This document shows positions 1-39,439 of a stretch of DNA of 39,439 nt, piece by piece. A model generated the notes under the pieces. That model worked only from the letters and a program-made list of their open reading frames with translations, had not been told where the DNA came from and searched no databases. The first letter of the stretch is position 1, and each line of letters begins with the position of its first letter. A program made the position numbers and the translations under genes. Origin of the DNA: Neisseria sp. 83E34 (GTDB taxonomy: Bacteria > Pseudomonadota > Gammaproteobacteria > Burkholderiales > Neisseriaceae); contig NZ_LGYH01000013.1 of the NCBI RefSeq assembly GCF_001308015.1, positions 1 to 39,439 of the forward strand, given 5' to 3'.

Positions 1-184
1 TGAACATGGATAACAGTGGATAGGCGGGGCGGCCGCGGTAATCTTGAAGGTAGCGGGTTTTCTGACGGTTCAGGTAATGCTCGATCGGTTGCCAATCGAT
101 CACCTGCTCCAGTTTCAACAAAGGAAAGCGGTCGATGTGTTTGGCAATCATGGCTTGTGCGGTTTGCTGAAAGAAGGTGCTCAT
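1..184 (-). CDS. IS5-family transposase, N-terminal part (runs off the window edge)
   Basis: Reading leftwards from an ATG at 184, the frame is open to base 1 and encodes about 61 residues starting MSTFFQQTAQAMIAKHID and reaching GRPAYPLLSMF. The segment ending in 'YPLLSMF' resembles the N-terminal DUF772-type region of IS5-family transposases, which usually continues with a helical stretch and then a DDE catalytic domain; both would lie outside the window. AGAGGA sits just upstream of the start as a ribosome binding site. The gene is cut by the window edge, so integrity cannot be judged. Family assignment is from recalled similarity of the N-terminus. Confidence 0.75.
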   Translation of the reverse strand, partial: MSTFFQQTAQAMIAKHIDRFPLLKLEQVIDWQPIEHYLNRQKTRYLQDYRGRPAYPLLSMF

Positions 185-248
185 GAAAAATCCTCTAAAT
201 ATCTTGGTAATGAATTTAAGGGATTTGAGGGAATTTTGCAAAGGTCTC
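1..248 (-). mobile_element. End of an IS5-family insertion sequence
   Basis: The partial transposase is followed upstream by a candidate terminal inverted repeat, read on the minus strand as GAGACCTTTGCAAAATTCCC (248 to 229). A sequence of this kind at the outer end of the element, about 65 bases before the transposase start, fits an IS5-group element. The other end and target duplication are outside the window, so the exact boundary is inferred. Confidence 0.55.
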
Positions 249-359
249 GTGCTGTTATAAAATTTCAGTATATCAGAAAATACATTCCAATAATTATGAA
301 AACAAAATAGATTGAAGAGACTATCAATGCTATTTTGAGTCAATTCTGTATTTCAATAT

Positions 360-536
360 TTATTTACCTGAAAACTTAAAGTAAAGAAAAGATAAAGCTC
401 CATAAACCAATGTTGATACTGCACCAAATAACAGCGATCTAGGAAAGTTAAGTGGAAAAATTGAATAATAGGCAGCTAATACCATAAGTATAAAAAATAT
501 TCCTGTAGAAACTAATACTTTAATTTTTAAATTCAT
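360..536 (-). CDS. Small two-helix membrane protein, probable bacteriocin immunity protein
   Basis: A 58-residue frame too short for routine ORF calling, starting MNLKIKVLVSTGIFF and ending FLYFKFSGK. It has two hydrophobic segments (about residues 5-27 and 34-53), separated by a short polar turn with Pro, Asn and Arg, and a basic C-terminus. A weak AGG lies before the ATG. It follows the double-glycine bacteriocin-like gene on the same strand, 119 bases downstream. Small basic proteins with two to four membrane helices next to class II bacteriocin genes are often immunity proteins that protect the producer. No family was recognised, so the function is inferred from position and topology only. 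Confidence 0.5.
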   Translation of the reverse strand: MNLKIKVLVSTGIFFILMVLAAYYSIFPLNFPRSLLFGAVSTLVYGALSFLYFKFSGK

Positions 537-570
537 AATTTACCTATAGATTTTATTAATAAATTGATAA

Positions 571-607
571 GCATAACCGAGAGTTCGGTTATGCTCGGTT
601 TTTTTTA
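571..607 (+). terminator. Strong hairpin with T-tract pointing to the plus strand
   Basis: A perfect 10-bp stem, GCATAACCGA (571-580) and TCGGTTATGC (585-594), with a GAGT loop, is followed by CTCGG and eight Ts. This has the form of a rho-independent terminator for plus-strand transcription, yet both flanking genes are on the minus strand. It could block antisense transcription, or act on the minus strand as a processing or attenuation hairpin between bacteriocin and immunity gene. Confidence 0.6.
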
Positions 608-612
608 TTTCT

Positions 613-654
613 TTAAAGATAATAAATTATATTTAGATAATTTATTATCTTTAA
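613..654. repeat. 18-bp AT-rich perfect hairpin directly after the bacteriocin stop codon
   Basis: The arms 613-630 and 637-654 are exact reverse complements over 18 bp with a 6-base loop (ATTTAG). It starts one base beyond the bacteriocin stop codon (656-658, minus strand). There is no T-run on the minus-strand side, so it looks more like a 3'-end stabiliser or a partial terminator between the two genes than a classical terminator. Confidence 0.6.
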
Positions 655-655
655 T

Positions 656-925
656 TTACCACCATCCGGTAGCCAAATAGCCTGCTGCACCGGCTAACCC
701 ACCACCGACTGCACCCCAGCCAGCACCTGCAGCTGCACCTGGAAGAGCACCAACACCACCGGCAGCAGATCCTGCTACACCACCAGCAACCGCGCCTCCA
801 ACAGCACCTGTTACAACTCCGTTAGCTGTGGCACGACCAAATTCTTTCCAGCTCCAAGCGCCGCCAGCAACTAACTCAAGTTCGTTCATGGTCAATTCAT
901 GTGCATTCAGCATCAATGTTTGCAT
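656..925 (-). CDS. Double-glycine-leader bacteriocin-like peptide (class II type)
   Basis: An 89-residue protein. The start at 925 is chosen because AAAGGA lies about 8 bases upstream; a longer frame to 1042 has no such site and would bury the leader. Residues 1-22 form a typical leader, with MNELELVAGG ending in the double glycine that C39-peptidase ABC exporters cut. The predicted mature peptide of 67 residues begins AWSWKEFG and is dominated by glycine and alanine with many GxxxG steps (glycine zipper), as in membrane-inserting class IIb bacteriocins and colicin-V-type microcins. It has no cysteine. The putative immunity gene follows. No exporter or second peptide is in the window. Leader and composition are seen; killing activity is inferred. 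Confidence 0.75.
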   Translation of the reverse strand: MQTLMLNAHELTMNELELVAGGAWSWKEFGRATANGVVTGAVGGAVAGGVAGSAAGGVGALPGAAAGAGWGAVGGGLAGAAGYLATGWW

Positions 926-963
926 CTTACTATTCCTTTCGAAATTATGGTTAATTGAAGATT

Positions 964-997
964 CAGGATTAAATGCCATTGGCATAATTAAATCCTG
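964..997. promoter_or_regulatory. Dyad-symmetric element upstream of the bacteriocin gene
   Basis: An imperfect 34-base palindrome with CAGGATT at one end, AATCCTG at the other and ATGCCA-T-TGGCAT at its centre (976-988). It lies 39-72 bases before the bacteriocin start, where a promoter or 5' leader is expected. It may be an operator or a leader hairpin; no regulator is identified and no convincing -35/-10 pair was found. Confidence 0.4.
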
Positions 998-1189
998 TTT
1001 GCATATTACCATTTCAATTTGCCTATGATTTTTTTTAAGCAAAGAATTGTTTTTTTGTTGTTGTTATCTTTTTTATTTCCGTTTTTTTGGTTTAAGTTAT
1101 GACATTTTTATGAAAATGTCATTTCAAAAATTAACAATTATGTTTTGAAACGGTTATTAAGATTTATATATTTAAAATATTAAAATGAA

Positions 1190-1231
1190 AAGAATGCCTG
1201 TCTGAAATGATCTTTTCAGACAGGCATTCTT
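1190..1231. terminator. Paired uptake sequences forming an 18-bp hairpin behind pncB
   Basis: Two inverted copies of the wad-type uptake sequence (arms 1190-1207 and 1214-1231, loop TGATCT) form a perfect 18-bp stem. It lies 25 bases past the pncB stop, and inverted uptake sequences commonly serve as terminators in Neisseriaceae. The rest of the gap from 926 to 1190 is AT-rich and holds nothing else I can name apart from the dyad at 964-997. Confidence 0.75.
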
Positions 1232-1255
1232 AATGCTGATTTCTCCGGGCCCGGC

Positions 1256-2473
1256 TTATTTTGTTTCCGGTTCGGGAATCTGAAACACTTGCCGCAGATA
1301 GGCCAGGAAAGTGTTGTTATCGGTCATGGTTTTGCCGGGACTATCGGAAAGTTTGGCAACCGATTGGCCGTTGCATTCCACCAGTTTCAAAACGATGTTC
1401 AGTGTGGTGTGCCCCATGTCGTTGGTAAGGTTGGTGCCGATACCGAAGCTGGTTTTGAAGCGGTCTTTGAAATACTGGTGCAGCGCCCATGATTTTTCGA
1501 TATCGAGGCCGTCGGAGAAAGTGAGCATTTTGGTGCGGCTGTCGATTTTGAGCTTATTATAGTGGCCGTAGGCTTTGTCGCCCCAAACGTAAGGGTCGCC
1601 GCTGTCGTGGCGCAGGCCGTCGAACAGTTTGGCAAAATAAAGGTCGAAATCGCGCAGGAAAGCATCCATGCCCACAACATCGGTAAGGGCGATACCTAAA
1701 TCACCGCGGTATTCGCGCACCCAGCTTTCAAGGGCGGCTTTTTGGAAGTCGCGCAGGCGGAAATCCAGTGCTTGGAATGCCTGCAAAAATTCGTGTGCCA
1801 TGGTGCCGATGGGCGTGATGCCGAGCTTTTTGGCTAAAAACACGTTACTGGTGCCGCGCACAATTTCGGGGGCGGCAGCATATAGGGTTCTAATCACATG
1901 TTCTTGCCAGGCTAAATTGTAGCGGCGGCGGGTGCCGAAGTCGGAAATTAAAAAAGGCGGGTCGTTGGGGTTTTGAATGGAAGCCAGCTCTTTCAACCGC
2001 TCGGCTTTGGCTTGCAGACGCCGTTCGCCTTCGTCCAGCACTTCGGGCGTTTCGAGGCGGCGGAAATAGAGTTCGTTAACGATGGCGAGAATGTAAATTT
2101 CGAAAAACATCGCCTGTATCATCGGGCCTTCCACTTTGACGTGCAGGCGGCCCGTATCATCGGTGCTGACTTTGACAAAGCGGCGTTTGAGCTGGAAAAG
2201 CTCCATGTAATCTACGAAATCGCTTTTGATAAAGCGCATGGCGCGCAGATAATCAAGCTCGTCTTGCGTGAGTTTCAGCTCGCACAGACAATCCAATTCG
2301 CGCTCTAAATCGGCTTTGATGTCGGCCAGCGGGTAAACGGTTTGGTCGTTGTTGCGGCAGCGGAATTCATACACGCCGTGGGCTTGCGGGAATTGGTGCA
2401 GAATTACCTGCAGCATGGTGAATTTGTATAAATCGGTGTCGAGCAGGGAGCGGATAATGGGGGTATTCGACAT
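1256..2473 (-). CDS. pncB: Nicotinate phosphoribosyltransferase
   Basis: Makes nicotinate mononucleotide from nicotinate and PRPP with ATP, the first step of NAD salvage in the cytoplasm. The 405-residue protein begins [20 protein letters not shown]; this start is preferred to one 25 codons upstream because the LLDTDLYK motif sits near the N-terminus in the family and GGGA lies before it. SDFGTRRR (about 177-184) is a conserved substrate-binding stretch, and His227 in GTMAHEF corresponds to the histidine phosphorylated in the family. Length matches the usual ~400 residues. It is a single gene flanked by two uptake-sequence hairpins. Confidence 0.93.
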
Positions 2474-2547
2474 ATTTTTGTTCCCGTATGGAAGAATTTG
2501 TTTAATTAAAACATGTTTGTTTGCGTTTGTGTGATTTATTATGGGCA

Positions 2548-2577
2548 ATGCCTGTCTGAAAATTTTCAGACAGGCAT
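2548..2577. terminator. 30-bp perfect palindrome of two uptake sequences behind scpA
   Basis: ATGCCTGTCTGAAAA is followed with no spacer by its exact reverse complement. It lies 8 bases beyond the scpA stop and 75 bases before pncB, so it probably ends the tcdA/SH3/scpA transcript. Confidence 0.7.
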
Positions 2578-2584
2578 GGTTGGT

Positions 2585-3433
2585 TTATATCTCTTCTATA
2601 CTTGAATCGCTTTCCTCAATATCTTCTACCGTGCCGCTTTGGGCATGAATTTCGATTTCGGCAAAATTCTCCGGCTGCACAATACGCACCAATCCTTCTT
2701 TGGCCAATTCGAGCAGCGCGATAAAGTTTACCACCACATAGGCGCGCCCTTGCTCTGGCCGGAATAGTTCGGAAAACCGGCAAAACCCGCTTTGCAGGCG
2801 GCGCAGAATGCTGCTCATCTGTGCACGCACGGAAATGGCTTCCTGCACCACTTCATGCGAACGGGTATGTTTGGCGCGCGATAAAATGCCGAGCCACGCC
2901 TGAGTGAGGTCGGCTACTTGGATTTCCGGCAATTTGGCTTCCACTGCAATTTCCAACGGCAGATAAGCCCATGCGAAATCGCGGCCTGCGCGGGGCAAGG
3001 CATCAAGCCCGGCGGCGGCGAGCTTCATCTGTTCGTAAGCGAGCAGACGGCGCACCAGCTCGGCGCGGGGGTCGGCGGCTTCTTCGTCTTCCAAAGGTGC
3101 GGGCTGAGGCAGCAACAGGCGTGATTTAATTTCAATCAACACGGCCGCCATCAAGAGGTATTCTGCCGCCAAATCGAATTGATGCGCTTCCATCTGAGCG
3201 ATGTAGTGCAGATATTGCTCGGTGATTTTGGTCATCGGAATATCCAACACATCAATATTCTGCTTGCGGATCAGATAAAGCAGCAAATCCAGCGGCCCTT
3301 GAAAGCTGTGCAGCACAACTTTGAGCGCATCCGGAGGGATAAATAAATCCTGCGGCACATCGGTAACCGGTTGCCCGAAAATCCAGGCAACGGCATGTTC
3401 GTTGTGAAACACGGGTAGGGAGGGCTGTATCAT
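2585..3433 (-). CDS. scpA: Segregation and condensation protein A
   Basis: Kleisin subunit of the SMC-ScpAB condensin, which compacts and separates sister chromosomes. The 282-residue protein carries the N-terminal kleisin motif FQGPLDLLLYLIRKQ at about residues 44-58, preceded by an extension of roughly 40 residues, and a helical C-terminal region with a winged-helix-like end. The tail is very acidic (VEDIEESDSSIEEI). It starts 5 bases after the SH3-domain gene, as the last gene of a tcdA / SH3 / scpA run. No scpB is next to it. The start has only a weak ribosome site, so coupling to the upstream gene is likely. Confidence 0.9.
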   Translation of the reverse strand: MIQPSLPVFHNEHAVAWIFGQPVTDVPQDLFIPPDALKVVLHSFQGPLDLLLYLIRKQNIDVLDIPMTKITEQYLHYIAQMEAHQFDLAAEYLLMAAVLIEIKSRLLLPQPAPLEDEEAADPRAELVRRLLAYEQMKLAAAGLDALPRAGRDFAWAYLPLEIAVEAKLPEIQVADLTQAWLGILSRAKHTRSHEVVQEAISVRAQMSSILRRLQSGFCRFSELFRPEQGRAYVVVNFIALLELAKEGLVRIVQPENFAEIEIHAQSGTVEDIEESDSSIEEI

Positions 3434-3438
3434 TTCAA

Positions 3439-4149
3439 TTAAATTTGATTGTCGTCAATCAGGCGCTTGATGTAGCGGCCTTTGGTGAATATAAACAAGG
3501 CATTGTAAGAGCCCGCTCCGTCGCTGTTGCGGGCAAACAAGTAGATTGTATCTGTTTTCCGGTTGTAGAAGCAGCTGTGGTATTGAACATTGGGCTGGAA
3601 TAAATTGTCGAAATCGGCTTCAGGCACGGCAGAGTGGCCTTGTTTGCCGTTTAACACAATGCTGCGGTAGGCTAGGGTGGGCGGCGTTCCGTCGTTACCG
3701 ATAGCGGGTTTGCGTTTGTATCGGGTAAATGTATAGATATTATATTCTTTATTGTGAAGTGCCGTGAAATCCTGCCGGTGCAGAGGGAAATCGAAAGCAC
3801 CGGTCTTCACAGTTAAACGATATGGCCTCATGCCGCAACCGAACTGGTTGTCTGAAGATGCGGAAGGCAGCTCGGGATAGCTATGTATGGATTTCAGCCG
3901 GGAGTAATGCATGGTGCCGCTAATCGTACGGCCTTGCGGGGTTTGGTAGCTGACTAGGCGCCAACCGTCGTCTTCTTCATCATAAAGTAGGGTAACAATA
4001 GCACCATCGGGCACTTTGCCGATAATCTTGCTGTTCGGCGAAGGCTGGCTGCGGATATTGGCATAGCCGTCGGCATCTGTTACTTGTGCGAAATCGGCAT
4101 AGGCCGGCAGGCTTAATGATAAGAATAAGAAAGTGGCAGTCGTTTTCAT
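3439..4149 (-). CDS. Secreted SH3b-domain protein of unknown role
   Basis: A 236-residue protein with a clear signal peptide (MKTTATFLFLSLSLPAYA, cleavage after AYA) and a bacterial SH3 domain at about residues 20-90 containing YANIRSQPSPNSKIIGKV and a GWRLVSY strand, a fold that often binds peptidoglycan or peptides. The rest (about 100-236) is not recognised. It is probably periplasmic. Its ATG overlaps the tcdA stop in ATGA, indicating translational coupling, and scpA follows after 5 bases. What the protein does in this operon is unknown. Confidence 0.75.
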   Translation of the reverse strand: MKTTATFLFLSLSLPAYADFAQVTDADGYANIRSQPSPNSKIIGKVPDGAIVTLLYDEEDDGWRLVSYQTPQGRTISGTMHYSRLKSIHSYPELPSASSDNQFGCGMRPYRLTVKTGAFDFPLHRQDFTALHNKEYNIYTFTRYKRKPAIGNDGTPPTLAYRSIVLNGKQGHSAVPEADFDNLFQPNVQYHSCFYNRKTDTIYLFARNSDGAGSYNALFIFTKGRYIKRLIDDNQI

Positions 4150-4946
4150 GGGTTTGTGATGTTTTCAGACAGGCATTGTTTGGCCAGATAATCAATTGCA
4201 GCCTGTGCGCAATATAAGCCGAACGACGCGGTTACCAGCATGCTCGCGCCATAGCCTGCGCACGACAAACCTTGCGGCACGCTGCCGGTTTCACATACTT
4301 CGCCTGCTTGCGGCGGCGTGATGTTTTCTGTGGAAAATACGCACGGCACGCGCATGGTTTTTTGTGTGTCGCGCGTAAAGCCGTAGCGTTTGCGAAGTGT
4401 GTAGCGCAGATTGGCCAAAAGCGGGTCGTGGGTTACGCGGCTTAAATCGGCAGTTTGGATTAATGCCGGATTTTTTTGCCCGCCTGCACCGCCGCTGAGA
4501 ATAAATGGTTGTTTGTGCTTCACAAAATAATCGGCCATGGCGGCTTTTACGCGGATTTGGTCGATGGCGTCAATCACAAAATCAAAGCCGCTTCCAAACA
4601 GCTCTGCCAGATTGTCTTCGGTAACAAAATCTTCGATTTCGGTTACTTTACAGGCAGGATTGATTTGGAGGATGCGTTCGTGCAGCGAGCTGACTTTGGC
4701 TTTGCCGAATTCCGAAGTGAGTGCGGGGAGCTGGCGGTTAACATTGGATTCGGCTACATTATCCAGATCAATCAGGGTAAGGTGGCCGATGCCGCTGCGC
4801 GCCAGCGCCTCTACCGCCCACGAGCCCACGCCGCCTACGCCGACAACGCACACATGTGCACCGGCGAAGTGTTGCAGAGCCGCGTGGCCGTAAAGCCGTG
4901 CAATGCCGCCGAAGCGTCGGGAAAATAATGAAGATTGGTCAATCAT
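4146..4946 (-). CDS. tcdA: tRNA threonylcarbamoyladenosine dehydratase
   Basis: E1-like enzyme that uses ATP to cyclise N6-threonylcarbamoyladenosine at position 37 of ANN-decoding tRNAs (ct6A). The 266-residue protein has the nucleotide-binding motif GVGGVGSW (36-43), followed by LTLIDLDNVAESNVNRQ, the typical ThiF/MoeB-like core, and FVIDAIDQIRVKA. Length fits the CsdL/TcdA family. It is the first gene of a three-gene run. The C-terminus CLSENITNP is encoded across an uptake sequence (4162-4176). Confidence 0.9.
   Translation of the reverse strand: MIDQSSLFSRRFGGIARLYGHAALQHFAGAHVCVVGVGGVGSWAVEALARSGIGHLTLIDLDNVAESNVNRQLPALTSEFGKAKVSSLHERILQINPACKVTEIEDFVTEDNLAELFGSGFDFVIDAIDQIRVKAAMADYFVKHKQPFILSGGAGGQKNPALIQTADLSRVTHDPLLANLRYTLRKRYGFTRDTQKTMRVPCVFSTENITPPQAGEVCETGSVPQGLSCAGYGASMLVTASFGLYCAQAAIDYLAKQCLSENITNP
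4162..4176 (-). repeat. Uptake sequence inside the 3' end of tcdA
   Basis: An exact single TG-wadDUS copy on the minus strand, translated as CLSE within TcdA. Confidence 0.85.
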
Positions 4947-4990
4947 AATCAGACGTGACTTTGTTTTAAGTCAAAATAGTCAAAAAAATA

Positions 4991-5019
4991 CCGACAAAAG
5001 CGGGAAGCTCTATTATACT
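4991..5019 (+). promoter_or_regulatory. Candidate sigma-70 promoter of the universal stress gene
   Basis: CCGACA (4991-4996, 4 of 6 to TTGACA) and TATACT (5014-5019, 5 of 6 to TATAAT) are 17 bases apart and 68 bases before the start codon at 5087. Confidence 0.5.
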
Positions 5020-5086
5020 GCAATCAGACAAGAATGAATTTCATTAGGCTTGTTACACTTCAACCCATAACGATAAGGAGAGAGCT

Positions 5087-5554
5087 ATGTACAAACATTT
5101 GGTTGTCGCAGTAGATGGCAGCACAACTTCCCTAAATGCATTGAAGCATGCGTGTGAGCTGGCCGTAGTCGGAAAATCCAAACTTACTTTGGTTCACGTT
5201 GCCAACCCCGCTGAATATATGGCTTTGGCTCCTGAGTTTTTACAGCACGAAAGCTATGAAGCGGCTGCTGTGGCACAGGGCAATGAAGTGCTTGAGTTTG
5301 CAGAAAAAACAGCGCGCGATACTGGTGTTGCCGATGTCAACACGTATTTGCTGGTTGCATTGAAAGGCGCCAGAGAAATGGCGCAGGAGCTGGTGGATTA
5401 TGCCGATAATAACGGTGCCGACTTGCTTGTGTTGGGAACGCACGGTCGTAGCGGCTTGATGCATTTGCTGATGGGCAGCTTTGCTGAAACCGTGATGCGA
5501 CAAAGCCATCTGCCTTTGCTGGTTATCCGCAGCCAGCCGGAAGAGCAGGAATAA
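5087..5554 (+). CDS. Universal stress protein (UspA family)
   Basis: A 155-residue cytoplasmic protein of the Usp fold. The start MYKHLVVAVDGS contains the conserved first strand with Asp10. The ATP-binding signature G-x2-G-x9-G-S is present as G117, G120, G130 and S131 (GTHGRSGLMHLLMGS). Such proteins bind ATP and support survival under stress; the client or pathway cannot be told from sequence. AAGGAGAG lies 8 bases before the ATG. It is transcribed alone, divergently from tcdA, and ends at an uptake-sequence hairpin. Confidence 0.9.
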   Translation: MYKHLVVAVDGSTTSLNALKHACELAVVGKSKLTLVHVANPAEYMALAPEFLQHESYEAAAVAQGNEVLEFAEKTARDTGVADVNTYLLVALKGAREMAQELVDYADNNGADLLVLGTHGRSGLMHLLMGSFAETVMRQSHLPLLVIRSQPEEQE

Positions 5555-5569
5555 GTCTGATAAACAATC

Positions 5570-5612
5570 ATGCCTGTCTGAAAACGAGCACCGCGAGTTT
5601 TCAGACAGGCAT
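5570..5612 (+). terminator. Paired uptake sequences with 16-bp stem behind the usp gene
   Basis: Arms 5570-5585 and 5597-5612 pair perfectly around an 11-base loop, and TCTTTATTT follows. This is a likely terminator for the stress-protein gene. Confidence 0.75.
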
Positions 5613-5703
5613 TCTTTATTTAATCAGGCTTTTGATAAAGCAAAAAAAATCGCCCCTGAAAAATCGGGGGCGCAAAAGGAACACAAACCACTACCAAAAA
5701 TCG

Positions 5704-6159
5704 TTACAAAGCAAAACTTTTCATTCTTTCGTTTGCCGGATACAGCGCGCGCATTAAGTCGTGCGGCGATATCGTGAAATCTTGCGTATTATCAATGGTT
5801 AACCGACCTTGCTGCGGTGAAAGCTCTACCAAACATGCTTGATTCTCCCGGTTGCTTTGAAAGCGGCGGCGGAGTGCTTCGGCAGCGCGGCGGTAAACCG
5901 AATCTTTTTTGTGTACTGTGCGGGCGGTTGCTATCCAGCTAATGCGGGCACGTTCTTCCTCATCTTCAATCAAGAGGATACCGGGCTGCGGTTGGCTGGG
6001 TGCATCGCCGTCATTTTCAAGCCACATGTAATACAAACCGTCCAAATTAACCAATGCCGCATCGTGTATTTGTGAACCGGTTGCCACAAGGGCAGAAGCA
6101 TTTTGCCGGTGCAGCCTTAAAATATCAGGAGCTAAAGACCAAAACAGACTTTCAGACAT
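5704..6159 (-). CDS. HugZ/HutZ-like haem-utilisation protein (pyridoxamine oxidase-like fold)
   Basis: A 151-residue protein resembling HutZ/HugZ proteins of the split-barrel, PNP-oxidase-like fold, which bind and degrade haem to release iron. Features shared with recalled family members are an N-terminal helix before a short beta region (ASALVATGSQ, about 22-31), ILLIEDEEERARISW (about 60-75) and the C-terminal pattern LSPQQGRLTI...ISPHDLMRAL. It is shorter than many full-length HugZ proteins. AGGAGG lies 6 bases before the ATG. A probable Fur box lies about 85 bases upstream, which supports an iron or haem role. Haem-degrading activity is inferred. Confidence 0.65.
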   Translation of the reverse strand: MSESLFWSLAPDILRLHRQNASALVATGSQIHDAALVNLDGLYYMWLENDGDAPSQPQPGILLIEDEEERARISWIATARTVHKKDSVYRRAAEALRRRFQSNRENQACLVELSPQQGRLTIDNTQDFTISPHDLMRALYPANERMKSFAL

Positions 6160-6241
6160 TTTGTCCTCCTAAATCTCAAGCTGGTTAATCGGGTATTGCT
6201 TGTGTGATTTATAGCGATAATAAATCAATATTTTTAATTTT

Positions 6242-6260
6242 GCAAATGATAATTGTTATT
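6242..6260 (-). promoter_or_regulatory. Probable Fur box upstream of the HugZ-like gene
   Basis: The 19 bases match the Fur consensus GATAATGATAATCATTATC at 14 positions, with the core AATGATAAT plus TTAT intact. It lies 83 bases before the start of the minus-strand HugZ-like gene, inside the 274-base AT-rich gap that also separates it from divergent dnaQ. Iron-dependent repression is the natural reading. Confidence 0.55.
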
Positions 6261-6433
6261 ATTTTTGTGATTTGAAATAACTTTATGATTTTTATAAAAA
6301 TAAAATATACGGAGAATTGGTTAAAGTTGACTGATTTACTCGGAAAATATGAAAAACAAGGGTTTTGAGGGTTGTTCAACAAAGTTGGTAATTTCAGCTA
6401 AAATACGCGTGTTTTTAGAAAAGCAGATAAATT

Positions 6434-7159
6434 ATGAGCCATAACCGCCAAATTATCCTGGACACAGAAACCACAGGTTTTAAACCTAATATGGGCGACC
6501 GTATACTGGAATTTGCCGGTATTGAAATGAAGTCGCGCCAGCTTACGGGCAGCCATCTGCATCTTTATATCCATCCCGACCGAGATATTCCTGAAGATTC
6601 GATTAATGTGCACGGCATCACTTTGGAGAAGCTGGAAGGTGAACCGAAATTCGAAGAAGTGGGGCAGCGGATTGCCGATTATTTGCGCGGCGCGGAATTG
6701 ATTATTCATAACGCGCCGTTTGACGTGGGCTTTTTGGATATGGAATTCCAGCGCATGGGGCTGCCGACCATCGGGGAGCTCGGTTGTAAAGTTACCGATA
6801 CGCTGGCGATGGCGCGCGAAATGTTTCCGGGGCAGAAAAACAGCTTGGACGCTTTGTGTAACCGCTTGGAAGTGGACCGTAGCAAGCGCGTGTTTCACGG
6901 TGCATTAATCGACTGCGAATTGTTGGCGGAAGTTTATCTTTCCATGACGCGCGGCCAGTTCAGCTTGGTTGACGATATGGCGGCTGAAACCGAAGAAACT
7001 TTTTCGGTGCGCAGAACCGCCCGCCCGGCCAGTTTGAAAGTGTTGCAGGCTTCGGAAGAAGAGTTGGCCGAGCATGAAGCTTATTTAGATGCGTTAGACA
7101 AGGCAGTCGGCGGCGTTTGCCAGTGGCGCAAAGAAAAAGAAGCAGAAGGTGCTGCATGA
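6434..7159 (+). CDS. dnaQ: DNA polymerase III epsilon subunit (3'-5' proofreading exonuclease)
   Basis: Proofreading subunit of the replicative polymerase. The 241-residue protein has Exo I DTETTG (D10, E12), Exo II in HNAPFDVGFLD (about 94-104) and Exo III in HGALIDCELLAEVY (about 155-168), giving a DEDDh exonuclease. The C-terminal part after about residue 185 would bind the alpha subunit. Length matches the ~240 residues of the family. Its TGA overlaps the ispD ATG (ATGA at 7156-7159), so the two are coupled. Confidence 0.95.
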   Translation: MSHNRQIILDTETTGFKPNMGDRILEFAGIEMKSRQLTGSHLHLYIHPDRDIPEDSINVHGITLEKLEGEPKFEEVGQRIADYLRGAELIIHNAPFDVGFLDMEFQRMGLPTIGELGCKVTDTLAMAREMFPGQKNSLDALCNRLEVDRSKRVFHGALIDCELLAEVYLSMTRGQFSLVDDMAAETEETFSVRRTARPASLKVLQASEEELAEHEAYLDALDKAVGGVCQWRKEKEAEGAA

Positions 7160-7839
7160 GGCGCAATATTGCTTTGATTCCGGCTGCAGGTGTGGGCGAG
7201 CGCTTCGGTGCGGGCAAGCCGAAGCAATATGTGGAAATTGTCGGCAAAACGGTATTGCAACATACATTGGATGTATTTTTGAATTGCGCGGCTATTGATA
7301 AAGTGGCGGTGGTGTTGTCGCCCGAAGATAATGTTTTTCAGACAGGCATTCATGAAAAACTGCATGTGCTGAAAGTGGGCGGAGAAACGCGTGCTGAAAG
7401 CGTGCGCAACGGTTTATTTGCTTTGTTACAGAGCGGTTTGGCCGAAGATACCGATAATATTTTGGTGCACGATGCTGCCCGTTGCTGCTTACCGCAAGCG
7501 GCTTTGCTGCGTTTGATTGAAACGGCGGGAGCATGTGAAGAGGGCGGCATTCTGGCGGTGCCGGTGGCAGATACGTTGAAACGTGCGGCAGATAACGCGA
7601 TTGATGCTACCGTGCCGCGAAGCGGCTTGTGGCAGGCGCAGACGCCGCAGCTTTTCCGCGCCGGTTTACTGCGCCAAGCGCTTGCCGTGCCGGATTTAAG
7701 TGCGGTTACGGACGAGGCTTCTGCCGTAGAAATGCTTGGGGTGCACCCGCGGCTGGTGTTGGGTGATGCACGCAATCTTAAGCTCACGCTGCCGCAAGAT
7801 GAATATATTGTGCGGCTTTTATTAGAGCAGGCAGATTGA
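7156..7839 (+). CDS. ispD: 2-C-methyl-D-erythritol 4-phosphate cytidylyltransferase
   Basis: Joins CTP and MEP to make CDP-ME in the non-mevalonate isoprenoid pathway. The 227-residue protein starts MRRNIALIPAAGVGERFG; the start at 7156 is chosen because it overlaps the dnaQ stop and places the CTP-binding AAGxGxRxG motif at the usual N-terminal position. LVHDAARCC (about 100-108) and ATDTxK-like VADTLKRA are also present. An uptake sequence is embedded in the coding region (7334-7349), read as FQTGI. ispF follows, consistent with the widespread ispDF pairing. Confidence 0.95.
   Translation: MRRNIALIPAAGVGERFGAGKPKQYVEIVGKTVLQHTLDVFLNCAAIDKVAVVLSPEDNVFQTGIHEKLHVLKVGGETRAESVRNGLFALLQSGLAEDTDNILVHDAARCCLPQAALLRLIETAGACEEGGILAVPVADTLKRAADNAIDATVPRSGLWQAQTPQLFRAGLLRQALAVPDLSAVTDEASAVEMLGVHPRLVLGDARNLKLTLPQDEYIVRLLLEQAD
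7334..7349 (-). repeat. Uptake sequence inside ispD
   Basis: An exact TG-wadDUS copy in minus orientation inside the ispD coding region, translated on the plus strand as FQTG. Confidence 0.85.
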
Positions 7840-7883
7840 GTTTTCAGACAGGCATTGGGTTAATCCAATGCCTGTCTGAAAAC
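7840..7883. terminator. Inverted uptake-sequence hairpin between ispD and ispF
   Basis: A 19-bp perfect stem (7840-7858 with 7865-7883) and a 6-base loop, GTTAAT. The arms are in the reverse order from most others here: TTCAGACAGGCA comes first. It begins directly after the ispD stop, so it could attenuate rather than fully end transcription into ispF. Confidence 0.65.
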
Positions 7884-7919
7884 ATTCGAATAAAATTGAA
7901 TCAGATTTAAAGGAAATAT

Positions 7920-8399
7920 ATGAATATCCGTATTGGGCAGGGTTATGATGTGCATCAGCTGGTGGAAGGCCGCCCTCTGATACTCGGCGGTGTAACCATT
8001 CCGTTTGAAAAAGGGCTGCTTGGCCATTCTGATGCCGATGCGCTGCTGCATGCCGTAACCGACGCGATTCTCGGTGCGGCGGGCTTGGGTGATATCGGCA
8101 GCCATTTCCCCGATACGGCGGCAGAGTTTAAAGATGCCGACAGCCGTGTGCTTTTGCGTAAAGCTTATGAAGCGGTTCGGGCAAAAGGCTGGCGCGTAGT
8201 GAATGTAGACACTACAATCATTGCGCAAAAGCCGAAACTTGCGCCACATATTGCCGCAATGCGAGCGAACTTGGCGGCGGATTTGGGTATTGGGCAAGAT
8301 TGCGTTAACATTAAGGGCAAAACCAATGAAAAACTCGGCTATCTGGGCAGAATGGAAGGTATTGAAGCGCAGGCAGCAGTTTTATTGATGGCTGTATAA
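7920..8399 (+). CDS. ispF: 2-C-methyl-D-erythritol 2,4-cyclodiphosphate synthase
   Basis: Forms the cyclic diphosphate MEcPP from CDP-ME 2-phosphate, releasing CMP. The 159-residue protein has the metal ligands D10 and H12 in GYDVHQL and H44 in [10 protein letters not shown], and a conserved tail [17 protein letters not shown]. Length is exactly typical for the trimeric enzyme. AAAGGAAAT precedes the ATG. It lies in the dnaQ-ispD-ispF-rpiA series on the plus strand. Confidence 0.96.
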
Positions 8400-8433
8400 T
8401 TGTTTATTGATACTTGGTCTTTAGGAGAAATTC

Positions 8434-9099
8434 ATGGCAACACAAGACGAATTGAAATGCATGGCGGCGGAAAAAGCAGTAGATTTTATACCGGAAAACG
8501 AATATATCGGTATCGGCACCGGATCGACTGTGAATTATTTCATCAAAGCATTGGCAGTAAGCGGTAAGAAAATAAAAGGTGCGGTTGGCACTTCTCAAAA
8601 AACGCTCGAGTTGATGGCTGAATACGGCATTCCCAAAGTAGAACTCGGCGATGTATCGCGCTTGGCCGTGTATGTGGACGGTGCAGACGAAATCAACCAC
8701 ACCTTGCAAATGATTAAAGGCGGCGGTGCGGCGCATTTGCCGGAAAAAATCGTAGCCAGCGCATCCGATTTGTTTATCTGCATCGCCGATGAAAGCAAAT
8801 ATGTAACACGTTTGGGCAAATTCCCGCTGCCGGTAGAAGTGGTGCCGATGGCGCGTTCTTTGGTTTCGCGCAAGCTTGTGGCCTTAGGCGGGGAGCCGGA
8901 GTTGCGTTTGGGCTGCCATACTTTACATGATAATCTGATTGTGGATGTGCACGGCTTGGATTTATCCAAACCGCTGACAATGGAAGAAACCATCAACAAT
9001 ATTCCGGGTGTGGTGGAAAACGGTATTTTTGCCCGCAATGCCGCCGATATTTTGATTTTGGCCAAACAAACCGGTGTGGAAGTGATTAAAATCCGCTAA
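8434..9099 (+). CDS. rpiA: Ribose-5-phosphate isomerase A
   Basis: Interconverts ribose 5-phosphate and ribulose 5-phosphate in the pentose phosphate pathway. The 221-residue protein has the phosphate-binding loop IGTGSTV (about 27-33), YVDGADEIN (about 82-90) and KGGGAAHLPEKI, the region holding the active-site residues. Length matches the ~219 residues of the E. coli enzyme. TTTAGGAGAAATTC precedes the ATG. It is probably co-transcribed with ispF, 34 bases upstream, and ends at an uptake-sequence hairpin. Confidence 0.96.
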   Translation: MATQDELKCMAAEKAVDFIPENEYIGIGTGSTVNYFIKALAVSGKKIKGAVGTSQKTLELMAEYGIPKVELGDVSRLAVYVDGADEINHTLQMIKGGGAAHLPEKIVASASDLFICIADESKYVTRLGKFPLPVEVVPMARSLVSRKLVALGGEPELRLGCHTLHDNLIVDVHGLDLSKPLTMEETINNIPGVVENGIFARNAADILILAKQTGVEVIKIR

Positions 9100-9127
9100 G
9101 CTTGAGCCGTGAGATGGTCCGTCTTCA

Positions 9128-9158
9128 AATGCCTGTCTGAATGTTTCAGACAGGCATT
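9128..9158 (+). terminator. Uptake-sequence hairpin with T-run behind rpiA
   Basis: A 14-bp stem (9128-9141 with 9145-9158), loop TGT, followed by GTTTTTC. The remaining gap to cstA (about 170 bases) is AT-rich with no recognised gene. Confidence 0.75.
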
Positions 9159-9334
9159 GTTTTTCAATTGTAAAGATTTATTTATATTTTGCTGTTTATA
9201 TGTTAACCTCACAGGCATAAAAGAAAAACCATGCAATACATAACGGTAAACGGCTATGTCGGCATTTCGCTGTTTTGAAATATTGGAAACAACGTTGCCG
9301 GTAATTTGATAAAAAGTAGTTCAAGGAGATGATT

Positions 9335-11407
9335 ATGAAACAGCTCAAATCATTTGTGATTTGGGGCTTGGTGGTATTGGTCGGTCTTGCCTCCTTTACC
9401 ACGCTGGCGATGAGCCGCGGGGAGCAGGTGAGCGCGATCTGGATGGTTTCGGCCGCCATTTCGGTGTATTGCATTGCTTACCGCTATTACAGCCTTTATA
9501 TCGCCAACAAGGTGATGCAGCTTGATCCGAACCGCCTCACGCCGGCTGAGCGGCACAATGACGGTTTGGACTATGTGCCGACACACAAGGGCGTGTTGTT
9601 CGGCCATCATTTTGCCGCGATTGCCGGAGCAGGGCCGCTGGTAGGGCCTGTGTTGGCCGCACAAATGGGCTATTTGCCGGGCACGCTCTGGATTATTTTC
9701 GGCGTGGTGTTTGCCGGTGCCGTGCAGGACATGATGGTGCTGTTTGTTTCCATGCGCCGCGACGGTAAATCGCTGGGCGATATTGTGAAGCAGGAATTGG
9801 GCACCGTGCCGGGTGTGATCGCTTCCATCGGTATCCTGATGATTATGGTCATCATTATGGCGGTGCTGGCACTGATTGTGGTGAAAGCTCTGGTACATAG
9901 CCCGTGGGGCACGTTTACTATCGCTGCAACGATTCCGATTGCTTTGTTTATGGGTGTTTATACGCGCTATATCCGTCCGGGCAAAATCGGTGAGATTTCT
10001 ATTGTCGGTTTCATTTTGCTGATGCTGGCGATCGTGTACGGTGAAAATGTGGCGCATAGCTCTTTTGGCCAGTGGTTTGATTTAGACGGCGTAGGGTTGA
10101 CTTGGGCGATTATGATTTACGGCTTTGTTGCCGCTGTGTTGCCTGTTTGGCTGCTACTTACGCCGCGTGATTATCTTTCCACTTTCTTGAAAATCGGCAC
10201 CATTATCGCATTGGCTATCGGTATTGTGATTGTGAATCCGCCACTTTTGATGGATCCGGTAACCAAATTTATCGACGGCACCGGCCCGGTTTTTTCAGGC
10301 AGCCTTTTCCCGTTCTTGTTCATCACGATTGCCTGTGGCGCTGTTTCCGGCTTCCATGCGCTGATTTCTTCCGGCACTACGCCGAAGATGGTGGAAAACG
10401 AAACCCATGTACGCATGATTGGTTATGGCGGCATGTTGATGGAAAGCTTTGTGGCGATTATGGCTTTGGCTGCCGCCGCTTCGCTTGATCCGGGCGTGTA
10501 TTTCGCGATGAACAGTCCCGCCGCGCTGATTGGTACGGATGCAGCCAACGCAGCTTCTGTGATTACCAATAAGCTGGGCTATCCCGTTACGGAAACCGCT
10601 TTGCTGCAAATGGCGAAAGATGTGGGCGAAAACACCATCCTCTCGCGTGCAGGTGGCGCGCCAACATTGGCGGTGGGTATGGCCAATATTATGAGTCAGC
10701 TGATTTCCGGCCCGGGTATGATGGCTTTCTGGTATCACTTTGCGCTGCTGTTTGAAGCCTTGTTTATTCTTACCGCAGTGGATGCCGGCACACGCGTGGC
10801 GCGCTTTATGATTCAGGACTTGGGCGGCGTGTTTTACAAACCGTTCTCCAACACTGACAGCCTGCCTGCCAATTTGGTGGCCACCTTTATGGCAGTGGCA
10901 TTGTGGGGTTATTTCCTTTACACCGGAGTAACCGATCCGTTGGGCGGTATCAATTCATTGTGGCCGCTTTTCGGTATTGCCAACCAAATGCTGGCGGGCG
11001 TGGCATTGATTATGTGTACGGTTGTATTGGTGAAAATGAAGCGCGAGCGTTATATGTGGGTAACTTTGGTGCCGGCCTGCGGTGTGTTGTTTGTCACTTG
11101 CTATGCCGGTTTGCAAAAACTGTTCCACAGCGACCCGCGTATCAGTTTCCTGTCGCATGCCGCCAAATATCAGGCCGCGTTGGATAAAGGCGAAATTCTG
11201 GCACCGGCAAAAGATGCAGCACAAATGTCGCGCATTATTTTGAATGACTATGTCAATTCTGGTCTTACTGTATTATTCTTGTCAGTAGTGGTTGTGGTAG
11301 CGTTCTATGGTGTGCGTGTTGCGCTCAAAGCCAGCAAAATCGCTTGGCCGACCGCAAAAGAAGTGCCTGCCGTTATGCGCAACGAAGTAACAAAAACAGA
11401 GGTTTGA
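9335..11407 (+). CDS. cstA: Carbon starvation protein A, peptide/pyruvate transporter family
   Basis: A 690-residue inner-membrane protein of the CstA/BtsT family, whose members import pyruvate or peptides. The start at 9335 is chosen because AAGGAG lies 6 bases upstream; an ATG at 9329 would touch that site. The N-terminus MKQLKSFVIWGLVVLVGLASF is the first membrane helix, and many hydrophobic segments follow. GHHFAAIAGAGPLVGPVLAAQMGYLPG (given in parts: GHHFAAIAGAG, then GPVLAAQMGYLPG) at about 85-115 is the hallmark CstA motif. A YbdD-type small gene follows 1 base after the stop, the usual pairing. The substrate cannot be told from sequence. Confidence 0.93.
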   Translation: MKQLKSFVIWGLVVLVGLASFTTLAMSRGEQVSAIWMVSAAISVYCIAYRYYSLYIANKVMQLDPNRLTPAERHNDGLDYVPTHKGVLFGHHFAAIAGAGPLVGPVLAAQMGYLPGTLWIIFGVVFAGAVQDMMVLFVSMRRDGKSLGDIVKQELGTVPGVIASIGILMIMVIIMAVLALIVVKALVHSPWGTFTIAATIPIALFMGVYTRYIRPGKIGEISIVGFILLMLAIVYGENVAHSSFGQWFDLDGVGLTWAIMIYGFVAAVLPVWLLLTPRDYLSTFLKIGTIIALAIGIVIVNPPLLMDPVTKFIDGTGPVFSGSLFPFLFITIACGAVSGFHALISSGTTPKMVENETHVRMIGYGGMLMESFVAIMALAAAASLDPGVYFAMNSPAALIGTDAANAASVITNKLGYPVTETALLQMAKDVGENTILSRAGGAPTLAVGMANIMSQLISGPGMMAFWYHFALLFEALFILTAVDAGTRVARFMIQDLGGVFYKPFSNTDSLPANLVATFMAVALWGYFLYTGVTDPLGGINSLWPLFGIANQMLAGVALIMCTVVLVKMKRERYMWVTLVPACGVLFVTCYAGLQKLFHSDPRISFLSHAAKYQAALDKGEILAPAKDAAQMSRIILNDYVNSGLTVLFLSVVVVVAFYGVRVALKASKIAWPTAKEVPAVMRNEVTKTEV

Positions 11408-11408
11408 T

Positions 11409-11609
11409 ATGTCTTGGAAGCAACGCATCCGAAAACTGTGGAAAAACACACGCATGGCCGCCAACTTGATGGCCGGCGTGCCGGATTATGAAAATTACGT
11501 TGCCCGACAGCGTAAACACAATCCCAATGCACCAGTGATGACGGAATTGCAGTTTCAAGATTATTGCAGCAAGCGCCGTTGCGGCAGTAATGGCGGTAAA
11601 TGTTGTTGA
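11409..11609 (+). CDS. YbdD/YjiX family small protein, CstA partner
   Basis: A 66-residue basic protein starting MSWKQRIRKLWKNTRM with the family core LMAGVPDYENYVARQRKHNP and ending in a cysteine-rich tail, CGSNGGKCC. It follows cstA by a single base, the same arrangement as cstA-ybdD and btsT-yjiX in enterobacteria, where the small protein is thought to support transporter function. The CDS ends before a strong terminator. Confidence 0.88.
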   Translation: MSWKQRIRKLWKNTRMAANLMAGVPDYENYVARQRKHNPNAPVMTELQFQDYCSKRRCGSNGGKCC

Positions 11610-11631
11610 GATAAACCTGTGTTAAATTTAG

Positions 11632-11663
11632 AAAGCCACCCGTATTCGGGTGGCTTTTGGTTT
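11632..11663 (+). terminator. Rho-independent terminator of cstA operon
   Basis: An 11-bp stem AAAGCCACCCG / CGGGTGGCTTT around TATT, followed by a T-rich stretch interrupted by GG. It may also serve convergent hemE on the other strand. Confidence 0.8.
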
Positions 11664-11675
11664 TCAGACAGGCAT
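11661..11675 (-). repeat. Single uptake sequence
   Basis: An exact TG-wadDUS copy (TTTTCAGACAGGCAT) just after the cstA-operon terminator. Confidence 0.85.
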
Positions 11676-11696
11676 ATTAGTAAATAGTCATGGTTC

Positions 11697-11772
11697 GTCA
11701 TGCTTGGGCTTGACCCGAGCATCTCCTAAAGTTGCTGGAACTCAAGATACTTGGGTCAAGCCCGAATATAAA
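11697..11772. repeat. REP/BIME-like pair of inverted palindromic units
   Basis: Each half is itself a small hairpin: TGCTTGGG-CTTGA-CCCGAGCA (11701-11721) and ATACTTGGG-TCAAG-CCCGAATAT. The halves are inverted relative to each other, sharing the core GGGCTTGACCC. This resembles the GGGCTTGACCC-type interspersed palindromes seen in many proteobacteria. It sits between convergent cstA-operon and hemE. Confidence 0.5.
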
Positions 11773-11843
11773 GGGTTTACTATTTTTTTAAGTTTATTTG
11801 TGATTGTTACGGTTGAGTTGGATATTAGAAATCCCGTTCAGGT

Positions 11844-12896
11844 TCAAGCCCGCGATAATTCATGCACTTTATCCACCAGCACCTTTACATGCTCAGGATT
11901 GGTAAACTGGTTGATACCATGCCCTAAATTGAATACATGCCCGCTGCCGTCGCCATAGCCTTTTAGAATGCGCACCACTTCGGCTTCAATGCTCTGCGGT
12001 GTACCGAATAGCGCAAACGGATCGAAGTTGCCTTGCAATGCTACTTTGTCGCCCACACGTCGGCGTGCGTCGGCAATATCGCATGTCCAATCCAGGCCCA
12101 GCGCATCGGCGCCCGCTTCAGCCATTGCTTCCAGCCATAAACCGCCGCCTTTGGTAAACAGAATCACCGGCACGCGGCGGCCTTCGTTTTCCCGCAGCAA
12201 ACCGGCCACAATCTGTTTCATATAGCGCAGGCTGAATTCTTCAAATGCAGGTGGTGTGAGCACACCGCCCCAAGTATCGAAAATCTGAACCGCTTGTGCG
12301 CCCGCTTTAATTTGCTCGTTCAGATAAGCTGTAACCGCTTCTGCATTAACCTGCAAAATATGATGCAGCAAATCCGGTCGGGCATACATCATGGATTTAA
12401 TCGTGCGGAATTCCTTGCTGCTGCCGCCTTCCACCATATAACATGCCAGTGTGAAAGGGCTGCCGGAAAAGCCGATCAGCGGCACCCGGCCGTTCAAAGC
12501 TTTACGGATGGAAGAAACCGCATCAAAAACATAAGTCAATTTTGCCATATCCGGTGCGCGCAGGGCCAGCACATCTTGCTCTTTCTGCAGGGGGCGTTCA
12601 AACTTCGGCCCTTCTCCCTCAGCAAAATATAGCCCTAGGCCCATTGCATCGGGCACGGTCAAAATATCGGAAAACAAAATCGCGGCATCCAAATCAAAGC
12701 GATCCAGCGGTTGGATGGTTACTTCGGTTGCCAATTCCGTGTTTTTGCACAAATCCAGAAAACTGCCTGCGCGCGCGCGCGTTTCCTTATATTCACTCAG
12801 GTAACGTCCCGCCTGCCGCATCAGCCAAACCGGTGTGTAATCCACCGGCTCTTTCAACAAGGCACGCAGAAAAGTATCGTTTTTAAGCTGGCTCAT
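11844..12896 (-). CDS. hemE: Uroporphyrinogen decarboxylase
   Basis: Removes four carboxyl groups from uroporphyrinogen III to give coproporphyrinogen III in haem synthesis. The 350-residue protein has the family signatures [15 protein letters not shown] (about 22-36) and [17 protein letters not shown] (about 142-158), and ends [21 protein letters not shown]. Length is typical. It is transcribed alone on the minus strand. A short GC alternation in the N-terminal coding region at 12770-12780 encodes part of TRARAG and is in frame. Confidence 0.96.
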
Positions 12897-12938
12897 TCTG
12901 ATTTTCCCAATAAGGTTAAACAGGCTGCATCATAACAT

Positions 12939-12966
12939 ACGCCTGTCTGAAAATGCCTGTCTGAAA
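12939..12966 (+). repeat. Tandem uptake sequences, one degenerate
   Basis: Two direct copies back to back upstream of hemE: ACGCCTGTCTGAAA (one mismatch in the 12-mer) then ATGCCTGTCTGAAA (exact). This is the only tandem direct arrangement noticed in the window. Confidence 0.8.
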
Positions 12967-13046
12967 CGATTTATAGTTGCTTAGCTTGATTTTTTGCGGT
13001 GATGCAGTGATTGTTGTTTGAATGCGTGTGGAGCGGTATGGGAAAG

Positions 13047-13075
13047 TTGACGCTGTATCAAAAACAGGATATAGT
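13047..13075 (+). promoter_or_regulatory. Sigma-70 promoter of the tRNA-Glu gene
   Basis: TTGACG (13047-13052) and TATAGT (13070-13075) with an ideal 17-base spacer lie 12 bases before the mature tRNA start. Confidence 0.75.
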
Positions 13076-13087
13076 TTCCGACTTTAC

Positions 13088-13163
13088 GCGCCCATCGTCT
13101 AGAGGCCTAGGACACTGCCCTTTCACGGCGGCAACCGGGGTTCGAATCCCCGTGGGCGTGCCA
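13088..13163 (+). tRNA. tRNA-Glu (anticodon TTC)
   Basis: A 76-base cloverleaf with acceptor arms GCGCCCA and TGGGCGT (one G-U pair), D arm CGTCTAGAGGCCTAGG, anticodon loop CTTTCAC, T arm with GTTCGAATC and an encoded CCA end. It is very similar in layout to E. coli tRNA-Glu. It is convergent with the tRNA-Thr gene and shares its terminator. Confidence 0.95.
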
Positions 13164-13258
13164 GATTCTGTAAAGATCCGCTTGGTTATTCACGTGGATT
13201 TTTTTGTTTTCTGTATTTGAAGCATATTGTTATGTTTCTTATATGAGCTTTAACACAA

Positions 13259-13303
13259 GATAAAAAATAAGCTTCTGAATTTCTCAGAAGCTTATTTTTT
13301 ATC
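13259..13303. terminator. Bidirectional terminator between the two tRNA genes
   Basis: A perfect 20-bp stem (13259-13278 with 13284-13303) and a 5-base loop; the outer arms carry A6 on one side and T6 on the other, so the hairpin ends in a U-tract on either strand. It can serve both convergent tRNA genes. Confidence 0.85.
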
Positions 13304-13304
13304 T

Positions 13305-13380
13305 TGGTGCCGGCGGCAGGATTCGAACTCGCGACCCCCTGATTACAAGTCAGGTGCTCTACCAACTGAGCTACACCGGC
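13305..13380 (-). tRNA. tRNA-Thr (anticodon TGT)
   Basis: A 76-base cloverleaf on the minus strand with acceptor GCCGGTG, D arm GCTCAGTTGGTAGAGC, anticodon loop CTTGTAA, T arm GTTCGAATC and encoded CCA. The layout matches E. coli tRNA-Thr(TGT). Confidence 0.95.
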
Positions 13381-13395
13381 GTTTGAAGAATTGAA

Positions 13396-13423
13396 ATTAT
13401 ACAGGCTCTTTATTTTTTGACAA
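13396..13423 (-). promoter_or_regulatory. Sigma-70 promoter of the tRNA-Thr gene
   Basis: On the minus strand TTGTCA (13423-13418) and a consensus TATAAT (13401-13396) are 16 bases apart, 15 bases before the tRNA. Confidence 0.75.
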
Positions 13424-13600
13424 GGGTTGGGATAGTGTTTTTTGTGCGATGTTTGTCATCATTTTGTTTTTTAATAAATAAAAATATAAAAATTGTTGGT
13501 TGAGTGATTGTTGATTTAATGCAATAGTTGAGAATTTTGTCGTGTGCTGTGCATGCTTGTTATAAAATGCACTCTTTTTCACTGGGTTATGGGTAATTTT

Positions 13601-14389
13601 ATGGCTCGCCATCCTTATCATCGTGTTCGTACGCAGAGTTTTGACTTGCCGGAGGTCGGTATTTCTGAGGAGGGAAATATCCGCTCGATGCATTTGGGCA
13701 GTGAAACGATTCAGAGTTCGATGAATTTGGATAATCCTTCGGAGCTTGTGCTTTCTTACAGCCGCGCGATGATGGCTTGGCTTTTGTTTATGGATGCGCC
13801 GGAGCATATTACGCAAATCGGATTGGGCGGCGGTTCGTTTGCACGTTGGATTGATGCGTTTTTGCCGGAAACGAAGCAAACTGCGGTGGAAATTAATCCT
13901 CAGGTTGTGAATGTGGCGCGGGGTTTGTTTGAGCTGCCTTTTGAAGAGGATGGTTTTGAAATCGTGGTGGCTGATGGTGCGGATTATGTAAAAACCTTGC
14001 TGGGCGGTACGGATGTGATTTTGGTGGATGGTTTTGATGGTGAGCAGATTATTGACGCTTTGGTAAGCGAGGAGTTTTTTCGGGACTGCCGCCGTGCGCT
14101 GAGTAAGAATGGTGTGTTTGTTACAAATTGGTGGAGTGGTGACAAACGCTATGCTTGTTTTGTGGAAAGCTTATTGAATGTTTTTGAAGGGCGGGTGCTG
14201 GAAGTGCCGGCCGAGAGCCACGGTAATGTAGCTGTGATGGCGTTTCAGAATACGCCTAAGGATCAGCGTTTGGATAGTTTGAAGAAACGGGCCGAAAAGT
14301 TGTGTGAGGTTTATGGATTGGATTTTCGCCGTATGTTGAATGATTTGAAAGCGAATAATCAAAACAATGGTAAAACTTTTTATTTATGA
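13601..14389 (+). CDS. Spermidine synthase-like (SpeE-fold) protein
   Basis: A 262-residue protein with the Rossmann-type aminopropyltransferase/methyltransferase fold: QIGLGGGSFARWID is the nucleotide-cofactor loop, AVEINPQVVNVAR the acidic strand, and VDGFDG resembles the catalytic-acid region. The start at 13601 (MARHPYHRV) is preferred over three upstream ATGs because the family-like sequence begins there. Such proteins are often annotated as spermidine synthases without proof. No speD or other polyamine gene is adjacent, so the substrate is uncertain. Confidence 0.7.
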   Translation: MARHPYHRVRTQSFDLPEVGISEEGNIRSMHLGSETIQSSMNLDNPSELVLSYSRAMMAWLLFMDAPEHITQIGLGGGSFARWIDAFLPETKQTAVEINPQVVNVARGLFELPFEEDGFEIVVADGADYVKTLLGGTDVILVDGFDGEQIIDALVSEEFFRDCRRALSKNGVFVTNWWSGDKRYACFVESLLNVFEGRVLEVPAESHGNVAVMAFQNTPKDQRLDSLKKRAEKLCEVYGLDFRRMLNDLKANNQNNGKTFYL

Positions 14390-14396
14390 TGCTGTG

Positions 14397-14428
14397 ATGC
14401 CTGTCTGAAAATGGTTTCAGACAGGTAT
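14397..14428 (+). repeat. Imperfect uptake-sequence hairpin
   Basis: An exact copy (14397-14410) faces a copy with one mismatch (TTTCAGACAGGTAT, 14415-14428) across an ATGG loop. It follows the SpeE-like gene and may act as its terminator. Confidence 0.65.
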
Positions 14429-14512
14429 GAAATAGCTTGATAATCTTGTTGAGCTATCGGGTTTAAATTTTATTTAAAGATGTATATTGTTTATTAGGTT
14501 AAGGAATGTTTT

Positions 14513-15148
14513 GTGGTTTTGAAATATGATCTGGTTTGGGTGGATGGTCCTTCGGGTAAGTTGGAAACAATTTATTTGGCCGCTCAGGGTGCGGAACGCG
14601 GAGTGGCTGTTATCAACCATCCTAATCCTTTGCAAGGTGGAACAAACACGAATAAGGTGATCCAAACGGCAGCCAAGGCTTTGGCGGCATTGGGTTTTCA
14701 TTGTTATTTGCCGAATTTCCGCGGTGTGGGCAATAGTGAAGGGATGCATGACTATGGTGTAGGCGAGGTTGACGATTGTGTGGCGGTGGTTGATTTTGCT
14801 CGAATGCAGCATCCTGATGCGGAAAAGCTGGTGATAAGCGGGTTTTCTTTTGGCGGCTATGTGGCGGTGTTTACGGCGCATGTGCGTGAACCGGATTTGC
14901 TTTTTTTGATGGGGCCTGCACTGCATCATTATGAGCGACGGGAGCCGGCAGCGCCGAATGCATCGAAAACGTTGATTTTTCATGGGGCGGAAGATGAGGT
15001 TGTTGCTTTGCAAAAATCGTTGGATTGGGCGGCACCGCAAAATATTCCGGTAATTGTGTTTCCGCAGACATCGCATTTTTTTCATGGCAAGCTGGTTCCT
15101 CTGCGTGATGCGGTATCGCGTTTTGCGCCGGTTGTGTTGGGAATGTAA
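14513..15148 (+). CDS. Alpha/beta hydrolase (COG2945-like)
   Basis: A 211-residue alpha/beta hydrolase with GTG start; AAGGA lies 7 bases before it, which supports the GTG over an internal TTG. The nucleophile elbow is GFSFGGY with Ser112, the acid is likely Asp161 in FHGAEDEVV, and the base His188 in TSHFFHG. It has NHPNPLQGGTNTNKV near the N-terminus, typical of this small-hydrolase group with no lid domain. It is cytoplasmic, with no signal peptide. The substrate is unknown. Confidence 0.8.
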   Translation: MVLKYDLVWVDGPSGKLETIYLAAQGAERGVAVINHPNPLQGGTNTNKVIQTAAKALAALGFHCYLPNFRGVGNSEGMHDYGVGEVDDCVAVVDFARMQHPDAEKLVISGFSFGGYVAVFTAHVREPDLLFLMGPALHHYERREPAAPNASKTLIFHGAEDEVVALQKSLDWAAPQNIPVIVFPQTSHFFHGKLVPLRDAVSRFAPVVLGM

Positions 15149-15265
15149 GTTGTGTGGGATGGCGGCAGTGGTTGAAGGATATGGCTATCAAGCTATAGCA
15201 AAAACTTAACTTTTGCTATGTCGTTGCTGCCTTGTATCAAAAATAAGTTTATTTGTTATAAATAA

Positions 15266-15299
15266 CAATGCCTGTCTGAAAGTTTTCAGACAGGCATTG
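15266..15299. terminator. Uptake-sequence hairpin between convergent genes
   Basis: A 16-bp perfect stem (15266-15281 with 15284-15299) and a 2-base centre. It lies between the plus-strand hydrolase and the minus-strand metallopeptidase and can terminate both. Confidence 0.75.
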
Positions 15300-15338
15300 A
15301 GTTTGCTGGTTGTTATAGTTACATGGTGATGTATTTGA

Positions 15339-16187
15339 TTACTTAGACGCAAATGTATTGCACTGGGCGGGATCGCCGCTTTGCAGACCGCGTTTGAACC
15401 ATGCGAGACGTTGCTCGGATGTGCCGTGGGTGAAGCTGTCGGGCACAACGTAGCCTTGGCTCTGCTTTTGCAAACGGTCGTCGCCTACGGCCTCTGCGGC
15501 GTTGAAAGCTTCCTGTAAATCGTTTTCATCAAAAAAGCCTTGGGCGGCGATATAGTTGCCCCAAATGCCGGCATAGCAGTCGGCTTGCAATTCCAGCTTA
15601 ACTGACAATTCGTTGGCTTTTGCTTTACTCACTCCTTGCTGCATCTGGCTAACTTGCGGCAGTATGCCGGTAAGGTTTTGTATGTGGTGGCCGACTTCAT
15701 GGGCAATCACATAAGCAAAAGCGGTATCGCCTTCCGCGCCAAGCTTGCGGCGCATATCTTCATAAAATGATAAATCAAGGTAAATTTTTTTATCGGCAGG
15801 GCAGTAAAACGGGCCAGCAACCGCTTGGCCGTAGCCGCAGCCTGTTTGGGTGCCGCCCGTGTAAAGCGTCATCACAGTCGGCTCATAGCGGGCATTGTGT
15901 TTTTTAAAATAAGCCGACCATACTTTTTCAGTGTCTCGTAACACAACACTGGAAAGCTCTTTGAGTTGGCTTTCGAGTTTGCTGTCGATTTGGGTTTGCG
16001 GGCCGCTTTGTATGGCTGTGCCGCCTCCTACGCCGCCGACAATACCAGATAAATCTATGCCGTAATAAGCGCCGATTAATAAAACGATGATGCCTATAAT
16101 TCCCGGTCCTTTGCCACCGCCTCTGCGTGGACTCTGACCGCGTCTGTCTTCTATATTGCTGCTTTGTTCACGACCTTCCCAGCGCAT
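15339..16187 (-). CDS. YpfJ-type neutral zinc metallopeptidase
   Basis: A 282-residue protein of the putative neutral zinc metallopeptidase family (YpfJ). It has a basic, glycine-rich N-terminus, one membrane helix at about 28-43 (PGIIGIIVLLIGAYYG), and the zinc motif HEVGHH at 163-168 in VIAHEVGHHIQ, with a downstream LELQADCYAGIW segment supplying further ligand residues. Length and architecture fit the family. It is probably anchored in the inner membrane with the catalytic domain in the periplasm. Substrates are unknown. Confidence 0.88.
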   Translation of the reverse strand: MRWEGREQSSNIEDRRGQSPRRGGGKGPGIIGIIVLLIGAYYGIDLSGIVGGVGGGTAIQSGPQTQIDSKLESQLKELSSVVLRDTEKVWSAYFKKHNARYEPTVMTLYTGGTQTGCGYGQAVAGPFYCPADKKIYLDLSFYEDMRRKLGAEGDTAFAYVIAHEVGHHIQNLTGILPQVSQMQQGVSKAKANELSVKLELQADCYAGIWGNYIAAQGFFDENDLQEAFNAAEAVGDDRLQKQSQGYVVPDSFTHGTSEQRLAWFKRGLQSGDPAQCNTFASK

Positions 16188-16199
16188 AATGTTCCTTAT

Positions 16200-16440
16200 A
16201 TTTTCAATGGTGATAAATAGTTTATTATAAATTATTCTGTTTATTGCCGAAGATTATTGGATGAATGGTCGGATGACGCTCTGAAAAAGAATTAAGAAAC
16301 TTCTGTGAAACTACTGTGTGCGGCGCATTCTTGCATTGTGATTTGTATTATTCTCTTATCTACAATATAGGGTGCCTTATGCTTGTTGCGTTGTCATGCT
16401 TTGAACTGCATTTGTATCTATGTCTTTATTGAAAATAAAA
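16200..16440. other. Intergenic stretch, nothing recognised
   Basis: Together with 16471-16628 this makes a gap of about 430 bases. It is AT-rich, lacks an uptake sequence or a credible small gene, and contains only the terminator at 16431-16470. Confidence 0.5.
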
Positions 16441-16470
16441 AAACGCTGTCTTTGGATTGCAAAGACAGCG
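16431..16470 (-). terminator. Rho-independent terminator of hslR
   Basis: On the minus strand an 11-bp stem CGCTGTCTTTG / CAAAGACAGCG with a 5-base loop is followed by seven Ts and further T-rich bases. It lies about 160 bases beyond the hslR stop. Confidence 0.8.
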
Positions 16471-16628
16471 GTCAAGGATTGCATTATGAAAGGATTACAA
16501 AAATAGGAAAATACAGATACTGTTGGTACTAGTATCAGATTTTATGCCGAAAGTGGTTTCATTCAATCGACATAAATGAAATGTACATGAATTTGTAATA
16601 GATGACAAGCTTTTTATTTCTTTTGTAA

Positions 16629-17027
16629 CTACCACTGTCTTTTCATTTTATCAAGCTGTCGTCTGTCGCGCTTGGTTGGGCGGCCTTCAGGATAAGCTGC
16701 TGTAACACGGCTGGTTTGATCAAGCAGTTTTTGTTCCTCGCGTTGTTTGGCAACCGTGGCATCTTCTTCATAAAGCAACCGGGCTTCAGGAGCGGGGCGG
16801 CGCTGATGGTTGAGCGCCTGAACAGTAACCAAGTAGGGCAGCGAGTTGAGGGTAAGGTGGATTTTGTCGCCGACGCAGATGTTTTTGCTGTTTTTGACCT
16901 TATTGCCGTTCACGAGAATCCGCCCGAGTTCGATATGTTTTTGTGCCAGCGCCCGTGTTTTGAAAAAGCGGGCTGCCCACAGCCATTTGTCGAGCCGCAT
17001 GGTGTGTTTGTCTTGAGATTCGGTCAT
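16629..17027 (-). CDS. hslR: S4-domain RNA-binding heat shock protein Hsp15
   Basis: A 132-residue protein with an S4 RNA-binding domain at about residues 10-70 (MRLDKWLWAARFFKTRALA, then GRILVNGNKVK). Its C-terminal tail is highly basic (RPTKRDRRQLDKMKRQW). Hsp15 binds stalled 50S subunits that carry nascent chains and helps their recycling after heat shock. Length matches the ~133 residues of E. coli HslR. It is transcribed alone on the minus strand, with an uptake sequence just upstream. Confidence 0.9.
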   Translation of the reverse strand: MTESQDKHTMRLDKWLWAARFFKTRALAQKHIELGRILVNGNKVKNSKNICVGDKIHLTLNSLPYLVTVQALNHQRRPAPEARLLYEEDATVAKQREEQKLLDQTSRVTAAYPEGRPTKRDRRQLDKMKRQW

Positions 17028-17048
17028 TGTTGGTTGATGCTGTTGGTA

Positions 17049-17063
17049 TTTTCAGACAGGCAT
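17049..17063 (-). repeat. Single uptake sequence upstream of hslR
   Basis: An exact TG-wadDUS copy in the hslR 5' region. Confidence 0.85.
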
Positions 17064-17246
17064 TAGTGTAGCATATTTGTTTTGTGTGCAAGGATAAGGA
17101 ATGAATGCCCGGAGGCTGCATTTTTTACTTGCCCAACCGCCGTTTATCGCGTAAATTCGCTTTTTATTTATCATTGCATATTTGCCATTTAAACTGGTTT
17201 CAGATTTAGCAAAAGAAATCAGGGAAATGGATAAAGACATCATTTT

Positions 17247-18206
17247 ATGAAGCCCGTTTTTCTAGATTTCGAGCAATCAATTGCCGAATTAAACAATAAA
17301 GTTGAAGAATTGCGTTTTGTGCAAGACGGATCTGCTGTTGATATCAGTGAAGAAATAGATCGTCTGCAAAAGAAAAGCAGCGATTTAATTAAGTCTATTT
17401 ATAGCAAACTGACACCTGCACAAGTATCCCAAGTTTCACGGCATCCCCAGCGTCCTTATACTTTAGATTATATAAAAGCTTTGTTCACAGACTTCCAAGA
17501 GTTGCACGGCGACCGCCATTATGCGGATGACCATGCCATCGTAGGCGGTTTGGCGCGTTTCAATGATCAGAGCGTAGTGGTTATCGGCCATCAGAAAGGC
17601 CGCGATACGAAAGAGAAAATCCGCCGTAATTTCGGTATGCCGCGTCCGGAAGGTTACAGAAAGGCTTTGCGCCTGATGCATCTGGCAGAAAAATTTCATT
17701 TGCCGGTGCTGACATTTGTTGATACGCCGGGTGCTTATCCGGGCATTGGTGCAGAAGAGCGTAATCAGTCTGAGGCGATTGGTAAGAATCTGTATGAATT
17801 AACCAAACTGCGTGTGCCGGTGATTTGTACGATTATCGGCGAAGGCGGTTCGGGCGGTGCGTTGGCCATCGCTGTGGGCGATTATGTGAATATGCTGCAA
17901 TACTCGACTTATTCGGTTATCTCGCCTGAGGGATGTGCATCTATTTTGTGGAAAACGGCAGAAAAAGCTGCGGATGCCGCACAGGCTTTGGGTATCACGG
18001 CAGACCGTCTGCTTAAATTGAACTTAATCGACAGAGTGGTGGAAGAACCTTTGGGCGGAGCGCATAGAGATCATGGTGAAACTATGAGCCGTTTGAACAA
18101 AGTTTTAACTGAGCAGTTGCGTGAAGCGCAATCTATGCCTATGTCTGATTTGCTGACGCGCCGCTTTGATCGGATTATGGCTTACGGCCAATATTTTGAA
18201 AAATAA
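17247..18206 (+). CDS. accA: Acetyl-CoA carboxylase carboxyltransferase subunit alpha
   Basis: With AccD it transfers the carboxyl group from carboxybiotin to acetyl-CoA, giving malonyl-CoA for fatty acid synthesis. The 319-residue protein begins [19 protein letters not shown] and has the family stretches [30 protein letters not shown], and [18 protein letters not shown] followed by [11 protein letters not shown], which form the oxyanion-type pockets. Length matches the ~319 residues of E. coli AccA. The ribosome site is weak. A terminator follows. Confidence 0.97.
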
Positions 18207-18234
18207 GCACTGTATAAGTTTTATAAAGATTGAG

Positions 18235-18267
18235 GAAGGTAAGCGGTTGCTTGCCTTCTTTGTTTTT
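18235..18267 (+). terminator. Rho-independent terminator of accA
   Basis: Stem GAAGGTAAGC / GCTTGCCTTC (one G-U pair), loop GGTT, followed by TTTGTTTTT. Confidence 0.75.
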
Positions 18268-18284
18268 GATGAGGCGGGTATGAT

Positions 18285-18298
18285 ATGCCTGTCTGAAA
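18285..18298 (+). repeat. Single uptake sequence between accA and tilS
   Basis: An exact TG-wadDUS copy 19 bases before the tilS start. Confidence 0.85.
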
Positions 18299-18316
18299 AT
18301 ACGGATATGAATAATC

Positions 18317-19666
18317 ATGTTATCTGACTTGGATAAGCGCTTATTGTCCAAACTGTCAGTTTCATTCGATCGTTGTGTGAGTCAGGGTGCTTCGATAGAG
18401 GTCGGGCTGAGTGGTGGTTTGGATTCAATAGTTTTACTGCACTTGCTTAACCGCTTGAGAAATGACAGACAGTTTGATTTATGTGCGGCACATATTCATC
18501 ATGGTTTGCAGGTTGCTGCGGATGATTGGCCGCGATTTTGTGGTGAGTTTTGTCAAACGCTTCATATTCCTTTTCGGGTGGAGTATGTTCAAGCGAATAC
18601 TGAAAAAATTGGCGTGGAGGCGGGCGCCAGACGAGCGCGTTATCAGGCTTTTGTGCAGAGTAGAGCAGATATCGTAGCATTGGCGCATCATCAAGACGAC
18701 CAGGTGGAAACATTTATGCTGTCCGCTTTGCGAGGCAGTGGTATTAGGGGGTTATCGGCTATGCCTGAGTTGCGTGCGTTGGGTAAGCGGCATCAGTTAT
18801 GGCGCCCTTTATTAGAAATAACTCGGGAGGAGTTATCGGCTTATGCGCAGCTTCATTGTTTGCAATACATTGATGACCCTAGTAATTCTGATGAATCTCT
18901 ATTGCGTAATTGGTTGAGAAATACGGGCTTGCCTATTTGGCGTGAGCGTTTGCCTTTTTTAGACCGTCATATTATGGCAAGCGTCAAAACACTTCAGGAA
19001 GAGTTGGCGGTATTGGAGGAAGTGTCTGAACAGGATAAACAGACAATTTATCATTCAGGTTTTTTTGATTGTGTTGTTTGGCGTAAGTTAACTGCGGCGC
19101 GTCAAAGCAGGCAGTTGTTGTTTATGGTAAAACAAAATAATTTGGGCATTCCTACTCAAGCATCGCTTAATGATTTCCGCCGGGTTTTAAATGAATGTGG
19201 AAATGGATCGGCAGAATGGTGTTTGCATGGCGGTAAAATTTATGCTTACCAGAACCGTTTGTTTTGTGTTCACGATAATTGGTTGGATGATTGTGTCTGG
19301 CTGAAAAAAACATGCCTGTCTGAAAATAGTGAGGCTTCTTTAAATACTGTATTAGAGAAGGCTAATTTTAAGCTGTGTAGACATTTGTATGGGCTTCGTG
19401 AAGATGTTTTAGAGCAGGTTGGCAATATCAGGGCGGTAAGTACCGATGATATGATTGAATTGACCGTTGGGCATAAAAAAGTACGGAAATTATTGCAAGA
19501 ATGCAAGATTCCCCCCTTTGTTAGGCCATATTGGCCTGTCATCACCAACCAAGAGGGCCAGTGTATTGCTGTGGCAAATTTATGGGTTAATCCCGGTTAT
19601 GCCTGTCTGAACGGTGTTGTTCCGTATTTTGAAAAATTTAATTGCTTTGTTTTGGAACCAAAGTAA
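18317..19666 (+). CDS. tilS: tRNA(Ile)-lysidine synthetase
   Basis: Adds lysine to C34 of the CAU-anticodon tRNA-Ile so that it decodes AUA. The 449-residue protein has the PP-loop SGGLDS (32-37), the following HIHHGLQVAADDW and GARRARYQAF segments, and ALAHHQDDQVETFML, which are the TilS hallmarks. The C-terminal domain carries VGHKKVRKLLQECKIPPFVR. Two uptake sequences are embedded in the coding region (19312, 19599), read as CLSE and ACLN. The start codon lies close to an upstream uptake sequence and has a weak ribosome site. Confidence 0.95.
   Translation: MLSDLDKRLLSKLSVSFDRCVSQGASIEVGLSGGLDSIVLLHLLNRLRNDRQFDLCAAHIHHGLQVAADDWPRFCGEFCQTLHIPFRVEYVQANTEKIGVEAGARRARYQAFVQSRADIVALAHHQDDQVETFMLSALRGSGIRGLSAMPELRALGKRHQLWRPLLEITREELSAYAQLHCLQYIDDPSNSDESLLRNWLRNTGLPIWRERLPFLDRHIMASVKTLQEELAVLEEVSEQDKQTIYHSGFFDCVVWRKLTAARQSRQLLFMVKQNNLGIPTQASLNDFRRVLNECGNGSAEWCLHGGKIYAYQNRLFCVHDNWLDDCVWLKKTCLSENSEASLNTVLEKANFKLCRHLYGLREDVLEQVGNIRAVSTDDMIELTVGHKKVRKLLQECKIPPFVRPYWPVITNQEGQCIAVANLWVNPGYACLNGVVPYFEKFNCFVLEPK
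19312..19325 (+). repeat. Uptake sequence inside tilS (first)
   Basis: An exact TG-wadDUS copy, translated as CLSE. Confidence 0.85.
19599..19611 (+). repeat. Uptake sequence inside tilS (second)
   Basis: An exact TG-wadDUS copy in another reading frame, translated as ACLN. Confidence 0.85.
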
Positions 19667-19738
19667 AAGTAGAGTGTCATAGTTTGTAAGGATTAAAGAC
19701 GCTCCGCTTTCGCTTTCCTGATGCATTTAAGGGTAAGT

Positions 19739-20338
19739 ATGAAAGATCGTGAAGTCGATCAAGCTCTGGTTGAGCGTGCACAAAAAGGTGAACAAAAGGC
19801 TTTTGAGTTACTGGTATCTAAATACCAGCGCCGCCTTACGCGTTTACTGTCACGTTTTATAAAAGACGAACATACGGTAAATGACGTTGCACAAGAAGCG
19901 TTGATAAAAGCATATTGTGCGTTGCCTAATTTCCGTGGTGAGAGTGCTTTTTATACATGGCTTTATCGTATAGGCATCAATACTGCGAAAAATTATCTGG
20001 CAACCAACGGTAAGTTGAATGTTATCAGTGCTGATGTTGCAAATGAGGAGGGGGATGTTCTAGATTTGGTTGAACAAATCGCAGACGAACATACCCCTGA
20101 AGCTGAATTGATGAATAGGGAAATTCTGCAGACCGTTGAGGCTGCAGTAGCTAGACTGCCGGATGATTTACGCCGTGCAATCACTTTGCGTGAAATGGAA
20201 GGCTTGTCTTACGATGAAATTGCTCAGATTATGGATTGTCCAATCGGTACAGTGCGCTCCCGGATTTTTAGGGCACGGGAAGTGATTGCCAGCGACTTAA
20301 GGCCGCTATTGGATACATCCGAAGACCAACGATGGTGA
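19739..20338 (+). CDS. rpoE: Extracytoplasmic-function sigma factor RpoE (AlgU type)
   Basis: A 199-residue ECF sigma factor directing RNA polymerase to envelope-stress promoters. The start at 19739 (MKDREVDQALVER) is chosen because AAGGG lies 6 bases upstream. Region 2 is at about 20-90 (QRRLTRLLSRFIKD, DVAQEALIKAYCALPNFRG, FYTWLYRIGINTAKNYL) and region 4 at about 130-185 (LPDDLRRAITLREMEGLSYDEIAQIM, given as LPDDLRRAITLREMEG and LSYDEIAQIM). An RseA-like anti-sigma gene starts 4 bases after the stop. Confidence 0.94.
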   Translation: MKDREVDQALVERAQKGEQKAFELLVSKYQRRLTRLLSRFIKDEHTVNDVAQEALIKAYCALPNFRGESAFYTWLYRIGINTAKNYLATNGKLNVISADVANEEGDVLDLVEQIADEHTPEAELMNREILQTVEAAVARLPDDLRRAITLREMEGLSYDEIAQIMDCPIGTVRSRIFRAREVIASDLRPLLDTSEDQRW

Positions 20339-20342
20339 TGAA

Positions 20343-20957
20343 ATGACTCAAGAAAAAGATTTTGAATTTGTGTCTGCTGCAATGGACGGTGAATTGTCTG
20401 ATGAGGAATTAGACCGACTGTTGCAAGACGGGGATGTTCAGGGAAGATGGTATCAATATCATCTTATTCGGGACTGTATGCAATACAATCAGCAAGTTGT
20501 GGGTAAAGATATTGAATTTACCTCGCAAGAAGGCTTTTTTGCTAAACTGAATGCGATCACAGAGGAGCGTAAGGCTGCTTTGGCATCAGAGGAAGGCCTG
20601 CAATGCAAACAACCTCTTGTCAGAGAAGCTTCCAACCATAATTTCCGCTGGTTCTCGGTTGCGGCAAGTGTGTTGGCTGTTGCGGTAATTACATGGCAAA
20701 TGCTGCCCGCTAATCATGATAGCGCGGCTGGAGAAGTGGCAACGAAGAGTATTGAAAAAGTACAACCTGCAGATAATGCTGTTGTACCTGTTTCAACCAA
20801 GCCTTCGGCTGCACCCGGCAATAAGAGTGCTGATGTAGTGGTGCCCCAAGCGGCAATTGAAAACCAAAATAATGCGGAAATCAAATCGGCTGTGCAAACT
20901 GAAAAACAAGATGTCAATCAGGAGCGCCAGCCGGGTGTGAAGGCTGTTGTGCAATAA
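20343..20957 (+). CDS. RseA-like anti-sigma-E factor
   Basis: A 204-residue protein that should hold RpoE at the inner membrane until stress. The N-terminal ~70 residues (MTQEKDFEFVSAAMDGELSD, then GRWYQYHLIRDCMQYNQ) match the cytoplasmic RseA domain. One membrane helix lies at about 101-121 (RWFSVAASVLAVAVITWQML). The rest, rich in Ala, Val, Asn and Gln, would be periplasmic and carries no obvious domain. It is 4 bases after rpoE, so the two are surely coupled. No rseB or protease gene (mucD type) follows, unlike in many relatives. Confidence 0.85.
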   Translation: MTQEKDFEFVSAAMDGELSDEELDRLLQDGDVQGRWYQYHLIRDCMQYNQQVVGKDIEFTSQEGFFAKLNAITEERKAALASEEGLQCKQPLVREASNHNFRWFSVAASVLAVAVITWQMLPANHDSAAGEVATKSIEKVQPADNAVVPVSTKPSAAPGNKSADVVVPQAAIENQNNAEIKSAVQTEKQDVNQERQPGVKAVVQ

Positions 20958-20976
20958 TCTTGTGTAATTTTTGTGG

Positions 20977-21012
20977 AAACAAGCTCTGCGATAAAGCAGA
21001 GCTTGTTTTGTT
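20977..21012 (+). terminator. Rho-independent terminator of the rpoE operon
   Basis: A 13-bp stem AAACAAGCTCTGC / GCAGAGCTTGTTT with a 6-base loop, followed by TGTTTG. Confidence 0.78.
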
Positions 21013-21153
21013 TGTAACGATATTGCCACAAATTTTAGTAAAATACCCAAAACAGTGATGATATAGAAAAACTTGTTGTTGTGTATAACTGTGAAATTTA
21101 AGGGGATGCTTGGCCAAAGATGATGGGTATGATGGCAAGCGGCAGGAATTGAG

Positions 21154-21186
21154 AATGCCTGTCTGAAAGTTTTTCAGACAGGCATT
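21154..21186. terminator. Uptake-sequence hairpin downstream of the small basic ORF
   Basis: A 15-bp stem (21154-21168 with 21172-21186). It lies about 35 bases past the end of the minus-strand 38-residue ORF at 21222 and may end that transcript. Confidence 0.7.
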
Positions 21187-21221
21187 TATTCCGGAATGAT
21201 TATTGCAGTTTTAAATGTTAT

Positions 21222-21338
21222 CTAGCAATGTTTGCTGCTTTTGCGGGAACGTGCAGCCTGTTGGCGGATGGCGCTTTGTTTTGCGAGGAAAGCGCGTTTG
21301 GCTGCTTGAAATATTGTTTGTCTTCTACGGTGTTGCAT
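21222..21338 (-). CDS. Small very basic protein (hypothetical)
   Basis: A 38-residue frame beginning MQHRRRQTIFQAAKRAFLAK and ending in SRKSSKHC. It has 11 Arg or Lys and a well-placed AAAGGA 6 bases before the ATG, and ends before an uptake-sequence hairpin, so it has the surroundings of a real gene. No family was recognised. It might bind nucleic acid or membrane. It could also be fortuitous, and nothing in the sequence proves expression. Confidence 0.4.
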   Translation of the reverse strand: MQHRRRQTIFQAAKRAFLAKQSAIRQQAARSRKSSKHC

Positions 21339-21462
21339 AATAAATCCTTTCTTTATTATTAATATCTTACTTTTTTAATATTCCAGTAATATGACAGGCT
21401 TTTGGGAATAAAGAAAGGTGTTTTACACCAAGCGGCATTATGTAAGGTTCTGCGGTTTCGGG

Positions 21463-21834
21463 TTAAGGCCACAGCCAAGCCCATACACGGCGGCCTTCGC
21501 TTTGCAGGATCATGAAGGTGCGACAGGCTGCCGGTGTAGTCATGGTTTCCAAACCTATGCCTTTTGCGGCGAGTTTGGCGGTGATTTTGGGGTGAAGGAA
21601 ACTGTGTTTTCTGCCGGTGCCAACCAGAATCACTTCGGGAGGTAATGTATTTTCAAATTGGGATAAGAAGAATTGATCATCAACAGTTTGTAAGCTTACT
21701 TGACTGATAGGTAAGATTTCCTTCTCTGTGATGCAGAGAGGAAGAGAGTGGCCGGTGCCGTTGATTTCTATTTTATCTGTGTCGCAGGCAGTGATGGCAA
21801 GAGTGTTTTGCGGGCGGTTTTCTTCAATATGCAT
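21463..21834 (-). CDS. Mth938-like domain protein (NDUFAF3/DUF498 family)
   Basis: A 123-residue soluble protein of the Mth938/DUF498 family, with the core PEVILVGTGRKHSFLHPKI (about 66-84) and a conserved GLETMTTPAACRTF segment (about 93-106), followed by a C-terminal helix-strand. Bacterial members have no settled function; the mitochondrial relative NDUFAF3 assists complex I assembly. It is divergent from hom, which starts about 100 bases away. Confidence 0.85.
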   Translation of the reverse strand: MHIEENRPQNTLAITACDTDKIEINGTGHSLPLCITEKEILPISQVSLQTVDDQFFLSQFENTLPPEVILVGTGRKHSFLHPKITAKLAAKGIGLETMTTPAACRTFMILQSEGRRVWAWLWP

Positions 21835-21933
21835 GGTGTTTCTTTCTTGGTTTTTCGGCCAAAATCGGGTAGGATTATTAGTTTATTTTGTAACAGTTTA
21901 TACTAATGCATCAGGGCTTAACAAGGAGATAGG

Positions 21934-23253
21934 ATGAAGCCAGTCAATATCGGTATTTTGGGTTTGGGAACCGTAGGCAAGGGGACGGTTGAGGTTTTGA
22001 ACCATAATGCCGAAGAAATCAGCCGCCGCCTGGGGCGTGATGTTAATGTGTTTATGGTTTCTACACGCAATGTGGAAAATGCGCGCCGTATCTGCTCTGA
22101 GCAAACCTTAATTACGACCGATCCTTTTGAGGTGGTTAAGCATCCTGAAGTGGATGTGGTAGTTGAGTTGTTCGGCGGTACGGAAATTGCCAAAGATTTG
22201 GTGTTGGAAGCGATTAACCAAGGCAAACATGTGGTTACCGCCAATAAAAAACTGCTGGCTGAATATGGCAATGAAGTTTTTGCTAAAGCCGAAGAAAAAA
22301 ATGTGATGGTTCAGTTTGAAGCGGCAGTGGCCGGTGGCATACCGATTATTAAGGCTTTGAGAGAAGGCTTGGCCGCCAACAATATCCGCAGTATTGTCGG
22401 GATTATTAACGGAACCAGTAATTTTATTTTGAGCGAGATGCGGGAAAAAGGCAGTTCGTTTGCTGATGTATTAAAGCAGGCTCAAGAATTGGGCTATGCG
22501 GAAGCCGACCCGACTTTTGATATTGAAGGTCATGATGCCGGCCATAAAATCACCATTATGTCTGCTTTGGCCTTTGGAACACCGGTTAACTTTAATGCCT
22601 GTTATCTAGAAGGCATCAGCAAGCTGGATAGCCGCGATATTAAATATGCAGAAGAGTTGGGCTATCGCATCAAATTATTGGGTATTACCCGCAAAACAGG
22701 AAAAGGTATTGAATTGCGTGTGCATCCTACCTTAATTCCAGAAGTACGCTTGATTGCCAATGTGAACGGTGTGATGAATGCTGTACGTGTAGATGCTGAT
22801 ATGGTTGGCGAAACAATGTATTACGGTGCGGGTGCGGGCTCGCTGCCTACTGCTAGTGCGGTGGTGGCTGACATTATGGATATCAGCCGCCTGATTACTG
22901 CGGATACGGGTAATCGTGTGCCACCGTTGGCGTTCCAATCTGGTGAGGTTAAAGAGCAGGTTATTCTGCCGATGGATGAGGTTGTCAGCAGCTATTATCT
23001 GCGGGTCCAGGTAGATGATGAGCCAGGTGTTATGGCGCAGATTACTAAATTGCTTGCAGATGAACAAGTATCCATTGAGGCGTTGATTCAGAAAGGCGTG
23101 ATTGATCAATCAACGGCGGAAATTGTGATTTTAACGCACAGCACGATAGAAAAACGCGTGAAGGCGGTCATTGCGGGTATCGAGCAATTACCTTGTGTAC
23201 GCGGCGGTGTAACAATGATCCGTATGGAGAGCTTACATGGCAGAAACGGATAA
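21934..23253 (+). CDS. hom: Homoserine dehydrogenase
   Basis: Reduces aspartate semialdehyde to homoserine with NAD(P)H for threonine and methionine synthesis. The 439-residue protein has GLGTVGKGTVE at the N-terminus, VTANKKLLAEYG (about 106-117), GIINGTSNFIL (about 155-165), KLLGITRKTG, and a C-terminal ACT domain from about residue 350 (YLRVQVDDEPGVMAQIT) used for feedback control by threonine. AAGGAGATAGG lies before the ATG. The 3' end overlaps the next gene by 17 bases. Confidence 0.96.
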   Translation: MKPVNIGILGLGTVGKGTVEVLNHNAEEISRRLGRDVNVFMVSTRNVENARRICSEQTLITTDPFEVVKHPEVDVVVELFGGTEIAKDLVLEAINQGKHVVTANKKLLAEYGNEVFAKAEEKNVMVQFEAAVAGGIPIIKALREGLAANNIRSIVGIINGTSNFILSEMREKGSSFADVLKQAQELGYAEADPTFDIEGHDAGHKITIMSALAFGTPVNFNACYLEGISKLDSRDIKYAEELGYRIKLLGITRKTGKGIELRVHPTLIPEVRLIANVNGVMNAVRVDADMVGETMYYGAGAGSLPTASAVVADIMDISRLITADTGNRVPPLAFQSGEVKEQVILPMDEVVSSYYLRVQVDDEPGVMAQITKLLADEQVSIEALIQKGVIDQSTAEIVILTHSTIEKRVKAVIAGIEQLPCVRGGVTMIRMESLHGRNG

Positions 23254-23680
23254 TCAACCGAAGGTGCAGCAGGACGAAGAGCAGCTGCGTGCTGCGGAGT
23301 TGAAAAAGAGCAAGGCAAAAATCCGTACTATCCGCATGTGGCTGTGGGTGATTGCCGGTTTGTTTGCTGCGTTTTTCTTTCTTTCTCAATGTGCGATGTC
23401 TAAGCCGAAAGCGAAAGCCGCTATTATTGAGTCATGTATCAAGAATGTTCCGTTTACCGATAAATGGCAGGCGGACTTAAAGGCGCGGGGTTTGGAAGGT
23501 CAGTCTGAAAAACTGATTCAGGATTACTGCGTTTGTATGTGGGATGAACCGTTGGAGAAGCTTACTGATAAGCAGATCCGTTCAATGAGTAAGATAGATG
23601 CAAAAGCACAGCTTGATTTGTTGGGTGGTGCCGATGCGTTTGAGAAACGCGATGAGCAATGCGTTGCACGGTTGAAATAA
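23237..23680 (+). CDS. Membrane-anchored protein of unknown function
   Basis: A 147-residue protein with an acidic and charged N-terminal tail (about 1-30), one membrane helix at about 33-55 (WLWVIAGLFAAFFFLSQ), and a C-terminal domain of about 90 residues with cysteines in ESCIKNV, DYCVCMWD and EQCVARL that could form disulfides in the periplasm. It overlaps hom by 17 bases in a different frame, implying co-expression. No family was recognised. It ends at a strong terminator, so hom and this gene form one unit. Confidence 0.65.
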   Translation: MAETDNQPKVQQDEEQLRAAELKKSKAKIRTIRMWLWVIAGLFAAFFFLSQCAMSKPKAKAAIIESCIKNVPFTDKWQADLKARGLEGQSEKLIQDYCVCMWDEPLEKLTDKQIRSMSKIDAKAQLDLLGGADAFEKRDEQCVARLK

Positions 23681-23715
23681 ATAAAACCGCCTGATGATTA
23701 ATCAGGCGGTTTTAT
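23681..23715 (+). terminator. Rho-independent terminator of hom operon
   Basis: A 15-bp perfect stem (23681-23695 with 23701-23715) and a GATTA loop; the right arm ends TTTTAT. Confidence 0.8.
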
Positions 23716-23732
23716 TATAGGGAGCGGCAGAG

Positions 23733-24281
23733 ATGCGTGAGTGGCAGATTTATTGTGCAGGTGGCGATGTGTTTTTACCGGAGCCGAAGCGTGGGCAGGT
23801 GTTTGATAACATGAAGAAGTTGGCCGAAGATTTTTCAGACAGGCATGGCAGTTTTCGACTTTTGATTCCTTTGGATAACGAAGTTGTTTTGCAACCGGGA
23901 GATTCAGTAGAGGTAAAACGCGCCAATGCGCTTACAATCCGTTTGGCTAATGAAGAAATGATACGTCGCTGTGATGTGGTGATTGCCAATCTGTCTCCTT
24001 TTCGAGGGGAGGAGCCGGATTGTGGCACGACTTACGAATGTGGTTTTGCGCGCGCATTGGGTAAGCCTGTGTTGGCATATACCGATAATCCGGCAGAACA
24101 AACGGCAAAATATGCAGGATTTGATTTCGATCGTGAAGCAGAAGATAGTAGATTCGCTTATGCGGAAGTAGAGGATTTTGCTTTACCGTTTAATCTGATG
24201 CTTTATGATGCAGACACACCGGTGTTTGCAAGTTTTGCTGATGCGTTGCGGTTTTACGTTGCTTGGAACGGGAAGTTTTGA
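23733..24281 (+). CDS. Nucleoside 2-deoxyribosyltransferase-like protein
   Basis: A 182-residue protein of the nucleoside 2-deoxyribosyltransferase superfamily: N-terminal strand WQIYCAGGDVFLPEP, the DVVIANLSPFRGEEPDCGTTYECGFA stretch (shown as DVVIANLSPFRG and GTTYECGFA) with the active-site glutamate in GTTYECG, and GKPVLAYTDN. Members exchange bases between deoxynucleosides or cleave modified nucleotides. The substrate here is unknown. An uptake sequence lies in the coding region (23831-23846), read as FSDRH. Confidence 0.8.
   Translation: MREWQIYCAGGDVFLPEPKRGQVFDNMKKLAEDFSDRHGSFRLLIPLDNEVVLQPGDSVEVKRANALTIRLANEEMIRRCDVVIANLSPFRGEEPDCGTTYECGFARALGKPVLAYTDNPAEQTAKYAGFDFDREAEDSRFAYAEVEDFALPFNLMLYDADTPVFASFADALRFYVAWNGKF
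23831..23846 (-). repeat. Uptake sequence inside the deoxyribosyltransferase-like gene
   Basis: An exact TG-wadDUS copy in minus orientation, translated on the plus strand as FSDRH. Confidence 0.85.
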
Positions 24282-24315
24282 TAACTCGGTTTCAAGGCGG
24301 AATAGGGAGGTTGTA

Positions 24316-25155
24316 ATGCCTGAAAATAAGCATAAGGCAGGGCATGTTAGGCAGGGAAAAAAACAAAGCCAGCCGTTTTGGCAGGCCGACAAACCTTATT
24401 TGCATGAACATCATATCAGCGATGCACGTTTCCGTTTGCTGGGTTATGTGATGGCTTTTTTGGCCGGGGCAATTAATGCGGGTGGTTTTTTTGCGGTTGC
24501 CCGCTATACCTCGCATGTGACGGGTGAAATGTCTTTTGCTGCGGATATGATGTACACGCGGGAATGGCAGGCCGTAATCGTGGCTATGTTGGGCGTTGTG
24601 AGTTTTATTATGGGGGCAGCACATTCGAGCTGGGTAATTTTGTGGACACAACGGCAGCGTTTTCGTGGTAGTTTCGGTTTGTCGATGTGGTTGGAAGGAC
24701 TGTATCTATTGTTCTTTGGTTTTCTAGGTTTGACCGAGGTAGAATGGAGCGGCGGCGCCTGGCCTTCGATTGCTATGCTTTTGCTGTGTTTTATTATGGG
24801 TATGCATAATACGGTGATGACGATTTTGTCTGGTGGCGTTATCCGTTCTACGCATATGACAGGCACGGTTACCGATTTGGGTATCGAAATCTCCAAAGTT
24901 CTGTATTATAGTCGTAGTGATAATCCCAAAATACCTAATGTGAATGTGAACAAACCAAAGATGAAGTTGCTGTGCGGTCTGATGATAGCCTTTGTGGCTG
25001 GTGGTTTTATCGGTGCATGGGGATATCATACGGTGGGACATCATTTTGCTTTGCCTGTGTCGTTAGTGCTGTTTATATTGGGATTCGGTTCGGTAGGTTA
25101 TGATGTGCGACTGAGGATTAAATGGTGGTTGATTGCTCGCTTGAAAAAGCGGTAA
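24316..25155 (+). CDS. DUF1275/YoaK family membrane protein
   Basis: A 279-residue inner-membrane protein of the YoaK/DUF1275 family, with several helices (FRLLGYVMAFLAGAINAGGFF at about 40-60, given as FRLLGYVMAFLAG and AINAGGFF; VIVAMLGVVSFIMGAAHSSWV; WPSIAMLLLCFIMGMH) and the conserved MTGTVTDLGIE segment. The start at 24316 is chosen because GGGAGG lies 5 bases upstream; the frame extends further but without a site. Function is unproven in the family; a transport role is often suggested. It sits at the right edge of the housekeeping block. Confidence 0.85.
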   Translation: MPENKHKAGHVRQGKKQSQPFWQADKPYLHEHHISDARFRLLGYVMAFLAGAINAGGFFAVARYTSHVTGEMSFAADMMYTREWQAVIVAMLGVVSFIMGAAHSSWVILWTQRQRFRGSFGLSMWLEGLYLLFFGFLGLTEVEWSGGAWPSIAMLLLCFIMGMHNTVMTILSGGVIRSTHMTGTVTDLGIEISKVLYYSRSDNPKIPNVNVNKPKMKLLCGLMIAFVAGGFIGAWGYHTVGHHFALPVSLVLFILGFGSVGYDVRLRIKWWLIARLKKR

Positions 25156-25172
25156 AGGTTGAGCAAGGATTA

Positions 25173-25185
25173 TTCAGACAGGCAT
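25173..25185 (-). repeat. Single uptake sequence behind the DUF1275 gene
   Basis: An exact TG-wadDUS copy in minus orientation. Confidence 0.85.
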
Positions 25186-25204
25186 GGGTTATATAGCCAT
25201 AAAA

Positions 25205-25440
25205 CTATAGTGAATTAATTTAAAAATGGTACACTTTTTATATTTGGGTTTGATCTGAAGATTTTGAGTTACAAGTAGTATTGAGAAATATTCCGGTCAA
25301 GGCCGAGTACGATTCAACAGTTGTTAAGTATATTGTTTAAAGATAAATCTTTAATAAACAGGGTGTTGGTTGCTTTTTGTGCCGCCTACGGCTTGTCGCT
25401 TTTATGAGGAGTTTAGCTTCACAGCTATGTAAGTTTTCCT
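25205..25440. repeat. Possible decayed interspersed repeat in a 354-base gap
   Basis: CTATAGTGAATTAATTTAAA (25205-25224) resembles the TATAGTGGATTAA-type ends of a common Neisseria interspersed repeat, and GCCGCCTACGGCTTGTCGC near 25380 resembles part of its interior. The two halves are not obviously intact. No gene is visible in the gap. Confidence 0.35.
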
Positions 25441-25459
25441 TGTCCTTGGTTGATTTAAA

Positions 25460-25504
25460 CATAATAAAATGCCTGTCTGAATTTCAGACAGGCATTTTAT
25501 TATG
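25460..25504. terminator. 45-base palindrome built on paired uptake sequences, behind wzc
   Basis: The arms 25460-25481 and 25483-25504 are perfect reverse complements around a single T. The core is two uptake sequences and the outer part adds CATAATAAA / TTTATTATG. It lies 5 bases beyond the wzc stop and separates the polysaccharide locus from the DUF1275 gene. Confidence 0.8.
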
Positions 25505-25509
25505 TTGAT

Positions 25510-27654
25510 TTACTTACCAGTATAAGTTTGATATTGGTAGTAGTTGCGTGCAGTACGCTCCACACCATTAAAGATTACGCCTTCAACTTTAATACCAGCG
25601 TTATTCAGACGGCTCATGCTGTCTTCCAGCTCATCATGGGAAGTTTTTCTATAACGAGCGATCAATAAAGTTAAATCAGCAACTCGGCCAATGATAGAGC
25701 TATCGGTTACAGCCAATACAGGAGGAGTATCGATAATTACATAATCGTATTTATCTTTGGCAGTTGCAATAAACTCTTTAAATTTATCACTCATTAACAT
25801 CTCAGACGGGCTTTGTGGCGAATGACCGCGAGAAATGAAATCCAGACCTGGAACATCGGTATGTTTGATGCTGGCATCAAAAGTTGATGAACCATCTAAA
25901 ATTTCAGCCAAACCATTTTCTTCAGTTAAACCGAAAGAATGGTGCAGCATGCCACGGCGTAAGTCAGCGTCGACCAGTAATACCCGTGAACCTGCTTGGG
26001 CCGTAACCGTCGCCAAGTTAGAAGAAACAAATGATTTGCCTACACCAGGAGTGGTGCCGGCGATCATAATCATGCTGCTCTTGTTGTTAATGGTAGCAAA
26101 GTGCAGGTTGGTGCGCAGAGCGCGAATAGTTTCTACGGCAACATCGTTGGTATGGATGTTAGCGAGTAGATATTGTGGGTGTTTGCTCTTGCCTGCGCTC
26201 AAACGGTTGTAACGTTTGTCGGCTTTCATTTGGGTATTAGAAGCAGGGATTGTTGAAATTAGGTTGTAGCCCATAGCACGAATATCATCGGATACTTTGA
26301 TGGTTGGGCGTGCAATTGCGCGTAACACAAAGAGAGAAGAGGCCAGTAAACCTGCTGCAATGGCGGAAAGCAGAGTAATCATTGCACGGCGGGGTTTAAA
26401 TGGTTTTTCTTCAGCAACTGCAGGGTCTATAACGCGAATATTACCTTGAGAGCTCGCTTTTAAAATGTTCAATTCTTGTTGACGGTTTAATAATTGAACA
26501 TAAGTGGCCTGGTTGATTTCTACGTCGCGGTTCAATCGGATAACTTCTTGCTCGGTTTGCGGCAAGGTAGAAATTTGGCGGTTAATACGGTCTCTAGCTT
26601 CTTCCAATACTTTCAAACGATCGCGGACAGATTTGTAAGAAGGATGCTCTGGCGTGTAAAGCTCTGACATGCCAGCCTCTTCTGCACGTAGGGTCGTAAT
26701 CTGGGTTTCTATGTCTGTTAAGCTGCGGAGCGCACCTTGGGCTTCTGATGGAATATCAACTGAGCCGGTATTGGTACGGTATTGGTTTAATTTAGTTTCT
26801 GCATCTTGCAAAGATTGTTTTAGACGAGGCAATTCTTCGCTGATAAATGCTAAACCACTTGTCGCCATTTGAACATCACGGTTTTTATTTTGGCTCACAT
26901 AGTTGTCTATAATATGATTAAGGACAGTTTCAATTTTTTTTCTTTCTGTGCCGGTATAGCCTAAAGTAATCAGAGGGCTGCCTTCACCTTGCGCACTTAC
27001 AGATAAATTGTCGGTGATATTGTTAATGGCTTTTAAGCGGGAAAGCTTGGTAATCGAAAAAGACTGTCCGGTTTCCGCAAGGATTTGATTGATAAAGAAT
27101 TCACCATTATTAGAAAATTTTAGGGGTTTACCTACCTTGCCCTCTAAGGACTCACCATCAGGAGTGGTTAAAATATAAGAATTTGGGCTTTCTACTTTTA
27201 ATCCAAAGGTTTGGTTTTCAAAGTCTTCTGGTACGGTAAAGCGTTCAACTTTAATTGTAGGTTGGCCAGCATTGCTGAACTTGGCTAATGTAGAACCAAT
27301 TATGGGGGTGTAAGCAGGTTGGATGTCTAAGTCTAGTTGAAGATTATCAACCGTTTGACCGATAACCGAGCGTGACTTGATTAAGTCAATCTCAGCGTCT
27401 GGGCTTGAACCATTCATACCTCTTTGAGGTAGGGCTCCAGCATTTAATTGGGGTAAAATTTGATTGCTTTGCACTTCTACTGCAAGTAAGGCGTCCGCGC
27501 GATACACAGGTTGGGCGGACATACTATAGAGACCGCCAACAATGAAACCTGCTGCAATAGCGGTTCCGATAGGTAATTTATGGCGATACAAAATAGTCAA
27601 TAATTGACGTAAATCAATCGAACTTTCAAATGCTTGGGTAGATTTAGTTGCCAT
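25510..27654 (-). CDS. wzc: Polysaccharide co-polymerase and tyrosine autokinase (Wzc)
   Basis: Inner-membrane Wzz-type chain-length regulator fused to a BY-kinase that controls polymer export. The 714-residue protein has an N-terminal Wzz domain with a helix at about 33-50 (LPIGTAIAAGFIVGGLYSM), a long periplasmic coiled region, a second helix near 425-445, then the kinase with Walker A in GTTPGVGKSF (about 530-540), Walker A' in VLLVDADLRRG and Walker B in YVIIDTPPVL. The C-terminus RNYYQYQTYTGK is the tyrosine cluster that is phosphorylated. It is last in the locus and pairs with Wzb and Wza. Confidence 0.93.
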   Translation of the reverse strand: MATKSTQAFESSIDLRQLLTILYRHKLPIGTAIAAGFIVGGLYSMSAQPVYRADALLAVEVQSNQILPQLNAGALPQRGMNGSSPDAEIDLIKSRSVIGQTVDNLQLDLDIQPAYTPIIGSTLAKFSNAGQPTIKVERFTVPEDFENQTFGLKVESPNSYILTTPDGESLEGKVGKPLKFSNNGEFFINQILAETGQSFSITKLSRLKAINNITDNLSVSAQGEGSPLITLGYTGTERKKIETVLNHIIDNYVSQNKNRDVQMATSGLAFISEELPRLKQSLQDAETKLNQYRTNTGSVDIPSEAQGALRSLTDIETQITTLRAEEAGMSELYTPEHPSYKSVRDRLKVLEEARDRINRQISTLPQTEQEVIRLNRDVEINQATYVQLLNRQQELNILKASSQGNIRVIDPAVAEEKPFKPRRAMITLLSAIAAGLLASSLFVLRAIARPTIKVSDDIRAMGYNLISTIPASNTQMKADKRYNRLSAGKSKHPQYLLANIHTNDVAVETIRALRTNLHFATINNKSSMIMIAGTTPGVGKSFVSSNLATVTAQAGSRVLLVDADLRRGMLHHSFGLTEENGLAEILDGSSTFDASIKHTDVPGLDFISRGHSPQSPSEMLMSDKFKEFIATAKDKYDYVIIDTPPVLAVTDSSIIGRVADLTLLIARYRKTSHDELEDSMSRLNNAGIKVEGVIFNGVERTARNYYQYQTYTGK

Positions 27655-27751
27655 TTATTAATTCTCTAAAAATTTGAGCGGGTTATTTTTGATAAACCAA
27701 TATTTCCAGATAGAGTTATGTGTTTAATTTAAGTTGCACTCGAAAAAATAA

Positions 27752-28186
27752 TTATTTCAGTTTTTCGGCCCATGCTTGACAGGCATTTTCTATTTGTCGA
27801 TAAATTTGATCAAATGTATCCTGACTTTTTTTGTAAGGGTCTTGTATGAACAAAGGACTGGTCCATTGACCTAAAAGCATAGTTTTACTGCGGGCTTGTG
27901 GACAAGTTAATGCAATGTCTTCAATATGCGATTCTTCCATTACTAGGATTAAGTCTGAAAACTCGCACATTTGAGGAGTTAATTGCCGTGCAATATGCGG
28001 TGATATATCTATACCATTTTTATTGGCTGATAAAACAGCTTCAGGTTCCGCTTTTCGGTTTGGTGTTGCGTTAATACCTGCCGACACAATAAATAAATCT
28101 GGCAATAGTTGTTTCAAAATATATTCTGCTGTAGGAGAACGACAAACATTGCCAGTACACACAACTAATATCTTGTCATATTTCAT
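27752..28186 (-). CDS. wzb: Low-molecular-weight protein tyrosine phosphatase (Wzb)
   Basis: Removes phosphate from the Wzc tyrosine cluster. The 144-residue protein has the C-x5-R signature CTGNVCRSP (starting at residue 10), a general acid Asp in DPYKKS, and the usual family length. It starts 11 bases beyond the wza stop, on the same strand, and wzc begins about 100 bases further on. No strong ribosome site is seen, so coupling with wza is likely. Confidence 0.93.
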   Translation of the reverse strand: MKYDKILVVCTGNVCRSPTAEYILKQLLPDLFIVSAGINATPNRKAEPEAVLSANKNGIDISPHIARQLTPQMCEFSDLILVMEESHIEDIALTCPQARSKTMLLGQWTSPLFIQDPYKKSQDTFDQIYRQIENACQAWAEKLK

Positions 28187-28197
28187 GAGGGGTGGAG

Positions 28198-29352
28198 TTA
28201 AAATGAGTTGTTTACTGCAGAAACAGTATTAGCTAAGCCAACAGCTTGAGAAACAACGCGATCCCAACGTGTAACAGGTGCGGCAGTAACATAAACCACA
28301 TCATTTGTTTGTAGCTTAAAGCGGTTGCCCAAGGCATAGGCAGTAGCATCTTTAAGGTTTAATTGATAAACGTGGATTGGTTTCTCGATATCTGATGGTA
28401 CATTTCGAATGACAAATACACCGCTTGCGTTTGCATGTATTTGATCCATGCCACCAGCTTCACTCATTGCTTCCGTTAATGTTATACCTTTAGGTGGCAT
28501 ACGCAAAGAGCTTTGGCGGGTAACTTCGCCCAAAACAAATACTTTGCTATTTTCATTAGATGGGACGTAAATAATATCTCCATCACTTAATAAATGATTC
28601 TGAGTAGCATCACCATTGGCACGCAGATCTTCAATAGAAATTGTATGATCCACACCTTTGTGCGTCCATTTTACGCTTTGTGGATCTGCTTGATCTGTAA
28701 TTCCTCCAGCCAAGTCAATAGCATCTAGCAATGTCATAGGAACGTTTGTGATGGGCAACTGGCCGGCTTGACGAACTGAGCCTGAAACACTTACACGTTG
28801 GGAACGGAATTCTGCAACGTTTACTTCAACTTGAGGGTTTTTGATGTATCTTTTCAGGCGCGAAGAAAGTTCAGATTGAACTTGGTTAATGGTTTTGCCT
28901 ACAACAGTAATCTCGCCGACAAGAGGAAAGAAAATGCGGCCATGATCATTAACCCAAATACCATTATTACTTTGTTGGTTTTGTAGTGTTGTAGAAAGTG
29001 TGCCGGCATTTGAAGAAGGTGCACCGATAGTAGCTGGTGTGTTCAAATCGGGATGATACCAAACACGAATATTAAGAACATCCCCTTTGCCTAAAGTGTA
29101 GCGATATGATGACTTTCTTTTTTCCAGCTCATGATTTGGGCGGTTAACTTTCGGAGGTGCTTCGATACTTTGCAAAAGATTAAGTGTAATAGGATAGATA
29201 TTAACCCGGCTATCCAATTGTACTTTTTCATCATCATCATTCTCATGGTGCACAACGGTCTTGTTACCTGTTGGTAAACCGGAACCAGGAACAACTGTAC
29301 AACCAGAAGCTGCAAGAATAACTGATAGGCTAATAAGAGTTAGTTTTTTCAT
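28198..29352 (-). CDS. wza: Outer-membrane polysaccharide export lipoprotein (Wza)
   Basis: Octameric outer-membrane channel for exported polysaccharide. The 384-residue protein has a lipoprotein signal with lipobox SGC (Cys at about residue 18, ILAASGCTVVPG), a polysaccharide-export domain (YTLGKGDVLNIRVWYHPDLN at about 88-107; FPLVGEITVVGKT) and SLBB-type domains after it (VSVSGSVRQAGQLPITNV; VFVLGEVTRQSSLRM). Length and domain order match Wza. It is followed directly by wzb and wzc. Confidence 0.94.
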   Translation of the reverse strand: MKKLTLISLSVILAASGCTVVPGSGLPTGNKTVVHHENDDDEKVQLDSRVNIYPITLNLLQSIEAPPKVNRPNHELEKRKSSYRYTLGKGDVLNIRVWYHPDLNTPATIGAPSSNAGTLSTTLQNQQSNNGIWVNDHGRIFFPLVGEITVVGKTINQVQSELSSRLKRYIKNPQVEVNVAEFRSQRVSVSGSVRQAGQLPITNVPMTLLDAIDLAGGITDQADPQSVKWTHKGVDHTISIEDLRANGDATQNHLLSDGDIIYVPSNENSKVFVLGEVTRQSSLRMPPKGITLTEAMSEAGGMDQIHANASGVFVIRNVPSDIEKPIHVYQLNLKDATAYALGNRFKLQTNDVVYVTAAPVTRWDRVVSQAVGLANTVSAVNNSF

Positions 29353-29454
29353 ATTTACTAAGATTCCTTACTTAAGGTAAGCCCGTTTTTTAGGCGGTAT
29401 CATCATTATATTTGTATATTATTTAGTAATCGGGTGTACGCTTCATAGAGTAAT

Positions 29455-31365
29455 TTAGGATTGTTGATGAGCTTGCTTTGCCATCCACACCAAATCGCAA
29501 ATGTCATCTTTAGGTTTGAAACCTGTTGGGGCTTCGAGCAATAGTTCACGAACGGTTAACTGATCGCCTTTTGAGCAGGCTTCATCCATTTTCTCTAATA
29601 TATCAGAAAGATCTTGCCATGGAAGCATTATTTCATTAGCGGTCATAATGCGAGGGTGAGTGGTTTTTTCGACAGCGTCGCCGATTAATAGTTCTTCATA
29701 AAGCTTTTCTCCTGGGCGTAGGCCTGTAATTTTGATTTCGATGTCTCCTGTTGGATTGTTACCATCTTTTACTTCTAACCCACTTAAACGAATCATTTGG
29801 CGTGCTAAATCAATAATTTTTACTGATTCTCCCATGTCTAAGACAAATACATCACCTCCTTTACCCATTGCACCTGCTTGGATAACTAATTGAGCAGCTT
29901 CTGGGATAGTCATGAAATAACGAGTAATATCTTGGTGGGTTAATGTTATCGGGCCTCCAGAAGAGATTTGTTTTTCAAAAACTGGAACCACAGATCCTGA
30001 AGAGCCGAGAACATTCCCAAAGCGTACCATAGCAAAACGTGTATTATGGTTTTTCTCTGCTGCCAATGCTTGAAGTACCAATTCGGACATGCGTTTGGAG
30101 GCGCCCATGGTGTTGGTTGGACGAACAGCTTTGTCTGTAGAAATTAAGACAAAAGTCTCAACTTTTGCATTAATCGCCGCTAAAGCGCAGAACATGGTGC
30201 CATAGATATTGTTGCGGACGCCTTCTAATGTGTTGAATTCGACGATTGGTACATGTTTGTAAGCTGCTGCATGATATATGGTTTGCACGCTAAACGCCGT
30301 CATTACATTGTATAAGCGTTTGCGGTGTTGTACAGAACCGAGAAGTGGAATAATCTCAAGTTGCATTTGGTTTGCTTCTATGTATTCGCGCAATTCCTTG
30401 TCAATACTGTATAAAGAAAATTCTGATAGCTCGAATAAGATTAATTTTTTCGGATTGTTCTGAATAATCTGGCGACACAGCTCTGAGCCAATGGAACCTC
30501 CGGCACCAGTTACCATAACGACTTTATTATTAATATCAGCACTCATCAGTTCAGCTTTGGGTGCGACGGGATCGCGGCCGAGTAAGTCAAATACAGAAAT
30601 TTTGCGCAATGAACTAACACTGATTTTGCCATCCACCAGCTCTTTCATGCCGGGCATTGTTAATACTTCGCATGGATATGGCTCTAGAGAGTGGATGATT
30701 TTTTTGCGCTCTTCTTGAGATGCACTTGGAATGGCGAGTAGGATTTTTTCTACATGATATCTTTCGATTAGTTCTGGTATGCTGCTAGGTAGATGTACAG
30801 TTATATTGTTAATAATATTTTTTTGTAGCGAAGGATTGTCATCTACAAAGGCAACGGCATGATATTCATTAACTTGTTTGACGGCTTCTAAAAGTTGGCG
30901 TCCAGACTGGCCTGCGCCGTAAATAATAACGGGTGCCATTGTTTTGGTGTTTCTGCGACCGTTTAAAATTGCACGTAGGACAAAACGAGAACCACATGTC
31001 AGAACCAACATTAATAAAAAGTAAACAAAAGAAGGCAACCAATCTATGCGTTGATGGGATATGCCTAGACACATAGTCATGATTATGGTAGACAAAAGGC
31101 TGCCTAATACGGCAGTAGTAATTACTTTTGTGCCCATAAAACGAGTGACAGCCCGATATAAGCCAAGCTTGATAAAGAAAGTAATCGTCAAAACAGCGGT
31201 TATGATGAATACAATCCAATTGCCGATAGCCAACCACTCTTGTGAATAGTTTGATTTTAAACTCAAGCTAAACCAAAACGTGAGGAAGATAATTAATGTG
31301 TCATGTATAACGAAGAATGCTTTTTTGATGCTTCGCGGTAATGAGAGTAGGTATGCTAAATTCAT
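29455..31365 (-). CDS. pglD: Membrane-bound UDP-GlcNAc 4,6-dehydratase type protein (PglD/CapD/FlaA1-like)
   Basis: Converts UDP-GlcNAc to the 4-keto-6-deoxy sugar, the first step toward bacillosamine-like diamino sugars. The 636-residue protein has four N-terminal membrane helices (about 15-135), a first Rossmann region (VIIYGAGQSGRQLLEAV), and the dehydratase domain with GAGGSIGSEL (about 284-293), YHAAAYKHVP and STDKAVRPTN, where the TDK motif replaces the Tyr of ordinary SDR proteins. The paired PglC-like aminotransferase lies upstream, with a 262-base gap. The UDP-GlcNAc substrate is inferred from family. Confidence 0.88.
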   Translation of the reverse strand: MNLAYLLSLPRSIKKAFFVIHDTLIIFLTFWFSLSLKSNYSQEWLAIGNWIVFIITAVLTITFFIKLGLYRAVTRFMGTKVITTAVLGSLLSTIIMTMCLGISHQRIDWLPSFVYFLLMLVLTCGSRFVLRAILNGRRNTKTMAPVIIYGAGQSGRQLLEAVKQVNEYHAVAFVDDNPSLQKNIINNITVHLPSSIPELIERYHVEKILLAIPSASQEERKKIIHSLEPYPCEVLTMPGMKELVDGKISVSSLRKISVFDLLGRDPVAPKAELMSADINNKVVMVTGAGGSIGSELCRQIIQNNPKKLILFELSEFSLYSIDKELREYIEANQMQLEIIPLLGSVQHRKRLYNVMTAFSVQTIYHAAAYKHVPIVEFNTLEGVRNNIYGTMFCALAAINAKVETFVLISTDKAVRPTNTMGASKRMSELVLQALAAEKNHNTRFAMVRFGNVLGSSGSVVPVFEKQISSGGPITLTHQDITRYFMTIPEAAQLVIQAGAMGKGGDVFVLDMGESVKIIDLARQMIRLSGLEVKDGNNPTGDIEIKITGLRPGEKLYEELLIGDAVEKTTHPRIMTANEIMLPWQDLSDILEKMDEACSKGDQLTVRELLLEAPTGFKPKDDICDLVWMAKQAHQQS

Positions 31366-31592
31366 AATATTTAATAGCTTATGGTTTAGTAGTCGTTATA
31401 GAGGATTCAATTGGATATCTCTATTTTGAAAAATATTTTCCAGTTCGAGCCGATTTACTTTTATTTGCGTAATTTTAAATCTTGTTAGAGCATTGGAAGA
31501 TAGGATACTTTATTTGAAAGTGAAGAGAAATATTTGCTGGATAAATGGTTTATTTTGGGAATAAAACGTTAAATTGATGTAAATGTTGTGAT

Positions 31593-31615
31593 GCCGCCTG
31601 CCTGAGGCTGGCGGC
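31593..31615 (-). terminator. Possible hairpin behind the aminotransferase gene
   Basis: GCCGCC-T-GCC-TGA-GGC-T-GGCGGC forms a stem with one T-T mismatch, about 13 bases beyond the aminotransferase stop. The T-run on the minus-strand side is weak. The rest of the 262-base gap to 31366 shows no gene. Confidence 0.45.
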
Positions 31616-31627
31616 TTGATTTTAAAT

Positions 31628-32803
31628 TTAAGAGGAAGCTTTGGTAAGAACATTGTGCAAATGCTTGCAACAAAAATCTATTTGCTCTTCTGTGATTGTC
31701 GGATGTACGAGGAACATCAAGCTGGTTTCTCCTAATTCCACTGCATTTTTTAAGCGTTTTTGGGGACGCCAAGGAGTGTTGTCGAAAGCTTTTTCTAAAT
31801 ATACTTCAGAGCAGCTTCCTTGATAGCAGGGAACCCCTGCATCATTTAATTCATCTATAATACGGTCGCGCGTCCAGTCTTTTGATAATCGTTCGGGTTT
31901 GACGAACGCGTAATATTTATATTGGGCGTGTTGAATATAGTCAGGTACTTCGACGGTTCTGATGAAGTCAAATTGTTTTAGCACTTCTTCTAATCGTGCT
32001 GCATTGGCTTGTCTTTTAGCGGTCCAGTCAGCCATGCGCTTCAGTTGGATTCTGCCTATGACTGCTTGCATTTCTGTCATACGCCAGTTTGTGCCGAAGC
32101 TTTCATGCAGCCAGCGGAAACCGGGAGGGTGCTGGCGGTTGTAAACGGCATCATAGCTTTTTCCATGATCTTTATAAGACCACATTTTCGACCATAATTC
32201 TTTGTCATTGGTGGTTACCATGCCGCCTTCTCCACCTGTTGTCATGATTTTGTCTTGGCAGAAAGACCAAGCACCAATATGCCCGATAGAGCCGACCGAT
32301 TTTCCTTTATAACGGGTTCCGTGCGCTTGAGCGCAATCTTCAATAACCCACAGTTTATGTTTTTCAGCTAGTGCCATGATGGCGTCCATTTCAGCGGGCA
32401 TGCCAGCCAAATGAACAACAATGATGGCTTTGGTGTTTGGTGTGAGTACGGCTTCTATGGTTTCAGCTGTGATATTTTGGCTGTTCAAGTCAACATCGGC
32501 AAATACGGGATTTGCGCCGGCAGTGACGATAGAAGAGGCTGAAGCGAGAAAAGTGCGGGAAGTAACGATAACATCATCACCAGCGCCGATGCCTACAGCT
32601 TTCAGGGCTACATCTAAAGCCAGAGTACCGTTGCCTAGAGTGATGGCATATTCTGTGCCTGCCCATTGTGCGAATTCTTTTTCAAATTCACGGCATTCTG
32701 TACCTGTCCAGTAATTGACTTTGTTTGATAACAATACGCGGGAAACGGCGTCTGCTTCTTCTTGTGTAAAGCAAGGCCATGGTGCCAATGAGGTGTTTAA
32801 CAT
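31628..32803 (-). CDS. pglC: PLP-dependent sugar aminotransferase (PglC-like, DegT/DnrJ family)
   Basis: Adds an amino group at C4 of the keto sugar from the dehydratase. The 391-residue protein has the family fold with ALGNGTLALDVALKAVGIG-like phosphate region (ITLGNGTLALDVALKAVG), VDLNSQNI, EDCAQAHG, and the PLP lysine in SFCQDKIMTTGGEGG (about residue 184). AAGGAAAATAC lies before the ATG. It follows the phosphoglycosyl transferase gene by about 100 bases. The C4 specificity is inferred from similarity to meningococcal PglC. Confidence 0.88.
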   Translation of the reverse strand: MLNTSLAPWPCFTQEEADAVSRVLLSNKVNYWTGTECREFEKEFAQWAGTEYAITLGNGTLALDVALKAVGIGAGDDVIVTSRTFLASASSIVTAGANPVFADVDLNSQNITAETIEAVLTPNTKAIIVVHLAGMPAEMDAIMALAEKHKLWVIEDCAQAHGTRYKGKSVGSIGHIGAWSFCQDKIMTTGGEGGMVTTNDKELWSKMWSYKDHGKSYDAVYNRQHPPGFRWLHESFGTNWRMTEMQAVIGRIQLKRMADWTAKRQANAARLEEVLKQFDFIRTVEVPDYIQHAQYKYYAFVKPERLSKDWTRDRIIDELNDAGVPCYQGSCSEVYLEKAFDNTPWRPQKRLKNAVELGETSLMFLVHPTITEEQIDFCCKHLHNVLTKASS

Positions 32804-32900
32804 TGTATTTTCCTTAATTTATACTTAATTGGAAGAGTTGCAAGGGTTTGAAACCTTTTGCAATTTTCTTTTGTTTGTTGTTTTCCCGTGTAGTTGAGGT

Positions 32901-33515
32901 TTATTGGTCTTCTTTTTTTGTGCCGGTAAATTTATTCATCGTGGCTTCTCCTTCTGCTTCGATACCTTCTTTGATGAATACTTTTTTTACGGTTAGGAAT
33001 AGTATTTTCAAATCAAGCCAGAATGAACGGTTATCTACATACCATACATCCAATTTGAATTTTTCTTCCCATGAAAGTGCGTTGCGGCCATTGACTTGAG
33101 CCCATCCGGTTATTCCTGGGCGCACATCGTTTCGACGTCGTTGTTCGTCATCGTAGTGCTCCAGATATTCCATTAGCAAAGGACGGGGGCCGACCAAACT
33201 CATGTCACCTTTTAATACATTCCATAATTCCGGCAATTCGTCTAGGCTGGTAGCACGCAGGGCTTTGCCAAACGGGGTGAGGCGTTCCCCGTCAGGCAAG
33301 GGGTTGCCGTCTTTGTCTACTGCGTCGCGCATAGAGCGAAACTTAATCATTTCAAAGGGTCTACCGTCCTTGCCCGGTCTGATCTGACGGAAAAGAACCG
33401 GAGAACCTAGGTTTTTGCGCACAAAAAAAGCAACGATTAACAATACAGGAAACAAAAATAAAAGGCCGAAGAAAGCGCAAATGATGTCGAAAAGGCGTTT
33501 GATAATGTCTGACAT
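32901..33515 (-). CDS. Undecaprenyl-phosphate phosphoglycosyl transferase (PglB/PglC-type), single domain
   Basis: Puts the first sugar phosphate on undecaprenyl phosphate. The 204-residue protein has one N-terminal membrane segment (about 8-30), FRQIRPGKDGRPFEMIKFRSM (shown as FRQIRPGKDG, MIKFRSM), the catalytic Asp-Glu pair in LDELPELWN, and DMSLVGPRPLL. It ends soon after ARGITGWAQVNGRNALSWEE-type residues and a short acidic tail. Meningococcal PglB has a second domain (acetyltransferase) that is absent here, so this is the monotopic form. TAGGATCATC precedes the ATG. Confidence 0.87.
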   Translation of the reverse strand: MSDIIKRLFDIICAFFGLLFLFPVLLIVAFFVRKNLGSPVLFRQIRPGKDGRPFEMIKFRSMRDAVDKDGNPLPDGERLTPFGKALRATSLDELPELWNVLKGDMSLVGPRPLLMEYLEHYDDEQRRRNDVRPGITGWAQVNGRNALSWEEKFKLDVWYVDNRSFWLDLKILFLTVKKVFIKEGIEAEGEATMNKFTGTKKEDQ

Positions 33516-33536
33516 GATGATCCTATTTTAGTATCT

Positions 33537-33569
33537 ATGCCTGTCTGAAACATTTTTTCAGACAGGCAT
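33537..33569. terminator. Uptake-sequence hairpin inside the polysaccharide locus
   Basis: A 14-bp stem (33537-33550 with 33556-33569) and 5-base loop CATTT, between a glycosyltransferase gene and the phosphoglycosyl transferase gene. No T-run follows on the minus strand, so termination is likely partial, and the locus may be two transcripts. Confidence 0.55.
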
Positions 33570-33596
33570 TATTGTTATGAGAGGGGTCTGAAACAA

Positions 33597-34727
33597 TCAG
33601 ATATTCATATTCCGCAGCATAAAATCGTTGATGATGTTTACATCGTATTTGGTTTTAACAATTTCCAAAGAGGCCTGCCGCATACTTTCGATTAAATCGG
33701 GCTGGGTAATGAAACGCTCCATTGCTTCTGCCAATTTTTCCGAAGATTGTACTGGAACAAGGAAGCCATTATAGCCATCGTCAACGGTCTGGCGGCAGCC
33801 GGGTGCATCAGTGGTAATGATTGCACGACCAGTGGCCATGGCTTCCAATACGGTACGCGGCGTGCCTTCTCTGTAAGAAGGTAAAACAAAAACATGGCAG
33901 GCATTCAGGGCGGGGCGTACGTCGCTTAACTTTCCCCAAAATTTTATTGTTCCTTCATTAACCCATTGATCAAGCTCTGCTTGTGTTACCGAACTGGGGT
34001 TGATATCGATAAACCCAACCATATTGAACACTGCATGTGGGTGTTTTTGTTTAACTTTTCTTGCAGCATCAACATATTCCCGAACACCTTTGTCTTTGAG
34101 CAGCCGACCGATAAGTAGAAAGTGGATTTCATTCCCTTCAGGCAGCGGTTGTGGGGAGAATTTCTCTGTGTTGACTCCGGAGCCATTCACCACAATCGTA
34201 TGTTGGCCGGGAGAGGTAATGCCCAAATCGGCGAATAGTTTTTGGTCATCGTCATTTTGGAAAAAAGTTACTTCCGCAGAGGCTAAAGCTTGTTTATACA
34301 AGCCGCGTGTGATTCTGCGGATCCAGCTTTTGGCGGCGCTGTTATCGGTATCTTGAAAAGCATATCCTAATCCGGTAATTAGGGCTATGCGGTGTGGCAC
34401 ACCTGTCGATTTTGCTGCTAACATACCGTATATAACCGGTTTGATGGTGTAGGCCAAAACGTAATCAGGCTTGATTTGCTGCATCAATTGGCGTAATGCG
34501 AGCAAAGTTTTGAAATCTTCTAGCGGATTGGTGCCTGTGCGTTGCATTGGTACATTATGCAGAATGAATCCTTGAGCTTGGAGCTTTTCACGGGTTGGTA
34601 TATCTTGCAAAATTTCAGGCGCGGCGATATGCACTTCCAAACCTTTAGCTTGTACGGCGCAGATTAAATCCCAGCGAAAATTCAAAACAGATTCGGCAAA
34701 GCCGGCAATCATCAGAAATTTTTTCAT
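33597..34727 (-). CDS. Glycosyltransferase, GT4 family (PglA-like)
   Basis: Adds a sugar to the lipid-linked intermediate at the cytoplasmic face. The 376-residue GT-B protein has the N-terminal MKKFLMIAGFAESVLNFRW, a donor-site segment FLLIGRLLKDKGV (about 208-220) and the C-terminal EX7E region REGTPRTVLEAMATG (about 290-304). It is similar in layout to bacillosamine-directed alpha-1,3 glycosyltransferases such as Campylobacter PglA. Donor and linkage are not determined. AATTAGGGAAA precedes the start. It is the third of three glycosyltransferases in transcription order. Confidence 0.85.
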   Translation of the reverse strand: MKKFLMIAGFAESVLNFRWDLICAVQAKGLEVHIAAPEILQDIPTREKLQAQGFILHNVPMQRTGTNPLEDFKTLLALRQLMQQIKPDYVLAYTIKPVIYGMLAAKSTGVPHRIALITGLGYAFQDTDNSAAKSWIRRITRGLYKQALASAEVTFFQNDDDQKLFADLGITSPGQHTIVVNGSGVNTEKFSPQPLPEGNEIHFLLIGRLLKDKGVREYVDAARKVKQKHPHAVFNMVGFIDINPSSVTQAELDQWVNEGTIKFWGKLSDVRPALNACHVFVLPSYREGTPRTVLEAMATGRAIITTDAPGCRQTVDDGYNGFLVPVQSSEKLAEAMERFITQPDLIESMRQASLEIVKTKYDVNIINDFMLRNMNI

Positions 34728-34766
34728 TGTATTTCCCTAATTATTTATCGTTGTTGTGTAAATTGA

Positions 34767-34781
34767 ATGCCTGTCTGAAAA
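34767..34781 (+). repeat. Single uptake sequence between glycosyltransferase genes
   Basis: An exact TG-wadDUS copy, one of only three such copies inside the polysaccharide locus. Confidence 0.85.
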
Positions 34782-34787
34782 GCCGGG

Positions 34788-35849
34788 TCAACTGGTTGCT
34801 GCCTTACGGAGCAGCTCAGATAAGCGTGGGGCTGTTTTTTGAATGCAGAATAAATTTTCAGCGTCTTGACGTCCGCGTGCTCCATAGCGTTGCCGCATAT
34901 TTGGGTCTTGCAACAAAGTTTTGAGTGCGTTCAGCCAGCCGGCATCATTTTTTACTAAAAATCCGTTGGCATCAGGCTCGACAATATTTTTATTTGCACC
35001 TACATCAGAACCAACTACCGGTAATCCGCAAGCCATGTATTGAATAAGTTTGTAACCGCATTTTCCATTGGTCCACGGTGTATCAGGTAAAGGCATAATG
35101 CCGATATCACATTCGGCAACGAGAGGTACTTCGGTATTTTCCGCCCAATCGAGACATTCGGTATCGACTCCCGGAATATTCAGCTTGGCTCCGATGATGC
35201 GTAATTTATAAGGAATTTCTTTCGCTAAATCAGACAAAGGCCGGGCAATATCGTTAACATATTGTGCGGTTGACGGCGAACCAATCCACACAATAATCGG
35301 TATCTGATTAACTTTTTCGTCATTGGTAAAATAGCGGTCAATATCAATCACGGTTGGAATAATTTCTACCCATTTCGCCACGGCTTGATGCGCTCTGTCG
35401 GCTAAATATTGATTGCCGCATATAACAAGTTTGGCAGAGGCCATTAAAGTATCTAAGCGTTTACCAAATACTTTACGCACGATTGGCAGACGGTGCATAT
35501 CATAATTGTGGAAGAGAGCATCGTCATAATCCAATACATACGGAACGCCGGATAACAAAAGTTTTTCGAACCATGCGGGTGTCCACGGTAGAGCCTCTTT
35601 TTCAATCCAAATTAAATCGTATTGATCTTTTGCTGCTTGGAGCAAACGAATGCGGTTCCAATAAGTTTGGAACATTTCGTTGTTGCTATATGATTGTTTG
35701 CTGTATTTGGCAGTTAAAGCTTCATCGCTGATTAAGGGGAAAACATCGCAATGGATGCCGCTTTGCTCCAGCCAAGGCACATATTGCATAGTACGCAGGC
35801 GAGAAGATGCACCCTTGGGACCGTATTTTGTAAGCATCAGAATTTTCAT
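34788..35849 (-). CDS. Glycosyltransferase, GT4 family
   Basis: A 353-residue GT-B glycosyltransferase starting MKILMLTKYGPKGASSRL. The start at 35849 is chosen because it overlaps the upstream gene stop as ATGA and the family-like N-terminus begins there; the frame runs 20 codons further but into the neighbour. It has IVWIGSPSTAQYV (about 205-217) and a C-terminal donor region CGYKLIQYMACGLPVVGSDVG (given as CGYKLIQYMA, GLPVVGSDVG), where the first Glu of the EX7E pattern is Lys. Sugar specificity is unknown. Confidence 0.8.
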   Translation of the reverse strand: MKILMLTKYGPKGASSRLRTMQYVPWLEQSGIHCDVFPLISDEALTAKYSKQSYSNNEMFQTYWNRIRLLQAAKDQYDLIWIEKEALPWTPAWFEKLLLSGVPYVLDYDDALFHNYDMHRLPIVRKVFGKRLDTLMASAKLVICGNQYLADRAHQAVAKWVEIIPTVIDIDRYFTNDEKVNQIPIIVWIGSPSTAQYVNDIARPLSDLAKEIPYKLRIIGAKLNIPGVDTECLDWAENTEVPLVAECDIGIMPLPDTPWTNGKCGYKLIQYMACGLPVVGSDVGANKNIVEPDANGFLVKNDAGWLNALKTLLQDPNMRQRYGARGRQDAENLFCIQKTAPRLSELLRKAATS

Positions 35850-36793
35850 CGGGTCTGGCCTTTCAATACGGCGGGTAAAGCTTTCCATAACATGGCATAA
35901 CCTGCCCAAGTGTTTTTAACATCGGCAGTAGAACCTTTAAGTAAAGCTAAAACTGAGCGGGAGAAAGGTTCTATAAGTAATGTGACTGCAGTAATGCCGA
36001 CTGCTTTAATAAAAGACATATGGGTAAAGCTGTAAATAAGCCGACTACGCAAAGAATAAAACAAGCGTGTGGCTTTTACTTGGCTTGATGTACCCCCTCC
36101 TGCGTGAAATGCTTGCGCGTCAGCTAAATACATGCTTTTGTAACCGGCTTGCTTGGTACGGTATGCCAAATCAAGATCTTCAAAGTAAACGAAGAAGCGT
36201 TCGTCGAAACCTTTGAGTTGTTCAAAAATAGAACGGCGCATGAAGTAGAAAGCACCAATAACTTGATCTACTTCTCTTGTGGTCATGTGATCCCAATCAC
36301 CCATATGCATATGCATCGATTTAAAGAATTTGAAAGGCAGTTTGTTTAGACCTAAAGCATTTACAGTAAAAGTAGTAAAGGAAGGGAATCGTGTACAGCT
36401 GCGTGCGACGTGATTATTCTCTTCCAATAATTGAATACCGCATATGCCGACATTTTGGTTTTCAGGACGCTCCATATATTCATATGGAACCCTGAGAGAG
36501 TCTTCAAATAGCTGCGCATCAGGATTCAGAAACAAAATATATTTACTGTTGCAAATCGCCGCGCCTTGATTACACGCCGCACCAAAGCCATTATTGGTTT
36601 GGTTCTTGATGACTTCTAATTTGAAAGGAAAATCATTGCCTAATTGTTCAACCAATTCAATTGAGTTATCTGAAGAATGGTTATCGACAATAGCTACAGT
36701 ACCTACCAGATTGTTATGGTATTTAATAATACTGGCAACTGCATCACGAAGCAGGCTGCCGGCATTCCAGTTCACAAAAACAATATCTATCAT
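35846..36793 (-). CDS. Glycosyltransferase, GT2 family (WbbL-like)
   Basis: A 315-residue GT-A glycosyltransferase. MIDIVFVNWNAGSLLRD is a typical WbbL-type start; a TTG six codons upstream is less likely. FLNPDAQLFED (about 95-105) supplies the metal-binding acidic pair, and FFVYFEDLDLAYRTKQAGYK (in parts FVYFEDLDLAYR, QAGYK) the catalytic acidic region. A C-terminal hydrophobic segment (AVGITAVTLLIEPF) may associate with the membrane. It overlaps the next gene by 4 bases. Rhamnosyl transfer is possible but not shown. Confidence 0.82.
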   Translation of the reverse strand: MIDIVFVNWNAGSLLRDAVASIIKYHNNLVGTVAIVDNHSSDNSIELVEQLGNDFPFKLEVIKNQTNNGFGAACNQGAAICNSKYILFLNPDAQLFEDSLRVPYEYMERPENQNVGICGIQLLEENNHVARSCTRFPSFTTFTVNALGLNKLPFKFFKSMHMHMGDWDHMTTREVDQVIGAFYFMRRSIFEQLKGFDERFFVYFEDLDLAYRTKQAGYKSMYLADAQAFHAGGGTSSQVKATRLFYSLRSRLIYSFTHMSFIKAVGITAVTLLIEPFSRSVLALLKGSTADVKNTWAGYAMLWKALPAVLKGQTR

Positions 36794-36816
36794 AATGATG
36801 TTCGGTTCCAAAATGT

Positions 36817-38013
36817 TTAATTGGTTATAAGTCTGCTTTGATGGGTGACCGGAGCAGTTTGTTCAAATTTTTGTGCTTCAAGCCTTTGCAATTGATTGAA
36901 AAAGGCAATAGCAAATAAGGTTATTGGTGTCATCCTCCAGTAAATCAAATTGGAGAAGCCTATTTCGAAGAATAAATAAATTAAAATCAAGAAATAAGCA
37001 TATCTGCTATCCACGTTGCGTAGCATGAATCTGCAGAAAGCAAAAATAATTGCCAGTGCACCTACAATTGAGTTACGTAGTGAGTATTCCAAATAGCCTG
37101 AATCGCCATACATATATTCGGTGGTGTATCCAAAACCAATACCTTGGAGAGGGTGGTTAAAGATATATTCAAGGTTATTGGCCAAGTTGCCACCCTCTGC
37201 ATATCTTCCACCCAAGCCATTGTTTTCAGATAATAGTTTGTCAATAGCGGAGCCGATGAGGTCGCTTGCAAATGGAAGTGCGATAACCAATGCGAGCAAT
37301 TCCAAGCTGTATATAATGTAGGCAATGTGTTTGTTGTATTTGTATAACTCTGATTGTAAAATAATCAGGGAGGCAATGAGTAATGCTAAAGACGTTGCCG
37401 ATTGTAGGAAGAATAAAAAGATCAAGAATAAAATGGTAGCCAATAAAAATCTTTTTTGATGTGTATATTTAAAGGCCATTATATTTAATAAGACAAACAT
37501 AAAGTCGTAAAAGCCCGCGACTGAATGTGTACCGAAAATGGTTACAGGCTTTAACTGGAATAACATATTCGGAATCAAATCATCATAGAATGATGAGTAG
37601 TATTCTCGTATTATTTCAGTGATTGCAGGTATTTCTAAAATAATACCGATTGATAACGTTGAGAAAAAAATATTAGCAATCGTAAGGGTATGTAAATATC
37701 CTTTTAAGTTTAATGGATTATGGTTGGTATTGATTAGGGTAAAGAAAAAGAAAACAATAAAATATAAACCATTACCGTATTTATAAGTGTAGTATTTTGA
37801 AAGAACAGTAAAGACTGTAATGGCAACGCCAAAACCTAACCCTATGAATAAATTGACTATATCTATCTTTTTTTGTCTGAATAATAGGATAAATAAGAAT
37901 ATCAGACTAATGAAAGACAAAGTAACCCCGGAGGTAGAAGAAATCACACCTCCGATTGAAGCTGGAGCCATAATCCCTATTAGGAATAAAGTAAAAATTA
38001 AATAATTATTCAT
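36817..38013 (-). CDS. wzy: Wzy-type polysaccharide polymerase-like membrane protein
   Basis: A 398-residue membrane protein with about ten hydrophobic stretches and a large hydrophilic loop around 255-300 (ENNGLGGRYAEGGNLANN, HPLQGIGFGYTTEYM), as in O-antigen and exopolysaccharide polymerases. Sequence identity in this family is low, so the call rests on topology, the GGR and HPLxGIGFG-like loop, and position next to the flippase. Its ATG overlaps the flippase stop (ATGA). It would join repeat units in the periplasm. The linkage is unknown. Confidence 0.75.
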   Translation of the reverse strand: MNNYLIFTLFLIGIMAPASIGGVISSTSGVTLSFISLIFLFILLFRQKKIDIVNLFIGLGFGVAITVFTVLSKYYTYKYGNGLYFIVFFFFTLINTNHNPLNLKGYLHTLTIANIFFSTLSIGIILEIPAITEIIREYYSSFYDDLIPNMLFQLKPVTIFGTHSVAGFYDFMFVLLNIMAFKYTHQKRFLLATILFLIFLFFLQSATSLALLIASLIILQSELYKYNKHIAYIIYSLELLALVIALPFASDLIGSAIDKLLSENNGLGGRYAEGGNLANNLEYIFNHPLQGIGFGYTTEYMYGDSGYLEYSLRNSIVGALAIIFAFCRFMLRNVDSRYAYFLILIYLFFEIGFSNLIYWRMTPITLFAIAFFNQLQRLEAQKFEQTAPVTHQSRLITN

Positions 38014-39317
38014 AACTGAAGTGTTCTGTCTGTAGAAGGCTTACTACTTGATTTTTTGCAAGCCATCATTAGTAAGCTTAAATCTAAAGCCATCCTGGCC
38101 GACCAAGCTATTGCCGCACCCATAATATCGAATTTCAGTAATGCGAAGTATAAAAATGCAAAATAGATTGGAAATTCTATCATGTGAAATTTGGCTGTAA
38201 CCGAAGCTTTGCCCAAAGCGTGTAACTGGGAATAGAACAGGGCGGAAAGAGAATTGAGAAATACGCCTGCACATAATATTTGCCCAACTAAAACAGACTC
38301 GGGATGAAATTCGTCTTTAAGCCAGAATTTGAGTATATACGGCATTAAAAATGCCATAGTAGACGACATTACCAACATTAAAGCGCCTACGCGGAACAGC
38401 CAGGTTTGGAAATATTTTTGCCAATTATCAGGCTGCTCCTGCATTAAGCGGGAAAGAGAAGGAAAAATAACAGAATTGATGGCCGTAACTAAAATCAAAC
38501 TTTGGGCTACCAATTCAAAAGGAACCACATATATGGTTACAGCAGCAGCTGAGAGCAGAGCTGCGATCATGAAGCGGTCTAACTGAACCATCATTGGGCT
38601 CAAAATGCTGCTTACAGTTACCCAGCCGCCGAAAGAAAACAGCGTTTTGGCAACTTGGGATGAGTAAACCAACTGGTTGGGATTGTAATTCGGTTCGTTT
38701 CTTTTCATGCATGAAAATGCTAGATGGCGGAAAAGCTGTAGCGATACAACACGGCTGACAACCAAGCTGGCGATAATCCATGCCAAATCTTGGGTGAAAT
38801 AAGAAATGATCAAAGGACCGGCAAAGTTAATGGTGCCGAGTAATACTCGCAGAATACTGATGCCCTTGAAGTTCATATAGGCTTCATTCATGCCGCGGTA
38901 GGTTGCGCTCATAGCCTGTGTCGGTAAGGCAATCGCTAAAAGTAAGACGGCATTACGGATTTCTGACTGGGGGATATGTTCGGTTTTGATTAATCCACTG
39001 CAACCGAATAGCGCAAAAAGGACAATACCTAAGCTGCCTACCAAACCTGCAGTCATGGTAATACGGGACGCGGTGGCCAAGACAACGGGAATTTGATCAG
39101 GATTTTTCTGACCGCGTAGTTTGGAAACCATTTGTGTCAGTGCGCGACCGATGCCTAAGTCAAGGACGCCGGCGTAGGTCATCATTGCCCATGCTAGAGC
39201 CAACAGGCCGAAACGTTCATTGCCGATGTTGGCTATCAATTTAGGAATGGAAACCAGGGCGATGAGTAAGGGAAGCGCCAGGCCGGCCATATTCCAGCTA
39301 ATATGCGACAGTTTCAA
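38010..39317 (-). CDS. wzx: Wzx-type polysaccharide flippase (MOP superfamily)
   Basis: A 435-residue protein with about twelve to fourteen membrane helices of the polysaccharide flippase family: MAGLALPLLIALVSIPKLIANIG (about 10-32, shown as LALPLLIALVSIPKLIANIG), FGLLALAWAMMTYAGVLDLGIGRAL (in parts), and DRFMIAALLSAAAVTIYVVPFE. It carries a TTG start with GAGAG upstream; an ATG ten codons in is the alternative. It should flip the undecaprenyl-linked repeat unit to the periplasm. It is first in the locus. Confidence 0.87.
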   Translation of the reverse strand: MKLSHISWNMAGLALPLLIALVSIPKLIANIGNERFGLLALAWAMMTYAGVLDLGIGRALTQMVSKLRGQKNPDQIPVVLATASRITMTAGLVGSLGIVLFALFGCSGLIKTEHIPQSEIRNAVLLLAIALPTQAMSATYRGMNEAYMNFKGISILRVLLGTINFAGPLIISYFTQDLAWIIASLVVSRVVSLQLFRHLAFSCMKRNEPNYNPNQLVYSSQVAKTLFSFGGWVTVSSILSPMMVQLDRFMIAALLSAAAVTIYVVPFELVAQSLILVTAINSVIFPSLSRLMQEQPDNWQKYFQTWLFRVGALMLVMSSTMAFLMPYILKFWLKDEFHPESVLVGQILCAGVFLNSLSALFYSQLHALGKASVTAKFHMIEFPIYFAFLYFALLKFDIMGAAIAWSARMALDLSLLMMACKKSSSKPSTDRTLQL

Positions 39318-39335
39318 GGTGTACTCTCTTTTAGT

Positions 39336-39385
39336 TTAAATCAGGTTGTTTGATATAAAATTTATCAATCATCAGCCTGATTTAA
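39336..39385. promoter_or_regulatory. 10-bp inverted repeat upstream of the flippase gene
   Basis: TTAAATCAGG (39336-39345) and CCTGATTTAA (39376-39385) are exact reverse complements 30 bases apart, in the AT-rich region from 39318 to the window end, where the locus promoter is expected. It could be an operator. No clear -35/-10 pair or JUMPstart-type sequence is seen. Confidence 0.3.
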
Positions 39386-39439
39386 GATATTTTGTATTTG
39401 ATAATAAAGATTTGAACCAAATAAATAAATTCTTAAAAT

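Follow-up and report, generated by a model that had tools for sequence, protein, structure and literature searches.

Much of what is known of O-linked protein glycosylation in bacteria comes from Neisseria, one of its main models. In Acinetobacter baumannii, a pathway shared by capsule and O-glycans was reportedly described by Lees-Miller in 2013. According to two papers on this species, one oligosaccharide unit feeds both the capsule and the protein O-glycans (PMC6333632, PMC3628348). In N. sicca 4320, a cluster containing wzx, wzy, glycosyltransferases (GTs), aminotransferase-like and epimerase-like genes, wza, wzb and wzc was interpreted as LPS O-antigen genes, in a text from which the term 'pgl' is absent (PMC3078933). 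The kind of locus analyzed here is therefore already in print, and its two halves have been published separately, as an 'LPS' locus in N. sicca and as the 'pgl core locus' (PMC6959607). That pathogens lack the wzy and wza-wzb-wzc part is also published.

Organization of the locus

Eleven open frames occupy the minus strand at 25510-39317 of the window, the whole 39,439-nucleotide stretch of DNA analyzed here. They follow the order wzx-wzy-GT2-GT4-GT4-PGT-aminotransferase-dehydratase-wza-wzb-wzc, where PGT is a phosphoglycosyl transferase, and all are present as the earlier note had placed them. Ten of the eleven products pass curated Pfam or NCBIfam cut-offs, the exception being the polymerase-like frame. 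The features are:

38010..39317, minus strand: wzx, MOP-family flippase, 435 aa, TTG start (PF01943, 71.5 bits; sole PF01943 match in the genome)
36817..38013, minus strand: wzy-like polymerase candidate, 398 aa, membrane protein (weak assignment)
35846..36811, minus strand: glycosyltransferase family 2, GT2 (family match over cut-off)
34788..35909, minus strand: glycosyltransferase group 1, GT4 type (family match over cut-off)
33597..34727, minus strand: glycosyltransferase group 1, GT4 type (family match over cut-off)
32901..33515, minus strand: PGT, orthologous to the PGT domain of PglB but with no acetyltransferase domain (PF02397)
31628..32803, minus strand: PglC-type aminotransferase (DegT family; orthology)
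29455..31365, minus strand: PglD-type UDP-GlcNAc 4,6-dehydratase, 636 aa (PF02719; orthology)
28198..29352, minus strand: wza, outer-membrane polysaccharide export protein (Poly_export/SLBB)
27752..28186, minus strand: wzb, low-molecular-weight tyrosine phosphatase (LMWPc; CTGNVCRS loop)
25510..27654, minus strand: wzc, tyrosine autokinase/copolymerase (Wzz/GNVR/AAA_31)
25459..25505, no strand assigned: inverted repeat with two uptake-sequence copies, directly past wzc (terminator-like by scan, on the plus strand only)

The locus Wzc is 98% identical to that of Neisseria wadsworthii, which identifies the source as this species or a very close relative and bears out the earlier suggestion of a Neisseria-type genome; a host outside Neisseria was considered and rejected. 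The contig terminates at 39439 and the upstream part of the locus is missing; in N. wadsworthii 9715, five further sugar genes separate ribD from wzx. Promoter-like matches occur at chance level (36, against a shuffle mean of 37.9), terminator-like matches number 19 against 13.0 in shuffles (sd 3.3), and an Rfam search returned two tRNAs and nothing else.

The export genes resemble the E. coli group 1 and colanic acid set in their Wza, Wzb and Wzc families. Wza scores 418 bits against NF011658 (cut-off 333); Wzc scores 654 bits against NF008568, below the cut-off of 1068, and carries the Walker motifs A, A' and B, with four tyrosines among its last 20 residues. These matches, with PF01943 for the flippase, agree with the earlier description of a Wzx/Wzy-type locus with a group 1-type exporter. 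Unlike in E. coli group 1, initiation here would fall to a small PGT of the diNAcBac type, not to WbaP or WcaJ. The genome also encodes ABC-dependent capsule genes: five matches to PF05159, which we take to be KpsC/KpsS-type, all lie on one other contig (C38) and none in the window, consistent with the earlier claim that this route is distinct from the ABC-dependent capsule.

The product of 36817-38013 has no Pfam or NCBIfam match at E 0.001. Two homologues, 68% and 52% identical to it, match Wzy_C (PF04932) below threshold, at 21.9 and 20.8 bits against a cut-off of 31.7. When profiles of this Wzy group, the other Neisseria Wzy set and PglL were compared, no similarity emerged, a result that is uninformative as the comparison also missed a pair sharing PF04932; pairwise BLAST with one Wzy per type gave no match. 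We tentatively regard the product as a candidate Wzy polymerase, a weak assignment.

Initiation genes of the pgl type

Three genes of the locus have pgl orthologues: the PGT corresponds to the PGT part of pglB, the aminotransferase to pglC and the dehydratase to pglD, with 60-100% identity over the loci of the genus. Compared with Wzc-less loci overall, the three window proteins are 60-83% identical. Excluding one such locus (G017), the values are 71-76% for the PGT (8 loci), 78-83% for the aminotransferase (8 loci) and 62-69% for the dehydratase (7 loci); for G017 they are 64, 67 and 60%, respectively. The closest solved structures are, for the PGT, 8g1n, a diNAcBac-1-P transferase; for the aminotransferase, 7l7x (604 bits), a Psychrobacter enzyme producing UDP-2-acetamido-4-amino-2,4,6-trideoxy-D-glucose; and for the dehydratase, WlaL, 5bju (294 bits).

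The remaining sugar genes are different. The window Wzx and GT2 match their own clusters alone when compared with the GT and flippase clusters of other Neisseria pgl loci, and the two GT4 proteins have weak matches to pgl-type GT clusters (at best E 9e-8, with 24% identity). Neither Wzx nor Wzy shows a relation to the flippase or Wzy of pgl-type loci. Orthology to PglF, PglG and PglH, whose clusters were read off gene order, was thus not found for the flippase and GTs. The earlier statement that the first part of the locus resembles the pgl set holds for the PGT, aminotransferase and dehydratase. The GTs, Wzx and Wzy are not the usual pgl genes. Relative to the pgl core locus (PMC6959607), with which it shares the orthologous PGT, PglC and PglD and an unlinked PglL, the window locus replaces the usual flippase and GT genes with a Wzx unrelated to that flippase and with three different GTs, has a split PglB, and adds the polymerase candidate and wza-wzb-wzc. 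The N. wadsworthii 9715 locus is flanked by ribD, as are 8 of the 11 Wzc-less loci compared.

In the assembly, listed as 100% complete, we find one PF02397 protein (the locus PGT), one strong PglD-type dehydratase and, with the PF01943 model alone as the flippase search, one flippase (the locus wzx). The single PF00953 protein is MraY, and searches with PF02397 and PF00953 found neither a WecA-type enzyme nor a second PGT. A second dedicated pgl set elsewhere was considered and rejected, as PGT, flippase and dehydratase searches of the genome found none.

The missing acetyltransferase domain has a counterpart elsewhere, a 218-aa PglB-type protein encoded between what we read as lpxA and lpxB. 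Of six fused PglB domains compared with it, five share 44-47% identity with this protein and one shares 56%. Its closest solved structure is 4m98, annotated 'Pilin glycosylation protein'. The PglB acetyltransferase function is thus predicted to be encoded in the genome. A locus without an acetyltransferase had suggested a free-amine sugar (FucNAc4N-like, in a zwitterionic polymer); this idea is weakened by the unlinked protein and by the match of the aminotransferase to a characterized diNAcBac-route enzyme.

The earlier note proposed looking for a protein oligosaccharyltransferase elsewhere, and an intact PglL lies away from the locus (L063:6628-8433; PF04932, PF11846 and PF15864). What that note overlooked is that no pgl-type initiation genes were found in the genome outside this locus, and that PglL is present. 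Because this sole initiation set is accompanied by the unlinked acetyltransferase and PglL, the locus, judged by its genes, combines a pgl core locus with an export locus of the Wzy/Wza/Wzb/Wzc kind.

A probable shared oligosaccharide with two outlets

We consider it probable, with some reserve, that a single lipid-linked oligosaccharide, begun with diNAcBac, supplies PglL as well as an exported Wzy polymer. To produce UDP-diNAcBac, the dehydratase and aminotransferase would act together with the unlinked acetyltransferase, and the PGT would load diNAcBac onto undecaprenyl phosphate. The three GTs would lengthen the lipid-linked glycan to about four sugars and Wzx would flip it. In the periplasm, Wzy would polymerize the oligosaccharide for export by Wza/Wzb/Wzc, while PglL would move a single unit to proteins. 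We infer the enzyme specificities, repeat unit, polymerization, export and use of the locus donor by PglL. Since the only pgl-type initiation genes found are in the locus and PglL is present, 'surface polymer' and 'protein glycan' are likelier to be two products of the same lipid-linked oligosaccharide than alternatives.

The published A. baumannii case offers the best reading by analogy. Its K locus is similar in having Wzx, Wzy, Wza, Wzb and Wzc, with PglL elsewhere and no WaaL found, and the single initiating PGT found here (one PF02397 protein, with PF00953 accounted for by MraY) is what a shared pathway calls for. The present case differs in that its PGT, aminotransferase and dehydratase belong to the Neisseria pgl genes, the acetyltransferase gene lies apart (lpxA-lpxB), ABC-type capsule genes are additionally present in the genome, and pathway sharing is deduced from genes.

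Proteins of N. mucosa ATCC 19696 carry the glycan GATDH-Hex-HexNAcA-HexN (PMC6959607), and another strain, ATCC 25996, has homologues of the chain-length protein and Wza (PMC3078933). As the window GTs differ from the usual pgl GTs, this glycan probably does not describe that of the window. Published commensal glycopeptides carry 3-4 sugars (PMC6959607), and one would therefore not expect proteins to bear long chains.

The locus might instead make a Wzy-dependent capsule or exopolysaccharide alone, with PglL idle or fed by another donor. The complete wzx, wza, wzb and wzc with a wzy candidate are compatible with this, as are the lack of relation of Wzx and Wzy, and the weak relation of the two GT4 proteins, to their pgl-type counterparts. 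One would expect an idle PglL to degenerate, however, and PglL is intact with conserved residues, an intact PglL frame being present in all 46 genomes of the genus; nor was any PGT found besides the locus one and MraY to supply another donor. We consider this reading improbable.

Somewhat less probable still is an LPS O-antigen ligated to lipid A-core, as proposed for N. sicca 4320, whose cluster has a similar wzx/wzy/GT/aminotransferase-like/wza/wzb/wzc content (PMC3078933). PglL is the only PF04932 protein found in the genome, and so no WaaL-type ligase was detected with this model; since PF04932 also misses the window's own wzy, a divergent ligase could escape detection. Wza/Wzb/Wzc is moreover a capsule-type exporter. 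The same PF04932 result led to the conclusion, in PMC3628348, that A. baumannii is without O antigen.

Distribution and evolution in the genus

Wzc is present in 30 of 46 Neisseria genomes. All 30 encode a PGT within 10 kb of wzc, and 28 of them have no other PGT. Of the 30, 27 also have a second PF04932 frame, of Wzy type (24 over the cut-off, three under), against none of the other 16 (Fisher p 1e-9, uncorrected for kinship). The wzx/wzy/GT cassette of N. wadsworthii is unlike those of most Wzc-bearing genomes. Some loci lack wzy and wza-wzb-wzc, according to a gene-order table in which some genes are masked by overlapping frames. Two Wzc-bearing genomes have broken genes, which weigh against the shared pathway: wzc is split in G014, and wzy and the flippase in G042 (85% complete).

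Such loci and broken genes, together with the pgl orthology of the initiation genes, would suit a locus for protein glycosylation alone, in which wzy and wza-wzb-wzc are unused relics. All three export genes of the window have open frames, Wzb and Wzc keep their catalytic motifs, and across the genus Wzc co-occurs with a Wzy-type frame, which makes this reading very unlikely.

It is possible, though we hold it with less than even confidence, that the Neisseria pgl locus is a reduced form of a Wzy capsule locus. The ancestor of the genus would have had a single shared locus, and pgl-only lineages, pathogens included, would have arisen as wzy and wza-wzb-wzc were lost repeatedly and sugar assembly was kept for PglL alone. 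In a PglD-type tree without an outgroup, covering 29 of the 30 Wzc-bearing genomes and 8 of the 16 that lack Wzc, one branch divides all Wzc-bearing rows from the others (one change, 100/98). The tree of the unlinked PglL, from which four incomplete genomes (G030-G033) were excluded and which also has no outgroup, requires four changes and places groups that lack Wzc among the Wzc-bearing ones. The two trees conflict, which counts against repeated loss. An aminotransferase tree (three changes) was set aside for an apparent wrong paralogue in G027, with a branch length of 10.

A capsule-like coat and a protein glycan, usually studied apart, may share one pathway in this organism. If, across much of the genus, one locus supplies both the Wzy polymer and PglL, then pgl gene variation among commensals is polysaccharide variation too, and pgl mutants of such species may also lose the polymer. 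The dedicated pgl system of the pathogens may, in that case, be a remnant left after polymer loss.

Gene content of the locus

As the earlier note had claimed, a wzx-to-wzc polysaccharide locus is present in this part of the window. Open frames and family matches give eleven minus-strand genes:

39317 to 25510, minus strand: wzx, polymerase-like membrane protein, GT2 glycosyltransferase, GT4 glycosyltransferase, GT4 glycosyltransferase, short phosphoglycosyl transferase (PGT), DegT aminotransferase, dehydratase, wza, wzb and wzc, in this order.

The dehydratase is 636 aa long, and inspection of the Wzb and Wzc sequences shows their catalytic motifs to be present. Profile searches gave no direct family match for the polymerase-like protein; in two relatives, homologues of this protein give weak matches to Wzy_C, under the cut-off, and a crude hydropathy scan indicates about eight separate hydrophobic stretches. 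Position, topology and the weak family signal tentatively mark it as a Wzy candidate. The 5' flank of the locus is cut by the contig end at 39439. In N. wadsworthii 9715 (G040), the interval between ribD and wzx contains five genes, all named from protein families: three of rmlB, rmlA and rmlC type, one for a UDP-sugar dehydrogenase and one for an epimerase.

The window Wzc shares 98% identity with the Wzc of N. wadsworthii 9715 and 86% with that of a Neisseria MAG. The window contains 30 copies of TGCCTGTCTGAA, both strands counted, 6 of them within 25155-39439 and 24 in the remainder; we take this to be the uptake-sequence dialect that bears N. wadsworthii's name. The classic GCCGTCTGAA occurs once, at 25604-25613, inside wzc near its 3' end. 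Though the window dialect is TGCCTGTCTGAA, the genome holds 373 copies of GCCGTCTGAA, compared with 9 of a reversed control, and these appear clustered among the first matches listed. Classic and own copies stand at 9:2, 12:6, 11:3 and 13:0 in four stretches (L149, L150, L151 and L152, on contigs C1, C9 and C11), which carry, as judged by eye, YD-repeat (Rhs-like) and primase-like genes and may be islands that came from a Neisseria with a different dialect. Contig C38 carries genes of an ABC-type capsule (PF05159, KpsC/KpsS-type), in agreement with PMC6202450, where N. wadsworthii (1 isolate, region A interrupted) is counted with the species that have cps genes.

The sugar genes and pgl

Across loci that include those of Wzc-less genomes, the PGT is 64–100% identical to same-position genes (35 loci), the aminotransferase 67–98% (36 loci) and the dehydratase 60–96% (36 loci). 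Among the genomes fetched, wzx, wzy and the three glycosyltransferase genes have close relatives in just four (G040, G006, G029 and G028). The best solved relative of the dehydratase is WlaL (5bju), presumably C. jejuni PglF, and that of the PGT is 8g1n, a diNAcBac-1-phosphate transferase. The aminotransferase is closest to 7l7x (604 bits), a Psychrobacter enzyme whose product is reported as UDP-2-acetamido-4-amino-2,4,6-trideoxy-D-glucose (PMC8040287). Judged by these relationships, the three genes are pgl genes, counterparts of pglB (PGT part), pglC and pglD. The earlier description of a capsule locus with pgl-like genes was correct in gene content and too narrow as a reading; it should be widened so that the locus is described as this genome's pgl locus, lying within a Wzy export locus.

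PglB in a pgl-only genome (G009, locus L073) consists of a PGT and an acetyltransferase domain, whereas the window PGT has no acetyltransferase domain. A stand-alone relative of that domain is encoded on contig C1 (stretch L087, 1111-1767), flanked by two genes that we take for lpxA and lpxB. Among solved structures it matches the 'Pilin glycosylation protein' 4m98 best (191 bits). Its identity to the six fused PglB domains compared is 44–47% for five and 56% for the remaining one; to the stand-alone proteins encoded at three PGT loci (L040, L044 and L070) it is 55–60%. With this unlinked PglB-type acetyltransferase, the aminotransferase and the dehydratase, a UDP-diNAcBac pathway is predicted to be complete. 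PglB appears to be split in this genome, with its second half placed within a lipid A operon.

Profile searches of the window genome found one PF02397 PGT, one PF01943 flippase and one PF00953 protein, which we take to be MraY from its sequence and neighbour gene. PF02719 matches one PglD-type dehydratase at 430.6 bits and four weaker proteins at 45–63 bits, all above cut-off. PglL, the protein O-oligosaccharyltransferase encoded away from the locus, carries PF04932, PF11846 and PF15864. Given this single set and the presence of PglL, the PglL donor, if the enzyme works, most likely starts at this locus. Another genome (G028, contig C44, L126) has two adjacent PglL-type genes, 62% and 35% identical to the PglL of the window genome.

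Distribution in the genus and family

We surveyed 46 genomes of the genus, the window genome included. Wzc is present in 30 (29 of the 41 good ones), a PF02397 PGT in 45 and an intact PglL frame in all 46. A PGT lies 6.2–10.0 kb from wzc in every Wzc-bearing genome and is the sole PGT in 28 of the 30. Fifteen of the 16 Wzc-less genomes have one PGT; the other, G030 (incomplete, 68%), has none. A second, shorter PF04932 frame of Wzy type was found in 27 of the 30 Wzc-bearing genomes (24 above cut-off, 3 below) and in none of the 16 Wzc-less ones; it is on a different contig from wzc in G016 and split in G042. The Wzc-bearing genomes without this frame are the window genome, G006 and G040, whose wzy belongs to the weakly matching group. 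At the G042 locus (L055, assembly 85% complete) both the flippase gene and wzy are split, and in G014 (L062) wzc is broken into two frames.

Gene order was tabulated for 29 of the 30 Wzc-bearing loci, with some genes missing from rows through ORF selection or stretch ends; the thirtieth, in G016, is contig-cut and was viewed separately. The usual order is flippase, glycosyltransferases and Wzy, PGT, modification genes, aminotransferase, dehydratase, wza, wzb, wzc. At one locus, L057, Pfam annotates the modification genes as ATP-grasp, HAD hydrolase and formyl transferase. Of the 15 PGT loci in Wzc-less genomes, 11 were retrieved: eight keep the usual order, whole or mostly, L069 runs into the end of its contig, and L070 and L071 are arranged differently. 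Neither wzy nor wza-wzb-wzc was seen in any of the 11.

A ribD-type gene flanks eight of these 11 loci, and one is likewise present in each of the four upstream stretches retrieved for the N. wadsworthii group. None was found in the remaining Wzc-bearing stretches, most of which stop at or just before the flippase; in five, another upstream gene adjoins it. Because these stretches end at the flippase or show another neighbour, a common site is indicated here for the N. wadsworthii group and the eight Wzc-less loci alone.

Outside the genus, Wzc occurs in five of 37 other family genomes. In G054 a PGT, an aminotransferase and a dehydratase lie near wza-wzb-wzc. The other four genomes have five Wzc loci between them, and BLAST found none of the three genes in the stretches fetched around these, some on short contigs. 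One genome of another Neisseriaceae genus (G065) has two Wzc genes in differing settings (L101 and L102).

Evolution of the locus

In a tree of the unlinked PglL gene (42 genomes), the genomes without Wzc form several distinct groups amid Wzc-bearing ones. This takes four changes, of which well-supported branches force three, and suggests that the wzy and export genes were lost repeatedly. In the PglD-type tree (37 genomes), the Wzc-bearing rows all lie on one side of a branch; with this single change, that tree does not suggest repeated loss. Recombination at the locus or long branches could account for the conflict.

A proposed shared oligosaccharide

From the observed genes we infer the biochemistry: most likely, one Und-PP-oligosaccharide serves both polymer export and PglL. 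It would be started with diNAcBac, extended by the three glycosyltransferases and flipped by Wzx. Wzy would polymerise the flipped oligosaccharide, with Wza, Wzb and Wzc governing polymer length and export, and PglL would move single units onto proteins. Among published systems A. baumannii comes closest: its K units are described as supplying both capsule and PglL (PMC6333632) and, as in the window genome, PglL is the one ligase-type protein reported there (PMC3628348). By analogy, the locus probably belongs to this known kind of shared capsule and O-glycan pathway.

PMC6959607 defines the Neisseria pgl core locus, and its MS data on N. mucosa proteins are reported to show the glycan GATDH-Hex-HexNAcA-HexN. 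The pgl genes named in a supplement legend of that paper include one called 'O-antigen ligase like', one for a HAD hydrolase and one for a formyl transferase, which fit the wzy, HAD and formyl-transferase genes of L057; in its main text 'wza' is absent and 'wzy' occurs solely in a reference title. PMC3078933 reads a comparable cluster in N. sicca 4320 as LPS O-antigen genes. According to its Table 2, N. polysaccharea, N. lactamica and N. cinerea lack the chain-length and Wza genes, and its text does not contain 'pgl'. The available portions of PMC11130364, PMC9239064, PMC9140248 and PMC5542703 draw no link between pgl and a polymer locus. We recognised no open-access paper joining Neisseria pgl to Wzy/Wza export, though others could still do so. 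In the open-access Neisseria literature, to the extent of the text available, the pgl half and the export half have been reported separately.
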